Origin: an uncultured Alphaproteobacteria bacterium
GTDB lineage: Bacteria; Pseudomonadota; Alphaproteobacteria; JALCBB01
NCBI GenBank assembly: GCA_958267355.1
Contig: OY279575.1
Coordinates: 229,726-293,725, forward strand
DNA: 64,000 bases
Reading direction: 5' to 3'
Below, piece by piece: positions 1-64,000 of the stretch. Under the pieces are notes generated by a model, which saw nothing but the letters and a program-made list of their open reading frames with translations, ran no database searches and was not told the origin of the DNA. The position numbers were made by a program, and so were the translations under genes. Position 1 is the stretch's first letter, and every line of letters starts with the position of its first letter.

Positions 1-934
1 TGGGAAAGACAAAAGACCAAGCCACATCGCTTGTGCGTCCGTATAGCTCGCCGTTGATGAAATTCGCAACCCGCCCCAAAAATAAACCAACAGTGCAACC
101 CAGTGCTAGTAAATCCGTCAAAGCCAAAAATGGCACACCGCGTATCCACGCATATAAAGCCGCCGCAATCACCACACCCAACATACCACCATGGAATGAC
201 ATTCCACCCTGCCACAAAGCTAAACTATCCATTGGGTTGGCAAAATAGTATTCAGCGTTATAGGCAAGCACATAGCCAAGCCTGCCGCCGATTAGAATTC
301 CAAAAATAGACCAAGCCACAAATTCATCAATCGCCGCTGGCGGCACAAAGGTTAAGCGTCCATGCATTCTACGCGACTCGTTCGCCACAGACTTACGCCG
401 CGATTTTTGCGCACGGCTATCTTGCGCATCGGATGGGGTTTGCTCGCTCGTGTCGCCTTTGTCACGCTCGCGGGTGCGTAATCTTCCCTTCATCTCAGCT
501 TTTAAGGCTTCAGTGCGCTCCCGCTCTTCGTGGCCTGCTTTATGGCGATGACGCACCCGCGCCCGCCTGCCCGTGCGCCGCTGTGTACGCCGCCGCGTTT
601 CCCGCGCAATCCGTTGTGCCTTGCGCTTGCGCTCGCGCACCGCGTCTTGAGTCGCCTCGCCCACCGCGTCTTCGCTGTCAGCTTCTGCTTCGCCAACGCC
701 GACATGCGCCCACGATGGTCCACGCGCCCGCTTGTCGCGTTCAATTGTCCAATCGGTGATGGCTCCGTCTAAGCCGCCTGTTGCCGCCGCGTAAGAAATC
801 CGCCGCAAGAACCACCAAGCCCATAAGGCTCCAACCAGATACGCTAGGGCATACCAGCGAAACGCCAGCGGACCGAGCGAAAACGCCACAGGATCCACCA
901 ACGGATAGGGTAAGACTGCCAAAACCCACTGCAT
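1..934 (-). CDS. lgt: Prolipoprotein diacylglyceryl transferase Lgt, 3' end cut by window
   Basis: Lgt moves diacylglycerol from phosphatidylglycerol to the lipobox cysteine of prolipoproteins in the inner membrane. Translating the minus strand from the ATG at 934 gives 311 residues without a stop before the window edge. Recognisable Lgt parts are GGRLGYV (about residue 215), FHGGM (about 248) and the signature GRVANFINGELYGR near residue 287, followed by SDVAWSFVFP. The odd part is residues about 60-198: a very charged, Arg-rich stretch sits between the first membrane segment and the segment ending in GGRLGYV, where ordinary Lgt proteins have only a short loop. It stays in frame throughout, so it looks like a real insertion and not a frameshift. 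Identity is secure from the signature; the function of the insert is unknown. Confidence 0.93.
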   Translation of the reverse strand, partial: MQWVLAVLPYPLVDPVAFSLGPLAFRWYALAYLVGALWAWWFLRRISYAAATGGLDGAITDWTIERDKRARGPSWAHVGVGEAEADSEDAVGEATQDAVRERKRKAQRIARETRRRTQRRTGRRARVRHRHKAGHEERERTEALKAEMKGRLRTRERDKGDTSEQTPSDAQDSRAQKSRRKSVANESRRMHGRLTFVPPAAIDEFVAWSIFGILIGGRLGYVLAYNAEYYFANPMDSLALWQGGMSFHGGMLGVVIAAALYAWIRGVPFLALTDLLALGCTVGLFLGRVANFINGELYGRTSDVAWSFVFP

Positions 935-1481
935 CGTGTTGTTTAACTCCTAGAAGGCAAAATACGAGGGCAAGATACGAGGGCAAGATACGCCAAGACG
1001 CCAGCATAGCCCACAGACGCCTTTTATAGTCCCATAAAATACGCCTATAAAGCGGCTTTGCAATTGTCCGCAAACCTATCCCCCGTGCGGGGGGAGATAT
1101 TAGGTGCTGGGGGTATATCTGGCTCTAGAAAAGCTACTTTAAAATTGTCCTCAAACTTATAGGGGGGGGGTATGGGGGTTTTTACTAGGGGTACAGTTAG
1201 AGGGATAGAGTTAGGGGTACAGTTTGATGGATAGAGTTAGGGGGAGATATTAGGTGCTGGGGGTATATCTAGCTCTAGAAAAGTTGCTTTCAATTGTCCG
1301 CAAGCTATGTCTAGGGGGCGTAAGCCAGAAAAAAGACAATTTGCACCCCACGCCCGCCACTGCTATCTATCTACCATCTCACACGCGGAGTGCCCGCCAC
1401 AAACAAGTCGGCTGGGCGTTCCAGTCTGGAGCCACATCCAGCATCTCCGCGGAAGACCAACTGGAACTAGAGGAAAAGCCT
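935..1481. other. Intergenic region between lgt and rpsB with a duplicated leader module
   Basis: No convincing gene is seen in these 547 bases, which lie between divergent lgt and rpsB. An open frame runs upstream of rpsB from 1254, but its sequence is unlike ribosomal protein S2. The stretch holds a ~70-bp direct repeat (1089-1160 and 1240-1308), G-runs and three copies of an AATTGTCC motif (1062, 1143, 1292). The promoters of both flanking genes should lie here. Confidence 0.7.
1089..1308. repeat. Two-copy ~70-bp direct repeat upstream of rpsB
   Basis: Copies at 1089-1160 and 1240-1308 share a block with inverted arms AGATAT and ATATCT (1095-1100/1115-1120 and 1245-1250/1265-1270), then a GCTCTAGAAAAG stretch and AATTGTCC. 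The spacer between copies repeats TTAGGGGTACAGTT-like units. The inverted arms could bind a regulator of rpsB; this is inference from symmetry and duplication only. Confidence 0.75.
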
Positions 1482-2504
1482 ATGTCCGTTCCCAATGTCA
1501 GCCTGCGCCTGCTCATAGAAGCAGGAGCGCACTTCGGCCACACACCACGCCGTTGGAACCCAAAGATGGAAAAATACATCTTCGGCGTTCGTAATGGAGT
1601 CCATATCTTAGATTTAGAACAAAGCGTGCCGCTGTTTCGGAACGCAATAGAATTTCTGTCAGAAACCGCATCCAAAGGCGGAAGATTTCTTTTCGTCGGA
1701 ACCAAACCACAAGCCGCGCCCGCTGTCCGTGCCGCCGCCGAACAATCAGCCCAGTACTATGTCAATCACCGCTGGCTCGGCGGAATGCTTACCAACTGGA
1801 CTTCCGTATCCGCTTCGCTAAAGCTTCTGCAAGAACTCAACGAACGGCTAGAAACTTCCGCCGACGAGCTGGTTAAGAAAGAACAAGTACGCATGATCCG
1901 CAAACGCGACAAGCTTGAAAAAGCACTCGGCGGTATCGTCGGTATGGGCGGAATTCCCGACGCACTAATCGTCATTGACACAAATCGCGAGTCCATCGCC
2001 ATAGCCGAAGCCAAGCGGCTTTCCATTCCGATTGTCGCGCCCGTGGATAGCAATAGCGATCCTGACGATATTGACTATCCAATACCTGCCAATGACGATG
2101 CAACCCGTGCCATCCAGCTGTACTTAGACTTAATTAGTCAGGCAATCCTAGACGGAGTCGGCAAGCACCTGCAGACCGTCGCGCAAGTCGAAGGACAAGA
2201 CTTAGGAGCCGCCGCAGAAGTGTCTGCTACTTCCGCCATAGCAGGAAGCGAAATGGCAGGAAGTGAAATGGCAGGAAGTGAAATGGCAGGAAGTGAAATG
2301 GCTTCTGCTGAAGTTTCGGCTACGGAAACTTCTGCTACCGAAACGCCTACTACAGAAACACAAGCCACAGAAACGCAAGCCACAGAAACACAAGCCACAG
2401 AAATGCAAGCCACAGAAGCACAAGTAGCAGAGCCAGAGACGACTCCTGACACGGCTGAACCAACGGCGCACACCACCACGCCGACAACCGTGGAGTCAGT
2501 CTAA
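1482..2504 (+). CDS. rpsB: 30S ribosomal protein S2 with a repetitive C-terminal tail
   Basis: S2 is a small-subunit ribosomal protein. I chose the ATG at 1482 because the S2 sequence begins there (LLIEAGAHFGHTPRRWNPKM), with AGAGGA about ten bases upstream; the longer frame from 1254 adds 76 residues unlike S2. The core runs to about residue 245 and includes the family stretches HRWLGGMLTNW and GGIVGMGGIPDALIV. Residues 246-340 form an extra tail of pentapeptide-like repeats, AGSEM four times and then ATETQ-type units, acidic and threonine-rich, encoded by near-identical 15-bp DNA units. S2 is usually about 240-260 residues, so the tail is unusual. The stop overlaps the tsf start by one base (TAATG), which implies translational coupling. 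Confidence 0.95.
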   Translation: MSVPNVSLRLLIEAGAHFGHTPRRWNPKMEKYIFGVRNGVHILDLEQSVPLFRNAIEFLSETASKGGRFLFVGTKPQAAPAVRAAAEQSAQYYVNHRWLGGMLTNWTSVSASLKLLQELNERLETSADELVKKEQVRMIRKRDKLEKALGGIVGMGGIPDALIVIDTNRESIAIAEAKRLSIPIVAPVDSNSDPDDIDYPIPANDDATRAIQLYLDLISQAILDGVGKHLQTVAQVEGQDLGAAAEVSATSAIAGSEMAGSEMAGSEMAGSEMASAEVSATETSATETPTTETQATETQATETQATEMQATEAQVAEPETTPDTAEPTAHTTTPTTVESV

Positions 2505-3379
2505 TGACAGTAACCGCAGAACAGGTCAAAGAACTCCGCGCCCGTTCAGGGGCGGGAATGATGGCGTGCAAAAAAGCCTTGGCCGAATGCGATGGAGACT
2601 TAGAAACAGCACTAGACGCGTTGCGTAAAAGCGGTGAAGCTTCCGCCGCCAAAAAAGCAGGACGCGAAACCCGCGAAGGTGCCGTAGCCGTTGCTGTCAA
2701 TGGCAATGCAGGAGTCTTGGTTGAGCTCAACTGCGAAACCGATTTCGTAGCCCGCACAGAAGCTTTTTCTAAGCTCGCGCACAGCTTCGCAACAACAGCT
2801 TTAGACAAGGGAATTTCTTCGGTTGAAGCCTTGCTAGATGCAGAAGGGGAAAGCGGCAAGGTGTCCGAGCAGTTGGTAGCGGCAATCGCCGAACTAGGAG
2901 AAAACGCAAAAATTTCGCAAGTCGCCCATCTGAAAGCAGAAGACGGTGCAGTTACGGCTTATGTGCATAACAAGTATTCTGAGTCGGTTGGCAAAATCGG
3001 AGTGCTTGTCGCCCTGCAAGGAAGCAAAGACTCCGCAACAGACGAATTCGCCAAGATGCTGGCAATGCATGTCGCGGCGTCTGCTCCGCTTGCTCTAGAT
3101 GGGGACTCGCTTGCGGCTGAAATTGTAGCCCGCGAACGGAAAGTCCAAGAAGGTATTATCGCCGAGCAGGGTAAGCCTGCTGAAGTCGCAACAAAAATCC
3201 TAGAAGGCAAAATGCGCCGCTTCTACGAGCAGTCGTGTCTGCTAGACCAGCCTTGGGTACTAGAACCCAAACAGAAGGTCAAAGAAGCCCTAGCCGAAGC
3301 AGGTAGCGGTTTGTCTATTGTGGGCTTTGCCCGACTTGCACTCGGTGAAGGAGGAGAAAAACCATCCGCCACCGAATGA
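2504..3379 (+). CDS. tsf: Translation elongation factor Ts
   Basis: EF-Ts is the guanine nucleotide exchange factor for EF-Tu. The N-terminal UBA-like part (VKELRARSGAGMMACKKAL) and the exchange motif region (ETDFVARTEAF) are clear, and the C-terminal part contains LLDQPWVLEPKQKV, matching the family's QPFV-type ending. Length is 291 residues, normal for the family. It overlaps rpsB by one base, the usual rpsB-tsf pairing, and pyrH follows after 27 bases. No anomalies are seen. Confidence 0.97.
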   Translation: MTVTAEQVKELRARSGAGMMACKKALAECDGDLETALDALRKSGEASAAKKAGRETREGAVAVAVNGNAGVLVELNCETDFVARTEAFSKLAHSFATTALDKGISSVEALLDAEGESGKVSEQLVAAIAELGENAKISQVAHLKAEDGAVTAYVHNKYSESVGKIGVLVALQGSKDSATDEFAKMLAMHVAASAPLALDGDSLAAEIVARERKVQEGIIAEQGKPAEVATKILEGKMRRFYEQSCLLDQPWVLEPKQKVKEALAEAGSGLSIVGFARLALGEGGEKPSATE

Positions 3380-3406
3380 CTCTATCTCCGAACCGCAAAA
3401 CATCTT

Positions 3407-4480
3407 ATGGCAACGAAAAGACGCGCACGAAACCAGTCTGCTCCGAAGTCGGCAACGACTGAGCAAATCTTCAGCGGACAGTGGCAACGCTGTATGCTCA
3501 AGGTCTCGGGCGAAATGCTCGGCGGTCCACGCGGACAAGAACTACACGGACCCACGCTAAAACGCGTCGCCGAAAATATTCGTGCCGTGACAGGGCGGGG
3601 CAAGCAGGTTGCAGTTGTCGTTGGGGCAGGAAATCTAATCCGTGGCACCAAAGCCAAACGCGCGGGAATTGATCGTATCCTTGGTGATAACGCGGGTATG
3701 CTCGGGACAGCAATTAACGCCCTGGCAATTCAATCGCATCTGCGCACCCTTGGCGTTGAAACCCATGTGCAAGGCACTTTCGCCTTTGGCGGCTATGTAG
3801 AACCCTACAACCACGACCGTGCCAAAACACTTTTAGATGAAGGCAAGGTGGTGATCTTCGCGGGGGGTACAGGGAATCCATTTTTCTCTACGGATACAGC
3901 CGCAGTCTTGCGAGCCGCCGAGTTGGAGTGCGATTTAATCTTCAAAGCCACCAAGGTCAATGGTGTCTATGACGGAGATCCTGAACGCAACAAAAATGCC
4001 AAGCGGTTTGCTTCGGTGAATTTCAAGGATGCACTCCATCGTGACCTACAGGTAATGGATAGAGCCGCGTTTGCCTTGCTGATGACGACAGGGACTCCGT
4101 TGATTGTTTTCTCGTTGTTGGTTCAGGGGGGCTTTTCACGGGTTGCTGAAGGACAGGGCAATTTCACCCGTATCGCAGGAGACCAAAAGACTCTGTACGA
4201 CTCAGAAATAGAGACAGGAAGTACAGCGGCTTCTAAGAAGAAGACAGGCAAGAAGGTAAGTAAGAAGACAGGCAAGAAGACAAGTAAGAAAACAGGCAAG
4301 AAGGTAAGTAAGAAAACAGGCAAGAAGGCAAGTAAGAAAACAGGTAAGAAAGTAGCGAGCAGAAAAACAGCTCGCAAAGCCACGCGAAAAACAGGAAAGA
4401 AAAAAATCGCTAAAAAAGCTACGGGTAAAACGCCAGCGAAAAGAAAAGCCGCAAAAAGAAAGGCGACAAGAAGAAAATGA
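3407..4480 (+). CDS. pyrH: UMP kinase with a long lysine-rich, histone-like tail
   Basis: PyrH phosphorylates UMP to UDP in the cytoplasm. The amino acid kinase fold is clear: WQRCMLKVSGEML, VVVGAGNLIRG, GDNAGMLGTAINALA, GGTGNPFFSTDTAA and ATKVNGVYDGDP. The start at 3407 is favoured because the first conserved strand begins before the internal methionine at 3494. The enzyme core ends near residue 270. Residues about 277-357 form a Lys/Arg-rich tail made of TGKKVSKK-like repeats and then RKTARKATRK and similar, resembling histone H1 or TopA tails. Typical PyrH is about 240 residues. Bacterial UMP kinase is known to take part in transcriptional control in enterobacteria, so a nucleic-acid-binding role for the tail is possible but not shown. 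The last four bases overlap frr (ATGA). Confidence 0.95.
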   Translation: MATKRRARNQSAPKSATTEQIFSGQWQRCMLKVSGEMLGGPRGQELHGPTLKRVAENIRAVTGRGKQVAVVVGAGNLIRGTKAKRAGIDRILGDNAGMLGTAINALAIQSHLRTLGVETHVQGTFAFGGYVEPYNHDRAKTLLDEGKVVIFAGGTGNPFFSTDTAAVLRAAELECDLIFKATKVNGVYDGDPERNKNAKRFASVNFKDALHRDLQVMDRAAFALLMTTGTPLIVFSLLVQGGFSRVAEGQGNFTRIAGDQKTLYDSEIETGSTAASKKKTGKKVSKKTGKKTSKKTGKKVSKKTGKKASKKTGKKVASRKTARKATRKTGKKKIAKKATGKTPAKRKAAKRKATRRK

Positions 4481-5037
4481 GTGGCTACGACAAAGCCAAT
4501 CTGCAAGAGCGTATGGAGAAGGCACTGGAAGTCTTCCGCCGTGATCTCTCAGGCTTGCGGGCAGGACGAGCCAGCACAGCCCTGCTTGACCCCGTGCAGG
4601 TCTCTGCCTATGGCGGAGCAAAAATGCCTATCCAGCAGTTGGCGGGCTTGTCGGCTCCAGATCCGCGCACACTGGTGGTGCAGGTCTGGGATGCAGGTCA
4701 GGTAGAAGCGGTGGCGAAGGCTATTCGTGACTCCGACTTGGGGCTAAACCCCATGCCCGAAGGCGCAACCATTCGCATAACCATCCCGCCCCTAAGCCAA
4801 GAACGCCGCGAAGAACTGGTGAAGCTTGGCTCCAAATACGCCGAGCAAGCCCGCATCGCCGTGCGCAATGTACGCCGCGATGGCGTAGAAGCCCTACGCA
4901 AAGACGAGAAAGATAGCGCAATCGGTAAAGACGAACTGCGCAAGCTGTCTGCCGAAGTGCAAGAACTCACCGACTCGTTTGTTGGCAAGATTGATTCGCT
5001 CCTTGCTGAGAAGGAAAAGGATATAACTTCCGTCTGA
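4477..5037 (+). CDS. frr: Ribosome recycling factor
   Basis: RRF splits post-termination ribosomes together with EF-G. The protein is 186 residues, the standard length, with the family stretches LRAGRASTALLDPV, NPMPEGATIRITIPPLSQERREEL and AVRNVRRDG. It starts inside the end of pyrH (ATGA overlap) and its stop overlaps the uppS start by one base (TGATG), so it lies in a tightly coupled operon. No repetitive extension is present, in contrast to pyrH. Confidence 0.97.
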   Translation: MSGYDKANLQERMEKALEVFRRDLSGLRAGRASTALLDPVQVSAYGGAKMPIQQLAGLSAPDPRTLVVQVWDAGQVEAVAKAIRDSDLGLNPMPEGATIRITIPPLSQERREELVKLGSKYAEQARIAVRNVRRDGVEALRKDEKDSAIGKDELRKLSAEVQELTDSFVGKIDSLLAEKEKDITSV

Positions 5038-5789
5038 TGACCCGCCTGCCTTCCCGCTCTACCCTGCCGCGCAATCTGGCTGTCATCATGGACGGCAACG
5101 GGCGGTGGGCAAAAACCCGCGGACTATCACGCATGGAAGGCCATCGCCACGGCGTTGAAGCCACAAGACGACTCGTAGAAACCGTTGCGCAAGCGGGTAT
5201 TCCGTGGCTGACTTTGTTTTGCTTTTCGTCTGAAAACTGGTCGCGTCCGAGCGATGAAGTCTCGGGCTTATTTGAGTTGATGCGGCGGGGGCTCCACGGC
5301 GAAGTACCTGAACTGTTACGCAACCGCGTGCGGGTAAGAGTTATCGGCAAGCGCACAGGAATTCCCGCTGACCTGGTGGCAATGCTTGCCTCGGTAGAAA
5401 AACGCTCGGTCCATAACGATGGACTCTCGCTGGTCTTGGCTTTGAACTATGGCGGGAGAGCAGAAATTGTCCAAGCCGCGAAGAAGTGGCAAGAAGCCAT
5501 AGCCCGTGGAGACGAAGTGCCTGAAGATTTAGACGAAGAGCGGTTTCGCCAGTTTTTGCTTGCTCCTGATATTCCTGACCCTGATTTGCTGATCCGAACT
5601 GGCGGAGAGCACAGGCTTTCCAACTTTATGCTCTGGCAGCTTGCCTATACAGAAATGGTCTTTACGGATTGCCTGTGGCCAGACTTTCGCGAAAGCCACT
5701 TACAAGCCGCTCTGGACGCATATGCGGCTCGTGAGCGGCGATTCGGTGGTTTAGGGCATACAACCACCACCCAAGCCAAAGAAGGCTAA
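5037..5789 (+). CDS. uppS: Undecaprenyl diphosphate synthase (isoprenyl transferase)
   Basis: UppS is a cis-prenyltransferase that condenses isopentenyl diphosphate onto farnesyl diphosphate to give the C55 carrier for peptidoglycan and polysaccharide synthesis. Diagnostic motifs are AVIMDGNGRWA with the catalytic Asp, GHRHGVE, TLFCFSSENW and PDLLIRTGGEHRLSNFMLWQLAYTE. Length is 250 residues, normal. It is coupled to frr by a TGATG overlap. Its stop codon lies in the first unit of a short repeat array that fills the gap to cdsA. Confidence 0.97.
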   Translation: MTRLPSRSTLPRNLAVIMDGNGRWAKTRGLSRMEGHRHGVEATRRLVETVAQAGIPWLTLFCFSSENWSRPSDEVSGLFELMRRGLHGEVPELLRNRVRVRVIGKRTGIPADLVAMLASVEKRSVHNDGLSLVLALNYGGRAEIVQAAKKWQEAIARGDEVPEDLDEERFRQFLLAPDIPDPDLLIRTGGEHRLSNFMLWQLAYTEMVFTDCLWPDFRESHLQAALDAYAARERRFGGLGHTTTTQAKEG

Positions 5790-5850
5790 TACAGAGCGAA
5801 TACAGAGCGAATACGGGGCTAATACAGGGCGGTGAATACGGGGCGAATAG
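5786..5850. repeat. Post-stop 11-bp tandem repeat after uppS
   Basis: Units of the form GAATACAGAGC recur about five times with small changes. The first contains the uppS stop (GCTAATACAGAGC), so the array looks like a repeated copy of the gene's own end. It fills nearly the whole gap up to the GTG start of cdsA. Confidence 0.8.
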
Positions 5851-5851
5851 C

Positions 5852-7057
5852 GTGAGCGACAGGACAAGCGATAGAGACAGGGCAGGGGAAGACTCCACGG
5901 GTATTGATTCTGTGGGTAGGGATTCTGTGGGTAGGGATTCTGTGGGTAAAGACTCCACGGATGGTGACTCCGATAAGGTGTCGGTTAAGGTGGAAATTGT
6001 AGAAGACGAGTCAGGCGAGTCTTCTGCCCGCTCGCCTTTTTCGCGCTCGCCGTTTTATGGACGCGATCCGCGTGAAGTCTTTGCCACTTGGAAAGTCCAC
6101 TACGAAAAACACTTCCACGCGGGCAGGGCAGGGGCAGGTGCATCAGGCAATGACTCGCACAACGATTCAGCTAACGATTCACGCAAAGATTCACTGGCTG
6201 AAGATTTTCGCCATCGTGCCCGTAGCCTAGCCTTTCCGCTGGCTTGGACTCTGCTCTTCGTCTATCTCGGCGGATTTTTCTCTACCCTACTGGCAGTCAT
6301 CGCCGGCGGAATAGCCGCTTCCGAATGGCGGAGATTAATTCTTGTCCGCCGTGACCAAGAGCAAACAAGCGCATCAACTTTCTTTGGCGAGCCAGAAGAA
6401 CAGCTCATCACCGCAGGGGGCTTTTGGGTTTTCCTCTCGCTTTTGCTGGTGCCAATCTTCGCCACCAGTGGCATAGCCCTTGCCTTGGTCTGGCTTGTGG
6501 CAACGCTAGCCGCCGCGAGCATTGTTGAACGCAGAGTCCGTGTGCCTGCGCTTTCGGCTCGGCGTTTGTGGATTTTTGCTCTCGGAGCTTTTTACATCGG
6601 CTTGGCTCTGATTGCTTGGGTCTATCTACGCGGACTCACCGAACGCGGCGGGTTTGTCTTTTGGATTTTGCTTGTGGTCTGGGCAGGCGACTCCGCCGCT
6701 TGGCTTGGTGGCAAAAAGATTGGTGGGATAAAGCTTATGCCGAAGGTGAGTCCGTCTAAGACTTGGGCAGGAGCCATTAGCGGGCTTATCGGTTCGGTCT
6801 GCGTGGGTGTGGTGCTGGCTCCGTTTGCTCTTGGCTTGGAGAATAGCCTTGCCAATGCCGAACATTTTGCCATCTGGGCTTTGCTGACAGGAGTCGTCGC
6901 CCAGCTCGGCGACTTGGCAGAGTCCGCTGTCAAACGCTACGCCCGCGTCAAGGATAGCGGGCAGCTGTTAGCAGGGCACGGTGGCTTTCTAGACCGCACC
7001 GATAGTCTGCTGGCGGCTTTTGTCTTCTGGTTTCTTTTTACTCTGATTCTGTCTTGA
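5852..7057 (+). CDS. cdsA: Phosphatidate cytidylyltransferase with hydrophilic N-terminal extension
   Basis: CdsA makes CDP-diacylglycerol from phosphatidate and CTP at the inner membrane. The C-terminal signature is complete: SAVKRYARVKDSG followed by GHGGFLDRTDS, with SPSKTWAGAISG before it, and several membrane segments lie between residues about 125 and 395. The first 120 residues are not typical: they contain DSVGRDSVGRDSVGKDS repeats and NDSHNDSANDS-type stretches, acidic and serine-rich, likely a disordered cytoplasmic tail. CdsA is usually near 270 residues; this one is 401. The start is GTG at 5852, just behind a repeat array. A later start is possible, but the open frame continues unbroken and the repeats are coding-compatible. 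Confidence 0.92.
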   Translation: MSDRTSDRDRAGEDSTGIDSVGRDSVGRDSVGKDSTDGDSDKVSVKVEIVEDESGESSARSPFSRSPFYGRDPREVFATWKVHYEKHFHAGRAGAGASGNDSHNDSANDSRKDSLAEDFRHRARSLAFPLAWTLLFVYLGGFFSTLLAVIAGGIAASEWRRLILVRRDQEQTSASTFFGEPEEQLITAGGFWVFLSLLLVPIFATSGIALALVWLVATLAAASIVERRVRVPALSARRLWIFALGAFYIGLALIAWVYLRGLTERGGFVFWILLVVWAGDSAAWLGGKKIGGIKLMPKVSPSKTWAGAISGLIGSVCVGVVLAPFALGLENSLANAEHFAIWALLTGVVAQLGDLAESAVKRYARVKDSGQLLAGHGGFLDRTDSLLAAFVFWFLFTLILS

Positions 7058-7083
7058 GCCAATCAGAGCGGATTTTTCAGGCA

Positions 7084-8250
7084 ATGACTACTTCAGTCAC
7101 ACTTCTAGGAGCTACAGGCTCTATTGGGCGGCAAACGGCTGATATTGTCGCGGCGCATCCTGACGAGTTTTCTGTGGTGGCGGTGACGGCTCACCGTTCG
7201 TCTCAGAAGCTCGCTGAAGCGGCTTTACGCACCAAGGCGGGTTTTGCCGCTATTGCTGACGAATCGGCTTACAGGGGGCTACAGAAGGCTCTGAGTGGCA
7301 CTTCTATAGAATGTGCCGCTGGAGACCAAGCAGTCATAGAAGCCGCGTCCCGCCAAGCCGACAAGGTAGTGGCAGGAATTAGCGGCACAGCGGGGCTTGC
7401 CCCTACCTTGGCGGCTGTGGCTTCAGGGGCGAATATTCTGCTGGCGAACAAAGAAGCCTTAGTTGTGGCGGGGGAGTGGTTCAGGCGTGAAGTGGGTAAA
7501 TCTAAAGCCCGACTCCTGCCTGTAGATTCAGAACACAACGCGCTGTTTCGCCTGTTGGAGAAAATACCGCCAAGCCAAGTGGCAAAGCTTGTCCTTACGG
7601 CGAGCGGTGGGCCATTTCTGGGCTTTTCTGCTGATGCCTTGGAAAGTGTGACTCCCGAGCAAGCGTTAAAACATCCCATCTGGTCAATGGGACGCAAAAA
7701 CGCCATTGACTCAGCAACGCTCGCCAATAAGGGGCTAGAACTTATTGAAGCCCACTTTCTGTTTGATATGCCCGAAGACGCAATTGAAACTTGGATTCAC
7801 CCACAATCACTTCTACACGGAATGGTGATTTGCCACGATGGTACAAGCTTCGGACACTTTTCTCGTCCTGATATGAATCTATCGCTTGCCCATGCGCTGT
7901 TTTATTCTGACTCGGCTCCTGCATCAGAGCCGCTTTCGTTGCACGATCTGTCGCGTTGCGAGTTTTTAGAACCCGACACAGCGGCGTTTCCTGCCTTGCG
8001 GCTTGCCCGTTCGGCTTTGCGTTCTGGGGGTGCAGCTCCTGCGGTTTTCTCCATTGCCAACGAAATCGCCGTGGAAGCTTTCCTTGCCCAGCGGATAGGT
8101 TTCAACGCCATTCACCGCTTCATAGACCAAGCCATTGCCGCAAGTGGTGCGCAAGCGGCTCCGCAAGGGCTGGACGAAGTAGCTGCCCTGCAAGCCGAAA
8201 CCACACGCCTATTCGCGCAAAGCAATTCTCCCGCCCGTGGAATTGCCTAA
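7084..8250 (+). CDS. dxr: 1-deoxy-D-xylulose 5-phosphate reductoisomerase
   Basis: Dxr converts DXP to MEP with NADPH, the committed step of the non-mevalonate isoprenoid pathway, and so supplies UppS encoded just upstream. Motifs include the Rossmann start VTLLGATGSIGRQT, LLANKEALVVAG, the metal and substrate region PVDSEHNALF, TASGGPFLG, HPIWSMGRKNAIDSATLANK, and WIHPQSLLHGMV. I placed the start at the ATG at 7084, which gives the usual N-terminus; an in-frame TTG at 7054 overlaps the cdsA stop and would add ten residues. Length is 388 residues, normal. No unusual extension. Confidence 0.96.
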   Translation: MTTSVTLLGATGSIGRQTADIVAAHPDEFSVVAVTAHRSSQKLAEAALRTKAGFAAIADESAYRGLQKALSGTSIECAAGDQAVIEAASRQADKVVAGISGTAGLAPTLAAVASGANILLANKEALVVAGEWFRREVGKSKARLLPVDSEHNALFRLLEKIPPSQVAKLVLTASGGPFLGFSADALESVTPEQALKHPIWSMGRKNAIDSATLANKGLELIEAHFLFDMPEDAIETWIHPQSLLHGMVICHDGTSFGHFSRPDMNLSLAHALFYSDSAPASEPLSLHDLSRCEFLEPDTAAFPALRLARSALRSGGAAPAVFSIANEIAVEAFLAQRIGFNAIHRFIDQAIAASGAQAAPQGLDEVAALQAETTRLFAQSNSPARGIA

Positions 8251-8553
8251 CCCTAGCCCTATCAAAAGCCCCGTCAAAATTGTCCTCAAACGACTCCCCG
8301 TAATCAAGTCTATTCGTTTAGCCTGTCAATCCACTCCTTCAACTGGGGGGTAAATTCACCCCTTTCAATGGGGGGGTAAATTCCAACTATGGGTAAATTC
8401 CAACTGGGAGGTAAATTCACCCCTTATCAATAGGGGGTAAATTCCAACTGGGGGATAAATCCACCCCTTCAATCCAAACCGCCGAATTTTACAAATTGTC
8501 GCGGCTGACCGCGCAAAATTGCCGCTTCTTCTGGGAGGTGCTAAATTCCAATT
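8251..8553. repeat. Intergenic GGGGTAAATTC repeats between dxr and rseP
   Basis: The 303-bp gap carries no gene. From about 8337 to 8467 the motif GGGGTAAATTCACCCC, an imperfect palindrome centred on AATT, recurs in full or half copies joined by CAACTGGG or CAATAGGG. An AATTGTCC motif lies at 8279, and a CGCGGCTGACCGCG hairpin at 8499-8512. GGGAGG at 8532 is some distance ahead of the rseP start. The palindromic units could act as binding sites or hairpins; no function can be read from sequence. Confidence 0.75.
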
Positions 8554-9864
8554 ATGAGTGCAATTCTCTCCTTCACAACTGACCTGCTACTGCCCTTTCT
8601 CGTCGTCATCACCGTACTGGTGTTTGTCCACGAGCTGGGGCACTACCTTGTCGCACGCTGGAACGGCGTAAAGATAGAAGCCTTTTCCGTCGGAATGGGT
8701 CCAGAAATCTTCGGCTTCAATGACCGCCACGCCACCCGCTGGAAATTCTGCATCTTCCCCATCGGCGGCTATGTAAAAATGTTCGGAGACGCTGACCCCT
8801 TTTCTCGTCCCGCAAAAGAAACCGCCGTAGAGAGCAGTAGTCCAGTCGCACAACAGGCTACGCAAACCGCACAAGGACAAGCTGCCGCACAAGCCACGCA
8901 AGCCACGCCACAAGTGGCACGAGTCGCAGAAGCACAACACACAACACAACACGCCACGCAACACGCAACACAACAGGGACAAGAACTCAACAAAACCCAA
9001 AGCTGGGCAGGCGGAACACTCCGCACAATGAGTGACGAAGAACGCAGCTTGTCATTCCACCACAAACGAGTCGGACAAAGATTCGCCATTGTCCTGGCAG
9101 GGCCAATGGCAAACTTTATCTTCACCATCGCCGTGCTGTTCGGTATGTTGCTTTTCATCGGACAAGCAATGACTCCACCCGTTATCGGTGAAGTCGTGCC
9201 CGACTCTCCCGCCCAAGCCGCAGGACTACAAGCAGGCGATAGAATCCTATCCGTAGACGGCACACCCGTTGAACGTTTCCAAGACCTGCAACGGATCGTG
9301 CAAATCACCCTAGACCGCGAAATGCTTTTCGTCATTGAACGCAACGGAAATCAACTCTCCGTGCCGCTCGTACCCGCCTTCGTGGAAGTAGAAGATATTA
9401 CAGGGCGCACAATTCGCACTCCGCGCATTGGTATTGCCGCTTCGGGTACAGAATTCGTCAAGCTGTCTATTCCCGCCGCCGCTGTCGGTTCCGTACAGGA
9501 AACTTGGGAAATCGGTATGCTAACCCTCCGTGCTGTCGGGCAGATCATCACAGGCAGACGCGGCACCGAAGAACTTGGCGGGCCCATCCGTATCGCCGAG
9601 CTTTCAGGCAAGATGGCAGAAGGCGGTGCACCTTCGCTCCTGTGGTTTATGGCAGTCCTGTCCCTGAACTTGGGACTCATCAACCTGTTCCCAATCCCCG
9701 TGCTAGACGGCGGACACTTGGTCTTCTACTCCTACGAGTGGCTACGCGGCAAACCCATGCCCATCAAAGCCCAAGAAATCGGCTACCGAATCGGATTGGC
9801 ACTAATCCTAGCCCTTTTCGTCTTCGTCTTCTGGAATGACCTATCGCACTACTGGGCAGGCTAG
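8554..9864 (+). CDS. rseP: Site-2 protease RseP/MmpA with low-complexity insertion
   Basis: RseP is an intramembrane zinc metalloprotease that cleaves anti-sigma factors and signal peptide remnants. The zinc site HELGH is at residues 26-30 within the first membrane segment, the PDZ domain spans roughly residues 195-275 (PDSPAQAAGLQAGDRILSVD), and the second conserved membrane segment has NLFPIPVLDGGHLVFY. One PDZ domain is the usual alphaproteobacterial form. Residues about 88-152 are an unusual Gln/Thr/Ala-rich insertion with TQHATQHATQQ-type repeats, placed between the GYVKMFGDADPFS loop and the conserved FHHKRVGQRFAIV. It precedes bamA, as is common in proteobacteria. Confidence 0.94.
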   Translation: MSAILSFTTDLLLPFLVVITVLVFVHELGHYLVARWNGVKIEAFSVGMGPEIFGFNDRHATRWKFCIFPIGGYVKMFGDADPFSRPAKETAVESSSPVAQQATQTAQGQAAAQATQATPQVARVAEAQHTTQHATQHATQQGQELNKTQSWAGGTLRTMSDEERSLSFHHKRVGQRFAIVLAGPMANFIFTIAVLFGMLLFIGQAMTPPVIGEVVPDSPAQAAGLQAGDRILSVDGTPVERFQDLQRIVQITLDREMLFVIERNGNQLSVPLVPAFVEVEDITGRTIRTPRIGIAASGTEFVKLSIPAAAVGSVQETWEIGMLTLRAVGQIITGRRGTEELGGPIRIAELSGKMAEGGAPSLLWFMAVLSLNLGLINLFPIPVLDGGHLVFYSYEWLRGKPMPIKAQEIGYRIGLALILALFVFVFWNDLSHYWAG

Positions 9865-9960
9865 GATACACTCACAAATCATGCAGGGCTTATTCTCCGT
9901 GCCTGTCTGGGCGCGTTCTGCCTGCCAATTCCCATCCGCGAACTTTTCTACTCCTTAGAT

Positions 9961-10050
9961 AGACGCAAGATCTACGCAACACCTACCCGACACTTACGCA
10001 ACACCTAACGCAACACCATGCGAGCGCAACACCTACGCAATACCATGCGA
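9961..10050. repeat. Short repeats around the bamA start, with duplicated start codon region
   Basis: ACGCAACACCTA-like units recur about four times, and ACCATGCGAGC occurs twice (10015-10025 and 10042-10052), so bamA has two in-frame ATG codons 27 bases apart in a duplicated context. The local duplication has probably created a second translation start. Confidence 0.75.
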
Positions 10051-12423
10051 GCCCTTCCGATAGCGCGTTCCGTACTGCCTGTACTGTCCCTAGCCCTGTG
10101 CCTTGCCCTCGCCACGGCAAGCCTTGTTCTAGGCACAGACAAAGCACACGCCCAAACCATAGAAGAAGGCGGACAAATCGCCAGCTTCCAAGTACAGGGC
10201 AATCAACGCGTAGAAGTAGAAAGTGTCATCTCACGCACAGGACTCGCCGAAGGTGACCCCTTTTCTTCGCAACTCTTGGACTCAGCTTTAAAAGCACTCT
10301 TTGAAACCAATCTGTTTCGGGATGTACGATTTGAACGCGAAGGCAATCAGCTCATCATCATCGTAGAAGAAAACCCCGTCATCTCACGCATCGCCTTTGA
10401 AGGAAATGACCGGGTAGATGACAATACCCTTGCCAGTGAAGTTCCACTCGCCGAACGCGATGTTTTTACTCCGACTGCAGTCCGCCGCGCTTTGGACAGA
10501 CTTAACCTAATCTATCGCCGCCGTGGCTTCTATGAAGTGCAAATTAATCCGCAAACCATTGCCCGCGACCAAAACCGCGTTGACCTAGTCTTTGAAATCA
10601 ACGAAGGAAATCCAATTCAAATTCTTTCCATAGACTTTATCGGCAATGACGCTTACTCAGACAATCGCCTACGCCGCATTATTCTGACTCGTCCGAAAGC
10701 GTGGTTTCGCTTTCTCTCGTCTTCCGATATCTACGACCCAGAACGACTCAGCGTTGATAGAGAATTACTCGGACGATTCTATCGCGGCGAAGGATACCCC
10801 GAGTTTCAGGTCATCTCCGCCACCGCCGAATACCTGCCAACCCGCAACGGCTTCGCCGTAACCTTCGTCGTAGAAGAAGGCGTGCAATACGACTTCGGAG
10901 CCGTCACAGTCACAGCCGAAAGCGGTGATATTGAAGCCGAACCACTCAAAAAATTCCTCGCCGCCAAACAAGGCAAACGATACGACGAAGGAATCCTTGA
11001 CGAAGATGTAGAAGCCCTGCAAGAAGAAGTAGGCTCGTTCGGCTACGCCTTCGTGCAAGTAGATTACGAAACCGATCTAGATCGCGACCGCCGCGAAGTC
11101 AATGTAGAATACCGCATTGAAGAAGGCGCAGAAATCTATGTTGAACGCATAGACATTGAAGGAAACTTACGCACCGAAGATAAAGTTGTCCGCCGCGAAT
11201 TTCGTATTTCAGAGGGGAGTCCGTATGATCGCGCCGCCGTGCGCTTGTCGCAAAAGAAAATTCGTGACCTTGGATATTTCCGCTCGCTCAACCTTGAAGA
11301 AGAAGAAGGCACCACACCCGAGCAAGTTGTACTGAAAACCCAAGTAGAAGAACAATCCACTGGCGGACTATTCTTCGGTGCCGCCTACTCAACCACCACA
11401 AAATTTTCCGCCAAAGCTCGCATTACCGAAAACAATCTGCTCGGCACAGGACGCAAAATCGCGCTTTCTACAAGCTTGGGCTCCACCAGCGACGATATTG
11501 ACTTCTCCTACACCCAGCCGTGGTTTCTCGGCAGACCCCTGCTCGTCGGCGGAGATGTCTTCCGCGTCAAAACCGACTTTGATAGCAGCGGATACAATCG
11601 TATCCGCACAGGCTTCGCCGCCCGCGCAGGATACGATATCAACGACTACACACGCCATGTTATCCGCTACACCCTGCGCCAAACCCGCATTGATGTAAAA
11701 GACGAAGGCAAGTTGCCTTCCAGCATTAAAGACGAAGACAGAAGCACATACCGTTCGGGTATTTCACAAACCATCACCTACGACCGCCGCGACGATAGAT
11801 TCAATCCCACAGAAGGCGAAGTCATAGAGCTCTTCAACGACACAGTCGGACTCGGCGGAGATATTCGCTATGTTCGCTCCACGATTAGCGGGGCAAAGTA
11901 TTGGCCGATACGCCGCAATCGGGCGCGTCCTGCAAAAAGCGTATTCCAAGCCCGCGCAGAAGCAGGACACATCAACGGCATCGGACAAAAAACCACTTCT
12001 TCAGACCGCTTCTATCTCGGCGGCAGTAGCTTCCGTGGCTTTGACTTCTATGGACTGGGCCCGCGCGATGTTTCTTCCAACGCCGCGATTGGTGGTAAGT
12101 ACTACTACAAAAGCACTCTGCAGGTTGACTTTCCAATCGGCTTCTCCGAAGAGCTGGATATACGCGGCTTTGTCTTCGGTGACGCAGGTTCAGTTTTCGG
12201 ACACGATGCCGCCAAAACAAAAGCCAAAGGCGGCGATGGAGATGATGCAGACGAACAAATCCCCGCTGTCCACGATAGCCGCAACCTGCGTGCCGCCATC
12301 GGTGGCGGATTCTTCTGGCGTTCACCCCTGGGCCCACTCAGCTTCAACTGGTCACGAGCCCTGCGTAAAGAAAAATTTGATGTAACCGAAAACTTTCTTT
12401 TCACCATCGGTGGAGAGTTCTAA
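10018..12423 (+). CDS. bamA: Outer membrane protein assembly factor BamA
   Basis: BamA inserts beta-barrel proteins into the outer membrane. An N-terminal signal peptide (hydrophobic stretch VLPVLSLALCLALATASLVL, cleavage near AHAQ) is followed by five POTRA domains over residues about 45-430, and then a C-terminal barrel with the VRGF/IRGY-type loop seen here as GGSSFRGFDFYGLGPRD and a terminal aromatic ending FLFTIGGEF. Length of 801 residues is typical. Two starts are possible: ATG 10018 or ATG 10045, which lie in a duplicated stretch; the second gives a tighter signal peptide. The gene sits between rseP and skp, as expected. Confidence 0.96.
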   Translation: MRAQHLRNTMRALPIARSVLPVLSLALCLALATASLVLGTDKAHAQTIEEGGQIASFQVQGNQRVEVESVISRTGLAEGDPFSSQLLDSALKALFETNLFRDVRFEREGNQLIIIVEENPVISRIAFEGNDRVDDNTLASEVPLAERDVFTPTAVRRALDRLNLIYRRRGFYEVQINPQTIARDQNRVDLVFEINEGNPIQILSIDFIGNDAYSDNRLRRIILTRPKAWFRFLSSSDIYDPERLSVDRELLGRFYRGEGYPEFQVISATAEYLPTRNGFAVTFVVEEGVQYDFGAVTVTAESGDIEAEPLKKFLAAKQGKRYDEGILDEDVEALQEEVGSFGYAFVQVDYETDLDRDRREVNVEYRIEEGAEIYVERIDIEGNLRTEDKVVRREFRISEGSPYDRAAVRLSQKKIRDLGYFRSLNLEEEEGTTPEQVVLKTQVEEQSTGGLFFGAAYSTTTKFSAKARITENNLLGTGRKIALSTSLGSTSDDIDFSYTQPWFLGRPLLVGGDVFRVKTDFDSSGYNRIRTGFAARAGYDINDYTRHVIRYTLRQTRIDVKDEGKLPSSIKDEDRSTYRSGISQTITYDRRDDRFNPTEGEVIELFNDTVGLGGDIRYVRSTISGAKYWPIRRNRARPAKSVFQARAEAGHINGIGQKTTSSDRFYLGGSSFRGFDFYGLGPRDVSSNAAIGGKYYYKSTLQVDFPIGFSEELDIRGFVFGDAGSVFGHDAAKTKAKGGDGDDADEQIPAVHDSRNLRAAIGGGFFWRSPLGPLSFNWSRALRKEKFDVTENFLFTIGGEF

Positions 12424-12456
12424 ATCCACTCCGAAATCGTAAAGGAAACCGAAACA

Positions 12457-13044
12457 ATGAAACTTTCACTCGTTCGTTACGCTCTTATCATCGCTCTCGC
12501 TCTAGGAATAAGCACAGCACTGCGCCCTGTCGCTGACGCATCAGCGCAAGACTCCGCCGCGTTTAGTGCCGTGGTGCTAGACCTAGACGCAGTCTTCCGT
12601 AATGCAGTTTCTGTGCTCTCCCTGCGCGACAAACTACGCGAGCGCGAAGAAACTGTACTTGCAACTCTCAGCGACCGTGAAGAAAATCTATTCGCCGAAA
12701 ATCGCGACCTGCAAGCACAACGCGATGTGCTTAGCGAAGAAGTCTTCACCGAACAAGCCGCTGATATCCAGAAACGCGCCCAAGAACTCAACGAAAGCGC
12801 AGACCAATACAGCGGCGAACTAGAACGTACCCTGCGCGAAGGACTAGAAGAAGTGCAAACCCTCGCCCTTAGCCTCGCCGAAGAAATCGCCGCCGAACGC
12901 GGAGCCGATGCAGTGCTTTCTAAAGACACTTTGTTTCTGCTCACCGCAGACCTAGAAATCACCGCCGAAGTCTTGGAAAAGCTCAATGTCGCACTTAGTG
13001 TGACCCAAGCCGAGCAAAAGCTCGCTGAGTTGCCTCTGCCGTAA
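12457..13044 (+). CDS. OmpH/Skp-family periplasmic chaperone
   Basis: Skp-type chaperones hold unfolded outer membrane proteins in the periplasm. The protein has an N-terminal signal peptide (ALIIALALGISTALRPVADASAQ), a short VVLDLDAVFRNA strand typical of the family, and then a long charged helical section (residues about 55-150) rich in Glu, Arg and Gln that should form the coiled-coil tentacles. Length is 195 residues. Position between bamA and lpxD is the classic context. The C-terminus ends in AEQKLAELPLP. The assignment rests on context and architecture more than on strict motifs. Confidence 0.85.
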   Translation: MKLSLVRYALIIALALGISTALRPVADASAQDSAAFSAVVLDLDAVFRNAVSVLSLRDKLREREETVLATLSDREENLFAENRDLQAQRDVLSEEVFTEQAADIQKRAQELNESADQYSGELERTLREGLEEVQTLALSLAEEIAAERGADAVLSKDTLFLLTADLEITAEVLEKLNVALSVTQAEQKLAELPLP

Positions 13045-13113
13045 GTGGGACTCGTGGCTTGGCAGAAAGGGGTATTCCGTCCGAGCCGCTTGCCAACAAG
13101 GGTGTGAAAAGCG

Positions 13114-14703
13114 ATGGATTCCGCCCCGCCGTTTTTTCGTCTCGCCAAGCCGCTCCGAGCAGGAGACTTGTTGCAACCCTTCGGGCTGGTAGCAGGACCA
13201 AACTTTGACGAATCGCGAATCTTTCATCGCTTCGGAGCCTTGACCCAAGATCGCGAGCAGAACACGCCAGATACGCCACAGAACGCTCCACAAGCCACTC
13301 TACAAGCCACAGGGAAGGGCATAGAGCAGGCTAGGGGGCAAGGCACGCCAGATACGCCACAAGCCACTCCACAAGCCACAGGACAAGCCACAGAGCAAAT
13401 TAGGGGGCAAAGTGGGGGGCAGGGCACACAGGGCAAGCCACAAGCCACAGGGAAGGGCATAGAGCAGGCTAGGGGGCAAGGCAGACAAGCCACTCCACAA
13501 GCCGCTCTACAAGCCACAGGGAAGGGCATAGAGCAGACTAGGGGGCAAAGCACACCAAATACGCCACAAGCCGCTCCACAAGCCACAGGACAAGCCACAG
13601 AGCAAATTAGGGGGCAAGGTGCGGAGCAAAATAGCCAGCAAACCCCAGATGGCGTTTTAGCCTTCTACACAGGCACACGGCTCACCGCCGAGCTAACACA
13701 AAGCACAGTCGCGCTATGCCTTGTTGCTCCGTCTCTTGTGGAGACAGAAGCCGAAGCCCTAGCCAAATTGCCCATCTGCTTTCTGGTGGCAGATAATCCG
13801 CGGCTGGCTTTTGCCTCCCTGCAGAAAGCTCTAGCCGAACCCGCATACGCCGAGCCAAGCGGAATTTCTCCCCACGCCACCATAGAAGACGGCGCACAAC
13901 TTGGCGCAAATCTATCCATCGCCGCAGGTGCCGTTATCAGCTCAGGAGCCACCATCGGAGACAAGACACGCATCCACGCCAATGTCGTCATCGGCGCAGG
14001 AGTCACACTCGGCGAAAACTGTGAAGTCTTTCCCAACAGCACAATCTATTACGCCCAGATCGGTAATCGCTGTGTAATCCACGCCAACGCCTCCATTGGT
14101 ATGCGCGGCTACGGATATGTCGTGCCTGACCCAATACCCGAAAGCGGTATTGTTTCCCTGCCACACCTTGGCTGTGTCGTTATAGAAGATGATGTAGAAA
14201 TCGGCGCAGGCACAACAATCGCTCGCGCAACTCTCCACGCCACCCACATCGGACGCGGCACCAAAATCGCCGAAGATGTAATGCTCGCACACAATGTCCG
14301 CATCGGAGCCTATTCAGCAATTTACAGCAGTGTTTCCATCGCAGGCAGCACAACGCTGGGGCAGGGCGTAGAAGTAATGGGTAAAGCTGCTATTTCCGAC
14401 CATCTAACCATCGGCGATAAAGCCCGCATCGGCGGACTCGCTGGCGTAACCCGTGATGTTCCTGCAGGAGCTTTTGTTACGGGTAATCCTGCCCTGCCAC
14501 TGCGTGAAACCCGCCGTATGTTCGCCGCTCTAAGACGACTCGCGCAGGGCGATACGCAAAGCAATAGGCAAGGCGATAGGCAGGGGAATAGGCAAAGCGA
14601 TAGGCAAGGCAGTAGGCAAGGCGATAGGCAGGGGAATAGGCAAAGCGATACACAAAGCAAAGCCAGCACCGATAAGCACAGCACCACCAACAGCGAAAAA
14701 TAA
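13114..14703 (+). CDS. lpxD: UDP-3-O-acylglucosamine N-acyltransferase LpxD with large repeat insertion
   Basis: LpxD adds the second hydroxyacyl chain to UDP-3-O-acyl-glucosamine in lipid A synthesis. The left-handed beta-helix hexapeptide repeats run over residues about 250-450 (for example ISPHATIEDGAQLGANLSI and IGAYSAIYSS), with the catalytic His region ending LAHNVRIG. The N-terminal domain is split: residues 1-45 (FFRLAKPLRAGDLL) and from 180 (VLAFYTGTRLTAEL) belong to LpxD, while residues about 46-179 are an insertion of TPQATPQATG, KGIEQARGQ and TEQIRGQ repeats. A second repeat tail, QGDRQGNRQSDRQG-like, occupies residues about 478-529. LpxD is normally about 340-360 residues; this is 529. 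Both inserts are in frame and are encoded by nearly identical DNA units. Confidence 0.94.
   Translation: MDSAPPFFRLAKPLRAGDLLQPFGLVAGPNFDESRIFHRFGALTQDREQNTPDTPQNAPQATLQATGKGIEQARGQGTPDTPQATPQATGQATEQIRGQSGGQGTQGKPQATGKGIEQARGQGRQATPQAALQATGKGIEQTRGQSTPNTPQAAPQATGQATEQIRGQGAEQNSQQTPDGVLAFYTGTRLTAELTQSTVALCLVAPSLVETEAEALAKLPICFLVADNPRLAFASLQKALAEPAYAEPSGISPHATIEDGAQLGANLSIAAGAVISSGATIGDKTRIHANVVIGAGVTLGENCEVFPNSTIYYAQIGNRCVIHANASIGMRGYGYVVPDPIPESGIVSLPHLGCVVIEDDVEIGAGTTIARATLHATHIGRGTKIAEDVMLAHNVRIGAYSAIYSSVSIAGSTTLGQGVEVMGKAAISDHLTIGDKARIGGLAGVTRDVPAGAFVTGNPALPLRETRRMFAALRRLAQGDTQSNRQGDRQGNRQSDRQGSRQGDRQGNRQSDTQSKASTDKHSTTNSEK
13250..13640. repeat. In-frame tandem repeats inside lpxD
   Basis: DNA units such as ACGCCACAAGCCACTCC, AGGGAAGGGCATAGAGCAG and CTAGGGGGCAAGGC alternate several times, with nearly identical copies at about 13311, 13451 and 13521. 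The array keeps the lpxD frame and has no stop codon. High identity between copies suggests recent expansion. Confidence 0.85.
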
Positions 14704-14729
14704 ATCCTAAAGAACGAGGAGAAAACACA

Positions 14730-15221
14730 ATGACTCAAACTCCGCTTTTGGATGGCGAAGCACTTCTGCGCTACCTGCCACAACGCCCACCGTTTCTTTT
14801 CGTCAGTCGCGTCTTGGAAGTGCAAAACGACTCAATTGTCACCGAATTTGATACCCATCCTGACCTAGACTTTTTTCGTGGGCATTTCCCAGGAAATCCA
14901 ACCACGCCTGGCGTAGTGCTGATTGAAGCCGCCGCGCAATCGTGTGTCATTCTGCTCAACCGAACCCGTGAGCAAGAAGGCGGTACGCCGCAGCTTGTCT
15001 TGGCGGCGGGCGTAGATGAAGTGAAGTTCCGCGCTATTGTTCCGCCATCCACCACGGTGCGGATTACCTGCCAAGTCATCGTTGCCCGCAAGCGTTTTTC
15101 TACCTCGTCATTTTTCATCCAAAACCCGGAAGGCAAACGCGCCGCTGAGGGTAAAATCAGCGCGATGATCTTACCCATGCCTGAAGTGCCTGAAGTGTCC
15201 GAAGTGTCGGCAGGCGAATAG
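14730..15221 (+). CDS. fabZ: 3-hydroxyacyl-ACP dehydratase FabZ
   Basis: FabZ dehydrates 3-hydroxyacyl-ACP in type II fatty acid synthesis and competes with LpxA and LpxD for the same acyl donors. The hot-dog fold motifs are present: LRYLPQRPPFLFVSRVLE, then FFRGHFPGNPTTPGVVLIEAAAQ with the catalytic His and Glu, and VDEVKFRAIVPPST. A strong AACGAGGAG ribosome site precedes the ATG. Length is 163 residues; a small PEVPEVSEVS repeat ends the protein. Its place between lpxD and lpxA is the conserved order. Confidence 0.96.
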   Translation: MTQTPLLDGEALLRYLPQRPPFLFVSRVLEVQNDSIVTEFDTHPDLDFFRGHFPGNPTTPGVVLIEAAAQSCVILLNRTREQEGGTPQLVLAAGVDEVKFRAIVPPSTTVRITCQVIVARKRFSTSSFFIQNPEGKRAAEGKISAMILPMPEVPEVSEVSAGE

Positions 15222-15239
15222 CTTTGCCTAGAAAGTTTT

Positions 15240-16055
15240 ATGGCAGAAATTCACTCCACCGCGATTGTTGATCCAGCTGCTGAAGTTGCTGCTGACGCAG
15301 TCATCGGCCCCTACTGCGTCATCGGACCCGAAGTCACAATCGGAGCCGAGTGCATCCTAGAAGCGCACTGCTCCCTTTCAAGGCGTGTGCGACTCGGACG
15401 CAAAGTGCGTATCTTTCCCTTCGCTTCGCTCCACCACATTAACCAAGACCTAAAATACCAAGGCGAAAGCTCGTGGATTGAAATCGGCGACGATACGGTT
15501 ATCCGCGAGCACACTTCCATCCACGCAGGAACCCAAGGCGGCGGAATGCTCACCAAAATCGGAGCCAATAATCTGATTATGGCTTCCGTGCATGTCGGCC
15601 ACGACTTCCACAGCGACGACGGAGTCATCATCTCACCCGCAAGCGTTATCGGCGGACATGTCCGCCTAGACCGCGAAGCCATTCTGAGCGGACTCGTCGC
15701 CGTGCATCAGTTTGTCCGTATCGGGCGGCTGGCAATGGTAAGCCTAGATAGACTGCTCGGCACCGTGCCGCCGTTTGCCCTGCTAGAACGCGATGGCTTC
15801 GCGGGAGTCAATCTTGTTGGTTTGCGGCGGCGTAACTATTCCAACGCGGCGATTCAAAATCTGCAGGAAGGCTACCAAAAGCTTTTCCGTAATGGCGGTG
15901 AAGGGGAAGATTTCCAAACCCGCGTGGAAACTTTAGCTCAGGATTGTCCGAGCGGAGACGAAGGCGAACTGCTCGCCGAACTTGTCGCCTTCCTACAAGA
16001 GCCACGACAGCGACACCTAGAGCCACTTCTGTTCCGTGAGCGTAGAGCCAGCTAA
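15240..16055 (+). CDS. lpxA: UDP-N-acetylglucosamine acyltransferase LpxA
   Basis: LpxA catalyses the first step of lipid A synthesis, 3-O-acylation of UDP-GlcNAc. The protein opens with IHSTAIVDPAAEVAADAVIGPYCVIG, has hexapeptide repeats through residue about 190, the catalytic stretch IMASVHVGHD, and the C-terminal helical domain with GLRRRNYSNAAIQNLQEGYQKLF. Length is 271 residues, normal. The stop codon is contained in the first unit of a 17-bp tandem array that fills the gap to lpxI. Confidence 0.96.
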   Translation: MAEIHSTAIVDPAAEVAADAVIGPYCVIGPEVTIGAECILEAHCSLSRRVRLGRKVRIFPFASLHHINQDLKYQGESSWIEIGDDTVIREHTSIHAGTQGGGMLTKIGANNLIMASVHVGHDFHSDDGVIISPASVIGGHVRLDREAILSGLVAVHQFVRIGRLAMVSLDRLLGTVPPFALLERDGFAGVNLVGLRRRNYSNAAIQNLQEGYQKLFRNGGEGEDFQTRVETLAQDCPSGDEGELLAELVAFLQEPRQRHLEPLLFRERRAS

Positions 16056-16205
16056 AGCGTAAAGCCGTCTAAAGCGCAAAGCCAGCTAAAGCGTAAAGCC
16101 AACTAAAGCGTAAAGCCATCTAAAGCGTAAAGCCACCTAAAGCGTAAAGCCAACTAAAGCGTAAAACCATCTAAAGCGTAAAGCCACCTAAAGCCTAGAA
16201 CCGTC
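16041..16205. repeat. 17-bp post-stop tandem array between lpxA and lpxI
   Basis: About nine to ten copies of GCGTAAAGCCAACTAAA with small changes. The first unit is the coding end of lpxA including its TAA stop; the last variant (CTAGAACCGTCTA) abuts the ATG of lpxI at 16208. It therefore looks like the 3' end of lpxA copied repeatedly. Each unit carries several stop codons. Confidence 0.9.
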
Positions 16206-16207
16206 TA

Positions 16208-17110
16208 ATGGCAGCCGAACCCAGCCCAGAACAAAACCCCCCTGCCTTAGGACTCATTGCAGGCGGCGGACAACTGCCTGTACAAATCCTGAAACAACTT
16301 GCCGCTCAGGGGCGGAAAGTTTTGCTTGTCCAATTTTCTTCGGACAATTTGCCTGCTGAAGAATTTCCTTTTGTTCTTGACGAACAAGCTTCACGCGCTG
16401 TTTTCAAAACTCTTGCGGTAAAGACTTTTAGCGATTTACCAGAAGTCACAAAGCAGCTTGTTGAACATGGAATACAACAAATTTGCCTTGCAGGAGCTGT
16501 ACGCAAGCCGAGTCGTTCAGAACTTCTTTCTCCGAAACTATCTGCTGTCTTTCGTGATTTAGAAATTTCCAATCAGGAAGAATTAACCTTGCAAAATGAC
16601 AGCGCGTTGTTGAATATTTTAAAAGCCTACTTTTCGCGCCACGGAATATCAATTGTTGCTCCGCAAGATCTTGTTCCGAACTTGCTGGCAGAAGCAGGAA
16701 CACTCGGCACGCAGGCACCGACACCCCGCGACTTAGAAGATATTGGCAAAGCCGTGGCTCTGCTTTCTAGGCTTACAGAAACCGATTTGGGGCAGGGGCT
16801 TGCGATTTGCGATGGGCTTGTCCTTGGCGTGGAAACAGCTCGCGGCACCGATACCCTGCTACGCCAAATCGCCGCCACCCGTGCCACCAACGAACAAGGC
16901 GGAGTCTTGGTGAAATGCGCCCGCGCCAATCAAGACTTTGCCCTTGACCTGCCAAGCTTGGGCCCTGCGACTATAGAAGCGGCAAAGGCGGCACGGCTTT
17001 CAGGAATTGCCGTGCAAGCAGGTGCTGCCTATCTGATAGAACGCGAAAGACTTATTGCCCGTGCTGATGCGGAAGGGCTTTTTGTGCAGGGCGTTGCGGA
17101 CAAGCCGTGA
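16208..17110 (+). CDS. lpxI: UDP-2,3-diacylglucosamine pyrophosphatase LpxI
   Basis: LpxI (DUF1009 family) hydrolyses UDP-2,3-diacylglucosamine to lipid X and replaces LpxH in alphaproteobacteria. Recognisable parts are LGLIAGGGQLPVQILK at the N-terminus, ICLAGAVRKPS, and the C-terminal DUF1009 domain with KAVALLSRLTETDLGQGLAICDGLVLGVETARGTD and GVLVKCARANQD. Length is 300 residues, somewhat above the usual ~270-280. No clear ribosome site is visible because the start directly follows the 17-bp array. It overlaps lpxB by four bases (GTGA). Confidence 0.94.
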   Translation: MAAEPSPEQNPPALGLIAGGGQLPVQILKQLAAQGRKVLLVQFSSDNLPAEEFPFVLDEQASRAVFKTLAVKTFSDLPEVTKQLVEHGIQQICLAGAVRKPSRSELLSPKLSAVFRDLEISNQEELTLQNDSALLNILKAYFSRHGISIVAPQDLVPNLLAEAGTLGTQAPTPRDLEDIGKAVALLSRLTETDLGQGLAICDGLVLGVETARGTDTLLRQIAATRATNEQGGVLVKCARANQDFALDLPSLGPATIEAAKAARLSGIAVQAGAAYLIERERLIARADAEGLFVQGVADKP

Positions 17111-18300
17111 AATTCTTCATCACGGCGGGCGAGACTTCGGGCGATGTGATTGGCTCGGCGTTGATGGCTGAACTTCGCAATGCTGTTCCGCAGGCAATCT
17201 TTCGCGGTATCGGCGGAGCAGAAATGCAAGCCCAAGGCTTGGAATGCATAACCCCGCTGGAAGCACTCAATCTTATGGGTGTCACTGATGTGGTGCGAAA
17301 CTATCCGCGCCTACGCCGTTTGCTCTACGACACCGCCAAGGAAGTACAGGCTTTTGCTCCTGCTGCTTTGATTACAATTGATAGCCCTGACTTTTCTGTC
17401 CGTCTTGCCAAGCGGGTTGGAAGCGGTAGCGACAGCACCATCAAGCGCGTGCAGTATGTTTGTCCGTCGGTTTGGGCTTGGCGGGCTGGACGCGCCAAGA
17501 CCTTCGCCCAAGAATATGACCTGTTGCTCTCGGTTTTGGACTTTGACGCTCCGTGGTTTGAAAAGCACGGGGGTAGCGTGGCATTTGTGGGTCATCCTGC
17601 GGCTTGGCGGGTGCAGGCAGAACTTGCCCAAGCAGGAAGCGTACAAACGGCTCGCCAAGCCCTAGCCTTGCCCGCCGACACCGTGGCTCTGCTTTTTTTG
17701 GCGGGGAGTCGTCCAGCGGAAATTGACCATAACCTGCCGCTGATGCTGGCAGCAGCAAAAGACTTTATGCAAGAAGCAAAGCGCACGGGGCGGCAGGTTT
17801 TGTTTTTGACTCCGACTCTGCCGCCTTTTGCCAAGCAACTTAACACAGCCCTGCATGATGCAAAGCTTTCGGCTCTTGTCCTTACAGATCAAGCTGAGAA
17901 ATGGCAAGCTTTCCGAGCTGCTGATTTAGCCTTAGCCGTAAGTGGCACAGTTGTTTTAGAAACCGCTCTGGCTTCTGTGCCAACGGTAATGCTCTATGCA
18001 ACCCGTAAAACCAATTACGCCTTGTTGCGTCCGTTTATGTCTGAACCCTTGCGCCGCTATGGGCTTTCCCTACCCAATCTTATTGCCAAGGAAAAAATTA
18101 TCCCCGAGCATTGTCATCCACCGATAGAGGCAAGCCGTATCGCTGATGATCTTATGCAGCTTCTGGCGAACGATGCACCACGCCAGAAGATGATTGCAAA
18201 ATTTTCTGCTCTTGGCGATGGGCTTCTACTCAAAGAAGCGGGAAGACCACAAGCCCCTGCCGCTCGTGCCGCTCAAGAAATCTTGCGGCTTGTGGCTTAA
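17107..18300 (+). CDS. lpxB: Lipid A disaccharide synthase LpxB
   Basis: LpxB joins lipid X and UDP-2,3-diacylglucosamine to the lipid A disaccharide. The GTG start at 17107 overlaps the end of lpxI. Motifs: FITAGETSGDVIGSALMAEL, FRGIGGAEMQAQGL, TIDSPDFSVRLAKRV, QYVCPSVWAWRAGRA, FVGHPAAW, LFLAGSRPAEI and the C-terminal SGTVVLETAL. Length is 397 residues, normal. It closes the envelope operon and is followed by an A/T-rich repeat array that begins at its stop codon. Confidence 0.96.
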   Translation: MKFFITAGETSGDVIGSALMAELRNAVPQAIFRGIGGAEMQAQGLECITPLEALNLMGVTDVVRNYPRLRRLLYDTAKEVQAFAPAALITIDSPDFSVRLAKRVGSGSDSTIKRVQYVCPSVWAWRAGRAKTFAQEYDLLLSVLDFDAPWFEKHGGSVAFVGHPAAWRVQAELAQAGSVQTARQALALPADTVALLFLAGSRPAEIDHNLPLMLAAAKDFMQEAKRTGRQVLFLTPTLPPFAKQLNTALHDAKLSALVLTDQAEKWQAFRAADLALAVSGTVVLETALASVPTVMLYATRKTNYALLRPFMSEPLRRYGLSLPNLIAKEKIIPEHCHPPIEASRIADDLMQLLANDAPRQKMIAKFSALGDGLLLKEAGRPQAPAARAAQEILRLVA

Positions 18301-18515
18301 AAATACCTTAACCAAAAATATCTTAACCAAAAACATCTAAACAAAAAATATCTTAACCAAAAATATCTTAACGGAAATTACCTTAACGGAAAATATTTCA
18401 ACAAAAAATATTTCAACAAAAAATACCTTAACGGAAATTATCTTAACAGGAATTATCTTAACGGAAAGTCTTAACGGAAAGTACCTTAAGGGAAAGTATC
18501 TTATTCGGAATTACC
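18296..18515. repeat. 15-bp AT-rich tandem array after lpxB
   Basis: About fourteen units of the form AAAAATACCTTAACC, drifting to GGAAATTATCTTAAC. The first contains the lpxB stop (GGCTTAAAAATACC). The array fills the whole gap to the convergent minus-strand gene, so it sits where a bidirectional terminator would be expected; no stem-loop terminator is seen. Confidence 0.88.
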
Positions 18516-18516
18516 T

Positions 18517-18879
18517 TCAAGGCCTTTCGTGCCTTTTACTGCGCCCCCGTCTCTGCGGACGAATCACAGGTTTGTCTCGTGCTTCACGCACCATTGCAAT
18601 CAGCTCCATCAAGTCGGCGGAAGTGCCACGGGCTTCGGCTTCGGCGATTGGCTCGCGTAGATCTTCTAACAGCTGGTCTGCGGCTTGGTTAGGGCTTGTG
18701 TTTTCGGGCAAGCGCAAAACCCATGCCAAAAATAAATCTCGCGCTCCCTGAAACGAGTCGCCCATCACCAAGGCTTCGGTGATGTGTCCGTAGGGATCAG
18801 AAGCAGGATAGCTAGGCTTAGCTGGCGAGTCAGTCATAAAAGGCAAATCATTCAGTGCAAGTCGTTTAAGACAAGTCAT
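18517..18879 (-). CDS. Conserved small protein of unknown function
   Basis: I do not recognise this 120-residue protein. Its start at 18879 overlaps the stop of the upstream DUF3047 gene (ATGA), which supports co-translation; an internal ATG at 18837 (TDSPAKPSYPASDPYGHITEAL) is an alternative. The middle is helical with the stretch GARDLFLAWVLRLPE, and the C-terminus is basic (RPQRRGRSKRHERP), which hints at nucleic acid or membrane contact. No signal peptide or membrane segment is seen. Coupling to a secreted DUF3047 protein is the only functional clue. Confidence 0.6.
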   Translation of the reverse strand: MTCLKRLALNDLPFMTDSPAKPSYPASDPYGHITEALVMGDSFQGARDLFLAWVLRLPENTSPNQAADQLLEDLREPIAEAEARGTSADLMELIAMVREARDKPVIRPQRRGRSKRHERP

Positions 18880-19568
18880 TCGGCAACAGCACGGATAGCT
18901 CCGTAATAGGCAACGGCTGGCTCACCTGTCTGGTCACTGTCTGTCCAGATGGCGATATGGGCTACTTTGTACTTGGGCGGCTCGCCAAAGGCAAGTTCAT
19001 AATCGCGAGCCAAGTTACGCCGTTCATCTACGGGTTTGCCATTGGCGGTTAATCCGCTTTGTAGCACCAAGAAGCGCAGACGCGAAAAGGGGCGTGGACT
19101 TTTTATCAAATCACCGACTGAAACTTTGTTGTTGCTCCAGACATAGGCAAGTGTCGGCGGATGGCGATTCAACAAGCTTGGTGTGCCAAACAAAACATAA
19201 ATCACTGCGCCGAAATCATCGTGGGTTTTGGTGCGAATATCAGCGGAGGGTTGCAGTTGCTCCATATGCCACTGCCATTCCAGCCACGGAAAGTCTGCAA
19301 CCTGCCAGGCAAGATCGCGTATTAGGCCTGAAGCGGTGTTTTGTGCCTTGGCTTTTATCCACGGAGTGCCGAATAGGTTTGTCTGGGTGTAGCTGGTTGG
19401 TGGCTCTCCGAAGGAATGGGTGCGCCAGGCGGCTTCTAGGGGTGCTGATGGGTCTAGGACAACAAGCGGCTCGTCTGCCCGAGCCGCTAGTCCCCCGCCA
19501 GCCAGCCAGACCGCCACGGCAAGCAGCACAGTTGCTCTAAGCACGGGATAAGGCAGGGGGTAAGGCAC
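18876..19568 (-). CDS. Secreted DUF3047 family protein
   Basis: The 230-residue protein has an N-terminal signal peptide (LRATVLLAVAVWLAGGGLAARAD) and then a single DUF3047-like domain with WQWHMEQLQPSADIRTKTHDDFGAVIYVLFG and the later LARDYELAFGEPPKYKVAHIAIWTDSDQTG, characteristic of this periplasmic family of unknown role. The GTG start used here lies inside a GTGCCTTACCCC repeat, and a second GTG at about 19541 gives a shorter signal peptide. It overlaps the small gene downstream by a few bases. Function in the envelope is inferred from export only. Confidence 0.85.
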   Translation of the reverse strand: MPYPLPYPVLRATVLLAVAVWLAGGGLAARADEPLVVLDPSAPLEAAWRTHSFGEPPTSYTQTNLFGTPWIKAKAQNTASGLIRDLAWQVADFPWLEWQWHMEQLQPSADIRTKTHDDFGAVIYVLFGTPSLLNRHPPTLAYVWSNNKVSVGDLIKSPRPFSRLRFLVLQSGLTANGKPVDERRNLARDYELAFGEPPKYKVAHIAIWTDSDQTGEPAVAYYGAIRAVAE

Positions 19569-19670
19569 AGGGTTAGGGTAAGGGGTTAGAGTAAGGGGTA
19601 AGGCACGGGGTTAGGGTTAGGGGTAAGGCACGGGGTTAGGGCAGGGGGTAAGGGGTAAGGCACGGGATGC
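19555..19670. repeat. G-rich TTAGGG-like repeats upstream of the DUF3047 gene
   Basis: Units of GGTAAGGCACGGGGTTAGG recur, including GGGGTTAGGGTTAGGGG. On the minus strand each unit contains GTGCCTTACCCC, so the array repeats the start codon region of the DUF3047 gene. Runs of three to five G on the plus strand could form G-quadruplexes. Confidence 0.8.
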
Positions 19671-19810
19671 GGATTGTACGGCAGATACAGGTAGAGCAGA
19701 TTGGCGGGCATTAGCGTTTCGTGCTACATATTTGCGAGCGCAAAGGCTTGGGGGATAAATCTGCCCCGAAAGCGCACGGAAGAAAAAGCACAAGCACACA
19801 GGCTAGAGAA

Positions 19811-19981
19811 ATGGCAAAGAAGAACAACAACGAGTGGATCCGCATGAACAGCACCGCGGATACAGGCTTCTTTTATGTGACGCGCAAAAACCCGCGCAAC
19901 ACGACGGGTAAGCTGACTCTGCGTAAGTATGATCCAGTTGTCCGCCGCCATGTGGAGTTCAAAGAAGGCAAGATTAAATAA
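19811..19981 (+). CDS. rpmG: 50S ribosomal protein L33
   Basis: A 56-residue protein beginning [20 protein letters not shown] and containing [30 protein letters not shown], the standard bacterial L33 without cysteines (the zinc-free form). The longer open frame from 19721 is not L33-like. GAGAA precedes the ATG. A clear terminator follows at 20011. In many alphaproteobacteria rpmG also lies near topA. Confidence 0.96.
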
Positions 19982-20010
19982 ATCTGCCGCGTTTTGAGTT
20001 GTTGCTTTCC

Positions 20011-20038
20011 AGACCGCTTTTACGCGGTCTTTTTTTTG
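20011..20038 (+). terminator. Rho-independent terminator of rpmG
   Basis: Stem AGACCGC / GCGGTCT (20011-20017 and 20024-20030) with a six-base loop, followed by eight T. It ends transcription of rpmG and lies just before the convergent topA stop. Confidence 0.92.
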
Positions 20039-20045
20039 CCTCTGG

Positions 20046-22802
20046 CTAGGCTTCTGGTGTTTCCGTTGCTGTCGTGGCTTGTGGCTCGGTTTCTGCAGCA
20101 GGAGTCTTTTTCGTCCCTGTCTTTTTCGTAGCTGTCTTTTTCACTGCTGTCTTTTTTGCCGTAGCTTTCTTCGCTGTATTCTTCGCTACCTTCTTTGTTG
20201 CTTTCTTCGCTGTCTTCTTCGCCGCTTTCTTGCGCGTTGTTTTCTTTCCTGTACCTTTGCGAGCGGCTTTAGCGGCTCGTTCGGCAATCAACGCAATTGC
20301 TTGCTCCAAAGTAATTGTGTCGGGGGCAAATTCTGCCGTTAGAGTCGCATTAATTTTGCCGTGCTTGGCGTAGGCTCCGTAGCGGCCTTCCATAATCGCC
20401 ACAGCTCCGCCTTCAGGATGTTCACCCAGCTCGCGCAAAACTTTTCCGCCACGACTTGCTGGACCGCGTTTTATCTTTTCCTCCACCAAATCAACGGCAC
20501 GATTTAATCCGACGGTTAAAACATCTTCATCGCGTGGCACAGACGCAAAAGTCTTGCCCTTCTTCACCCAAGGACCAAACCGCCCAATCCCTGCCGTAAC
20601 TTTTTCTCCTTCGTGTTCGCCCAGAGTGCGCGGCAAAGACAAAAACCCCATAGCTTCTTCCTTAGATACCGCACCTGGGTCACGGTCTTTCGGTAAGCCC
20701 ACGCGCTTCGGTTTTTTGTCTCCTTCAACTTCGCCAAGCTGAATGTACGGACCAAATGGCCCATTGCGCACCGAAATCTCTAAATCAGTTTCAGGATCCG
20801 TACCAAGCTCGCGGGGTAAGCCATCATCGCCGCTGGCTCCGAGCGATTTGGTGTGGCGACACTGCGGATAGTTATTGCAACCGATAAATCCGCCTGTACG
20901 CCCAAACTTAATCCCCAGCCTGCCCCCACAGTTCGGACACAAACGCGGGTCTTTGTTTGGCTCCTTTTCATCACGCGGAAAAAAATGCGCGCCCAGTGCC
21001 TTGTCTAGCGCGTCTATCACTTCGCGTGTGCGGACATCAGACAAGCCTTCCACCACAGAAGAAAAATCACGCCAAAACTCAGACAATGGCTCACGCCACT
21101 TGCGCGAGCCCAAGCTAATTGCGTCCAGCTCTTCTTCCATCTTGGCGGTGAAATCGTATTCCACATAATCAGGAAAGTATTCTTTCAAAAAGGCGATGAC
21201 AATTCGTCCACGGTCGTCAGGCACGAACGCTCTGCCTTCCATGGAAACATAGTTGCGATCGCGCAACACCTGCAAAGTCGGAGCATAGGTAGATGGTCTG
21301 CCAATCCCGCGTTCTTCTAACATCTTAACCAACGAAGCTTCCGTATAACGCGGTGGCGGTTTGGTCTCGTGGCGTTTGCTTTCGGCTCCGCGTAGTTCCA
21401 CATTTTCTTTTTCTTTCAGGGGCGGCAGGATCAGCTCTTCGTCTTCGCCTTTTTCATCTTCTTTATCTTCGTCTTTGTCTTCCCCCTTGCCTGCTTCGTG
21501 TGCCGCAGGAAGTGTTTCTTTCCATAGGCGTAAAAATCCATCAAAGACCACAACCGTGCCAACAGCTTTTAAGGTTCCATCAAATTTTGCGTTGCTAAGA
21601 CTTGCCGTAGTCCGCTCCAGTTTTGCGTCTGCCATCTGCCCCGCGAGTGCTCGTTGCCAAATCAAACGATACAAAGCCAATTCATCTGCCCGCAAAACCT
21701 TCGCCAAAGTTTCAGGAGCCCGCGAAAAATTTGTCGGACGAATTGCTTCGTGGGCTTCCTGTGCATTCCGCGCCTTCTTCTTCCACAAACGCGGAGACTT
21801 CGGCAGGTAATCATCACCGTATGTCTTTTCAATTGTCTCGCGCATTGCCGCCACGGCGGACTCCGATATTTGCGTGCTGTCAGTACGCATATAGGTAATC
21901 AAACCCGAAGACTCCGCACCCAGCGAAACCCCTTCGTATAACCGTTGCGCCAGCCGCATTGTTTGCGAAACCGAAAGCCCTAACCGCCGTGACGCTTCCT
22001 GTTGCAAAGTAGAAGTCGTAAAGGGGGGCTTTGGGCGGCGGCTTTCACTTTTGACTTCTAGCGACTCAACCGTTACCGCATCCAAGCTGTTTAGCACTTC
22101 GGCAACTTGCGTAGCATCTTGCTCGCCATCAAAACCACGGGGCGGAACTTTCTTGCCACGCCAAGTGTCAGGACGAGCGATAAAGTTTTTCCCTTGTGCT
22201 GCAAGCCGCACCGTTACCGACCAATAGGGAACAGGCGTAAATACTTCTATTTCATCTTCACGGTCACAGATAATCCGCAAAGCCACAGACTGCACCCGCC
22301 CCGCCGAACGACTCCCTGGCAGCTTGCGCCACAAGACAGGCGATAAAGAAAATCCGAACAGATAATCCAAGGCACGGCGGGCAAGATATGCATCCACCAA
22401 GTTTTTATCAATTTCTCTGGGGCGGGCAAACGCTTCCTGAATTGCATCGCGCGTAATCTCGTTGAAGGTCACGCGTTTCCAGCCGCTCTTGCCCAACTTG
22501 CCACGGCGTTCAAGTTCTTCCACCAAATGCCAAGAAATTGCTTCTCCCTCGCGGTCAGGGTCTGTTGCCAGCCATAGCTCGGCATTTTTACCCAAGGCAG
22601 AAGCAATTTCACGAATTCGCTTCTCGCCGCGTGAGTCAGTGCTCCAAGTCATAGCGAAGTCTTCGTCAGGACGCACCGAGCCATCTTTCGGCAGTAAGTC
22701 CCGCACATGGCCATAGCTTGCCAGAACCTGCCAGCCATCACCCAGATAACGGCGAATTGTCTCAGCCTTGGCTGGTGACTCAACGATGACAATTTTGTCC
22801 AT
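20046..22802 (-). CDS. topA: DNA topoisomerase I with lysine-rich tail
   Basis: TopA relaxes negative supercoils. The TOPRIM domain (VIVESPAKAETIRRYLG, then ATDPDREGEAISWHL) is at the N-terminus, the catalytic tyrosine lies in GLITYMRTDST, and a C4 zinc finger (CPNCGGRLGIKFGRTGGFIGC) sits near residue 620, followed by C-terminal repeats such as GRYGAYAKHGKINATL. Residues about 845-918 form a Lys-rich tail of KKATKKVAKNTAKK-type repeats and then an acidic end. Such basic tails are common in alphaproteobacterial and actinobacterial TopA. The composition resembles the PyrH tail in this window. Length of 918 residues is normal. Confidence 0.97.
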   Translation of the reverse strand: MDKIVIVESPAKAETIRRYLGDGWQVLASYGHVRDLLPKDGSVRPDEDFAMTWSTDSRGEKRIREIASALGKNAELWLATDPDREGEAISWHLVEELERRGKLGKSGWKRVTFNEITRDAIQEAFARPREIDKNLVDAYLARRALDYLFGFSLSPVLWRKLPGSRSAGRVQSVALRIICDREDEIEVFTPVPYWSVTVRLAAQGKNFIARPDTWRGKKVPPRGFDGEQDATQVAEVLNSLDAVTVESLEVKSESRRPKPPFTTSTLQQEASRRLGLSVSQTMRLAQRLYEGVSLGAESSGLITYMRTDSTQISESAVAAMRETIEKTYGDDYLPKSPRLWKKKARNAQEAHEAIRPTNFSRAPETLAKVLRADELALYRLIWQRALAGQMADAKLERTTASLSNAKFDGTLKAVGTVVVFDGFLRLWKETLPAAHEAGKGEDKDEDKEDEKGEDEELILPPLKEKENVELRGAESKRHETKPPPRYTEASLVKMLEERGIGRPSTYAPTLQVLRDRNYVSMEGRAFVPDDRGRIVIAFLKEYFPDYVEYDFTAKMEEELDAISLGSRKWREPLSEFWRDFSSVVEGLSDVRTREVIDALDKALGAHFFPRDEKEPNKDPRLCPNCGGRLGIKFGRTGGFIGCNNYPQCRHTKSLGASGDDGLPRELGTDPETDLEISVRNGPFGPYIQLGEVEGDKKPKRVGLPKDRDPGAVSKEEAMGFLSLPRTLGEHEGEKVTAGIGRFGPWVKKGKTFASVPRDEDVLTVGLNRAVDLVEEKIKRGPASRGGKVLRELGEHPEGGAVAIMEGRYGAYAKHGKINATLTAEFAPDTITLEQAIALIAERAAKAARKGTGKKTTRKKAAKKTAKKATKKVAKNTAKKATAKKTAVKKTATKKTGTKKTPAAETEPQATTATETPEA

Positions 22803-22849
22803 AAAAACCCGCTTTATCTTCTCGTCTTCTTTACGCAGTCCAGTGATTC

Positions 22850-22915
22850 AGGATACAGGTGATTCACGATAGGTGACTCACAACAGGTGACTCACGATAG
22901 ATGACTCACGATACA
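22850..22915. repeat. Post-stop tandem array after dprA
   Basis: On the minus strand, units like ATCGTGAGTCACCT recur about five times, and the first contains the dprA stop TGA. It occupies the gap to topA. Confidence 0.85.
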
Positions 22916-24087
22916 GGCAAAGCCTGTGCTTCACTCGCCTCGCTTGGCGGAATGCCATCGGCAGAAACCCGAGCGATAACTCTGTCTCCTGCAACGCGAT
23001 GTACCAAACCCGCCAACTCTAACTCCAAGAGCGCGATATAAACCATACGCGAAGGAAATCCACTCGTTTCGATTAAGTCAGATAGCCAGACTTCGTTTGC
23101 CCCGAGCAAACTGCATATCTTGTCGCGCACTTTGGCGCGTTCATCTCCCGAAGGCAAAAGCGGTGCATCAGATGCCATACCCAGCGACTTGTGCCATTCC
23201 TTCAAATGCACTTCTCGCTCGGAACGCGCATGGTGCAGAACCGTTAGTACATCCTGTGCTGACTCAACAATTGCCGCTCCATCACGCAGAAGCTGGTTAG
23301 AGCCTTTCGCCCGTGGATCTAAAGGCGAGCCAGGTACTGCCATAACTTCCCGTCCCTGCTCGTTGGCATATTCAGCGGTAATCAAAGAGCCAGACTTTAA
23401 CGCGGCTTCCACAATCACCACGCCACGGCTTAGCCCTGAAATAATCCGATTGCGCCGTGGAAAATACCGTTGCAAAGCCTGTTGTCCGAGCGGAGCTTCG
23501 CTTAAGACCACTCCTGTCGCTACGATCTTCTCATAGAGCTCAGAATTTTCCTCAGGATACGCCACATCAACACCGCTCGCCAAAATTGCCGCTGTGCCTT
23601 CCAACAACGCGCCTTCGTGTGCCGCCGAGTCAATTCCACGTGCCATACCCGAAACCACGAGCCAGCCATTTGCCGCTAGCTCTTCCGCCATATCACGTGC
23701 TACCCGCAAGCCATTGGCTGTTGCATCCCGCGTGCCGACAATTCCCACCGCAGGACGCTCAAGTAAGCCAATATTTCCTAACGCCAACAGCAACGGCGGT
23801 GCATCTTCAAAACTCAAGGCCGAAGGCCAGTCGGTGTCGGTGCAGAGCATTAATCGTCCGCTTAACTGACCCAAAGCGTCTAGCTCGTTTTGGGCTTGCT
23901 TGTCGTTGTAGATGGTGAGCGACTTTCCGCCCCGAGCTGTCAGTTCGGGCAGGGCTTTCAATGCCCGCGTGGGCGAGCCGAAAACCCGCATCAGCTCGTA
24001 GTAGGTTATCGGACCCACATGCCGCGTACGATACAAACGCAGAGCCGCCAACTGCTCGGCATAGGAAGATGGAGATGGACTCAGCAT
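22906..24087 (-). CDS. dprA: DNA processing protein DprA
   Basis: DprA loads RecA on incoming single-stranded DNA in natural transformation. The Rossmann-like core is clear: VGIVGTRDATANGLRVARDMA, GWLVVSGMARGIDSAAHEGAL, TAAILASGVDVAYPEEN, LSEAPLG and FPRRNRIISGLSRGVVIVEA. The N-terminal HhH-like part and a C-terminal winged-helix section (KICSLLGANEVWLSDLIETSGF) are also present. Length is 393 residues, normal. It lies between plsY and topA as in many alphaproteobacteria. Presence of dprA alone does not prove competence. Confidence 0.95.
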   Translation of the reverse strand: MLSPSPSSYAEQLAALRLYRTRHVGPITYYELMRVFGSPTRALKALPELTARGGKSLTIYNDKQAQNELDALGQLSGRLMLCTDTDWPSALSFEDAPPLLLALGNIGLLERPAVGIVGTRDATANGLRVARDMAEELAANGWLVVSGMARGIDSAAHEGALLEGTAAILASGVDVAYPEENSELYEKIVATGVVLSEAPLGQQALQRYFPRRNRIISGLSRGVVIVEAALKSGSLITAEYANEQGREVMAVPGSPLDPRAKGSNQLLRDGAAIVESAQDVLTVLHHARSEREVHLKEWHKSLGMASDAPLLPSGDERAKVRDKICSLLGANEVWLSDLIETSGFPSRMVYIALLELELAGLVHRVAGDRVIARVSADGIPPSEASEAQALPVS

Positions 24088-24195
24088 TTTCTACTTTCAA
24101 CAAGAGTTGGTGGGCGAATCGGGAGTAATTCTCCGCGAATCTAGCCCGTATTCTTACAGAAAATCGCTGTAAATATGTTTTTTGTGGAAAATCAG

Positions 24196-24852
24196 TCAGT
24201 TAGGCGAATTTTCGCTTTCGTCCTTGCGTGAGTGTCCGATTTTTGGCTCCACACCAGCGCGGAGTCTGCCGATATTGGTGCGATGTCGCCAGAAGATTAG
24301 AATCGCCATCACAAGGACAAGCAGAGCTGTCTCAGGGCTATTCCAGCCCGCTAGGACAAAGCCAAGGGCTAGAAGGCTAATCAGCGTCGCCGAAACCAGA
24401 GCCGACAGAGACGAGATTCGGAAAATCATCGTTGTGGCAATCCAGATAACCGCCGCCGCCACCGCCAAATGCCAAGCTGTGCCTAGCATTACGCCTAGAG
24501 CCGTGGCTACGCCTTTGCCTCCCTTGCCTTTGAGCCAGACGGGATACAAATGCCCCAGAAACGCCGACAAGCCCGCCACGCTAATCAGCAGCTCGTTGGG
24601 AGCCGTAAACCAATCCTGACTGCTGAACCAGAAGACCCAGCAAGGAATTGCTCCCTTCAGGCAGTCTAGGGCTAGGGTGGCGGCGGCTAATCCCTTTTTG
24701 CCTGTGCGCAGGACATTGTTTGCGCCGACATTGCCCGAGCCAATCGTGCGGATATCAATTCCGAGTCGCCACTTCACCAGCACCAGTGCCCACGGCACCG
24801 AGCCCATCAAATAGCCAAACAGAATCGCCAGCAGAAGATCAACAGAAAACAT
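24196..24852 (-). CDS. plsY: Glycerol-3-phosphate acyltransferase PlsY
   Basis: PlsY acylates glycerol-3-phosphate with acyl-phosphate in the first step of phospholipid synthesis. The multi-span protein contains the loops GYLMGSVPWALVL, DIRTIGSGNVGANNVLRTGKKG and LGHLYPVWLKGKGGKGVATALG, the three conserved PlsY motifs. Length is 218 residues with five or so membrane segments. The C-terminal tail is short and acidic. Neighbours are pyrC' upstream and dprA downstream. Confidence 0.96.
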   Translation of the reverse strand: MFSVDLLLAILFGYLMGSVPWALVLVKWRLGIDIRTIGSGNVGANNVLRTGKKGLAAATLALDCLKGAIPCWVFWFSSQDWFTAPNELLISVAGLSAFLGHLYPVWLKGKGGKGVATALGVMLGTAWHLAVAAAVIWIATTMIFRISSLSALVSATLISLLALGFVLAGWNSPETALLVLVMAILIFWRHRTNIGRLRAGVEPKIGHSRKDESENSPN

Positions 24853-24949
24853 AGCCGCACCTTATCACAGACAAAAACAAGATAACAAAGAAGCCAACAA
24901 AAAAACCTGATTAAAAACTTTGACCAAAAGCTCTGACTACAAACCCCGA

Positions 24950-26248
24950 TTAAGAGCCATCGTATACGACTCTGCCATCTACTACGGTTTGTTTTACCCG
25001 CACCGAAGTTTCAAATCCGTCAAATAATGTGTTCTGCGACCGCGAGCGAAACTGACTTGCATCCACCGTATCGTTCGCGCGTTCATAAACCATCAAGTCA
25101 GCGGAAGCTCCGATTTTTAAAGCCGACTCATACCCCGCCAAACCAGCAGGAATAGACGCAAGCCGTTGCATCAATTCTTGCTCTGTACAGACTCCGCGTT
25201 CCACCAGCTCCCAAGCCGTGACGAATAGCGTTTCCAGCCCGACCATACCTTCAGCCGCTTCCGAAAACGGCACGCGCTTGGACTCCTGATCCTGCGGCGT
25301 ATGCGCACTGGTTATCAAATCAATCGTTCCGTCTCCCACCGCCGACTCAATCGCCGCCCTGTCGGCTTCACTCCGCAAGGGCGGCAAAAGACGCGCAAAA
25401 GTACGATAGTCACCCACTTCTTCTTCGGTCAGCAAAAAGTACTGCGGCGCAGTGTCTGCCGTAACCCTAAGCCCCCGCGCCTTAGCATTAACCAACACTT
25501 CCACCGCCAGAGCCGTAGATACCCCCGACACATGGTATCGGCTACCCGTCTGCGCCACCAAGCGCAAATCACGCTCTAGCCCTGCCACTTCCGCCACCGC
25601 AGATCGCCCTTCCAAGCCTAGCCGAGCCGCAAGGGCTCCTGCGTTCATGACCCCACTTCCGGCTAGGTGTAAATCTTCAGGCCTTCCCGCCAAGAGCAAA
25701 TCAAATGAAGTTCCATAGCGCATGGCGTTTTCTAGCAAGCGCGAGTCTTCAACTGGATTCTCTCCGTCAGTGAAGCCTATGGCTCCGCCTTCGCGGAGCA
25801 AACCCATGTCTGACAAAACTTCCCCACGCGCACCCATAGTAATCGTCGCCCACGGATAAATCTTCGCTCCGCGTTCAAGCCGTGCCCTGCGTGCGACATA
25901 GTTCAATCCGCCTTCGTCGTCTATTGACCCCGTTTTAGCATCAGGCAAAACCGCGAAGCTTGTCACGCCCCCTGCTGCCGCCGCCCGTGCAGCACTCGCA
26001 AAACCTTCCTTCTCAGGAGAAGACGGCTCACCTGTGTAGACCCGAAAGTCAAAAAGCCCTGTTGTTAAAGTGGCTCCTGCGCAATCGTGTATCTGGGTGT
26101 CAGGACTGAGCGAGTCGGCTTGAACTTCCGCGCCAATGGCGGAGATGATTCCGTCTTCAACAAGAATTCCGCCCTGTGCGTCCGCGTCTGCGTCCAGCCC
26201 GCGCACAGGACACAGCAAGCGCGCATTAATCCACGCCGACTGCTTCAT
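24950..26248 (-). CDS. Dihydroorotase-like protein, probably inactive (PyrC'/PyrX type)
   Basis: The 432-residue protein has the amidohydrolase fold of dihydroorotase and follows pyrB directly, as in the ATCase-pseudoDHOase pairs of pseudomonads and many alphaproteobacteria. The zinc ligands are missing: where active enzymes have HxH near PGxxDxHVHxR there is LFDFRVYTGEPSS, the later HVS motif is YHVSGVST with Gly in place of His, and the catalytic DHAPH stretch is SAHTPQDQESK. This matches known non-catalytic homologues that stabilise PyrB. A separate functional PyrC should exist elsewhere. The gene lies 25 bases after pyrB and is probably co-transcribed with it. Confidence 0.9.
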   Translation of the reverse strand: MKQSAWINARLLCPVRGLDADADAQGGILVEDGIISAIGAEVQADSLSPDTQIHDCAGATLTTGLFDFRVYTGEPSSPEKEGFASAARAAAAGGVTSFAVLPDAKTGSIDDEGGLNYVARRARLERGAKIYPWATITMGARGEVLSDMGLLREGGAIGFTDGENPVEDSRLLENAMRYGTSFDLLLAGRPEDLHLAGSGVMNAGALAARLGLEGRSAVAEVAGLERDLRLVAQTGSRYHVSGVSTALAVEVLVNAKARGLRVTADTAPQYFLLTEEEVGDYRTFARLLPPLRSEADRAAIESAVGDGTIDLITSAHTPQDQESKRVPFSEAAEGMVGLETLFVTAWELVERGVCTEQELMQRLASIPAGLAGYESALKIGASADLMVYERANDTVDASQFRSRSQNTLFDGFETSVRVKQTVVDGRVVYDGS

Positions 26249-26273
26249 CGCGACCCCTGCCTTGGGGTCTGAC

Positions 26274-28070
26274 TCATTGCGATAGTACCTCTAAACAGGC
26301 GCAACGCACTGCGACTCCGTTTTCTAGCTGACGCAGGATTGCCGAGCGGTCAATATCATCTGCAACTTCACTGGCGATTTCTACGCCGCGATTCATCGGC
26401 CCTGGATGTAAAACAAGCGCACCTGCCTTTGCGCGGCCAAGGCGTTCGGGCGTGAGTCCCCAGAAGTGATAATACTCACGGACAGACGGGAATAAATTGC
26501 CCTCCATACGCTCGGTCTGAACGCGTAGCATCATCACAATGTCAGCGTCTTCTAATCCGTCTTCAAGGGAGGTATGCAAGCTCGCCCGCGGAAAAGCCTG
26601 CTGACAAGGAAGCAAAGTCGCAGGACCCACAAAACGCACTTCCGAACCCAACGCCGTCAGCAGGTGATAGTTAGACCGTGCCACACGGCTGTGGCGTACA
26701 TCTCCGCAGATGGCGACACGCAAGCCCTGCAGTGTGCCACGAGCCTGACGAATGGTAAGCGCATCAAGCAAAGCCTGAGTCGGATGCTCGTGACAGCCAT
26801 CGCCCGCGTTAATGGTCGGGCAGGATACTTTGTCGGATAACAACTTTGCCGCTCCGCTACTGGCGTGGCGCATAACCAAAATCGCAGGACTATACGCATT
26901 AAGCACAGACGCAGTATCTAATAAACTTTCACCCTTACGCACCGAAGTAAACTTCGGATCAAAATCCACGACATTGGCTCCTAGATGTTTTGCTGCTACT
27001 TCAAAAGAAGTCCGTGTGCGCGTGGAAGGCTCAAAGAAAAAGTTAATAACGGTTTTTCCTTCAAGGATTTTGACTTTCTTTGTCTGCGAAGAATTGATTT
27101 GCGAAGACAGCGTGTCCGCCCATTGTTGTGACAAATCTAACAGTGCTTCTATAACAGGCGGAGCCAATGACTCAATCGCCAATAAGTGTCCGCCGAGCGA
27201 GCGCGACAAAAAGCTTTTGGCAGGTAGGCGACTCGGCTCAGGCTTGTCAGCCAAGGAAACTTCAGCCCGAGGAATCGACTTCAGACGCGAACGCGCAACG
27301 GAAGGCAAACCAGACCGCGCCACAGATGGCGGAGCAAGCGAAGATGGCGGAGCAAACGAAGATGGCGGAGCAAGCGAAGACTGTGCAGCAAGCGAAGATG
27401 GCGGAGCGAGCGAAGACTGCGCGGGCGAAGATTGAGACAGGGACAAATCCCTTGGCTCAGCAACTTCGGAAGCACGCGAGCGCGTAGCAGAAGGCAAACC
27501 AGACCGTGCCGCAGATGGCGGAGCGAGCGAAGACTGCGCTGGCGAAGATTGAGACAGGGATAAATCCCTTGGCTCAGCAACTTCGGAAGCACGCGAGCGC
27601 GTAGCAGAAGGCAAACCAGACCGCGCCGCAGACGGCGGAGCAAGCGAAGACTGCGCGGGCGAAGATTGAGACAGGGATAAATCCCTTGGTTCAGCAACTT
27701 CGGAAGCACGCGAGCGCGTAGCAGAAGGCAAACCAGACCGCGCCACAGATGGCGGAGCAAGCGAAGACTGCGCTGGCGAAGATTGAGACAGGGATAAATC
27801 CCTTGGCTCAGCAACTTCGGAAGCACGCGAGCGCGTAGCAGAAGGCAAACCAGACCGCGCCACAGATGGCGGAGCAAGCGAAGACTGCGCTGGCGAAGAT
27901 TGAGACAGGGACAAATCCCTCGACTCAGCAACTTCGGAAGCGCGTGTGCGTCCAGCAGAAGGCTTAGGAGAAGAAAGCGAGCGATTCGGGCTAGACTTGT
28001 AGCCCTTTCGCACTGGCTGCCCTTTTTGGCTGACTGGGTGCCCTTTTGGAGTAATTGATGAAGCCATCAA
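26274..28070 (-). CDS. pyrB: Aspartate carbamoyltransferase with 284-residue repetitive N-terminus
   Basis: PyrB joins carbamoyl phosphate and aspartate in pyrimidine synthesis. The catalytic part starts near residue 285 (KSFLSRSLGGHLLAIESL) and has all key motifs: FFEPSTRTRTSFE for carbamoyl phosphate, RHASSGAA, GDGCHEHPTQALLDALTI and VMMLRVQTERM, ending near residue 598. Catalytic chains are normally ~310 residues. The first 284 residues are low-complexity, dominated by a 39-residue repeat (RSGLPSATRSRASEVAEPR plus DLSLSQSSPAQSSLAPPSVA) and then shorter SSLAPPS units. The start at 28070 is the only one that includes all repeats; a later start cannot be excluded because no family guide exists there. 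Partner pyrC' follows. Confidence 0.93.
   Translation of the reverse strand: MMASSITPKGHPVSQKGQPVRKGYKSSPNRSLSSPKPSAGRTRASEVAESRDLSLSQSSPAQSSLAPPSVARSGLPSATRSRASEVAEPRDLSLSQSSPAQSSLAPPSVARSGLPSATRSRASEVAEPRDLSLSQSSPAQSSLAPPSAARSGLPSATRSRASEVAEPRDLSLSQSSPAQSSLAPPSAARSGLPSATRSRASEVAEPRDLSLSQSSPAQSSLAPPSSLAAQSSLAPPSSFAPPSSLAPPSVARSGLPSVARSRLKSIPRAEVSLADKPEPSRLPAKSFLSRSLGGHLLAIESLAPPVIEALLDLSQQWADTLSSQINSSQTKKVKILEGKTVINFFFEPSTRTRTSFEVAAKHLGANVVDFDPKFTSVRKGESLLDTASVLNAYSPAILVMRHASSGAAKLLSDKVSCPTINAGDGCHEHPTQALLDALTIRQARGTLQGLRVAICGDVRHSRVARSNYHLLTALGSEVRFVGPATLLPCQQAFPRASLHTSLEDGLEDADIVMMLRVQTERMEGNLFPSVREYYHFWGLTPERLGRAKAGALVLHPGPMNRGVEIASEVADDIDRSAILRQLENGVAVRCACLEVLSQ
27427..27960. repeat. 117-bp in-frame tandem repeat within pyrB
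   Basis: The start of the unit (GAAGATTGAGACAGGG on the plus strand) recurs at 27427, 27544, 27661, 27778 and 27895, exactly 117 bases apart, with only a few differences between copies. 117 is 39 codons. On the C-terminal side (27310-27427) it breaks into 18-bp GAAGATGGCGGAGCAAGC units. Near identity implies recent amplification or gene conversion. Confidence 0.95.
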
Positions 28071-28257
28071 AACTGCACTCTAGCGGCAAACCCCCCAAAC
28101 AGCAAGAGCGGCTTATATGACAAAAAATAGCACCTTAAAACTGCACCTTGGCAATTGTCCGCAAAGGTTATACGGATTTATTTAGGTAAAGCTTCTGGGT
28201 AAGCTTTCAAAGCAGAGTTTCAGAACACGATTCGTTAAGCCAATTCACCAAGCCAAT
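28071..28257. other. Gap between ruvX and pyrB
   Basis: Holds the pyrB leader on the minus strand and an AATTGTCC copy at 28153 (opposite in orientation to the gene). No gene or clear terminator seen. Confidence 0.5.
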
Positions 28258-28809
28258 TTACTGCTCTCTGTTAAGCCAGTCTAAAGCTCCCTGTAAAATC
28301 CAAGTCGCGGCTTCTGCATCATGATTGCGCTTTCCCCGCACCCCTTCTGCTTGAAAGCCTGTCCGCACCACTGCCTGCGTGGAATGCCGTTCATCCCACT
28401 CCGACCACGGACAAGCAAGCCCGAGCAAAACCAAACTACGCATCACCCCACGCACCGAACGCACACGAACCCGCATGTCTCCGCTTTCTGTTAAAGGCAA
28501 ACCAACAATCAGCCCGCCAACGCGATGTGACTCCGATAGTGCCTTTAACTTGTCGGCTGTGGCTTGTGCGTCTCCCTGGCGGCGTGTCAGGACACACAAA
28601 GGAACAGCCAGCCGCCGCGCACCATCCGATACCGCCACGCCGATTGCCCGCTTGCTTATGTCCAAACCGAGCAGCTTCTGCCCGTCGGCAAGCCGTGCCG
28701 CCATATCGGCAAGCGGTTCAGCCCGCAAGCCTGCCTGGCTCCCCGTGCGCGAAGTGCTATTTTCAGTGTTATTTTCAGAGTTGTCTACGGTCATTCCAGT
28801 TTGCGCCAA
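28258..28809 (-). CDS. ruvX: Putative Holliday junction resolvase / pre-16S rRNA nuclease YqgF
   Basis: YqgF/RuvX has an RNase H-like fold and processes the 16S rRNA 5' end. Motifs: KLLGLDISKRAIGVAVSD with the first catalytic Asp, GGLIVGLPLTESGDM, WDERHSTQAVV, and the final DAEAATWILQGALDWL with the last acidic residue. The first ~30 residues (TVDNSENNTENSTSRTG) are an extra hydrophilic, repeat-like start; the family is usually ~140-155 residues, here 183. It lies upstream of pyrB and divergent from gatC. Confidence 0.93.
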   Translation of the reverse strand: MAQTGMTVDNSENNTENSTSRTGSQAGLRAEPLADMAARLADGQKLLGLDISKRAIGVAVSDGARRLAVPLCVLTRRQGDAQATADKLKALSESHRVGGLIVGLPLTESGDMRVRVRSVRGVMRSLVLLGLACPWSEWDERHSTQAVVRTGFQAEGVRGKRNHDAEAATWILQGALDWLNREQ

Positions 28810-29007
28810 TCGGCTTGTTCAAGCTTGCCTCAAGCTTGCCTCAAGTTTGCTCCAAGTTTGCTAGGCTAGGATAGTCAGCGTATCTTGTCCTTCTGCCTAA
28901 CTTTACCCCCACTCTACTCCCACTCTACACGCCCGCTACAAGCCCCGTAGAAGCCCAGCAACTCACCCCCACCAGAAGCCACAAAAAACCCCAGCGGAAA
29001 TTCCCCC

Positions 29008-29289
29008 ATGGATACCTCCACCGTCAAAAAAGTTGCATCCCTCGCCCGCCTGCGGGTCAAGGAAGAAGAAATCACGACCATCGCCCAAGAACTGCAAGCC
29101 ATTCTAGGACTCGTCGATCAGCTTGCCAAAGTCAAAATTGATAATACGGCTCCGATGACGACTCCGTCGGCGGGCAAGACTCCGTTGCGACCTGACGCAA
29201 TAGAAGCCAATGCATCGCGTGTGCAGATCTTGGAAAATGCTCCGCAGAGCGAAGAAGGCTTCTTTGTCGTACCAAAAGTCGTAGAGTAA
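29008..29289 (+). CDS. gatC: Asp/Glu-tRNA amidotransferase subunit C
   Basis: GatC stabilises the GatAB complex that turns Glu-tRNA(Gln) and Asp-tRNA(Asn) into the amides. The 93 residues match the family: VKKVASLARLRVKEEEI, ELQAILGLVDQLAKVK, and the closing LRPDAIEANASRVQILENAP with EGFFVVPKVVE. ATG at 29008. It heads the gatCAB operon. Confidence 0.95.
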   Translation: MDTSTVKKVASLARLRVKEEEITTIAQELQAILGLVDQLAKVKIDNTAPMTTPSAGKTPLRPDAIEANASRVQILENAPQSEEGFFVVPKVVE

Positions 29290-29298
29290 ATTGACTGC

Positions 29299-30807
29299 TT
29301 GTTGGTGATATCTGTGCATTCTGATCTTTCGTCTTTCTCCGCAACTGCGGGGTTGCAGGAGCTACGAAACGGAAGCTTTACCCCTTCCGAGTGGCTTGAG
29401 TCTTTTGTGGCTCGCATAGAAGCCTGTGGCGAGCTTAACCTGTACATTTCTGACACTACTGAAACAGCTCGCGAGTCCGCCACGCAAGCCCTGTCGCGCT
29501 ACCAAGACAAGACAGCCCGCCCACTGGAAGGACTCCCCATTGCCATCAAAGATATTTTCTGCACCAAGGCGATCCGCACCACGGCGGGGAGCAAATTTCT
29601 CAGCAACTTTGTGCCGCCGTATGAGTCCACGGTCACGGCTCGCTTACAGGAAGCGGGCGCAATTGTGCTTGGCAAGACAAACTTGGACGAATTCGCGATG
29701 GGCTCGTCCACCGAACACAGTGCCTTCGGAGCCACACACAATCCGTGGAGTCACCCAGACAAGCCGCTTGTGCCGGGTGGTTCGTCGGGGGGTTCTGCGG
29801 CGGCTGTGGCGGCGCGAGCGGCTCCTGTGGCGCTTGGCACGGACACGGGTGGTAGTGTGCGTCAGCCTGCTTCTTTCTGTGGCGTTATGGGCTTCAAGCC
29901 CACCTACGGACGACTCTCCCGCCACGGAGTCATCGCTTATGCTTCGTCGTTAGACCAGCCTGGTATTTTTGCGCGTTCGCTTGCCGATGTGGAGCTACTC
30001 TACCGCACGGCGGCGGGACATGACCCATTAGATTCCACTTCTGCTGTTTGTTCTGTGGATGCAGCTTCTTCTCCCTTGCCGAACTTGAGCGGAGTCAAGA
30101 TAGGCGTGCCGCGTGAATACCACACCAAAGACCTAGACGGAGAAATTGAATCCGTCTGGCAACAGGGAGCCGAAACCCTACGCCAACTCGGAGCCGAAGT
30201 AGAAGAAATTTCTTTACCTCATACTGAAGCTGCGTTAGCGGCGTATTATGTGATTGCGCCTGCTGAAGCTTCGTCTAACTTGGCGCGTTATGATGGAGTC
30301 CGTTACGGCTTGCGTGCTGAAGGAGACCACAAGTCGCTAGACGCGATGTATGAAGCTTCGCGCAGTCTGGGTTTCGGCAAGGAAGTGCAACGGCGGATTC
30401 TTATTGGCACATATGTTTTATCGGCGGGTTATTACGATGCGTATTACAATCGTGCGCGTAGGGTTCGGGCTTTGGTGGCGCAGGATTTTGCTAAGGCTTT
30501 TGAGCGGGTGGATTATGTGTTGGCGCCTGCGACTCCGTCGGCGGCGTTTCCGCTCGGAGCAGAAGCTACGGCGGATCCAACTTGGATGTACCAGCAAGAC
30601 ATCTTCACCGTGCCTGTCAGCTTGGCGGGATTACCTGCGCTTTCACTGCCTGCCCAGCTTAACAAGGCGGGTTTGCCGCTTGGGTTGCAGTTGATAGCTC
30701 CTGCTTTTGGCGAGCGCGAGTTATTTGCGGCGGCGGCTTTGTTTAATGAAGCTTTGGACTTCAAAGCTGTGCCACCTGGGCTTGTTGCGTCAGGAGCAAA
30801 CCGATGA
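29299..30807 (+). CDS. gatA: Asp/Glu-tRNA amidotransferase subunit A
   Basis: GatA is the amidase that releases ammonia from glutamine. The Ser-cisSer-Lys site is intact: GLPIAIKDIFCTK supplies Lys, and VPGGSSGGSAAAVAARAAP with LGTDTGGSVRQPA supplies the serines. Length is 502 residues. The start is uncertain: TTG 29299 is used here, while GTG 29305 and GTG 29314 are in frame; none has a strong ribosome site. Its end overlaps gatB by four bases (ATGA). Confidence 0.95.
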   Translation: MLVISVHSDLSSFSATAGLQELRNGSFTPSEWLESFVARIEACGELNLYISDTTETARESATQALSRYQDKTARPLEGLPIAIKDIFCTKAIRTTAGSKFLSNFVPPYESTVTARLQEAGAIVLGKTNLDEFAMGSSTEHSAFGATHNPWSHPDKPLVPGGSSGGSAAAVAARAAPVALGTDTGGSVRQPASFCGVMGFKPTYGRLSRHGVIAYASSLDQPGIFARSLADVELLYRTAAGHDPLDSTSAVCSVDAASSPLPNLSGVKIGVPREYHTKDLDGEIESVWQQGAETLRQLGAEVEEISLPHTEAALAAYYVIAPAEASSNLARYDGVRYGLRAEGDHKSLDAMYEASRSLGFGKEVQRRILIGTYVLSAGYYDAYYNRARRVRALVAQDFAKAFERVDYVLAPATPSAAFPLGAEATADPTWMYQQDIFTVPVSLAGLPALSLPAQLNKAGLPLGLQLIAPAFGERELFAAAALFNEALDFKAVPPGLVASGANR

Positions 30808-32273
30808 CTTGGCGCATCCAAGGAGCCAGTGGTGCATGGGAAGCCGTGATGGGCTTGGAAGTCCATGCGCAGATTTTGACTGTGAGCAAGCTGTTTTCGT
30901 CAGCCGCCTGTGCTTTCGGAGCCGAAGCCAACGCCCAAGTCAATCTACTGGATGCGGCTTTGCCTGGCACTTTGCCTGTATGTAATGACCATGCGGTGAC
31001 ACAGGCGGTGCGTACGGCTTTGGCGTTATCGGCGACTGTGCATGAGACGAGTGTTTTTGAGCGTAAGAATTATTTTTACGCTGACTTGCCGCTTGGCTAT
31101 CAGATTAGTCAGTATCAGCAGCCTTTGGCGACTGAAGGCGAGCTAGAAGTTGAAGGAGAAGATGGTACACGCCGCATTGGTATTGAACGACTCCATATGG
31201 AGCAAGACGCGGGCAAGTCGGTGCACGATATGCACGACTCGGCGAGCTTTGTGGATTTGAACCGTGCGGGTGTGCCGCTGATGGAAATTGTTTCTTGTCC
31301 TGATTTGCGTGGTCCGAAGGAAGCGGCTTCGTATTTGCGGCGTTTGCGGGCTTTGCTTCGTACGCTGGGTACTTGTGATGGAAATATGAACGAGGGATCA
31401 TTGCGCTGTGATATCAATTTGTCTGTGCGCAGGGTTGGAGATACAGAACTCGGCACGCGTACGGAGACCAAAAATGTTAACTCGGTGCGGTTTGTGGTTC
31501 AGGCGATTGAACGCGAAGCGGCGCGTCAGGTGGCGGTGCTAGAAGAAGGCGGAGTCATCGTGCAGGAGACTCGGCTTTTTGATCCGAACAAAGGCGAGTC
31601 GCGTTCTATGCGTTCAAAGGAAGAAGCGCATGACTATCGGTATTTTCCTGATCCTGATTTACTGCCGCTGGTTTTGCGAGCTGAGTGGATAGAACAGCAA
31701 AGGGCTAGCTTGCCCGAGCTTCCACAGGCTCGTGCTAGGCGGTTTGAGGAAACATTTGGCTTGGCTCCGTCGGCGGCTTGGTTATTGTCTGAAGAGCCCG
31801 ATAACGCGGAGTACTTTGAAGCCCTGATATGTGGTGGGCGTGACCCTGTGCGTTGTGCGAATTGGCTGGTGACGAATTTGTTTTCTGCTCTTAACGAGTC
31901 GGGAATAGAAATTGCTGACTCGCCTGTTTCCCCTGACGAGCTGGGTGTGCTGTTAGATTTGGTGGAGCAGGACAAATTATCGGGCAGACAAGCCAAAGAA
32001 GTTTTTGAAGAAATGTGGCAGGGCGGCAAGTCGGCTACGGAAATTGTTAAAGCCCGTGGTTTAGAGCAGATTAGCGATGCAGATACTTTACGCGCTGCTG
32101 TTGAGTTAGCTCTGAACGATAATCCTGAGCAGGTGGAAGATTTTTTGTCTGGACGCAATGAAAAAGTTGCGGGTTGGTTTGTCGGACAAGTTATGAAAGC
32201 GACGGGCGGCAAAGCCAATCCGCAGCTGGCTAATCGTCTAGTGCAGGAAGCTTTAGCGAAGCGCAAATCGTAA
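30804..32273 (+). CDS. gatB: Asp/Glu-tRNA amidotransferase subunit B
   Basis: GatB binds tRNA and carries out the kinase and transamidation steps. Motifs: WEAVMGLEVHAQILT, LPLGYQISQYQQPL, RLHMEQDAGKSVHD, DLNRAGVPLMEIVSCPD, CDGNMNEGSLRCDINLSVR, and the C-terminal YqeY-like domain beginning near residue 330. Length is 489 residues. The start overlaps gatA. Together with gatCA this implies indirect amidation for Gln and/or Asn tRNA. Confidence 0.96.
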   Translation: MTWRIQGASGAWEAVMGLEVHAQILTVSKLFSSAACAFGAEANAQVNLLDAALPGTLPVCNDHAVTQAVRTALALSATVHETSVFERKNYFYADLPLGYQISQYQQPLATEGELEVEGEDGTRRIGIERLHMEQDAGKSVHDMHDSASFVDLNRAGVPLMEIVSCPDLRGPKEAASYLRRLRALLRTLGTCDGNMNEGSLRCDINLSVRRVGDTELGTRTETKNVNSVRFVVQAIEREAARQVAVLEEGGVIVQETRLFDPNKGESRSMRSKEEAHDYRYFPDPDLLPLVLRAEWIEQQRASLPELPQARARRFEETFGLAPSAAWLLSEEPDNAEYFEALICGGRDPVRCANWLVTNLFSALNESGIEIADSPVSPDELGVLLDLVEQDKLSGRQAKEVFEEMWQGGKSATEIVKARGLEQISDADTLRAAVELALNDNPEQVEDFLSGRNEKVAGWFVGQVMKATGGKANPQLANRLVQEALAKRKS

Positions 32274-32593
32274 AGCGCAATCCGCTAGAACAAATTGTGA
32301 AGCGCGAAATTCAAGACTTTAATCACCAATCAAAAAAACACCTAAACGAAAAAATACTTAATCAAAAGTTATCTAATCAAAAAACACCTAAGCGAAAAAT
32401 TAGCTAATCAAAAATTCCCCCAGCCAAAATCTGTTGAAGGACAATTGCAAGCTGCTAATTTTTAGAAATCATCTGGCTGGAAGCGATACGATTAGAAATT
32501 ATCTGACCAGAAATTACCCTGCCAAAAAACTATGAAGGACAATTGCAAACTGCTAATCTTGAGCGCAACATACGAACCGCAACGGGAGCTTTT
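32274..32593. repeat. AT-rich repeats between gatB and the GST gene
   Basis: No gene in this 320-bp gap. Irregular AATCAAAAAACACCTAA-like units run from about 32326 to 32420, then a second style (GAAATTATCTGACCAG) follows. A 23-bp block with GAAGGACAATTGCAA and CTGCTAAT occurs twice (about 32436 and 32534), each with the CAATTG/AATTGTCC core. GGGAG at 32584 is the ribosome site of the next gene. Confidence 0.75.
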
Positions 32594-33247
32594 ATGACTG
32601 CACTTACTCTCTATAACTTCAACACGCCGAACGGCGTGAAGATCCACCTAGCCCTAGAAGAAATGGGATTAGACTACGAGACCAAGCCGATAGATATCAG
32701 CCAAGACGAACAGTTCGCGCCTGATTTTTTGAAGATTAGTCCGAACAATAAAATTCCTGCTCTGGTGGATAGCCAAGGCCCCGATGGCAAGCCGATAGCA
32801 CTTTTTGAGTCGGGAGCAATTTTGCTCTACCTTGCCGAAAAGACGGGCAAGTTTTTGCCAAGTGCTGATACGCCGAGTGGTGCGCGGGCGCGCTACGAGT
32901 GCTTGAAATGGCTATTCTGGCAAATGGGCGGATTTGGCCCCATGCTGGGGCAAGCGCATCACTTTATTGTCTATGCTCCAGAGCCAATTCCCTATGGGAT
33001 TGAACGATACAGCAAAGAAGCGCAAAGGCTTTACGGAGTGCTAGACAAGCGGCTGGGCGAAGCCAAGTTTGTTGGCGGAGATGAATATTCTATTGCTGAT
33101 ATGGCGATTTGGCCTTGGGCGCGATTTCCCGAGCGGCAGCAGGTGGATAGCGCGGGCTTGAAAAACTTCCAGCGTTGGTTTGCGGAAATTGCCGCGCGTC
33201 CTGCCACCACACGGGCGCAGGAAGTTTTAGCGGCGGCTTGTGAATAG
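32594..33247 (+). CDS. Glutathione S-transferase family protein (YfcG/YghU-like)
   Basis: Thioredoxin-like N-domain with YNFNTPNGVKIHLALEEMG, where TPNG is typical of nu-class enzymes such as YfcG, and NNKIPALVD with the cis-proline, then ESGAILLYLAEKTG. The C-terminal helical domain has WLFWQMGGFGPMLGQAHHF. Length is 217 residues from the ATG at 32594, which has GGGAG seven bases upstream. Such proteins act as disulfide-bond reductases or peroxidases with glutathione. The end overlaps possible early starts of the next gene. Confidence 0.92.
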   Translation: MTALTLYNFNTPNGVKIHLALEEMGLDYETKPIDISQDEQFAPDFLKISPNNKIPALVDSQGPDGKPIALFESGAILLYLAEKTGKFLPSADTPSGARARYECLKWLFWQMGGFGPMLGQAHHFIVYAPEPIPYGIERYSKEAQRLYGVLDKRLGEAKFVGGDEYSIADMAIWPWARFPERQQVDSAGLKNFQRWFAEIAARPATTRAQEVLAAACE

Positions 33248-33302
33248 CCACCAGCCACAGGCGATGGAACACAACAGATACGGCACAGGAGACAAACCGC
33301 CT

Positions 33303-34217
33303 ATGGATTTTTCCCAAGCAACCCGCCGCACGATCCTGCGCAGTGGAGCAAATCTTACAGCCCTTGCCGCCACGGCTCCGCTTTTTGCCTTTCGCGGTTT
33401 TGCGGACAGGGGTGCACCCACTGCCGAGCCTTGGCCCTTGTGGAGCTTCCGCGATGATACGGCAACGGCGGAGCCTGATTACGCTCCTTTCAATGCTCTG
33501 CTTGCTAAGCACCTGCGTGACCCTGCCGACTCGCCAATCGGATTAGCCCGCTTTGATTATGCCGCTGTAGGCGAAAGCGAAAGGCAAGACTTCTTTGCCT
33601 TCTGCGATGGTTTAGCGGGCTACGAAGTTTTCACGCTAAGTGGTGCGGGACAATTCGCCTATTGGGCAAATCTGTATAACGCGCTTACTTTAAAGGTAGT
33701 GCTAGAACACTGGCCGATTGACTCCATTCGCAAAATTAATCTTTCATCTGGACTCTTCGCCAAAGGCCCATGGGATGCACCCCTTGCCGAACCTGTTTCC
33801 CGTGAAGGTGCAACGGCGGTAACGCTCAACGATATAGAGCACAGAATTTTGCGCCCGCTGTGGCAAGACCCACGGGCGCACTATGCGGTTAATTGTGCTT
33901 CTGTTGGCTGTCCGAACTTGGGCTTGCGGGCTTGGCAAGCGGCTGACTTAACCTTTGACCTTGATGCGGCGGCGATGGCGTTTGTGAATAGTCCAAGGGG
34001 TGTTGCAATCACAGAACACGGAGCCAATGCCCGAGTCACTGTCTCAAAAATCTATGCTTGGTTTGGCGAAGACTTCGCCGACGAGTCGGGCGCGATTGAA
34101 GCAGGCGTTTTTGCGCATCTTTTGCGCTATGCCGAACCTGAACTTAAAGCTCGGCTAGAAGAAATCGGCAGACTGCATGAAAGCGCATACGATTGGGCGA
34201 TTAATTCCGTGCTGTAA
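33303..34217 (+). CDS. DUF547 protein exported by the Tat pathway
   Basis: The domain is recognised by AYWANLYNALTLKVVLEHWP, NDIEHRILRPLW and YAVNCASVGCPNL. I chose the ATG at 33303: AGGAGA precedes it and the protein then begins MDFSQATRRTILRSG, a twin-arginine signal (TRRTIL) followed by a hydrophobic stretch. Earlier in-frame starts at 33240 and 33264 would put the Arg pair deeper. Length is 304 residues. DUF547 has a papain-like fold in known members, but its role here is unknown. Export implies action in the periplasm. Confidence 0.88.
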   Translation: MDFSQATRRTILRSGANLTALAATAPLFAFRGFADRGAPTAEPWPLWSFRDDTATAEPDYAPFNALLAKHLRDPADSPIGLARFDYAAVGESERQDFFAFCDGLAGYEVFTLSGAGQFAYWANLYNALTLKVVLEHWPIDSIRKINLSSGLFAKGPWDAPLAEPVSREGATAVTLNDIEHRILRPLWQDPRAHYAVNCASVGCPNLGLRAWQAADLTFDLDAAAMAFVNSPRGVAITEHGANARVTVSKIYAWFGEDFADESGAIEAGVFAHLLRYAEPELKARLEEIGRLHESAYDWAINSVL

Positions 34218-34241
34218 AAGCTTTTTCTCAATCACTATTCC

Positions 34242-34871
34242 CTAATCGTTATCGCTAAGCGCACTTCCAGCACCACTTCTTCGTGACTCTTCAGTCGCAG
34301 GAGCATAGGTGTTGTACGCCAGCTCTTCTAAGCGAGCGAAGACTTCCAAGTCTTTCCCTTCCACGACCAGCCGTGTAGCCTTTCCGTGCCATAGGGCAAG
34401 GCTAGGGGTAGGAACCGCCACCGAGTCCACAGAAACAGCACAAGACTTCGGAAGCTGGGTTAAGTCTCCATAGACTTGTATCGCGGCTAGGGAGTCAGCG
34501 GCTTCCAGAGCAGGAACAAAACATAAAGCCACCGCACCAAAATCAGCCTGTAAGTTTGTTTGTGCCAAGACACTTGCCCAAGCCAAGAAAGGCACCAACA
34601 ACAGCGGCGAGTCTGACTCTTCAATTTCTAGCCGACTCTCCACCACTGCTAAAGCCCTGTCAGAAAGACTAACTGCAAAAACAATTGCCTTATCTTCTTT
34701 TTTCTCTAAAGCTTGAGCCAAAGGCTCCAAGCCTGAAAGATTGCGTTCGGCGAGCCAGCGCACTGCCTTGGCGATATCAGCCGCTACACCCCATGGATAG
34801 CCCACGCCATGCACTGCCTTGGCACAAAGTGACTCCACTTCGTTCAGCGACAGGCTGATGGACTCTGACAT
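34242..34871 (-). CDS. DUF3726 family protein
   Basis: The 209-residue protein opens with ISLSLNEVESLCAKAVHGVGYPWGVAADIAKAVRWLAER, the hallmark of DUF3726, a family of unknown function. The remainder is Leu/Ala-rich without membrane segments or a signal peptide. It lies at the end of a minus-strand group with a 642-residue unknown and an M19-like protein, so it probably serves the same catabolic unit. Confidence 0.8.
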   Translation of the reverse strand: MSESISLSLNEVESLCAKAVHGVGYPWGVAADIAKAVRWLAERNLSGLEPLAQALEKKEDKAIVFAVSLSDRALAVVESRLEIEESDSPLLLVPFLAWASVLAQTNLQADFGAVALCFVPALEAADSLAAIQVYGDLTQLPKSCAVSVDSVAVPTPSLALWHGKATRLVVEGKDLEVFARLEELAYNTYAPATEESRRSGAGSALSDND

Positions 34872-34925
34872 ATTCAGTGCGCCAAGAGTTCAGTAGATAG
34901 GCGTTCAGTAGGTAGGCGTTCAGGC
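34872..34925. repeat. Post-stop repeat after the 642-residue gene
   Basis: On the minus strand, about three units of CTGAACGCCTACCTA follow, the first containing the TGA stop of the preceding gene. They bridge to the DUF3726 start. Confidence 0.8.
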
Positions 34926-36848
34926 AACAGGCGGGTAAATCCAATCGTCTGTGCCGCGTACCTGCCCTGTTTCGTCAGGGATGGGTGCACCTTGGTACAT
35001 ACAAATCCGTAGCCACCGATCCGAACGCGGATCAAATCGCGTTGCACCAAAGAAAGACAATTTGCACCGTAATAGATCTAGCGGTGACAAGCTTTCGTCA
35101 ATAGTGTTATCGCAGATTTCGGCGTAGGGATGACGCTCAAGGATTTGCAACCGCCGCACTGCATCCCTGAGTTCTGGGTGGGCAAGTAACACTTCGGCGA
35201 TGGGCGAGTTGTCTGGCGTGTTGCGTAAAACTTCGGCAAGCCGCATTGCATCGCGGGCAGCGGCGAGTGGTCTTTCATACGGAGACAAACCTTCGGCGGC
35301 GAAGCCCAAACGCGGCTCTAACTTTTCTGCTGAAGTGTACCAGACCAGTGCATTGGCGGAGTCGCTTTTGAAGTCTTCGGGGCTTGTCCAGCCGTAGAAG
35401 CGATTCAATACTCCACGGATTTCGCCAACGGGTCTGGCTCCATCAATGATGAATTCGGCGGACTCGTTTGCGTCCATACAATCGGCAAGTGGGTCTACCA
35501 GTTCGGGATACGGCTCAAGCAGTAGCGAGACCAAACACTCGGTGGCTTCTGTGCCGAGCTGTTGGCTTGTCCATAGGTACAACTCATTCCACGGCTGGGA
35601 CTCCGCTTTGTGCAGTAGCGTTAAGCCTTCACCACGCAATCGGACTAAATCGCTCCGTAGTTGGTCTATCCGTTGTTGGTAATCTTCGTGGCTTACTTCC
35701 CATAGCTCGGCAAGCCGTTCCATACGGATTAATCTGTCAGTGAAGATTTCTACCTTTTCGGCTTCTGCTTGCTCTATCGAACGCACACGCGCTAAGGCTT
35801 CTTCTCGTGCCATCAGCCAGTTGCCAAGCAGGGCAGGGTGCGTGAGCAAAAACGGAGCCATACCTAGCCCCGTAGAATTACCAATCCCCAACTTCTGCCG
35901 CATTGTCGGCGAAAGCTTGGCTGGAGTCGTACCCTGTGCCTGTGCCTTTACCTTCGCTAAGTGCTCTACCAAGTCATAGGTAAAAAGCCGTATCAGATAG
36001 ACAGCAAGTAATTCTGCTCTAAAGGGTCCGGCAAAAAATTGATTCACCTGACACAAAACTTCGCGATCGGCTAAGCCGAACTTGCCCGAGCCATACACTG
36101 CTGTGGTGCGCATTAGATAGCCAATGGCATCTACCATTTGTCCGTCTGGTTGTTGTCCTTGGGCAAGCCGCTCTACTGTGTGGTTAAACAAACGCACCGA
36201 ACGATTGGCACGCGATAGAACCCACTCGCTTTCGCTGACTCTGCCTTCTTCCTGTACAGGGACATTCGCCCGCAAACGGCGTAGCGTGGCTTGGTCAGGA
36301 ATACCCGTAGTCAAAGCGAAGGTTACATCCCACTCGGTTGCAATCACACGATCGGAACGTTTTTCATCGGGCAGGTTGTGGCTGAAGACGACTAGGCTCA
36401 ATTCTTGCGCTTTATCTGTCGTGCCTGTGCCACCATCCGTATCGCTATCCGTACCGCTATCCGTATCGTTATTCGTACCGCTATCCGTATCGTTATCCGT
36501 ACCGCTATCCGTACCGCTATCCGTGCCGTTATTCGTACCGCTATCCGTATCGTTATCCGTACCGCTATCCGTGCCGTTATTCGGCAGACGCACTGTATAG
36601 ACTGCGTGTCCTACCCCTTGTTCGTCTAACTGCCAATCGCTACGGATGATCTTCCACTCTTTGTCTATCAGCTCACGCAGGACTACCCGCATAAACGACA
36701 GGCGGCTGGCGTGAAACGAGCCCATCCGAGCCAAGCGCATTACCTCACGCGGTGTGCGGCGGGGTATTGCGTTGGTTTCCCTGCTAGAGCAGGTATGGTG
36801 GTTTGTTTTGGCTAGACTCATTTTGCCCGACTCATCACAAAACTTCAC
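34920..36848 (-). CDS. Large soluble protein of unknown function with Asp/Thr/Gly repeats
   Basis: I do not recognise this 642-residue protein. Its GTG start at 36848 overlaps the M19-like gene stop (GTGA), which implies coupling; ATG at 36821 is an alternative. Residues about 40-85 (LSFMRVVLRELIDKEWKIIRS) look like a small alpha/beta start; residues about 95-145 are a GTDSGTDNDTDSGTNN repeat encoded by 12-bp units, which splits an otherwise continuous domain. The rest is mixed helical, with SWLLSEEP-free, charged stretches and a helical section near residue 380 (IEQAEAEKVEIFTDRLIRMERLAEL) that may be a coiled coil. No signal peptide or membrane segment. Context suggests a role in the catabolic unit with the Ldh-family reductase. 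Confidence 0.75.
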   Translation of the reverse strand: MKFCDESGKMSLAKTNHHTCSSRETNAIPRRTPREVMRLARMGSFHASRLSFMRVVLRELIDKEWKIIRSDWQLDEQGVGHAVYTVRLPNNGTDSGTDNDTDSGTNNGTDSGTDSGTDNDTDSGTNNDTDSGTDSDTDGGTGTTDKAQELSLVVFSHNLPDEKRSDRVIATEWDVTFALTTGIPDQATLRRLRANVPVQEEGRVSESEWVLSRANRSVRLFNHTVERLAQGQQPDGQMVDAIGYLMRTTAVYGSGKFGLADREVLCQVNQFFAGPFRAELLAVYLIRLFTYDLVEHLAKVKAQAQGTTPAKLSPTMRQKLGIGNSTGLGMAPFLLTHPALLGNWLMAREEALARVRSIEQAEAEKVEIFTDRLIRMERLAELWEVSHEDYQQRIDQLRSDLVRLRGEGLTLLHKAESQPWNELYLWTSQQLGTEATECLVSLLLEPYPELVDPLADCMDANESAEFIIDGARPVGEIRGVLNRFYGWTSPEDFKSDSANALVWYTSAEKLEPRLGFAAEGLSPYERPLAAARDAMRLAEVLRNTPDNSPIAEVLLAHPELRDAVRRLQILERHPYAEICDNTIDESLSPLDLLRCKLSFFGATRFDPRSDRWLRICMYQGAPIPDETGQVRGTDDWIYPPVA

Positions 36849-37846
36849 GCAGGAGAAAAGCTTTCTTCATAAAACCGCAGCCAGTTTTCTCCTAAGACTG
36901 CGGCGCGTTCTTGTTCGTTAAAGCCGACGGCTTTTAGTCCGTTATCTAAGTTGTTAAAGTCTGCGCCGCTCTGAAACCACTTGGGCTGGTCAGGAAAGCC
37001 AGGTGCATCGGCACTGCCTTCGCCGAAATCGCGGATTTTTGTCCAGCGACCGCTACGCATCCACTCTAGGGCTGATTGCGGCTGACCGAGGCATAAGTCG
37101 CTACCGATACCGATGGACTGCACGCCGATTTTTTCGGCTGTATCGGCTGCCATTTGACAGAAGGACTCTAGAGTGCAGTTTGTTCCGTCAAGCAAGTGAT
37201 GTGGATAGAGCGACAAGCCGAGCATACCGCTACTTTCCGCCAAGGCCTTGAGCAAATCGTCTGACTTATTGCGCTTGGCAGGAAACCAAGCTGCAGGATT
37301 GGCATGGGTAATCGCTATCGGACGCACTGAGTGTTCTATGGCTTCAAAGGTTGAGCGTTCTGCTGAATGGCTCATATCTACGACTAAGCCGACGCGGTTC
37401 ATTTCGGCTACGACTTCGCGTCCCATACGGGTGAGTCCTGTGTCTTGGTTTTCGTAGCAGCCTGTGGCGAGTAGCGATTGATTGTTGTAGGTGAGTTGCA
37501 TGAAGCGCACGCCGAGTGCGTGACAGACTTCTACCAGGCCGATATCGTCTTCAATCGGAGACGGATTTTGAAAGCCGAAAAACACGGCGGTGCGTCCGCT
37601 GGCGCGGGCTTTGTGCACATCGTCGGCGGAGCGTCCGTGAAAGATTTGTTTGGGCTGATGTTCAAACCAGTGGTTCCAGGCGATTACTTTGCTTACCATT
37701 TCGCGGAAAAGCTCGTGGTAGGCGATGGTGATATGCACGGCGTCTAAGCCGCCTGCTTGCCAGTCGGAGAAAGACTGCGTGCCTGGCTGGACGAACTGCA
37801 GGTTATCTATCCTGATTGGACGGTCTGAAGGCACAGAAGAGCTCAT
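36845..37846 (-). CDS. M19 (renal dipeptidase)-like protein with altered metal site
   Basis: The TIM-barrel M19 fold is recognisable from GGLDAVHITIAYHE, LGVRFMQLTYNNQSLLATGCYE, MNRVGLVVDMSHSAERSTFEAIEHS and AITHANP, which keep the two later histidines. The usual N-terminal DxHxD is replaced by RIDNLQF, and the bridging Glu of the IEG motif by Gln in FFGFQNPSPIEDD. This is a divergent subfamily, so a dipeptidase reaction should not be assumed. Length is 333 residues. It is divergent from the Ldh-family gene and coupled to the 642-residue gene. Confidence 0.85.
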   Translation of the reverse strand: MSSSVPSDRPIRIDNLQFVQPGTQSFSDWQAGGLDAVHITIAYHELFREMVSKVIAWNHWFEHQPKQIFHGRSADDVHKARASGRTAVFFGFQNPSPIEDDIGLVEVCHALGVRFMQLTYNNQSLLATGCYENQDTGLTRMGREVVAEMNRVGLVVDMSHSAERSTFEAIEHSVRPIAITHANPAAWFPAKRNKSDDLLKALAESSGMLGLSLYPHHLLDGTNCTLESFCQMAADTAEKIGVQSIGIGSDLCLGQPQSALEWMRSGRWTKIRDFGEGSADAPGFPDQPKWFQSGADFNNLDNGLKAVGFNEQERAAVLGENWLRFYEESFSPA

Positions 37847-37996
37847 ACGCTATCCTTGGAGTCCATTCTTTTAGCGGTAGGGTTTTAACGGTGTGGTTTT
37901 AACGGTAGGGTGAGTATAGCCTACAGAAAGGGGCTAGAATACACGCGAGCTTTTCTGGAAGCTCTTGAAGTCCGTAGCTTAAGAGGAGAAAACACG
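37847..37996. promoter_or_regulatory. Divergent promoter region between M19-like and Ldh-family genes
   Basis: The 150-bp gap holds TTTTAACGGTAGGG-like repeats (37870-37905) and AAGAGGAGAA at 37981-37990, a strong ribosome site that fixes the Ldh start at 37997. No clear -35/-10 pair stands out. Confidence 0.5.
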
Positions 37997-39049
37997 ATGC
38001 GCGAGGAAAACGATCAGGCGGTTTTGACGGTAGAAGAAGTTTTTACCCTTGCGGCCGAGGCATTAGAGCGAGCAGGAGCTGACTCCCACAACGCGGAAGC
38101 GGTAGCCCGTACGGTGCAAGCGGCGGAGCGTGATGGCTGTGCGTCGCATGGTTTGTTCCGCGTTCCTGGATATGCGGCGGCGTTGAAGAGCGGCAAGATT
38201 AACGGAGCGGCACGGGTGAAGATATCCAAGCCTGAGGGTTCTGTTTTGAAGGTAGATGGAGATGGTGGTTTTGCTCCGCCTGTGCATGAAGCGATAGCGG
38301 AGCCTTTGGCGGACTTGGCGAAGCGTCAGGGCATTGCTCTCGGAGCCTTGACCAACTTGGCGCATTTTTCTGCTTTGTGGCGCGAGACGGAGCTATTGGC
38401 GGCACATGGTTGTGCGGCTTTTGCGTGTGTTTCGTATATGCCGATGGTGGCTCCTGCGGGCGGCAAGGAGCGTTTGCTAGGGACGAATCCGATATCGTTT
38501 GCGTGGCCGCGTCCTGATGGTGTGCCGATGACGTTTGACCAAGCTACGGCTTCGCGAGCGATGGGCGATGTACAGATAGCGGCGCGTGAAGGTGAGTCTT
38601 TGCCCTTGGGCGTGGGGATAGACGCAGACGGCAAGGACACCACAGATCCGAACGAAGTGGTGAAGGGCGCGATTTTGCCTTTTGGCGGATACAAGGGTTC
38701 GGCTGTATCAATTATGGTTGAGTTGTTGGCTGGTCCGCTACTGGGCGAGACTTTGAGTTTTGAAGCGGCGGAGTCTGACAACAAAGATGGCGGACCACCT
38801 TTGGGCGGAGAGTTTATTTTGGCGTTTGCGCCTGAGAAGACTCGTGTGAATCAGACTCGGGCGGGCTTTGGCGGCAAAGACGGAGCGAGTCAAACTCACG
38901 CTGACCACTCTGAGCGATTATTTGCCCGCCTGTTAGCAATGGAAGGTGTGCGCTTACCTGGCGATGGCAGACGCTCCCGCCGCCCGAAAGTAGCCACCAA
39001 CGGCGTGCGCATACCCAAACCCCTCTACGACAAAATCATATCGGGCTAG
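37997..39049 (+). CDS. Ldh-family NAD(P)H oxidoreductase (malate/lactate or pyrroline/piperideine-carboxylate reductase type)
   Basis: Members of this fold (Ldh/YlbC/DpkA family) reduce 2-oxo acids or cyclic imino acids. Evidence: ASHGLFRVPGYAAALKSG near the N-terminus with the catalytic His, NLAHFSALWRETELLAAHGC, the nucleotide loop around GTNPISFAWPRP and the C-terminal GAILPFGGYKGSAVSIMVELLAGPL. AAGAGGAG before the ATG at 37997 sets the start, giving 350 residues; the upstream extension is not family-like. Neighbouring M19-like, unknown and DUF3726 genes suggest imino acid or hydroxyproline-type catabolism, which is inference. Confidence 0.9.
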   Translation: MREENDQAVLTVEEVFTLAAEALERAGADSHNAEAVARTVQAAERDGCASHGLFRVPGYAAALKSGKINGAARVKISKPEGSVLKVDGDGGFAPPVHEAIAEPLADLAKRQGIALGALTNLAHFSALWRETELLAAHGCAAFACVSYMPMVAPAGGKERLLGTNPISFAWPRPDGVPMTFDQATASRAMGDVQIAAREGESLPLGVGIDADGKDTTDPNEVVKGAILPFGGYKGSAVSIMVELLAGPLLGETLSFEAAESDNKDGGPPLGGEFILAFAPEKTRVNQTRAGFGGKDGASQTHADHSERLFARLLAMEGVRLPGDGRRSRRPKVATNGVRIPKPLYDKIISG

Positions 39050-39064
39050 GGCTAGTTTTCTTTA

Positions 39065-39102
39065 ACGGAGCGTTGGAACGGAGCGTTGGAACGGAGCGTT
39101 GG
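39065..39102. repeat. Three 13-bp repeats before tRNA-Ser
   Basis: ACGGAGCGTTGGA occurs three times in a row between the Ldh-family gene and the tRNA promoter. Confidence 0.9.
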
Positions 39103-39112
39103 CGTGGCGTTT

Positions 39113-39141
39113 TTGACTTACAGCTCTAGAGCGGGCAAATT
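39113..39141 (+). promoter_or_regulatory. Candidate promoter of tRNA-Ser
   Basis: TTGACT at 39113-39118 fits a -35 box; the element 17 bases later (CAAATT, 39136-39141) is a weak -10. Distance to the tRNA 5' end (39157) is consistent with a short leader. The -10 match is poor. Confidence 0.4.
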
Positions 39142-39156
39142 CTCGATATGTGGCAT

Positions 39157-39249
39157 GGAGGGGTGGCCGAGAGGCTGAAGGCGGCGGTTTGCTAAACCGT
39201 TATACGGTGATTAGCCGTATCGTGGGTTCGAATCCCATCCCCTCCGCCA
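39157..39249 (+). tRNA. tRNA-Ser (GCU anticodon), CCA encoded
   Basis: GGAGGGG at the 5' end pairs with CCCCTCC at the 3' end, followed by discriminator G and CCA (39247-39249). The anticodon loop reads TTTGCTAAA, anticodon GCT, and a long variable arm (ACGGTGATTAGCCGT region) and T-loop GGTTCGAATCC are present, as expected for a class II serine tRNA. Its 3' part from 39174 is duplicated at 41386. Confidence 0.97.
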
Positions 39250-39276
39250 TTTTTCTTTTTGACAAGGACAAGCACC

Positions 39277-41385
39277 ATGGATGAACCACAATCTTTAGAT
39301 AGCCTCTTCAAAGAGAAGCTATTTAGAATCCCTGATTATCAAAGGGGCTATGCATGGCAAAAAAACCAGCTAAAAGACTTCTGGGAAGATTTAATTAACC
39401 TGTCTAGCGACCGTAAGCACTACACGGGTGTTCTTACTCTAAATGAAGTTGAGAATAAGGACAAAACAGCCAACGAATATTGGCTAGTAGAAGATTATTC
39501 CTATAAGGTTTATCATGTTGTAGATGGGCAACAACGCCTTACCACTTTTGTAGTTTTTCTGCAGGCATTTATAGATTCTTTCAGGGAGCGAGAAAAAAAT
39601 GATGACAAAACAGATAAAGAAATATATGTTACCGAAAGCCTCAATTTAGAAGAGATAGCTAATAAATACTTGTTTAGAGTGAAGCCTTCTGATGTTCACT
39701 ATAAAACATATAAATTTGGCTACACTGTGGATAATCCAAGTTATAGGTATCTTAAACACAAAATCTTCAAGGAAGATGGAGGGGGCTCAATCAAAGATAC
39801 TTTTTACACGCTAAATTTAGAAATTGCTTACCAGTATTTCTTAGGACAATTCCGAAAACTTCATGATGATGACTCTAACAAGCTTCAAGAAATTTATAAA
39901 AAGCTCACCAAAAATTTTCTATTCAATGAATATGTAATCAAAGACGAATTTGATGTATTTGTCGCCTTTGAAACGATGAATAATCGTGGCAAGAAGCTAT
40001 CTGATTTAGAGTTGCTGAAAAACCGCCTTATTTACCTAACGACGCTCTATACAGATGAGCAGATCGAGGAAGACGGGCGCACTATTACAAGGAACGCCAT
40101 AAATGATGCTTGGAAAGAAATTTATCATCAACTGGGGCGCAATTCTGAACAGCCTTTAGATGATGATGAATTTCTAAAAGCGCACTGGATCATGTACTTT
40201 AAATCTAGAAGTCGGGGAAGTGAGCATGTTAAGTTTCTTTTAGAAAGTAAATTTTCTCCTCAAAACATTTATGCTCCCCAGGAAGCTGAACAAAAGGTAG
40301 TGCCTGAGGTTAACCCTGAGGTATCAGAGGAGTCACTTGATGAACTTGATATGGATGATACTGAAAATAATGAAAGCAACATTGAAGATATCTCTAATGC
40401 TCCTAGAAAATTTTTGAACCCGAATGAAATTAAAAAATATGTTGATAGTCTTAGAGACTCAGCAGAGCATTGGTTTAATTCCTATTACCCTTACGAGTCA
40501 GACAAGCTAACAGTAGAAGAGAAGGCAGCCATTGATAGACTTAATAGAATTAATAATATGGGTTACTTTCGCCCTCTGATTATGTCTATTTTCAAAAATT
40601 CTAACAAAACAACACCAGAAGAACGGGTTCAACTGATGGGCCAGATAGAGCGGTTTATTTTCATCGTTTTTCGGCTAGGTCAAGTGCGTAGTAATTCTGG
40701 TGAAGCTGAATTCTACAACGCCGCGCGTGAATATGATAAAGGTATATTGAATTTGGAAGATATTGAAAGAAAATTAAAAGACTCTGATTTGCTTCCTTTA
40801 TTTGAGCAGAGCAAAATTCTGCGTTCTGAAGACTTCTATAATTATTTGGATAAAAAGTTCAATACTAGGAAGAAAAAAGGATTTTATAGTTGGCCTAGCC
40901 TGATGTATTTTTTGTATGAGTATGAGTTAAGCCTGTATTCTCCAAATCAGGATAAAAAAGTGTTTTGGGATAATTTGTTGAAGACCTCGAGAGACAAAGT
41001 GTCCATTGAACACATATTTCCGCAAACTCCTACGCCTACTTGGAAGAAAGCATTTGCTGATATTGGCGAGGAAGAATATGGCTACTACGGTGGCTCAATC
41101 GGTAATTTGCTTCTTCTGTCGCAGTCAATAAACAGCGCACTTCAAAATGATAGTTTTGATGACAAGAAAAACCCAAAATCTCACGATTCTGATGGCAACT
41201 CTCGAAGGGGCTATTCCAAAGGCTCATATTCTGAAATGGAGGTTGCAAAATATGATAAATGGGGTCCTGAAGAAATTAAAGAAAGGGGCTTGCACTTGTT
41301 AGCTTTTATGGAAGAGCGATGGGACTTTAAATTTGAAAGTGATGAGGCAAAAGAAAAACTTCTTTTTTTGAACATAGAAGAATAA
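39277..41385 (+). CDS. DUF262/DUF1524 (GmrSD-like) restriction-type protein
   Basis: The N-terminal DUF262 domain has FRIPDYQRGYAW and the characteristic VDGQQRLTTFVVFLQAF; the C-terminal DUF1524 domain has the HNH-like VSIEHIFPQTPTPTW and SIGNLLLLSQSINSALQN. GmrSD-type proteins of this fused form cut modified phage DNA; the target of this one is unknown. ATG at 39277 with AAGGA upstream gives 702 residues. A central acidic linker (residues about 340-385) is rich in Glu and Asp. Codon use is strongly AT-rich compared with flanking genes, a sign of recent transfer, and it is bounded by tRNA-derived direct repeats. Confidence 0.9.
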   Translation: MDEPQSLDSLFKEKLFRIPDYQRGYAWQKNQLKDFWEDLINLSSDRKHYTGVLTLNEVENKDKTANEYWLVEDYSYKVYHVVDGQQRLTTFVVFLQAFIDSFREREKNDDKTDKEIYVTESLNLEEIANKYLFRVKPSDVHYKTYKFGYTVDNPSYRYLKHKIFKEDGGGSIKDTFYTLNLEIAYQYFLGQFRKLHDDDSNKLQEIYKKLTKNFLFNEYVIKDEFDVFVAFETMNNRGKKLSDLELLKNRLIYLTTLYTDEQIEEDGRTITRNAINDAWKEIYHQLGRNSEQPLDDDEFLKAHWIMYFKSRSRGSEHVKFLLESKFSPQNIYAPQEAEQKVVPEVNPEVSEESLDELDMDDTENNESNIEDISNAPRKFLNPNEIKKYVDSLRDSAEHWFNSYYPYESDKLTVEEKAAIDRLNRINNMGYFRPLIMSIFKNSNKTTPEERVQLMGQIERFIFIVFRLGQVRSNSGEAEFYNAAREYDKGILNLEDIERKLKDSDLLPLFEQSKILRSEDFYNYLDKKFNTRKKKGFYSWPSLMYFLYEYELSLYSPNQDKKVFWDNLLKTSRDKVSIEHIFPQTPTPTWKKAFADIGEEEYGYYGGSIGNLLLLSQSINSALQNDSFDDKKNPKSHDSDGNSRRGYSKGSYSEMEVAKYDKWGPEEIKERGLHLLAFMEERWDFKFESDEAKEKLLFLNIEE

Positions 41386-41463
41386 GCTGAAGGCGGCGGT
41401 TTGCTAAACTGTTATACGGTGATTAGCCGTATCGTGGGTTCGAATCCCATCCCCTCCGCCATT
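41386..41463 (+). repeat. tRNA-Ser 3' fragment (second att copy)
   Basis: Copy of 39174-39251 with one difference (CTAAACTG for CTAAACCG). It lacks the first 17 bases of the tRNA and so cannot make a functional tRNA. It starts immediately after the TAA stop of the DUF262 gene. Confidence 0.95.
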
Positions 41464-41468
41464 ATTGC

Positions 41469-41490
41469 GCCCGCCTTGTGGCGGGCTAGT
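41469..41490 (+). terminator. Candidate hairpin terminator after the tRNA fragment
   Basis: GCCCGCC, TTGT loop, GGCGGGC, then TAGTCTTTT. The T-run is short and interrupted. It would originally have ended the tRNA transcript before the cargo inserted. Confidence 0.55.
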
Positions 41491-41529
41491 CTTTTACAGG
41501 CCTTCGTCTCAAAGTTAATCTGTGCCTTC

Positions 41530-41603
41530 CCCATCTTTACAGTACCCTGATTTCTAAGCCGCAGAAAAATGGGTTGGGGTTAGTCTTTCTCGCAACATTT
41601 AAT
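41530..41603. repeat. Inverted repeat, left copy
   Basis: 74 bases that match the reverse complement of 47531-47604 at 66 positions by hand count, including CAGTACCCTGATTTCTAAG and CTTTCTCGCAACATTTAAT. The two copies bracket the restriction enzyme and the micro-ORF operon. A short third match (TTAGAAATCAGGG) lies at 44694. Confidence 0.9.
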
Positions 41604-41710
41604 TTACGCACCCTTGCGGGTGCTCTTGCCGCAGGCAAGTGCGAGGGATTTAAAGTGTAATTGTTTCCCCCGTACCTTTCTCTACCTAACCTTAACTTAT
41701 AGGAGAATAA

Positions 41711-41810
41711 TAAATTCACCCCCCTAGGGGCTGTGTCTGCCGTAGGCAGGCACAGGGCAAAGGGGGGTCAAAGTCTGCGTAGCAGACTTTGGGGGGGATG
41801 GGCGGGAAGG
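41711..41810. repeat. Structured ~100-bp element, copy 1
   Basis: Layout: ATTCACCCCCCTAGGGGC, an inner hairpin (CTGTGTCTGCC GTA GGCAGGCACAG), GGGCAAAGGGGGGTC, then a perfect palindrome AAAGTCTGCGTAGCAGACTTT, G-run, ATGGGCGGGAAGG. The C-run and G-run can pair around the inner hairpin. Copy at 45975 differs in the inner hairpin sequence but keeps its shape. Confidence 0.85.
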
Positions 41811-41815
41811 CGGCG

Positions 41816-41841
41816 GGCACAATTCTAGGCTATATTGTGCC
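41816..41841. promoter_or_regulatory. Inverted repeat overlapping the start region of the MmeI-like gene
   Basis: GGCACAAT (41816-41823) and ATTGTGCC (41834-41841) form an 8-bp perfect inverted repeat with a 10-bp spacer, ending two bases before the ATG. It could be an operator or an RNA hairpin that hides the start. No ribosome site is visible. Confidence 0.55.
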
Positions 41842-41843
41842 TT

Positions 41844-44690
41844 ATGAGGCTTAGCTGGAATGAAATCCGCGCAAACGCGGCGGAGTTTGCGGAGACCTAT
41901 AAAGACGCGACTCGCGAGCGTGGTGAGACGCAAAGTTTTTACAACGATTTTTTTGCGATTTTTGGAACGAAGCGTCGTTCGGTGGCTCGCTACGAACAGC
42001 ATGTAGAAAGGCACTTTGATAAGAAGCGGCATGGTTTCATAGATTTATTCTGGCCAGGCATGTTGCTGGTGGAGCAGAAAAGCGCGGGACGTGATTTAAC
42101 CAAGGCAAACGAACAGGCACTAGAATATTTTGACTTGTTAAAAGAACATGAAAAGCCGCGTTTTATTCTGGTTTCTGATTTTCAAAACTTCATCCTCCGC
42201 GATCTAGACGAAGACGCGGCGTGGAGTTTCAAACTCGCCGACTTACCGAAGCATGTACAGCTCTTCGGCTTTATGATGGGAGTGTTTAAACGTTCCTATA
42301 AAGACCAAGACGAAGTTAATATTGATGCTGCTGAATTGATGGGTTCTCTGCACGATAGGTTTGAAGAAAATGGCTATGTTGGCGAAGATTTAGAGCGTCT
42401 ATTGATGCGCTTGTTGTTCTGCTTGTTTGCAGAAGACATAGATATGTTTCTCAAAGACTCTTTCCTTGATCTAATTGAGTTTAGCATTGAGAATTCTACT
42501 GATTTTGGCGCAACCCTTACACGCCTTTTTGAGGTGTTAGATACCCCCAAAGATAAACGCAGTGATGATTTGGATGAAGACCTAAAAGCATTTCCCTATG
42601 TCAATGGTAGGCTTTTTTCAGGGTATTTAAGAATACCTACCTTTACGAAGGATATGATGCAGACCCTCAAAAACGCAGCCATTTATAATTGGAGCAATAT
42701 TTCCCCTGCGATTTTTGGCGCATTGTTTCAATCGGTGATGAATCCTGAAAAACGCCGCGAACTCGGTGCGCACTACACAACCGAGAAAAACATCCTCAAG
42801 ACGATAGAGCCACTCTTTTTAGATGATTTGCGGGCTGAATTTGAGCGCCTTAAAAAGTTAGGAGGGAGCGGCAGGAAGGCAAGATTGCGAGCATTCCAAA
42901 AGCACCTAGCCTCTTTAACCTTTTTTGACCCTGCCTGTGGCTGTGGTAATTTTTTAGTAATCGCCTACCGTGAGTTGCGTACTCTAGAAATTGAATTGTT
43001 AAGAGAGATTCGTACAAAAGAAGAAGCAGAAGAGGCAATAAGAAAAGGCGAGCTTCTTCCTCCCGATTTTTCACAATTAGATGTCAATCAATTTTATGGC
43101 ATAGAGATTGAGGAATTCCCCGCTCGTATTGCCGAAACTGCGATGTGGATGATGGACGCTTTAATGAATCTCAAGGTGGAAGTAGAATTTCGCCAACACT
43201 ATCAACGTCTGCCCTTGCGCGAGTCAGCCCATATCTACCACGGCGATGCACTAGAAAAAGATTGGGGCGAGCTACTCCTTGCTGAAAACTGTACTTATCT
43301 TCTTGGCAATCCACCTTTTGGAGGTTCTAAAGTACAGGGTGCAAAACAACGCCAACAAGTACGAGAAATTGCCGCTCTTGGTGGAAGCGGTGGTTCTTTA
43401 GATTTTGTGGCAGCTTGGTTTATTAAGGCTGGCGAGTATGTAAAGAGTAACCACAAAATTAAAATTGCCTTTGTTGCGACCAACTCCATCACCCAAGGCG
43501 ATCAAGTCGCACAGCTTTGGACTGTACTCTATGACCGCTATCAATTGGAAATTCATTTTGCTCACCGTACCTTTGCTTGGGGCTCGGAAGTTAGAGGAAA
43601 AGCAAAAGTCCATGTCATCATAATAGGGCTTGCTCACCAATCCGATACTCCTAAGCAATGTCGCCTATTTTTTTATGAAACCCCCAAAGGTGATCCTGAA
43701 GAACTTTCCTGCACCGCCATTACCCCTTACCTAACTGATGGCAGTGACCAGCAGAGCCCACACTTTTTTGTTAAAAAAATCTCTCATCCATTGAATGGCT
43801 TTCCAGAAATGAGATTTGGCACACAATTGATAGACGATAAAAATTATATTTTTACAGAGGAGGAAAAGGCTGAATTTTTGAAAGCTGAACCTAACTCTGC
43901 CTCTTTATTCCGCCCTTATATGGGCGCAAAGGAGTTCTTAAATGGAAAAATTCGTTATGCCCTTTATCTTGCCGAAACTGAACCGAATACTCTGGATGCC
44001 TTGCCCCAGATACAAAAGCGAATTTCCAAGGTAAGGAGATTCCGTGCCAATAGCGATCGTCCTGTCACTCAGGAATTAAGTGAAAGACCGACTGAGTATG
44101 CATTTAGCACCATTCCTGATAAACCATTTCTCTTTGTCCCTAGAGTAAGCTCAGAGCGACGGGAATATTTCGTAACTGGCTGGCTTAATCCACCAATAAT
44201 TCCTGCAGATTCAGCCATCATTGTACAGGAAGCGACTAAACCACTTTTTGCTTTGCTGACTTCTAAAATGCATATGGCATGGTTACGCGCAATTGGAGGA
44301 CGATTGAAAAGTGATTACCGTTACTCAGCAGGATTGGTCTACAACACTTTCCCCTTGCCAAACGAGCTTGGCAAATTTGGCAGTGATGAGGCACAGAAAA
44401 AGTTAATGCATTTAACCCCCTTGGCAGACGCAGTGCTAGAAGCCCGTGCCAATCATAAGGGTTCTACCTTGGCGCAACTCTACAACCCTGACTTGATGCC
44501 GCCTGACCTACGCAAAGCCCACCAAGCCCTAGACCGAGCCGTAGATAAACTCTACCGCCCTAATGGCTCTTTCACAGGAGAAGCCGACCGCCTAGCCTTG
44601 CTTTTGAATCTGTACGAGCAACAGCGAGCCGCCCGTCTTATCACTGAGGCGAAACCCAAACGCGCCCGCCGCCGCCGCCTAAAATCCTAA
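41844..44690 (+). CDS. MmeI-like type IIL restriction-modification enzyme
   Basis: A single polypeptide with nuclease and methyltransferase activity. The N-terminal nuclease part has GFIDLFWPGMLLVEQKSAGRDL, a D-ExK type site; a helical spacer follows; the gamma-class adenine methyltransferase has motif I FFDPACGCGNFL, ELGAHYTTEKNIL and motif IV LLGNPPFGG; a target recognition region and C-terminal helices fill the rest. Length is 948 residues from ATG 41844 (in-frame TTG at 41835 possible), close to MmeI. Members modify one strand and cut at a distance. Recognition specificity cannot be read by eye. It is intact, with no frameshift. Confidence 0.93.
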   Translation: MRLSWNEIRANAAEFAETYKDATRERGETQSFYNDFFAIFGTKRRSVARYEQHVERHFDKKRHGFIDLFWPGMLLVEQKSAGRDLTKANEQALEYFDLLKEHEKPRFILVSDFQNFILRDLDEDAAWSFKLADLPKHVQLFGFMMGVFKRSYKDQDEVNIDAAELMGSLHDRFEENGYVGEDLERLLMRLLFCLFAEDIDMFLKDSFLDLIEFSIENSTDFGATLTRLFEVLDTPKDKRSDDLDEDLKAFPYVNGRLFSGYLRIPTFTKDMMQTLKNAAIYNWSNISPAIFGALFQSVMNPEKRRELGAHYTTEKNILKTIEPLFLDDLRAEFERLKKLGGSGRKARLRAFQKHLASLTFFDPACGCGNFLVIAYRELRTLEIELLREIRTKEEAEEAIRKGELLPPDFSQLDVNQFYGIEIEEFPARIAETAMWMMDALMNLKVEVEFRQHYQRLPLRESAHIYHGDALEKDWGELLLAENCTYLLGNPPFGGSKVQGAKQRQQVREIAALGGSGGSLDFVAAWFIKAGEYVKSNHKIKIAFVATNSITQGDQVAQLWTVLYDRYQLEIHFAHRTFAWGSEVRGKAKVHVIIIGLAHQSDTPKQCRLFFYETPKGDPEELSCTAITPYLTDGSDQQSPHFFVKKISHPLNGFPEMRFGTQLIDDKNYIFTEEEKAEFLKAEPNSASLFRPYMGAKEFLNGKIRYALYLAETEPNTLDALPQIQKRISKVRRFRANSDRPVTQELSERPTEYAFSTIPDKPFLFVPRVSSERREYFVTGWLNPPIIPADSAIIVQEATKPLFALLTSKMHMAWLRAIGGRLKSDYRYSAGLVYNTFPLPNELGKFGSDEAQKKLMHLTPLADAVLEARANHKGSTLAQLYNPDLMPPDLRKAHQALDRAVDKLYRPNGSFTGEADRLALLLNLYEQQRAARLITEAKPKRARRRRLKS

Positions 44691-44960
44691 CCTTAGAAAT
44701 CAGGGGACATACATACCCCCACCCCATTGCCAAAGCTGTCTCCTGCGCCCGTGCTGGACGCACGGGGCAGTCGCCCGCTTTGGTTTCCTGTCTCTATTTT
44801 CTGCCTTTATTCTCTTTACCTCTCCCTTATGTTTTTCTTTTTTATACAGAGGGGACTATCTAATTAACACCCCCCTAGGGGCACGAGGGGGTTATTGGGG
44901 AGCTGTGCTACAATTTCCACCCGAATCTCCTAACCTCGTCCAAATCATAGGAGTTACCCG
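44691..44960. other. Intergenic region with hairpins before the micro-ORF operon
   Basis: No gene seen in these 270 bases. It contains CCCGTGC TGGAC GCACGGG, a T-rich stretch (44840-44855), and at 44866-44892 a C-run/G-run hairpin that resembles the first half of the structured element at 41711. ATAGGAG precedes the ORF at 44961. Confidence 0.6.
44866..44892. repeat. Structured element, short copy
   Basis: AACACCCCCCTAGGGGC then ACGAGGGGGTT: outer C-run/G-run arms kept, inner hairpin and the AAAGTCTGC palindrome missing. It lies about 70 bases ahead of a start codon. Confidence 0.6.
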
Positions 44961-45104
44961 ATGACTAGCTCAACAAGATCACCCCAATCCCAGCCCAGCC
45001 AACAACCCTCCCCAGCCCCGCAACCGGGTAAAAGGGGGGCTGAGGCAAGTGCCCCGCTTCCTTCCAAACCTGCTCCCGCTCCGGCGAAGTCCGAGAATAA
45101 GTAA
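44961..45104 (+). CDS. Proline/serine-rich micro-protein, 47 aa
   Basis: ATG at 44961 has TAGGAGTT seven bases upstream. The product is almost all Ser, Pro, Gln, Ala and Lys (STRSPQSQPSQQPSPAPQPG, then APLPSKPAPAPAKSENK), so it is probably disordered. I do not recognise it. It is followed after 11 bases by a second proline-rich micro-ORF and then a membrane protein, suggesting one operon. Support is the ribosome site and the operon layout; composition alone would be weak. Confidence 0.55.
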   Translation: MTSSTRSPQSQPSQQPSPAPQPGKRGAEASAPLPSKPAPAPAKSENK

Positions 45105-45115
45105 GGTGCAGTGAT

Positions 45116-45247
45116 ATGAGCGATAAGCCGAGAAAGCCGCCGCCGCCGCCACGGCGGTCTGTGCAAAGCAGTGTTGAGCCAAGCGCACCACTCCCGCCCC
45201 GCTCGGGGGCTACTCCGCCACCCCCGCCAAAAAAGAAGTCCTCGTAG
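45116..45247 (+). CDS. Proline-rich micro-protein, 43 aa
   Basis: ATG at 45116 with AAGG about eight bases upstream. The sequence has two polyproline runs (KPRKPPPPPRR and ATPPPPPKKKSS) flanked by basic residues and a central APLPPRSG, the kind of motif that binds SH3-like or WW-like modules in other systems. The APLP stretch is shared with the micro-protein upstream. Unknown function; probably translated with its neighbours. Confidence 0.55.
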   Translation: MSDKPRKPPPPPRRSVQSSVEPSAPLPPRSGATPPPPPKKKSS

Positions 45248-45267
45248 GCTAGGGAGGCGGTTAGAGT

Positions 45268-45876
45268 ATGTGCGAGGATCATACTCCCGAAGAAGGGCGT
45301 GATCTTGACCAAGAGGCGTACGACAGCGCGATAAAGGCTCAAGAGGAAGGTCGCTCAGCAATTGATAGATTTGCGATAGGTGGTGCGGGGGGTGCGATTG
45401 CTTCTCTGCTTCTCTCAAGCGATGGAATTTTGTTCCCAGTAAATACGCTCCATGAGTGGGCTTTAATTTTGTCTGTGTCCCTCGGAATTAATACAGTTTT
45501 CATATCTTTGTGGAGTCACAAAGTTTCTGTCAACCTGCATGGAGTTTTAGCTGAGAATATCTATAAGAAGAGAGAGACTCAGCGCGGGGAAAAAGTGGAA
45601 TCGCAGTTAGACACCAGTGCTGAGGTGTGCAAGAAGCTTGATAGGCGCGTATCAAATTTGAATAGGATGTTGCCCTACGCCTTGATCGCTACTTTTCTCA
45701 GCTTTGGGGTTGCTTGGCTGACGAAGGAATCAGAACCTTCTTTTTCTCTGAGGTCTACGCTTACTTTTATGATTATTATCGCTATCGTTGCAGTCCCTTG
45801 GCTAATCGCTAGGTTTTTGCCATACAACCCGCCTATGTATAAAAAAATCCTTCTGGAGGATGACAGAAATAACTAA
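45268..45876 (+). CDS. Four-helix membrane protein of unknown function
   Basis: 202 residues from the ATG at 45268, with GGGAGG upstream. Two membrane hairpins are visible: residues about 36-80 (GAGGAIASLLLSSDGILF and ALILSVSLGINTVFISLW) and about 138-190 (PYALIATFLSFGVAWL and FMIIIAIVAVPWLIARFLP). Between them residues about 85-130 are charged and likely helical (YKKRETQRGEKVESQLDT), facing the cytoplasm. The N-terminus is acidic. No family recognised. The place directly beside a restriction enzyme and two proline-rich micro-ORFs makes a role in defence conceivable, but nothing in the sequence shows it. Confidence 0.8.
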   Translation: MCEDHTPEEGRDLDQEAYDSAIKAQEEGRSAIDRFAIGGAGGAIASLLLSSDGILFPVNTLHEWALILSVSLGINTVFISLWSHKVSVNLHGVLAENIYKKRETQRGEKVESQLDTSAEVCKKLDRRVSNLNRMLPYALIATFLSFGVAWLTKESEPSFSLRSTLTFMIIIAIVAVPWLIARFLPYNPPMYKKILLEDDRNN

Positions 45877-46248
45877 GGTGGCAAAGGCCGTTCACTATAA
45901 ACACGGAAAGGGGTGGCCAGCCGTCTTGAGGGGTCCTCTACCCCCCCCCAATAAATAAAAAACGCGGGCTGTAATAATTCACCCCCCTTGGGGCGCGAGT
46001 GAGCGAAGCGAACGAGCGGGCAAAGGGGGGTCAAAGTCTGCATAGCAGACTTTGGGGGGGATGGGTGGGAAGGCCACAGGAAATTTATTTTTTGGCTTGA
46101 GCCTTATATTTCCCGCTAATTTTGCTAAATCGGAGCAAAAAAAATTTGAATCTGCCTGAAAATGGCTCATTTCCTATATAGGAGAATTTCGCAACTCTAT
46201 TAGCCCCCAAACCCCTAAACCCTAAACCCCAACCCGAAGGATTACCCC
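45877..46248. other. Intergenic region with structured element before the coiled-coil gene
   Basis: No gene in this 372-bp stretch. It carries copy 2 of the structured element (45975-46075) and a CTAAACCCC repeat near 46205-46230 just ahead of the GAAGGA ribosome site of the next gene. Confidence 0.65.
45975..46075. repeat. Structured ~100-bp element, copy 2
   Basis: ATTCACCCCCCTTGGGGC, an inner imperfect hairpin built of GAGTGAGCGAAGCGAACGAGC, GGGCAAAGGGGGGTC, AAAGTCTGCATAGCAGACTTT, G-run, ATGGGTGGGAAGG. Conserved parts match copy 1; the inner hairpin differs in sequence. Confidence 0.85.
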
Positions 46249-47178
46249 ATGCACTCCCCCCGACCAGCCGACCAGCCAACGACAGCCACCAAGCTGCAGG
46301 AAGTGCGCCAATACCTCTCCGCCCTAGACCCCGAACTGCTGACAGAATCCCTAGCCAACCACTACGCGGGGCAGGCGAGCAAGAGTGCTGAAATCCGCAG
46401 GGCTAACCTTGCTCAACTCCTACCCCAGCTGAACGACAAGCTAGAAGACGAAGTCAAAGCCCTACTGTCGTTGCAACGCTCCATTCAAGAAGAAGACGAA
46501 ACCAACGCCAAGGAACGCGCCCTTGGCAGGGCTTTTAACGCCCAACGAAGACGCGATGAACGCCAGCTCATAATGTTCAACCTAGAGTTATTACGCCTAA
46601 ATCCTATGCCTGAAGGTTTAACCGACCAAGAACTTCGCCACCACCAAGAGATTACGACCGAGACGATGAACAGGCTTACAGAAGCCCTAGAGAATATGCG
46701 CACCCGTGGAAAGCTCGTAGAGCCTGAAACCTTTGACAAGAAACAAGCGATTGCCCCCCGCCGCAACCTGCGGCGAGAAGAAGCCATACGCCGCACAGAG
46801 ATGATCCGCGAGCTGACCCAGTTCTGCGAGTTGGTAGAACAAGTTGTAGCAGGAAAGAAAATCGTTGATGACGCGACTATGGCAGAGCTAATTGACCGCG
46901 CTCAGGCGTACCTATCCCCAGACGAACATATCAAAGAGTACAGCGAGACCGAAGACTACCGCTCCACCCGCCGTTTGATTGACAATAGCTCTTCACACGA
47001 GAAGAAGATTGCGTTGCGTGTGGAAGCTGAAGACCGCTACGCTGGCATGGATTGGAGCAACCCGTACGAAAAGAAACCTGACGCACCCAAAAAAGAACCC
47101 AGTGCCATCTATGTAGACGGAGGCAATATCCCCAACCCCAAACTCTACCCCCCAAAACCCAAATCCCAAGCCCCCTGA
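46249..47178 (+). CDS. Coiled-coil protein of unknown function
   Basis: 309 residues, ATG at 46249 after GAAGGA. The protein is highly charged and helical: residues about 60-110 (NDKLEDEVKALLSLQRSIQEE) and about 165-205 (RREEAIRRTEMIRELTQFCELVEQ) are likely coiled coils. The C-terminus is proline-rich (NIPNPKLYPPKPKSQAP), echoing the micro-ORFs nearby. No signal peptide or membrane segment, no catalytic motif recognised. It may act with the preceding membrane protein, which is inference from position. Confidence 0.75.
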   Translation: MHSPRPADQPTTATKLQEVRQYLSALDPELLTESLANHYAGQASKSAEIRRANLAQLLPQLNDKLEDEVKALLSLQRSIQEEDETNAKERALGRAFNAQRRRDERQLIMFNLELLRLNPMPEGLTDQELRHHQEITTETMNRLTEALENMRTRGKLVEPETFDKKQAIAPRRNLRREEAIRRTEMIRELTQFCELVEQVVAGKKIVDDATMAELIDRAQAYLSPDEHIKEYSETEDYRSTRRLIDNSSSHEKKIALRVEAEDRYAGMDWSNPYEKKPDAPKKEPSAIYVDGGNIPNPKLYPPKPKSQAP

Positions 47179-47753
47179 CACCTTGCGTCCGCCTTGCGGG
47201 CACCTTGCGGTGCGGCATTCGTGCCAAGCGTTATTACTTCCTCCAACCGCCACGCCCCATAGTTTTAGCCAAAGGGCTAATTGAGCCACTGCCCACTTTT
47301 GAGACGAAGCCCTATAAAGGCTTAACCCACCAGTAGGACGAAGACGGGTGATACGCGGCTTGCCCTGCGGGGCAAAGCCCCGCAGGGTTCGCGCGAATTT
47401 AGCGCGAACCGCGGGAGCGTAAGGGTGGTGGGACTGCCCACGCCGCAGCTCGTCCGAAGGTACCGCGAAAACGGAGTTTTCGCGGTACGCGAACGGCGAG
47501 ATGCGGCAAATAGCCCGCGCCAGCGGGCGGATTAAATGTTGCGAGAAAGCCCAACACTTACCCATTTTTCTGCGTCTTAGAAATCAGGGTACTGTGAAGA
47601 CGGGAGAAATTGACTACAGGTGGGTATTTCGGTACCACTAGGACAAAGCCGTTTGTTGTGGGGTAGGGTAGGCGTATGGATCTTGTTGCTACAGCCCTTG
47701 GAAGACACGGGCTTAGCACAAAGCACTAAGCCAATACGCGGGCTTGCCTGACA
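47179..47753. other. Hairpin-rich intergenic region closing the accessory island
   Basis: No gene in this 575-bp stretch. It has a run of strong hairpins: CCCTGCGGGGC/GCCCCGCAGGG (47363-47387), TTCGCGC/GCGCGAA (47388-47408), a 12-bp arm TACCGCGAAAAC (47461-47472) with perfect complement at 47476-47487, and CCCGC/GCGGG near 47514. It ends with the right copy of the 74-bp inverted repeat. It may be a structured RNA or a remnant of a mobile element end. Confidence 0.7.
47531..47604. repeat. Inverted repeat, right copy
   Basis: Reverse complement partner of 41530-41603. Confidence 0.9.
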
Positions 47754-48461
47754 ATGGATAAGACTCTGTCTAAACTTTCTGAAGCTGTGGCTTCCATCAA
47801 AGACGGTATGACCGTTATGATCGGAGGCTTCGGCGGCTCGGGTGCGCCGATTGAGTTAATTCACGCCTTGATTGACCAAGGCTCTAAGGGATTAACTGTC
47901 ATCAACAACAACGCAGGAAATGGTCATGTTGGAATTGCGGCTATGATTGAGCAAGGAATGATAGAAAAAATGGTTTGTTCTTTTCCGCGTTCGGCTGACC
48001 CTGTTGCCTTTACTGAAGCCTATAAGGCAGGAAAGATTCAGTTGGAAGTAATTCCGCAAGGTACGCTGGCGGAGCGTATCCGTGCGGGCGGAGCGGGTAT
48101 TCCTGCTTTTTTTACGCCTGCGAGCTACGGCACCGAGCTAGCCGAAGGCAAGATCACCGAAGAATTTGAAGGCAAAATGTATGTGCGAGAAAATTGGCTT
48201 AAAGCAGATCTTGCGCTTATTAAAGCTGAACGCGCTGACCTGCATGGCAACTTGACCTATCGTATGGCGGCGCGGAATTTCTCTCCTTTGATGGCGATGG
48301 CGGCGGACAAAACCTTCGCTCAAGTGCGGCGTGTTGTTGCCTTGGGTAGCATTGACCCTGAGCAGATTGTGACGGCGGGTATTTTTATTGATGGCATTGT
48401 TGAAGTGCCAGACCCTGCGCAAGAAGAAGCACTTAACCGTGCAGGAGCGGTATATCCGTGA
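47754..48461 (+). CDS. pcaI: 3-oxoadipate CoA-transferase subunit A
   Basis: With PcaJ it moves CoA from succinyl-CoA to 3-oxoadipate. The 235 residues carry the alpha-subunit motif MIGGFGGSGAPIELIHAL and NNNAGNGHVGIAAMIEQG, and LKADLALIKAERADLHGNL. Substrate (3-oxoadipate rather than acetoacetate) is inferred from the adjacent 3-oxoadipyl-CoA thiolase. Overlaps pcaJ by four bases (GTGA). Confidence 0.88.
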   Translation: MDKTLSKLSEAVASIKDGMTVMIGGFGGSGAPIELIHALIDQGSKGLTVINNNAGNGHVGIAAMIEQGMIEKMVCSFPRSADPVAFTEAYKAGKIQLEVIPQGTLAERIRAGGAGIPAFFTPASYGTELAEGKITEEFEGKMYVRENWLKADLALIKAERADLHGNLTYRMAARNFSPLMAMAADKTFAQVRRVVALGSIDPEQIVTAGIFIDGIVEVPDPAQEEALNRAGAVYP

Positions 48462-49141
48462 TTGATGTGGCGGGCATAAAGTTATCCAATGCGCAGATTG
48501 CTTGGCGGGCGGCGCAAGATTTGCAAGATGGCTCGTATGTGAATCTTGGCATTGGCTTTCCTGAGTTGGTTGCGCAGTTTCAGCCAGCGGGAAGGCACAT
48601 TACCTACCACACCGAAAATGGAGTCTTGGGCTTTGGCAAGGCTCCGCCTGAAGGCGAAGAAGATTGGGATTTAATCAACGCAGGGAAAAAGCCGATAACT
48701 CTGAAGCCTGGCACGGCGTTTTTTCACCATGCGGATAGTTTTGCGATGATCCGTGGCGGACATTTAGACCTTGCCATTCTTGGCACCTATCAGGTGGCGG
48801 AAAATGGCGATATTGCTAATTGGTCTACGGGGCGTGGTGGTGTTCCTGCTGTCGGCGGTGCCATGGACTTAGTCCACGGAGCCAAAGCCATTGTTGTTAT
48901 CACTGACCACATCACTAAGAAAGGTGAGCCAAAGCTAGTTAAGCGGTGCAGTTTGCCTTTAACGGGAGTTGGCTGTGTGACTCGGGTTTATACTTCGTTG
49001 GCGGTGCTTGATATAACGCCGCGGGGTTTTGTTGTGCGCGAGAAGCTGTTGGCTCTTTCGCTGGAGGATTTGCAATTGGTTACGGGTGCGGAACTTCACC
49101 TTGATGGAGCGATTGCTCCGTTGGTTTGTCCTGAGGTATAG
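48458..49141 (+). CDS. pcaJ: 3-oxoadipate CoA-transferase subunit B
   Basis: Beta subunit with the catalytic glutamate in YHTENGVLGFG, plus GSYVNLGIGFPELV and LDLAILGTYQV, GAMDLVHGAKAIVVITDHI. GTG start at 48458 overlaps pcaI. 227 residues, normal. It is followed after three bases by the thiolase. Confidence 0.88.
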   Translation: MIDVAGIKLSNAQIAWRAAQDLQDGSYVNLGIGFPELVAQFQPAGRHITYHTENGVLGFGKAPPEGEEDWDLINAGKKPITLKPGTAFFHHADSFAMIRGGHLDLAILGTYQVAENGDIANWSTGRGGVPAVGGAMDLVHGAKAIVVITDHITKKGEPKLVKRCSLPLTGVGCVTRVYTSLAVLDITPRGFVVREKLLALSLEDLQLVTGAELHLDGAIAPLVCPEV

Positions 49142-49144
49142 GCT

Positions 49145-50350
49145 ATGGCGGGTTGTGGTTCTGTGGTGTTTATCTGCGACTATCTTCGCACGGCGATTGG
49201 GCGGTTTGGCGGAGCTTTGGCGCAGGTGCGTCCAGATGACTTGGGGGCTGTGCCGCTCAAGGCTTTGATGAGTCGCCACGCGATTGATTGGGCGGAGCTT
49301 GATGATGTGATTTTTGGCTGTGCCAATCAGGCGGGAGAAGACAATCGTAATGTTGCGCGTATGTCGGTTTTGTTGGCGGGTTTGCCAGAAGGGGTTTCGG
49401 CGACGACGGTGAATCGGCTTTGTGGTTCGGGTATGGATGCGGTGTTAATTGCCGCTCGTGCTATTCGGGCGGGAGAAGCTGATTTGATCATTGCGGGCGG
49501 AGTTGAAAGTATGAGTCGTGCGCCTTTTGTGATGCCGAAGGCGGTGCATGCGTTTAGTCGGACGAATGAAGTGCACGATACGACGATTGGCTGGCGGTTT
49601 ATTAATCCGTTGATGCGCGAGCAGTATGGAGTGGACAGTATGCCTGAGACGGCGGAAAACATTGCCGCAGAGTTTAATATCTCGCGGGCTGACCAAGATG
49701 TTTTTGCTTTGGGTTCGCAACAGCGTGTTGCTAAGGCACGGGAGCGTTTGGCACAGGAGATTACAGCGGTAACAATTCCGCAGAGCAAAGGGGAGTCAAT
49801 TGTCTTTGCTGAAGATGAACACCCACGGGAGACCAATTTAGAAAAGCTTGCGGCTTTACCGACTCCGTTTCGTGATACGGGGAGTGTAACGGCGGGCAAT
49901 GCTTCTGGTGTCAATGATGGAGCGGCGGCACTGATTGTTGCGTCTGAGCGGGCGGTGGGGCGGTATGGCTTGACTCCGCTTGCCCGCGTATTGGGTGGAG
50001 CGACAGCGGGGGTAGCTCCACGGATTATGGGTATGGGGCCTGTTCCTGCTTCTGAGAAGTTGCTGGCACGGCTTGGTATGAAGCAAGAAGATTTCGGAAT
50101 GATTGAGCTTAACGAAGCGTTTGCTTCGCAAAGTCTTGCGGTTTTGCGGGGTTTGGGTATTGCTGATGATGATCCGCGGGTAAACCCCAATGGCGGAGCC
50201 ATTGCCTTAGGTCATCCTTTAGGTATGTCGGGGGCTCGCATAACGGGCACGGCGGCTTTAGAGCTTGCAAGCAAAGGCACGCAATACGCCCTAGCCACGA
50301 TGTGCATCGGCGTAGGACAAGGAATCGCCATCGCCCTTGCGTCTGTGTGA
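49145..50350 (+). CDS. pcaF: 3-oxoadipyl-CoA thiolase
   Basis: Cleaves 3-oxoadipyl-CoA to acetyl-CoA and succinyl-CoA, the last step of aromatic breakdown by the beta-ketoadipate route. Motifs: VFGCANQAGEDNRNVARM-like start (here VIFGCANQAGEDNRNVARM), active Cys in NRLCGSGMDAV, GGVESMSRAPFVMPKA, catalytic His in NGGAIALGHPLGMSGAR and second Cys in MCIGVGQGIA. The opening VFICDYLRTAIGRFGGALAQ fits PcaF/PaaJ. 401 residues. No pca regulator or earlier pathway genes are in the window, so PaaJ-type use in phenylacetate breakdown is possible. Confidence 0.88.
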   Translation: MAGCGSVVFICDYLRTAIGRFGGALAQVRPDDLGAVPLKALMSRHAIDWAELDDVIFGCANQAGEDNRNVARMSVLLAGLPEGVSATTVNRLCGSGMDAVLIAARAIRAGEADLIIAGGVESMSRAPFVMPKAVHAFSRTNEVHDTTIGWRFINPLMREQYGVDSMPETAENIAAEFNISRADQDVFALGSQQRVAKARERLAQEITAVTIPQSKGESIVFAEDEHPRETNLEKLAALPTPFRDTGSVTAGNASGVNDGAAALIVASERAVGRYGLTPLARVLGGATAGVAPRIMGMGPVPASEKLLARLGMKQEDFGMIELNEAFASQSLAVLRGLGIADDDPRVNPNGGAIALGHPLGMSGARITGTAALELASKGTQYALATMCIGVGQGIAIALASV

Positions 50351-50365
50351 TACGGGTGCGGACTT

Positions 50366-51526
50366 TCAGTCTTTACGCCACTCTACCTGCGAGAGTTCTG
50401 TAACTGTGGCACAGCCAAGCTGCATCATTACATTGGTTAGCTCGTCGGTTAGGATAGAAACGGTTTGCTTTCCGCCTGTGCGTCCCAGTGCGCCGACTCC
50501 CATCAGGAAAGCCCGCCCGAGCAGAACAAAGTCTGCTCCGACTGCAAGGGCTCGTGCAATATCAAGCCCACTGCGTACACCGCTATCTAGAAAGACTTTT
50601 GTGTCTGCTCCTACGGCGGCTTTAATCTCAGGAAGCACTTCCATCGTCGCAGGAGCTCCATCAAGCTGCCGCCCACCATGGTTAGAAACCTGCACTCCAT
50701 CTACCCCGACAGCGACGGCACGGCTTGCGTCTTCAGGATGTAAAACTCCTTTCAAGACCAGCGCACCTTTCCACAAGGCGCGAATTTCTTCTAAGTAGTC
50801 CCACGACAGCGTGCCGCTCAAATTGTCGTTGGTGAATTGCAACATCTGGCGCATTTGCTGATCGTTAGCGTATTTCTCTAGTACCTTGAAGCGCGGCTGA
50901 CCTGCGAGCAAAGTCTCAAAAGACCACCGCGGACTCCGTGCCAAGTGGTACAAAGTGCGCGGGGTTATTTTTGGCGGCACGGACAATCCTGCTTTGATCT
51001 GTCGCTCACGACGACTCATAATCGGCACATCTGCGGTGACGAGCAAAACTTTAAAGCCTGCATTCCAAGCGCGGTCTAGCAGGTCTTGGCGCATTGTCAG
51101 GTCGCGAGGTGAATAGAGCTGAAACCAGCCCATATCCCCTGTGATCTTGCCCACCACTTCAGGACTTTCCGTGGCGACTGTGCTGAGTCCGTAGGGGATA
51201 CGGCACTGGCTTGCTGTCTGCGCCAAGATCACTTCTGCCTTTGGCCACATCAGGCTGGACAAACCCACAGGCGCAATCCCAAACGGAGCTGCATACTCAG
51301 TACCGAACAGCGTGGTCTGTAAGTTGGGCGTGAGCTTTCCCTTTAGAAACTTGGGCGTGAGGGTAATTTGCTGAAAAGCGGAGCGATTGCGAGCCAAGCA
51401 TTCTTCGGCGGCGGTTCCGCTATCTAGGTATTCCCATGCGAAGTGCGGCATCCGCCGCCGCGCCTGTGCCTTTAAGTCGGATATAGAAAGAAGATGCTTT
51501 TTCAACGAAAAGTGTCCTTCCATCAA
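50366..51526 (-). CDS. FMN-dependent alpha-hydroxyacid dehydrogenase (LldD family)
   Basis: Oxidises an L-2-hydroxyacid with FMN. Family marks: FAWEYLDSGTAAEECLARN, APVGLSSLMWPKAEVILA, GWFQLYSPRD, LLVTADVPIMSRRERQIKAG, VLKGVLHPEDA, the catalytic His in VQVSNHGGRQLDGAPA, and FMN-phosphate binding DSGVRSGLDIARALAVGADFVLLGRAF. 386 residues. Its start overlaps the GntR gene stop (ATGA), so both form one minus-strand unit. Substrate is unknown; context suggests a sugar acid. Confidence 0.92.
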   Translation of the reverse strand: MMEGHFSLKKHLLSISDLKAQARRRMPHFAWEYLDSGTAAEECLARNRSAFQQITLTPKFLKGKLTPNLQTTLFGTEYAAPFGIAPVGLSSLMWPKAEVILAQTASQCRIPYGLSTVATESPEVVGKITGDMGWFQLYSPRDLTMRQDLLDRAWNAGFKVLLVTADVPIMSRRERQIKAGLSVPPKITPRTLYHLARSPRWSFETLLAGQPRFKVLEKYANDQQMRQMLQFTNDNLSGTLSWDYLEEIRALWKGALVLKGVLHPEDASRAVAVGVDGVQVSNHGGRQLDGAPATMEVLPEIKAAVGADTKVFLDSGVRSGLDIARALAVGADFVLLGRAFLMGVGALGRTGGKQTVSILTDELTNVMMQLGCATVTELSQVEWRKD

Positions 51527-52176
51527 AGTGCGTCTAGGGTGTGTTGTAGGCCTTTTTCTATGTGCGAGCGCAGGATGGTAGACGCTCTTTCAACGTCGCG
51601 TTCTAGAGCGGCTTCAAAGACTTGTTGGTGTTCGCCGCTGGCTTCTTCTCCGCGGTAGGTTAGGACGAGCATTTGGTAGCGTAGGTATTTGTCGTACAGC
51701 ACGGAGTGCAACGACAGAAGATTTTTTGAGCCGCAAGCCGATATCAGGGCGAGATGGAATTCCCAATCGTAGCGTTTCCAGACTTCTTTTTGGCTTTCGT
51801 CTCCTGCAAGGAGCTTTTGCTCCATCAGGTGGAGCTTGTGGTGGGCGGCGACTAAGTTTCCTTCCCAGTCGGTGTCGCCGTTTTGGACTGACAGGCGCAG
51901 GGCGTGGCACTCCAGCAGGACGCGCAAATTTGCGACTTCAATTAGGTCAGAGTTTGAGACGGGAGTGACGAAAAATCCGCGTTGATCTTTGGCGTCTACG
52001 AAGCCTTCGCTGGCGAGTCGGTTTAGGGTTTCGCGCAAGGTGGACATACTTGCCGCATAGCGGGTGCGTAATCCGTCTAGCTTGAGCTTGGAGCCTGGGG
52101 CAAGGGCTCCGAAGATGATATCGCGCTTGATTTTCTGGTAGGTGGAAGCTCCGACCAGGTTGCGGGAAGTCGCCAT
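51523..52176 (-). CDS. GntR-family (FCD/FadR-type) transcription regulator
   Basis: N-terminal winged helix: TYQKIKRDIIFGALAPGSKLKLDGL and STLRETLNRLASEGFVDAKDQRGFFV; C-terminal FCD ligand domain with RVLLECHALRLSV and WEFHLALISACGSKNLLSLH with metal-binding-type histidines. I used the ATG at 52176; an in-frame TTG at 52248 would add 24 atypical residues. It is divergent from the first Gfo/Idh gene, and probably controls the cluster. Symmetric sites at 52236, 53654 and 61407 are candidate operators. Confidence 0.88.
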   Translation of the reverse strand: MATSRNLVGASTYQKIKRDIIFGALAPGSKLKLDGLRTRYAASMSTLRETLNRLASEGFVDAKDQRGFFVTPVSNSDLIEVANLRVLLECHALRLSVQNGDTDWEGNLVAAHHKLHLMEQKLLAGDESQKEVWKRYDWEFHLALISACGSKNLLSLHSVLYDKYLRYQMLVLTYRGEEASGEHQQVFEAALERDVERASTILRSHIEKGLQHTLDAL

Positions 52177-52235
52177 AAATTTCTGTCTGATTTTTGCTGT
52201 TTCTGTGCGGGTGTGGAGAAAACTAGTCGGAATAT

Positions 52236-52261
52236 GATATTTTTTCAATCAGAAAAATATC
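52236..52261. promoter_or_regulatory. Candidate operator between gntR and the first Gfo/Idh gene
   Basis: GATATTTTT (52236-52244) and AAAAATATC (52253-52261) are perfect inverted arms with 8 bases between. Followed by TGATAAAG. Lies 60 bases upstream of the gntR start. Confidence 0.55.
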
Positions 52262-52317
52262 TGATAAAGAATAATTCGTCATATACAATTGGAATCTCTA
52301 ATAAATTGCTGATACAG

Positions 52318-52389
52318 TGCCTTCAAGGTGTTTATTGCCTTCAAGGTGTTTGGTGCCTTCAAGGTGTTTGGTGCCTTCAAGGTGCTTGC
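52318..52389. repeat. Four 18-bp repeats upstream of the first Gfo/Idh gene
   Basis: GTGCCTTCAAGGTGTTTG occurs four times in tandem with one or two changes. It is a leader or spacer; the open frame through it is not family-like. Confidence 0.92.
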
Positions 52390-52487
52390 AGGGGGCTAGC
52401 GGAGTGCTTGTGCGGTGCGTCAAGCACCCAGCACAAAGCTCCAGCACGGGGAGAGAAAAGTTCTACGGAAATTCTGGGGGAATTCCT

Positions 52488-53591
52488 ATGTCGGCAGATA
52501 CCCGCATTGCGGTGGTGGGTTTTGGATTGATTGGCAGGCGGCATGCTGAAGTGATACGGGGTAATCCTGCGCTTGTGCTTGCCGCCATCGTGGAGACGGA
52601 GCCAGAAGCCCAGCAGGCGGCACGGGAGTTTTCCGTGCCTGTCTATGCCGACTTGGCGGAGATGATCGCCGAGCAAGACCCAGACGGAGTCGTCATTGCC
52701 ACGCCGACGCCGATGCATTTGGCACAGGGCTTGACTTGTATTGAGGCGAAGAAGCCGACTCTGATTGAGAAGCCGATAACGGTAGCGTCAAAAGATGCGC
52801 AGAAGCTCACGGAAGCGGCTCGGCTGGCGAGTGTTCCGTTGTTGATAGGGCATCACCGCCGCCATAACGGAATGGTTAAAGCCGCTCGCGCAGCCATTGA
52901 AAGCGGAGTCATCGGCACGGTTCGGGCTGTGCAGGCGACTTGTTGGTTTTATAAGCCTGATGGGTATTTTGCTGTTGCTCCGTGGCGCACCCGCAAGGGA
53001 GCGGGACCGATTTCGGTCAATCTGGTCCACGATGTAGATCTGCTACGGCACTTCTGCGGAGAAGTTGTGAGCGTCCAAGCCGTAGCTGTGCCTTCACAGC
53101 GGGGATTTGAAAACGAAGACCTAGCCACGGCAATCTTATGCTTTGCCTCGGGAGCCATTGCCAACATTAGCGTTTCCGATAGCATTGTTGCTCCGTGGAG
53201 CTGGGAGCTAACTTCGCGGGAAAATCCTGCGTATCCTGCCACCAGCGAGAGTTGCTACTTAATCGGTGGGTCTAAAGGCGGCTTATCCCTGCCTGACCTG
53301 AAAGTCTGGACTCACGACACATTAGATTGGTGGACTCCCATTTCTGCCCGCTCTTTGACCTGTAGTATGCGCGACCCGCTTGTCACCCAAATGGAACACT
53401 TCGCCCGTGTTATCGCCCGAGAAGAAGCTCCGTTCATTTCAGGGATGGACGGGCTACGCTCGCTGGAAGTGGTGGAAGCTGTGGCTCTATCTTCTTCCAC
53501 GGGGCGTGAAATTCTGATGGAAGACTTGCCAGAAGCCGAATCTGGCAGTTCCAAAGGGGCTGACAAGCCGCCTTTGGCGGTTTCTGCCTAA
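52488..53591 (+). CDS. Gfo/Idh/MocA-family oxidoreductase (1)
   Basis: NAD(P)-dependent sugar or inositol dehydrogenase type. Rossmann start IAVVGFGLIGRRHAEVI, VIATPTPMHL, EKPIT with the conserved Lys, and the C-terminal fold with GPISVNLVHDVDLLRHFCGEV carrying the catalytic His. ATG at 52488 with TGGGGGAA upstream; 367 residues. Heads the plus-strand catabolic cluster. A low-complexity ending (ESGSSKGADK) is present. Substrate unknown. Confidence 0.9.
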   Translation: MSADTRIAVVGFGLIGRRHAEVIRGNPALVLAAIVETEPEAQQAAREFSVPVYADLAEMIAEQDPDGVVIATPTPMHLAQGLTCIEAKKPTLIEKPITVASKDAQKLTEAARLASVPLLIGHHRRHNGMVKAARAAIESGVIGTVRAVQATCWFYKPDGYFAVAPWRTRKGAGPISVNLVHDVDLLRHFCGEVVSVQAVAVPSQRGFENEDLATAILCFASGAIANISVSDSIVAPWSWELTSRENPAYPATSESCYLIGGSKGGLSLPDLKVWTHDTLDWWTPISARSLTCSMRDPLVTQMEHFARVIAREEAPFISGMDGLRSLEVVEAVALSSSTGREILMEDLPEAESGSSKGADKPPLAVSA

Positions 53592-53715
53592 TTTATCTGA
53601 TTTAAATAAAAATTTCTGATGATTTTGAAAATATCTTGCAAATTATATTCTTGGCGATAGTATAGTATCGCTAGTTCAAGCAAACCTAAACATTCAATCC
53701 ACGGGGAGGAATTCC
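53592..53715. promoter_or_regulatory. Promoter region of the TRAP transporter genes
   Basis: AT-rich. TATAGT at 53661-53666 fits a -10 box, with TTGCAA at 53636 as a weak -35 (19-bp spacer). GCGATA GTATAG TATCGC (53654-53671) is an inverted repeat over the -10, and ATTTTGAAAAT at 53622-53632 is another. GGGGAGGA at 53702 is the ribosome site of dctP. Confidence 0.55.
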
Positions 53716-54732
53716 ATGTTGAAACGTACACGCCGTGTGGCTCTAGGAGCCATACTTACAATTGCCGCTCTTGCTGTTGCTGTGAGCTTTGTGTCTCCGA
53801 GCCTTGCCCAGAGCAAACTTAATTTCACTCTGGCGACTTCGGGTTCAGAAACCGACCAGCGTTCGGTGGCGATGCGCGAAGTCTTTGCGCCGATGGTGGC
53901 AGGCTTTGCCGATTACCAGCCTGGCTATAACGGCACGCTGTTTGCCCAAGGCACAGAGCTGGAAGCCATCAGCCGCGGAAACTTAACTATGTCAATTGCT
54001 TCAGCCCAAGAGCTGGCGCAGTTCTTCCCTGAGTTTTCGGTTTTTGGTGGTGGTTATGTTCACCAAGATGCGGCACACCAGGTGCGAGTCTTCAATGACC
54101 CGCTTATGGATCCGTTCAAAAAGAAAGTGGAAGACGAGCTGGGTATCAAGTTGCTGTCGGTTATGTATCTTGGCAGACGGCATGTGAATTTGCGTTTCCC
54201 CCGCTCTGAGCGTGATGTGCAGACTCCAGCGGACTTGGCGGGTGTGAACCTGCGTATGCCCGGCACAGACGCTTGGCAGTTCTTGGGCAAAGCCCTTGGA
54301 GCTTCGCCTACACCTATGGCCTTCAGTGAAGTCTATACCGCGCTTTCCACAGGAGCCGTTGACGGGCAGGACAATCCATTGCCGACAGTGGTTGATGCGA
54401 AGTTCTATGAAGTCACCAAGCAGATTGCGCTTACATCGCACTTGGTTGACCTCAACTACATCGCTTTCTCCAAGGAAGTGTGGGACAGCCTGACCTCCGA
54501 CCAACAGCTGACCGTACAACGCGCCGCAGACGCGGCGGCGGCGTATGGGCGGCTGAAACAGCTGGACAAAGAAAACAGCTTGGCGGACTTTATCCGCAGT
54601 CAAGGCGTGGAGATCTACACGCCTGACCTAGATGCTTTCCGCACCCATGTGCAGGCAGAGTTCATCAACAGTGAATTTGCCTCTGATTGGCCTGCGGGTG
54701 TGCTGGACAAGATCAACGCACTTGGCAATTAA
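53716..54732 (+). CDS. TRAP transporter solute-binding protein DctP
   Basis: Periplasmic ligand-binding subunit with signal peptide (VALGAILTIAALAVAVSFVSPSLAQ). The family pattern is seen in LAGVNLRMPGTDAWQFLGKALGASPTPMAFSEVYTALSTGAVDGQDNPLP, where Arg in LRMP binds a carboxylate in known DctP proteins. This points to an acidic substrate. 338 residues, normal. Followed by dctQ and dctM. The stop codon is in the first unit of a GGCAATTAAGTA repeat. Confidence 0.94.
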   Translation: MLKRTRRVALGAILTIAALAVAVSFVSPSLAQSKLNFTLATSGSETDQRSVAMREVFAPMVAGFADYQPGYNGTLFAQGTELEAISRGNLTMSIASAQELAQFFPEFSVFGGGYVHQDAAHQVRVFNDPLMDPFKKKVEDELGIKLLSVMYLGRRHVNLRFPRSERDVQTPADLAGVNLRMPGTDAWQFLGKALGASPTPMAFSEVYTALSTGAVDGQDNPLPTVVDAKFYEVTKQIALTSHLVDLNYIAFSKEVWDSLTSDQQLTVQRAADAAAAYGRLKQLDKENSLADFIRSQGVEIYTPDLDAFRTHVQAEFINSEFASDWPAGVLDKINALGN

Positions 54733-54815
54733 GTAGGCAATTAAGTTAAGTAGGCAATTAAGCTGGCAATTAATTTGGCGATTAAGTTAGCGATTAAGCT
54801 GGCAGGTCAGCGTTG
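54724..54815. repeat. Post-stop repeat after dctP
   Basis: GGCAATTAAG(TA/CT)-type units recur six times, the first including the dctP stop. They match the last codons of the gene (Gly-Asn-stop). Confidence 0.88.
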
Positions 54816-54880
54816 TAGCGTTTAGCCACTGCCAAGCAAGCTGCTAAGCGACAAGCCAAGCGAATCGTTCGGCGCACTTT

Positions 54881-54925
54881 TGCCAAATCTTGATTTGCCA
54901 AACATTGATTTGCCAAATGTTGATT
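54881..54925. repeat. Three 15-bp repeats before dctQ
   Basis: TGCCAAATCTTGATT, three tandem copies with two changes, in the dctP-dctQ gap. Confidence 0.9.
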
Positions 54926-54975
54926 TGATGGCTCTAGGGGCAGGAAAGTCCGTTTTGTGAGATAATCGCAGAGCT

Positions 54976-55569
54976 ATGGCTTTCCTGCCCCCCATCGTGC
55001 AGACAACTGCCCACAAAGCTTTGAAGTGGCTTACCCACGCCGCTGAGTTTATAGCCGCCACTTTGTTGGCGGCTATGTTTTTAACTTTCCTGTTGCAAAT
55101 CTTCTCGCGTTATTTACTGCAGACTCCCTTCGGTTGGACTCTTGAGCTTTGTCTAATCCTGTGGGTGTGGATTGTCTTCTTCAGCTGTGCCTTTCTGGTA
55201 CGCGAAAAAGACCATGTCACCTTTGATATTCTGTACCTTGCGACACCCCGTAGGGTGCGACAGGTCTTGGCGTTAATTATTTGTGCTGCACTGGTTATCG
55301 GTATGGCTTGGGGATTCCTGCCGACTTGGGATTACATAGACTGGATGAAGCTCCGCAACACGACAACAGTAAAAAATCCCTTTAGCGGAGAAAAAATTCC
55401 TATGCGGACAATTTTCTCCATCTATGCAGTTTTTATGGTGATGGTAATTGTGCGCTATAGCCTGCTGTTCATCCAAGTGGCTCTTAAAGGCCCGCCCGAT
55501 GAAGCCCATCAGCTTGTGGAGCATAACCCGAAGCCTCCCGCCATACAGCAAGGAAAAGAAGTCGTATGA
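54976..55569 (+). CDS. TRAP transporter small membrane subunit DctQ
   Basis: Four membrane segments with the family stretch FSRYLLQTPFGWTLELCLILWVWIVFFSCAFLVREKDHVTFDIL. 197 residues, ATG at 54976. The end overlaps dctM by four bases (ATGA). Confidence 0.92.
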   Translation: MAFLPPIVQTTAHKALKWLTHAAEFIAATLLAAMFLTFLLQIFSRYLLQTPFGWTLELCLILWVWIVFFSCAFLVREKDHVTFDILYLATPRRVRQVLALIICAALVIGMAWGFLPTWDYIDWMKLRNTTTVKNPFSGEKIPMRTIFSIYAVFMVMVIVRYSLLFIQVALKGPPDEAHQLVEHNPKPPAIQQGKEVV

Positions 55570-56861
55570 GTCTAGAACTCACGCTCTTCTTAATCGCATT
55601 GTTTGGCTTGGCGGGTATTGGCACACCTGTTGGCTACTCCATTATGCTTGCCTCCATGATTTACCTCGGAGTCGGCGGGCAGGATATCGCCCTAACAGGA
55701 GAAAAAATCTTACAAGGCTTATACAAAAGCTTCATCTTGCTGGCGGTACCGCTGTTTATCACCGCCGCCAACATTATGAATGCAGGTACGATATCCGATA
55801 GACTTCTGCACTTCTGTATTGCCGTCGTTGGAAGATTCCGTGGCGGCTTGGGCTATGTCAATGTTATGGCATCGCTGATCTTCTCAGGAATGTCAGGTTC
55901 CGCTGTCGCAGACGCCGCAGGGATTGGCAAGATCATCATCGGGATGATGACCAAAGATGGCAGATACGACCGCGGCTACGCCGCCGCCATCACTGCCGCG
56001 TCCGCCACCATTGGCCCGATTATTCCGCCGTCTATTCCGATGGTGATGTACGCTTTGGTGTCAAATGCTTCCATTGGCTCGCTCTTCTTGGCAGGTATCG
56101 TACCAGGACTGCTTATGGGTGCTGTCTTAATGGCGATGAACTTCATGATCTCACGGCGGCGGGACTTCGCTACCGAAGAACCCGTACCCCTGCGTAGGCT
56201 TCCGAGCGTTACGGGGAAGGCTTTCCCCGCCCTGCTTATGCCTGTAATCCTGCTCTACGGTATCTACGGCGGAGTCACCACACCCACCGAAGCCGCCGCT
56301 GTTGCCGCTTTCTATGCACTCCTGCTGGCGACACTGTTCTATCGCGCCCTTACGCCCAAAAGCCTATATAAAATCTTCGTAGAAAGTGCGCGGTCTTCCG
56401 CCGCTGTTGGTGTGGTTATCGGCGGGGCTTTAATTCTCAACTATATCGTCTTGTCAGAAAATATTCCTGCAACTATGTCTGCCGCTTTGACGGGGCTAGA
56501 GATTCATCCGATTATCTTTTTGCTCGGAGTCAATCTTCTAGTACTTCTGCTTGGCTGTGTATTAGATGCAACGACAATTATTCTGGTGATTGTCCCGCTG
56601 TTTATCCCTACCTGCCAAGCCCTTGGAATTGACCTTGTGCATTTCGGAGTCCTTGTTGTAGTCAATTCTATGATCGGGCTAATCACACCCCCCTACGGAG
56701 TCTTGCTCTTCGTCATTAACGCAGTGACAGGAATTCCGCTCAAAGAAATTATTCGCGAAGTCTGGGCATTCCTTGCGGTTTTGCTTTGCGCTTTGCTTGC
56801 ACTGATCTTCCTCCCTGATATGGTGCTGTGGCTACCACGACTCTTCGGCTACCAAGGATAA
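55566..56861 (+). CDS. TRAP transporter large membrane subunit DctM
   Basis: The 431-residue protein has about twelve membrane segments with the DctM motifs GIGTPVGYSIMLASMIYL, ANIMNAGTISDRLLHF, NVMASLIFSGMSGSAVADAAGIG, IGPIIPPSIPMVMYAL and the C-terminal NSMIGLITPPYGVLLFV. It forms the Na+-coupled channel with DctQ. Complete P-Q-M set in this cluster. Confidence 0.95.
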   Translation: MSLELTLFLIALFGLAGIGTPVGYSIMLASMIYLGVGGQDIALTGEKILQGLYKSFILLAVPLFITAANIMNAGTISDRLLHFCIAVVGRFRGGLGYVNVMASLIFSGMSGSAVADAAGIGKIIIGMMTKDGRYDRGYAAAITAASATIGPIIPPSIPMVMYALVSNASIGSLFLAGIVPGLLMGAVLMAMNFMISRRRDFATEEPVPLRRLPSVTGKAFPALLMPVILLYGIYGGVTTPTEAAAVAAFYALLLATLFYRALTPKSLYKIFVESARSSAAVGVVIGGALILNYIVLSENIPATMSAALTGLEIHPIIFLLGVNLLVLLLGCVLDATTIILVIVPLFIPTCQALGIDLVHFGVLVVVNSMIGLITPPYGVLLFVINAVTGIPLKEIIREVWAFLAVLLCALLALIFLPDMVLWLPRLFGYQG

Positions 56862-56907
56862 GCCAGCCACAAGTCCGCCCCTGATTAACGAAGCAATTGA
56901 CACAGCA

Positions 56908-57051
56908 CCTGACAAAGCGATTAACGCAGCACCCGACGAAGTAACTGACACAGTACCTGACAAAGCGATTAACGCAGTACCCGACGAAGTAACTGACACA
57001 GTACCTGACAAAGCGATTGACACAGTACCTAACGAAGCAACTGACCAAAGC
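56908..57051. repeat. 48-bp tandem repeat upstream of the citryl-CoA lyase-like gene
   Basis: Units start (CCTGACAAAGCGATT) at 56908, 56956 and 57004, exactly 48 bases apart. The last, diverged unit runs into the 5' end of the next gene, whose first codons (AAAGCGATTAACGAAGTGAC) match the unit. TAA occurs in frame in the upstream copies. Confidence 0.92.
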
Positions 57052-57895
57052 GATTAACGAAGTGACCGACCAAACACCAGACGCGCAAGCCATACGCCAC
57101 TGGTGGCGTACCGCCATCATTGATATGCGTCCGGGCTATATCGCCTTCCGTGGCACGCCGATTGAAGAGCTGATTGGCACCGTCAGCTTCGCCCAGATGA
57201 TCTGGCTCATGCTCCGCGGAGACCTACCCACAGCCGACCAAGCCGCACTTTTAGACTGCGCACTCGTGGCAGGGGTAGATCACGGACCACAGGCTCCATC
57301 TATAGCGGCAGCACGCATGACAGCCACCTGCGGAGTCGGACTCAACAATGTAATGGCAACAGGCGTAAATATGCTCGGCAATGTCCATGGCGGAGCAGGC
57401 GAACAAGCCGCCGAGCTATACCTAGACATTGCCAAGCGTCTAAAAGCAGGAGACGATATGAACAAAGCCGTGCCAGAAGCCATCGCCGAATGGCGCAAAA
57501 CCTACGGCAAGATCATCTCAGGCTTTGGCCACCGCTTTCACAAACCCCGTGACCCACGGGCTCCGCGTTTGATGGAGCTGGTACGGCAAGCCGCCAAACA
57601 CGGCACCGTATCAGGACACTTCGCCGATATCGCCGAAGCCATTCAGCAAGAAATCGGCACAGAGCGTAAAGCTCCGATTGCTATGAACATTGATGGAGCC
57701 ACCGCCGTTATCTTCTGCGAACTGGGTTTTGCTCCGCCTTTGTCGCGTGGGCTCTTCTGCCTGTCGCGGTCTGTCGGAATACTCGCCCACGGCTGGGAAC
57801 AGATGCAACAAGGCGGAAGAAACAAAGGGCCAATTCCGCCCAACTATCTGCCCGAATACGAGCCACAAGAGACAAACAAGAAAAGCAAAGGGTAG
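57017..57895 (+). CDS. Citrate synthase-fold protein, citryl-CoA lyase type
   Basis: Short citrate synthase-like protein lacking the small N-terminal domain of TCA enzymes. Residues that match the catalytic set: His in NVHGGAGEQ, His in GFGHRFHKPRDPRA and Asp in NIDGATAVIF. Opening conserved part is AIRHWWRTAIIDMRPGYIAFRGTPIEELIG. 292 residues from TTG 57017; GTG 57062 is an alternative just past the repeat. In such families the reaction is cleavage or formation of a citryl- or malyl-CoA-like thioester. In this catabolic cluster its role is unknown. Confidence 0.82.
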   Translation: MTQYLTKQLTKAINEVTDQTPDAQAIRHWWRTAIIDMRPGYIAFRGTPIEELIGTVSFAQMIWLMLRGDLPTADQAALLDCALVAGVDHGPQAPSIAAARMTATCGVGLNNVMATGVNMLGNVHGGAGEQAAELYLDIAKRLKAGDDMNKAVPEAIAEWRKTYGKIISGFGHRFHKPRDPRAPRLMELVRQAAKHGTVSGHFADIAEAIQQEIGTERKAPIAMNIDGATAVIFCELGFAPPLSRGLFCLSRSVGILAHGWEQMQQGGRNKGPIPPNYLPEYEPQETNKKSKG

Positions 57896-57902
57896 GTCAG
57901 CG

Positions 57903-59057
57903 ATGCATGAGTCCGCAAAACCCTTCCGCGTTGGCATAATCGGCACAGGACGTATCAGCGATATCTACTTTCAAACCTTGAATCAATATCCGCAAGTAGA
58001 AATCGCCGTCTGCGGAAGCCTGAACCTAGACGAAAGCCGTGCCAAAGCCAAAGAGCACAAAATATCCCGAGTTGCAGAACCCGAAGCAATCATCGCTGAC
58101 CCTGAGCTTGATTGCATTCTGAACCTGACAATTCCTGCCGCCCACGCGAGCGTTTCCATGGCGGCGTTAGAAGCAGGAAAGCACATCTATTCAGAAAAGC
58201 CTTTGGTTAGCACTCTTGCCGATGCCCAGCCGCTTTTTGACCTAGCCAAGCGTAAAGGATTAACGATTGGTAATGCTCCTGATACTTTTTTGGGGGGCAG
58301 GTGGCAGACAGTGCGCAAGCTATTAGACGCAAACACCATCGGCAGACCAACAGGATGCACTGCCTTTGTTGGTACCCATGGCACCGAACGCCATGTGGCG
58401 AATCCAGACTTTTATTATCAGCCTGGTGGTGGGCCGATGCTAGACCTTGGCCCCTATTATCTATCGGTGATGGTCTTCTGTATGGGAGCGATCATCCGTG
58501 TTGCGGGTATGTCTAACCGAGCCTTTGACAAACGGCAGATAGAATACGGAAGCCGCACAGGCGAGTGGATTGAAGTAGATACAGATACCCATGTTCAAGG
58601 CATGGTACAGTTCGCAAGTGGAGCCATTGGCTCCATCACTATGAGCTTTGATATCTGGGATAGCGAAACGCCGCGTTTTGAAATCTACGGCACCGAAGGC
58701 ACGATTTGTATTCCTGACCCAGACCCTGTCCACGGAGCCAATATTTTTCAAGGCGAAGTTCTATACCGCACCCGTGAAACTTCACGCTGGACTCACAAGC
58801 CCCGTCCGACAGGGCGTGAGCACTGGCAAGTCGCAACCAACAGCCACGGACTCAACCAAGATAGCCGCGGTATCGGCTTAATCGAAATGGCAGATGCAAT
58901 TGCCAAAAAACGCAAACCCCGTTGCTCGGGCGAGCTGGCGTATCATATCCTAGAGGTGATGATGGGAATTCTGGATAATTCTGGTGGGCAGTTCACCGAA
59001 ATCGTTTCGCGTCCGCCTATTCCTGAGCTTTTGCCTGAGCGGTTTCCTGAATCTTGA
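57903..59057 (+). CDS. Gfo/Idh/MocA-family oxidoreductase (2)
   Basis: Rossmann start VGIIGTGRISDIYFQTL, ILNLTIPAAHASVSMAAL, YSEKPLV with conserved Lys, and GGGPMLDLGPYYLSVM in the C-terminal fold. The usual His is replaced by Tyr or lies nearby in this subfamily (GPYYLS). ATG at 57903; the frame upstream to 57690 overlaps the previous gene and is a shadow. 384 residues. Neighbours suggest sugar oxidation. Confidence 0.9.
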   Translation: MHESAKPFRVGIIGTGRISDIYFQTLNQYPQVEIAVCGSLNLDESRAKAKEHKISRVAEPEAIIADPELDCILNLTIPAAHASVSMAALEAGKHIYSEKPLVSTLADAQPLFDLAKRKGLTIGNAPDTFLGGRWQTVRKLLDANTIGRPTGCTAFVGTHGTERHVANPDFYYQPGGGPMLDLGPYYLSVMVFCMGAIIRVAGMSNRAFDKRQIEYGSRTGEWIEVDTDTHVQGMVQFASGAIGSITMSFDIWDSETPRFEIYGTEGTICIPDPDPVHGANIFQGEVLYRTRETSRWTHKPRPTGREHWQVATNSHGLNQDSRGIGLIEMADAIAKKRKPRCSGELAYHILEVMMGILDNSGGQFTEIVSRPPIPELLPERFPES

Positions 59058-59319
59058 ATCTGAGCCTTAAGGCAAAACCAGAGAGCAAACCCTGCAATCC
59101 GAAACCTGCAACGCAAAGCCTTAACGCCAAGCCCAAGCTATATCCCTAAACCCGCAACCCACAAGCCAAGCCTTAACGCCAAGCCCAAGCTATATCCCTA
59201 AACCCGAACCCCACAAGCCAAGCCTTAACGCCAAGCCCAAGCTATATCCCTAAACCTTAACCCCACAAGCCAAGCCTTAACGCCACACACAACCCGAAAC
59301 CAAAAGCACAAGTACAGCC
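59058..59319. repeat. 52-bp tandem repeat between Gfo/Idh (2) and the small unknown gene
   Basis: Unit start AAGCCTTAACGCC at 59116, 59168, 59220 and 59272: three full 52-bp units and a partial. Copies are near identical (AAGCTATATCCCTAAACC conserved). No gene, no spacers, so not a CRISPR. Confidence 0.95.
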
Positions 59320-60000
59320 ATGCCTAGCCAAACCGTAAATATCGCCGAACCATTCTTCACCTTACGCCTCGTGGAAAATGAATCCAGCCACGCCATCACA
59401 GGCAAGACCATTGCTCTCAACATTGGCGAGTCAGCTATTCGTATCCGCGAGCAATCGCTCAAGCCCATGCAGTCGGTGGTGCTACAGAACACCGAGATGC
59501 ACAACATAGAACACGCCATTCTGGTGGAGCGTTTTGCTGACCATCCAGACGAAGCCGAGTTGCTGGCACAGATACGCAAAACTTGGCCTACCGCCTACGA
59601 AGTGCGCAAAGAAGATAGACTCCGTGGCGTGGAGCACTATATGTCGCCGAAAGTATGGATTGAACAAGTTGGCTTAACCTTCTATCACTCGGCTTCCGTG
59701 CCGTTGAATGTAGGACTCCATCGCGAACATGCCTTTTGCCCTGTGCCAGGCTTCCGCGAAGTCCATACGCAAATTGTCGGCTTCGGCAAGATGCAGCAGT
59801 GCCGCGAGCAGAAGGTAGAAACCCTATACCTTGAAGAGCCTATGGCTCCTGGTATCACCCACAAGCCAATGTACGACGCAGAAGGAAATTATCCGTGGCA
59901 CCAGTTTGAGACCATAACTCCTTCGGTCATACTGGCAGTGGAAATCTTGCCCGAAGGGGCTACGCCACCGCCTGTTCTGACTCATCCGAAAGCGAATTGA
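59320..60000 (+). CDS. Unknown protein, possibly cupin-like
   Basis: 226 residues, ATG at 59320 but no strong ribosome site. I do not recognise the family firmly. Histidine-rich stretches (VPLNVGLHREHAFCPVPGFREVHTQI and PMYDAEGNYPWHQFETITPS) with beta-strand-like spacing suggest a cupin or related metal-binding barrel, and the first half has similar strands (LNIGESAIRIREQSLK). Its place between two Gfo/Idh genes suggests a sugar-acid isomerase or lactonase-like helper, which is inference. Confidence 0.65.
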   Translation: MPSQTVNIAEPFFTLRLVENESSHAITGKTIALNIGESAIRIREQSLKPMQSVVLQNTEMHNIEHAILVERFADHPDEAELLAQIRKTWPTAYEVRKEDRLRGVEHYMSPKVWIEQVGLTFYHSASVPLNVGLHREHAFCPVPGFREVHTQIVGFGKMQQCREQKVETLYLEEPMAPGITHKPMYDAEGNYPWHQFETITPSVILAVEILPEGATPPPVLTHPKAN

Positions 60001-60100
60001 TCACAGCCAGTTAGCCACGGCGAATTGATCACAGCGAATGAGTCATAGCCAGTTAGCCACAGCCAATTAATCACAGCCAGTTAGCCACAGCGAATTTCAA
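60001..60100. repeat. Post-stop repeat after the cupin-like gene
   Basis: Units of AGCCAGTTAGCCACAG and GCGAATTGATCACAGC alternate. The GCGAATTGA that ends the gene, stop included, recurs at about 60020 and, changed, later. Confidence 0.85.
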
Positions 60101-60102
60101 CA

Positions 60103-61299
60103 ATGCTTCTACCCAAAGACTTTACCCGCAACTTTGATTCCGAAGGTGCATTTCCGCGTTTGTCTCGCCGTCTGCGTCTTGGCGTTGTCGGTGGCGGAAG
60201 AATTGCCGCTACCCAAGCTGCGGCAGCTCGTTTATCAAACCACTGGGAAGTCGTAGCAGGGGCTTTTTCTTCTGACCCAGTCCGTGCCAAAGCGGCGGCT
60301 CACGATTGGTTTCTGGACTCCGCGCGTTGCTACGAAAGCTTCGCCGAAATGGCTGAACAAGAAGCTACGCGCCAAGACGGAGTAGATGCCGTAATGATTA
60401 CGACTCCGAACCATCTGCACTTTCCTGCCGCCAAGGCTTTCCTAGAAGCAGGAATTGATATTCTGTGCGACAAGCCACTCACCAACGAAGTTGCGGAAGC
60501 CAAAGCCTTGCTTTCGCTTGTCAAAAGCTCGGGCTGTGTTTTCGGAGTCTCCTATGTGATGTCGTGCTTTCCTGTAATCCGACAGGCGCGTGAAATCGTT
60601 GCCCAAGGAGCTATTGGCACAATCAATCAGATCCACGCTGAGTTCCTGCAAGATTGGATGACTCCCGAATCGGCGGTAGAAGCTCCGCATGTGAAGTGGC
60701 GGCTAGATCCTGCCAAATCGGGCAAGACCAGCTGTGTTGGTGATATTGGCACTCACGCGGCTCACCTAGCGAGTTTTGTCAGCCGCCTGCCCCTGACTCA
60801 TATCCGTGCTGAATTCCACGTCTGTGGAGCTCCCAAGGCGTTAGAAGACACTTTCTTCGCCTGGACACGCCACCAGCAAACTGTGCCTGGCACACTGATG
60901 GCAACACGGCTTGCTCCGGGGAATCGTGGCGGACTTAGACTCCGTATCTACGGAGACCAAGGCGGACTCGCCTGGGACATGGAAAAAGCCGAAGAACTCA
61001 AACTCAGCCGCTACGGCGAACCCGACAGAATCATCACCCGCGGACAAGGGCACGGAATATCTCCACGCCACGAACGGCTTGTGCGAACGGGGCGGGGCTT
61101 TCCTGAAGGAATTCCTGAAGCGTGGGCGAATCTTTACACAGAATTTGCTATGGCGGTGGCGGTTCGTAAAGATGGGCTAACGCTTCCTGACGACTGGCTG
61201 GAGCTGCCCCGCATAGAAGACGGAGTCAAAGGCGTAAGCTTCATCCAAGCCTGTGTGCAGTCCAATCAAGTCGATGGCGACTGGGTAGAAGTAGAATAA
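60103..61299 (+). CDS. Gfo/Idh/MocA-family oxidoreductase (3)
   Basis: Rossmann start RLRLGVVGGGRIAATQAAA, MITTPNHLHF, CDKPLTNEV with conserved Lys, and VGDIGTHAAHLASFV with the catalytic-type His. 398 residues from ATG 60103. The longer C-terminal part with GNRGGLRLRIYGDQGGLAWDME is typical of inositol or glucoside-type dehydrogenases. Its last 20 bases including stop are duplicated directly behind it. Confidence 0.9.
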   Translation: MLLPKDFTRNFDSEGAFPRLSRRLRLGVVGGGRIAATQAAAARLSNHWEVVAGAFSSDPVRAKAAAHDWFLDSARCYESFAEMAEQEATRQDGVDAVMITTPNHLHFPAAKAFLEAGIDILCDKPLTNEVAEAKALLSLVKSSGCVFGVSYVMSCFPVIRQAREIVAQGAIGTINQIHAEFLQDWMTPESAVEAPHVKWRLDPAKSGKTSCVGDIGTHAAHLASFVSRLPLTHIRAEFHVCGAPKALEDTFFAWTRHQQTVPGTLMATRLAPGNRGGLRLRIYGDQGGLAWDMEKAEELKLSRYGEPDRIITRGQGHGISPRHERLVRTGRGFPEGIPEAWANLYTEFAMAVAVRKDGLTLPDDWLELPRIEDGVKGVSFIQACVQSNQVDGDWVEVE

Positions 61300-61330
61300 A
61301 GCCGAAGGCGGTAGAATAAAGCCGAAGGCA
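61291..61330. repeat. Exact 20-bp duplication of the gene end, stop included
   Basis: GTAGAATAAAGCCGAAGGCG at 61291-61310 is repeated at 61311-61330 with one change at the last base. The first copy contains the TAA stop of the gene before it. Confidence 0.95.
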
Positions 61331-61406
61331 AAAGATCTGCTTGGTTTGGTGTGGTGGTGCGATGGGCTAGAGTCCGATACGCTAGGGGCTAGGCAGGGCG
61401 GATAAT

Positions 61407-61441
61407 TGATGATTTACAAATCATCAGATATTATCTATAAT
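61407..61441 (+). promoter_or_regulatory. Strong promoter with overlapping palindromic operator
   Basis: TTTACA (61413-61418), 17 bases, TATAAT (61436-61441). The perfect arms TGATGATTT and AAATCATCA (61407-61415, 61418-61426) overlap the -35, so a repressor bound there would block it. A second, TTATCT/AGATAA, surrounds the -10. The best guess is the GntR regulator at 51523. Confidence 0.75.
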
Positions 61442-61514
61442 ATAAGATAATGACTTCCTGCCGATAATAACTGCTCCAGCCACAGCAAGAGAGGAAAACC
61501 CCCAGGCGGACACA

Positions 61515-62420
61515 ATGTCAGACAGCAAGAAGCAAGAGCCTGCAGCTCCCCTGTATTCTCTGGCGCATTTGACCCTTATCAACTGCACGCCAGCTGAACT
61601 TGTCTATATTGCGGCACGGGCGGGATATGACGCGATAAGTCCGCGTTTGATTCAGATGTATATTGCCAATGAGTTTAAGCCAGCTCCGTTGGACAAGGTG
61701 CAGTTGCAGGCGACGAAAGCTGCGCTTGCCAGCACGGGGCTTAAAGTTCAAGAGATAGAAATTGCCAACATCACGGAAGACTGCAATCCGCGTGACTTTG
61801 AACCCGCACTAGAAGTCGGAGCAGAACTCGGTGCAAAGCACTTGGTTACTTCCGCTTGGACAAAACCCCCCAATGACCGAAACTTTATCCTTGATGTATA
61901 CGGCGCGACTTGTGACTTAGCCGCCACCTACGGACTCACTGTAGATTTAGAATTTCCTAGCTTTTCGCGTTTGCCTACCTTGAGCGAAGCCTTAGATATT
62001 GTGCGTGCGGTTGATAAGCCGAATAGTGGTATTTTGATTGATACGCTGTATATCCATTTAAGCCGCATTGATCTGGACGAAATCCTGCCCATCCCACAGG
62101 AGTGGTTGCACACCTTGCAGATTGCTGATTGTCTGCCTACGACCATTGACTCCCATGCGGGAATGATTCAACTGGCTCGTGATGCGCGACTTTATACGGG
62201 TGAGGGCTGTATAGACTTCGCGGGAATTATTGAACGCTGTCCGCCGATGCACTACGCAATTGAGCTACCAAACCAGAGTCGCATTGCTGAGCTGGGCTAT
62301 GAAGAACATGCGCGGCGTTGTTTAATCCACGCCAAGCGCACTTTCGGAGCCATTCGCTCCAAACGCCCTGCCAAACGCGATGAACGCGGTGAGAGTAGCC
62401 TACAAGCCCCTGCCGCCTAA
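61515..62420 (+). CDS. Sugar phosphate isomerase/epimerase-like TIM barrel
   Basis: Xylose isomerase-like TIM barrel. LAHLTLINCTPAELVYIAARAGYDAISPRLI opens strand one; LTVDLEFPSFSRLPTLSEALDIVRAVDKPNSGILIDTLY has the metal Glu and Asp; TLQIADCLP and GEGCIDFAGIIE, then YAIELPNQSRI follow the usual pattern. 301 residues from ATG 61515. A basic, repeat-free tail follows residue 280. Expected to isomerise or epimerise the sugar handled by the neighbouring dehydrogenases. Confidence 0.88.
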   Translation: MSDSKKQEPAAPLYSLAHLTLINCTPAELVYIAARAGYDAISPRLIQMYIANEFKPAPLDKVQLQATKAALASTGLKVQEIEIANITEDCNPRDFEPALEVGAELGAKHLVTSAWTKPPNDRNFILDVYGATCDLAATYGLTVDLEFPSFSRLPTLSEALDIVRAVDKPNSGILIDTLYIHLSRIDLDEILPIPQEWLHTLQIADCLPTTIDSHAGMIQLARDARLYTGEGCIDFAGIIERCPPMHYAIELPNQSRIAELGYEEHARRCLIHAKRTFGAIRSKRPAKRDERGESSLQAPAA

Positions 62421-62766
62421 ACTTCCATAGAGACCCCATAAGCCCCGCCCATAGCCCCTACAGCCCACAGACAAGCCCACAAGCCTACAAACCCACCACA
62501 CGAGCTTAGAAGCCCCGCCCATAGCCCCTACACCCCACAGACAAGCCCACAAGCCTATACACCCACCACACAAGCCTAGAAGCCCCTAGCCCCTAGCCCC
62601 ATAGCCCTTACACTCCACAGACAAGCCCACAAGCCTATACACCCACCACACGAGCCTAGAAGCCCCTAGCCCCTAGCCCCATAGCCTTTACAGCCCACAG
62701 ACAAGCCCACAAGCCTACAAACCCACCACACAAGCCTAGAAGCCCACAGGAAACAGCGAGCCCACA
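62421..62766. repeat. 70-80-bp tandem repeat array before the aldehyde dehydrogenase
   Basis: The core CACAGACAAGCCCACAAGCC begins at 62466, 62536, 62616 and 62696, i.e. spacings of 70, 80 and 80 bases; the longer units add CTAGCCCCTAG. About 346 bp without a gene. Not a CRISPR: units have no unique spacers. Confidence 0.92.
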
Positions 62767-64000
62767 ATGGCAGAAGAAGCAAAACCACTCCGCGCACTAC
62801 GAGACGATGAGCGACAGCTCGCCGATACCCTGCTGACCCAAGCCCAAACGGCAATGGCACAGATTGAAAACTGGAGCCAGCAAGACCTAGACAGACTCGC
62901 CCAAGCCATCGGCTGGTATGCGGGTAACGAAAGCACTTTCACCAAGCTTGCACAACAAGGTGTAGACGAAAGCGGTATCGGTGACCGTGCAGGCAGACCT
63001 GGCAAGCGGTTTAAGATTCATATGGTTTTGCGCGATGCACTGCGACAGAAATCTACGGGGATTGTAGAAACAGACGAAGCCAAAGGATTAGTAAAATACG
63101 CCAAGCCCGCAGGTGTAATTGCTTCGTTGATTCCTATGACCAATCCTGCGCTGACTCCGCCTGTTACGGGGATTTATTCTGCTAAGGCGCGCAATGCGAT
63201 TATCTTTTGTCCGCATCCGCGCACGGCGCAGACGACTCGTGCAATGGTGGAAGTCATGCGCTCTGCTTGTCGGGCAGTTGGTGCACCCGAAGATTTGTTT
63301 CAGTGTGTGGTGAAGCCTTCTATTCCTCTGACTAAGTACCTAATGGCGCAGGCTGACCTAACCCTTGCCACGGGAGGCAAGCCCATGGTGCAGGCGGCTT
63401 ATTCATCGGGCAAGCCTGCTTATGGGGTAGGGGCGGGTAATTCTTCTATTGTGATAGACGAAACGGCTGATATAGAAATTGCTGCTGCCAATACCCGTAT
63501 GTCAAAAACTTCGGATTTTGGCTCGGGCTGTTCTGCTGATGGGAATATTATTATTCAGCGTTCCATTTACGACAAGATGGTAGCGGCTCTGGTGCGCGAA
63601 GGTGGATATCTATGCAACGATGCAGAAAAAGCTCTATTAGAAAAAGCCATGTGGGATGAAAATGGCAATCGTACTTTTCCGACGATTGCTTGTCGTCCAC
63701 AACAGACTGCGGAAGTGGCGGGCTTTACCATTCCTGAAGACTGCAAGTTTTTGATGGTAGAAAACCAAGGACAAATCGGCAAAGCGCATAAGTTTTCTAA
63801 AGAAAAGCTCACCACGCTAATGGCGCTGTATCACTTTGACACCTTTGACGATGCGCTTGCTATGGTGCGGGCGATTTATGAAACAGGAGGCAAAGGGCAT
63901 TCCTGTGGTATCTATAGCCACGATGATGAGCGTATAGATGCGCTTGCTCGTGTGGCTCCTGTGAGTCGTATGATGGTGCGTCAGCCGCAATCTAAAGCCA
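62767..64000 (+). CDS. Acylating aldehyde dehydrogenase (SauS-like), 3' end cut by window
   Basis: CoA-acylating aldehyde dehydrogenases turn an aldehyde into an acyl-CoA or the reverse. Translation from ATG 62767 gives 411 residues without a stop before the edge. The catalytic Cys lies in SDFGSGCSADGN, with VIASLIPMTNPALTPP, IIFCPHPRTAQTT, GVGAGNSSIVID and GGKGHSCGIYSHDDERI, closest in my judgement to sulfoacetaldehyde (acylating) dehydrogenases such as SauS. Whether the substrate is a sulfonate or an ordinary sugar-derived aldehyde cannot be decided here. It is the last gene seen of the catabolic cluster. Confidence 0.85.
   Translation, partial: MAEEAKPLRALRDDERQLADTLLTQAQTAMAQIENWSQQDLDRLAQAIGWYAGNESTFTKLAQQGVDESGIGDRAGRPGKRFKIHMVLRDALRQKSTGIVETDEAKGLVKYAKPAGVIASLIPMTNPALTPPVTGIYSAKARNAIIFCPHPRTAQTTRAMVEVMRSACRAVGAPEDLFQCVVKPSIPLTKYLMAQADLTLATGGKPMVQAAYSSGKPAYGVGAGNSSIVIDETADIEIAAANTRMSKTSDFGSGCSADGNIIIQRSIYDKMVAALVREGGYLCNDAEKALLEKAMWDENGNRTFPTIACRPQQTAEVAGFTIPEDCKFLMVENQGQIGKAHKFSKEKLTTLMALYHFDTFDDALAMVRAIYETGGKGHSCGIYSHDDERIDALARVAPVSRMMVRQPQSKA

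Follow-up and report, generated by a model that had tools for sequence, protein, structure and literature searches.

What substrate could call for a TRAP transporter, Gfo/Idh dehydrogenases, a metal-dependent TIM barrel, a CoA-acylating aldehyde dehydrogenase and a citryl-CoA-lyase-family protein in one gene cluster? The question is raised by the last part of the window, the 64,000-nucleotide stretch of alphaproteobacterial DNA that we analysed. We found every gene listed by a first-pass annotation of this DNA (the regulator, the dehydrogenases, the transporter, CCL, Cup, TIM and the SauS-like enzyme), with the SauS-like gene cut by the window edge.

Gene content and conservation of the cluster

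The features are listed in Table 1. Beyond the window, the SauS-like gene has its stop codon at window-equivalent position 64197, where an ATGA overlap joins it to the gene of a ThDP enzyme. A search past position 64000 for xsc, pta or aldolase genes had been recommended; it yielded this ThDP enzyme, a member of the Xsc superfamily, but neither pta nor a conserved aldolase. The catabolic gene block from the GntR gene through the ThDP enzyme gene is real; its chemistry, as presented below, is a prediction.

Table 1. Genes of the cluster and its border (window positions unless marked C1 or L005)
Feature	Position	Strand	Family match or remark
FMN_dh, FMN dehydrogenase	50366-51526	-	outside cluster
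GntR/FCD-family regulator	51523-52248	-	PF00392 + PF07729; divergent from catabolic genes
Gfo1, Gfo/Idh dehydrogenase	52488-53591	+	PF01408
DctP, TRAP solute-binding protein	53716-54732	+	PF03480
DctQ, small TRAP membrane subunit	54976-55569	+	PF04290
DctM, large TRAP membrane subunit	55566-56861	+	PF06808
CCL, citrate-synthase-fold citryl-CoA-lyase family	~57017-57895	+	NF004864
Gfo2, Gfo/Idh dehydrogenase, optional module	57903-59057	+	PF01408
Cup, 226-aa protein, cupin-like pattern, optional module	59320-60000	+	no family match
Gfo3, Gfo/Idh dehydrogenase, optional module	60103-61299	+	PF01408
TIM, AP_endonuc_2 metal-dependent TIM barrel	61515-62420	+	PF01261
SauS-like CoA-acylating aldehyde dehydrogenase	62767-64000 (window edge cuts gene)	+	NF047625
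ThDP enzyme, 607 aa	C1:293919-295742 = L005:2420-4243, wholly outside window		last operon gene

All three TRAP subunits are present. The open reading frames starting at 52317 and 57017 extend into tandem repeats, and the true starts are later; that of CCL lies within or just 3' of the repeat 56888-57045. Cup showed no Pfam or NCBIfam match in the profile search; the alignment of its orthologs revealed an invariant His and the cupin-like pattern.

Co-occurrence was counted in 23 relatives with enough flanking sequence, mostly marine Alphaproteobacteria. TIM, the SauS-like enzyme, the ThDP enzyme and CCL occurred together in 23/23; Gfo1 and the transporter (scored by DctP) were each present in 21, and the GntR regulator adjoined the cluster in 22. 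Gfo2 and Gfo3 were found in 11 and 10 of the 23, respectively. The gene order of the block recurs in many marine bacteria, and a minimal set of Gfo1, TRAP, a QuiC-like protein, CCL, TIM, SauS and ThDP ranks among the two most frequent. Isolates that carry the cluster include Boseongicola aestuarii CECT 8489, Cognatishimia activa CECT 5113 and Nioella. Among 298 genomes sampled from one family, the SauS-like gene adjoined the ThDP gene in all 19 ThDP-positive genomes; a sample of 78 genomes from another class contained no close ThDP enzyme. With the core genes together in each of the 23 relatives and this pairing invariable, the recurrence is not due to chance.

The idea that the genes form one catabolic unit was thus borne out by their recurrence, except for the FMN dehydrogenase. 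Its gene overlaps the GntR gene by 4 bp, yet none of about 85 related loci has a counterpart of it, and it is not a cluster member. Because the other genes travel together, they do not belong to separately regulated known pathways. The first-pass annotation knew of no standard pathway with this set; our comparison matched it to none, and in the open library that we searched no published pathway for it was found.

Predicted chemistry of the core enzymes

The ThDP enzyme carries three ThDP domains (PF02775, PF02776 and PF00205), with the catalytic E65 and the GDG motif (G476-D477-G478) in 54/54 aligned sequences. Its profile matches place it closest to acetolactate synthases; the 25 best of its 53 matches did not include the IolD model. 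The catalytic cysteine of the SauS-like enzyme, C255, is conserved in all 53 aligned homologues. TIM is the sole PF01261 protein of the window genome, and its metal site is kept in the alignment (E146 in 39/39, D176 in 38/39, H/Q202 in 37/39 and E250 in 36/39, the remainder being gaps). It weakly resembles IolI and QuiC, with no IolE or QuiC family match above cut-off (IolE, none at E 0.001; QuiC, 29 bits against a cut-off of 1200). Gfo1 scored 140 bits on the IolG model TIGR04380 (cut-off 355) and matched PmdC among solved structures.

A sulfonated sugar had been suggested as one possible substrate. SauS (NF047625) is the best NCBIfam model of the dehydrogenase and Xsc one of many matches of the ThDP enzyme, but both proteins fall far under the equivalog cut-offs (423.8 bits against 600 for the whole SauS-like protein; 282.3 against 676.4 on TIGR03457). 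Beside the cluster, neither pta nor genes for a sulfite exporter or sulfite dehydrogenase were recognised, be it in the window or in the SauS-type relatives, and CCL would be left unaccounted for. Degradation of a sulfonated sugar via SauS and Xsc chemistry is therefore highly improbable.

CCL exceeded the cut-off of the citryl-CoA lyase model NF004864 (430 bits against 261). Its catalytic H124, H172 and D226 are invariant in the relatives, as are R181, R251 and R268, with carboxylate binding among the roles of these residues. We propose that CCL would release acetyl-CoA from a thioester of the homocitryl-CoA or citryl-CoA type. We sought residues discriminating CCLs beside SauS from those beside CaiB or Tct and found none, so a preference for homocitryl-CoA is not supported by them. 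The CCL loci with CaiB or Tct are likely those of citrate users. CaiB and SauS are mutually exclusive, in that 36 CCL loci with CaiB have neither SauS nor a close ThDP enzyme.

Some loci showed which functions are exchanged. In two actinobacterial loci (L112 and L113), ThDP is paired with an aldehyde dehydrogenase (ALDH) and CCL with a CaiB CoA-transferase, ALDH and CaiB standing in for SauS; Azoarcus (L087) has the order AroD-AroE-ThDP-CCL-CaiB; and two divergent loci, L114 and L115, lack CCL and instead encode an HMG-CoA lyase that passes the cut-off of its family. The replacement of SauS by ALDH plus CaiB, and of CCL by an HMG-CoA-lyase-like protein, indicates a core logic running from aldehyde through acyl-CoA to acetyl-CoA. 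We infer that a C-C bond is probably cleaved to give an aldehyde, which becomes a 3-hydroxy-3-substituted acyl-CoA from which acetyl-CoA is released. These results agree with the earlier outline, in which a carboxylate is taken up by TRAP, oxidised, acted on by the TIM barrel and split at a C-C bond to an aldehyde that becomes an acyl-CoA.

The same core could act on a 2-oxo acid such as 4-carboxy-4-hydroxy-2-oxoadipate, with decarboxylation by the ThDP enzyme, formation of citryl-CoA by SauS and its cleavage by CCL to acetyl-CoA and oxaloacetate. This would agree with the passing of the citryl-CoA lyase model by CCL, with its sameness to the CCLs beside Tct or CaiB, with the acetolactate synthases nearest to the ThDP enzyme and with the PmdC match of Gfo1. 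However, the conserved unit includes no 4,5-cleavage ring dioxygenase, TIM would have no step, and the AroE-like and dehydroquinase neighbours described below would be unaccounted for; we judge this substrate unlikely.

Candidate substrates and a proposed route

An AroE-like protein (quinate/shikimate dehydrogenase; 382 bits against a cut-off of 235) is encoded in 9/26 SauS/ThDP loci and in L087 and L113. It is absent from the window unit and from most SauS-type loci; the window genome has one AroE. One locus (L048) has two dehydroquinase-like genes 3' of ThDP, and a PQQ-type dehydrogenase occurs in the actinobacterial loci. AroQ in L020, L029 and L060 lies on the opposite strand and possibly has a housekeeping role. 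A QuiC-like gene is present in 25/26 SauS/ThDP loci, with no match in the window genome at E 0.001. The quinate/shikimate dehydrogenase, dehydroquinase and QuiC-like genes beside the cluster point to hydroaromatic acids as the substrate class, and on balance we favour a quinate/shikimate-type acid. The same genes speak against the plain sugar acid that had been put forward.

DctP bears on this point. Its closest solved relative is its ortholog RD1_0742 of Roseobacter denitrificans (PDB 4pf6; 515 bits), and its fold, predicted with orthologs (a single-sequence prediction reached a pLDDT of only 36), matched 4pf6 at 74% identity. That structure, of which we found no mention in the TRAP transporter literature searched, was presumably deposited with bound KDO, and the ligand of DctP may be a sugar acid such as KDO. 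The fold relatives include sialic acid binders and SiaP; their ligands are ring acids that contain a C(OH)(COO-)CH2 unit, which quinate also has. KDO or similar 3-deoxy-2-ulosonic acids are abundant in algal walls and LPS, and one of them as the true substrate would fit both 4pf6 and the sialic acid binders. For KDO, however, an aldolase alone would do, the open chain lacks the tertiary alcohol required by CCL or HMGL chemistry, and the AroE-like and dehydroquinase neighbours would not be accounted for, which makes such a substrate improbable.

Bacterial use of quinate and shikimate has been described via protocatechuate and O2-dependent ring cleavage. The window genome has intradiol dioxygenase genes (C1:129246-130435) and, near the cluster, pcaIJF (47754-50350), so that a protocatechuate route exists downstream. 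Since the genome encodes no other AP_endonuc_2 protein, TIM might be a 3-dehydroshikimate dehydratase feeding pcaGH and pcaIJF, with ThDP, SauS and CCL serving something else. Its linkage to these three in 23/23 relatives and its score of just 29 bits on the QuiC model argue otherwise, and we hold this assignment to be improbable as well.

For a quinate-type acid, we tentatively propose a catabolic operon without aromatisation, in which the exact route would lead to acetyl-CoA and 2-oxoglutarate. DctPQM would take up the ring hydroxy-acid, and Gfo1 would oxidise quinate to 3-dehydroquinate, a step that in relatives could also be taken by the AroE-like enzyme or, in Actinobacteria, the PQQ-type dehydrogenase. 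Shikimate could enter by hydration of 3-dehydroshikimate by dehydroquinase (AroQ/AroD). TIM, as a 3-dehydroquinate dehydratase, would remove the C5 hydroxyl to give 1-hydroxy-3,4-dioxocyclohexane-1-carboxylate; IolE and dehydroshikimate dehydratases offer precedent for such hydroxyl removal. The ThDP enzyme would hydrolyse the C3-C4 bond to yield homocitrate semialdehyde; IolD and cyclohexane-1,2-dione hydrolase provide precedents for ThDP-type ring hydrolysis. The SauS-like enzyme would convert the semialdehyde with NAD+ and CoA to homocitryl-CoA, and CCL would split this into acetyl-CoA and 2-oxoglutarate. All seven carbons would enter central metabolism with no need for oxygen. Such a complete, oxygen-independent conversion of quinate and hydrated shikimate, with modular replacement of enzymes, could operate in marine Alphaproteobacteria, SAR324, Azoarcus and Actinobacteria, although we would not yet count on it. 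If the route holds, 3-dehydroquinate 4,5-dehydratase and homocitryl-CoA lyase might be two new activities, a suggestion as provisional as the route.

Several observations count against the quinate model, among them the protocatechuate genes of the window genome, the absence of an AroE-like gene from the window unit and the lack of a TIM match above cut-off in the IolE and QuiC families. Gfo2, Cup and Gfo3 have no step in it, and the QuiC-like protein, near-universal in relatives, has no role. An aldolase gene 3' of ThDP, DapA-like in L016 and HpaI-like in L118, is superfluous when 2-oxoglutarate is the product. These aldolases would be used if, with the same substrate class and core logic, the ThDP enzyme cleaved an alpha-hydroxyketone instead of a 1,2-dione and TIM were an isomerase: CCL would then give acetyl-CoA and a 4-hydroxy-2-oxo C5 acid, to be split by an aldolase into pyruvate and a C2 unit. 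Such retro-acyloin cleavage is catalysed by members of the same ThDP superfamily (benzaldehyde lyase and 2-hydroxyacyl-CoA lyase), and the weak likeness of TIM to the isomerase IolI is in line with it. However, glyoxal would arise from the aldehyde C5 fragment, and the downstream gene common to the loci that we sought, aldolase or other, was not found, which places the aldolase outside the core. We consider retro-acyloin cleavage unlikely.

A GcvT-like neighbour (L005:4268-5482) raised the possibility of mycosporine or gadusol catabolism, which we rejected, as no locus ties this gene reliably to the core. In the open library, nothing relevant was found on hydroaromatics, mycosporines or anaerobic quinate use; 'homocitryl-CoA' did not occur in it, and 'citryl-CoA lyase' never appeared together with 'quinate'.

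Anaerobic isolates were described decades ago as degrading hydroaromatics without aromatic intermediates, and we know of no genes for such degradation. The cluster provides a concrete, testable gene set for a non-aromatising route in common marine bacteria. If the proposal is true, ring-shaped plant and algal acids are consumed by opening the ring without aromatisation, and many genes would be reassigned whose annotation now reads citryl-CoA lyase, SauS-like or acetolactate-synthase-like.

Comparison with known systems

The CCL-CaiB modules of Ruegeria AD91A (with TctABC) and Cupriavidus have orthologous CCLs (61-69% identity) with equal catalytic residues. In them, the thioester is formed from an acid by CoA-transferase rather than from an aldehyde by SauS, and there is no close ThDP enzyme. 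The sulfoacetaldehyde pathway (SauS, Xsc and Pta) shares the dehydrogenase and ThDP superfamilies with the cluster, whose enzymes score below both equivalog cut-offs and with which no Pta was seen.

The quinate/shikimate pathway to protocatechuate (QuiA/QuiB/AroE-like, QuiC and pca) resembles the cluster in the AroE-like, dehydroquinase and QuiC-like genes of the relatives, but it has no place for the ThDP, acyl-CoA and lyase steps. In QuiC 3-dehydroshikimate dehydratase, the metal ligands of the N-terminal barrel are Glu/Asp/Glu (PMC9324987). At these positions, I/L, N and A predominate in the QuiC-like proteins that SauS-type clusters encode, and the site is lost; L113 and L114 retain the ligands.

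Cyclohexane-1,2-dione hydrolase of Azoarcus 22Lin, which was not among the PDB matches of the ThDP enzyme at E 1e-50, performs ThDP-dependent hydrolysis of a cyclic dione, and by analogy the ThDP enzyme of the cluster may do likewise. Myo-inositol catabolism (IolG-IolE-IolD-IolA) differs in that Gfo1 and TIM do not qualify as IolG and IolE, the ThDP enzyme is acetolactate-synthase-like, the kinase IolC and the aldolase IolJ are missing from the cluster, and the last enzyme of the cluster is a citryl-CoA-type lyase. The architecture is nevertheless alike, from a Gfo/Idh dehydrogenase through an AP_endonuc_2 TIM barrel to ThDP-dependent ring cleavage (proposed for the cluster), and in both systems an aldehyde dehydrogenase of the acyl-CoA-forming type comes after these. 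If the proposed route is true, the cluster represents a second biological use of inositol's module of dehydrogenase, TIM-barrel dehydratase and ThDP ring-hydrolase.

Extent and gene content of the unit

The source genome is a single contig (C1) of 1.86 Mb, in which the window covers C1:229726-293725; kinship to Rhodobacteraceae-like hits places it in the Alphaproteobacteria. Family profile matches confirmed the gene cluster of the first-pass annotation, with all of its ORFs present and of the families stated. The annotation had outlined catabolism of a sugar acid or sulfonated sugar; the clustered genes do recur as a unit and this outline found partial support, but the sulfonated-sugar idea was not supported. 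Looking past position 64000, as it had advised, we found a ThDP enzyme gene that starts inside the stop codon of the gene for the SauS-like CoA-acylating aldehyde dehydrogenase (SauS; ATGA overlap), and the operon therefore terminates with the ThDP enzyme. Next, 3', is a GcvT/DmdA-like gene, followed by a gene without family match, a photolyase-like gene and division/wall genes. Distant homologues of the GcvT/DmdA-like protein are encoded upstream of the cluster in two related loci (L048 and L118).

An FMN-dependent hydroxyacid dehydrogenase, previously counted as a cluster member, has no counterpart in the related loci and is specific to the source genome among the loci seen; it was thus left out of the unit despite overlapping the GntR gene. 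Most intergenic gaps of the cluster contain a tandem repeat of their own, with the repeat unit differing from gap to gap; in relatives, a number of the same gaps have almost disappeared. Because the genome has intradiol dioxygenase genes and pcaIJF, protocatechuate use coexists with the unit.

Coordinates of features in and around the unit (L005, window genome past the edge; L114 and L115, related loci)
Feature	Coordinates	Remarks
pcaIJF	window 47754-50350	just upstream of cluster
FMN-dependent hydroxyacid dehydrogenase	window 50366-51526	4-bp overlap with GntR
Tandem-repeat gaps	window 52317-52388, 54722-54927, 56888-57045, 59116-59285, 59991-60096, 61291-61329, 62440-62745	units across gaps: 18, 12/17, 15, 48, 52, 42, 20, 80 bp
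SauS-like gene, end	L005:2423	past window edge
ThDP enzyme	L005:2420-4243	
GcvT/DmdA-like protein	L005:4268-5482	strand opposite ThDP; 191 bits, below DMSP demethylase cut-off of 410
Intradiol dioxygenase pair	C1:129246-130435	~150 kb from pcaIJF
HMGL-TIM-SauS-ThDP-QuiC operon	L114:8010-14909; L115:5763-12662	

Conservation and enzyme replacement

Using the citryl-CoA-lyase-family protein (CCL) as query, we scanned 85k species genomes and obtained 80 loci. SauS-like and ThDP genes were both present in 26 of them, all 26 with CCL and the AP_endonuc_2 TIM barrel (TIM). Conservation was counted in the 23 of these loci with at least 6.9 kb upstream; the set was picked by CCL similarity and presence of both SauS and ThDP, and its members lack phylogenetic independence. 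TIM, SauS, ThDP and CCL were found in 23/23, GntR and a QuiC-like protein in 22/23, the Gfo/Idh dehydrogenase Gfo1 and the TRAP protein DctP in 21/23, an AroE-like protein in 8/23, and the module of two further Gfo/Idh dehydrogenases and a cupin-like protein (Gfo2-Cup-Gfo3) in 9-11/23. The conserved order is GntR(-) Gfo1 DctPQM QuiC-like [AroE-like] CCL [Gfo2 Cup Gfo3] TIM SauS ThDP. In one alphaproteobacterial family, the ThDP enzyme occurs in 19 of 298 genomes, adjoined by SauS in all 19. The unit is patchy, since no close SauS is present in the one further genome of the family to which the source genome belongs.

REPLACEMENTS at L112/L113, in Azoarcus KH32C and at L114/L115 show the core logic. 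L112 and L113 (Streptomyces NBC_01450 and Nonomuraea) have an ordinary aldehyde dehydrogenase followed by ThDP, opposite a CCL-CaiB pair, together with a PQQ-type dehydrogenase, a branched-chain-type ABC transporter, an AroE-like gene and, in L113, a QuiC-like gene. Azoarcus KH32C has AroD-AroE-ThDP-CCL-CaiB plus separate AP_endonuc_2 and HPPD-like proteins, a split QuiC. In L114/L115, CCL was not found and an HMG-CoA lyase (HMGL) scores above its family cut-off, a non-orthologous lyase replacement. SauS and CaiB are mutually exclusive across loci. On the simplest reading, ThDP would yield an aldehyde, SauS or an aldehyde dehydrogenase with a CoA-transferase would convert it to a CoA thioester, and CCL or HMGL would split a 3-hydroxy-3-substituted acyl-CoA into acetyl-CoA and a keto compound. 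CCL and CaiB pairs also occur in L088 (with TctABC) and L062-L086, where they look like a citryl-CoA route of aerobes for citrate.

Hydroaromatic markers and the QuiC-like protein

Quinate has a C1(OH)(COO-) flanked by two CH2, the citryl pattern required by CCL chemistry; shikimate acquires it only once hydrated by dehydroquinase. AroE-like proteins beside the core score 382 bits as quinate/shikimate-type dehydrogenases (cut-off, 235), dehydroquinases are of type I in L087 (Azoarcus) and type II in L048, and QuiC-like proteins recur next to the core. Neither an AroE-like nor a QuiC-like gene lies in the window unit, so the hydroaromatic link is based on orthologous units. DctP is the ortholog of RD1_0742 of Roseobacter denitrificans (PDB 4pf6), which it matches with 515 bits and, when the folds are compared, at 74% identity. 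The 4pf6 structure presumably had bound KDO. The fold relatives of DctP that rank after it bind sialic acids, and these too contain a C(OH)(COO-)-CH2 unit.

In SauS-type clusters with CCL, the QuiC-like proteins no longer have the dehydratase metal ligands: E134 is typically replaced by I/L, D165 by N and E239 by A. They keep an intact HPPD-like 2-His-Glu site wherever the protein covers it; in L113 and L114, both sites are intact. In dehydroshikimate dehydratases, a metal-binding role has been reported for these Glu/Asp/Glu positions, and the C-terminal domain is described as possibly structural (PMC9324987). Given the loss of these ligands, dehydration may now be the task of TIM. TIM is the sole AP_endonuc_2 protein of the window genome, and a search of that genome found no QuiC-like protein. 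Across L007-L118, the two-domain QuiC homologues include an entire clade that lacks the dehydratase metal site and keeps the HPPD-like iron site; the label 3-dehydroshikimate dehydratase would be wrong for it.

Proposed pathway

Gfo1 would oxidize quinate to 3-dehydroquinate, from which TIM would remove the C5-OH to give 1-hydroxy-3,4-dioxocyclohexane-1-carboxylate. The ThDP enzyme would then hydrolyse the C3-C4 bond to homocitrate semialdehyde; IolD and cyclohexane-1,2-dione hydrolase are precedents for such hydrolytic C-C cleavage by ThDP enzymes. SauS, which keeps C255, would form homocitryl-CoA, and CCL would split it into acetyl-CoA and 2-oxoglutarate. CCL keeps H124, H172 and D226 as well as R181, R251 and R268; sequence comparison does not separate homocitryl from citryl as its substrate. 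The scheme would assign exactly one step to each core enzyme, with zero carbon loss, and has no step for the Gfo2-Cup-Gfo3 module. TIM retains E146, D176, H/Q202 and E250 and weakly resembles IolI and QuiC; its proposed step is like those of IolE on inosose and QuiC on dehydroshikimate. The unit is rated as a variant of known catabolic architectures, and the chance that it constitutes a new pathway is fair.
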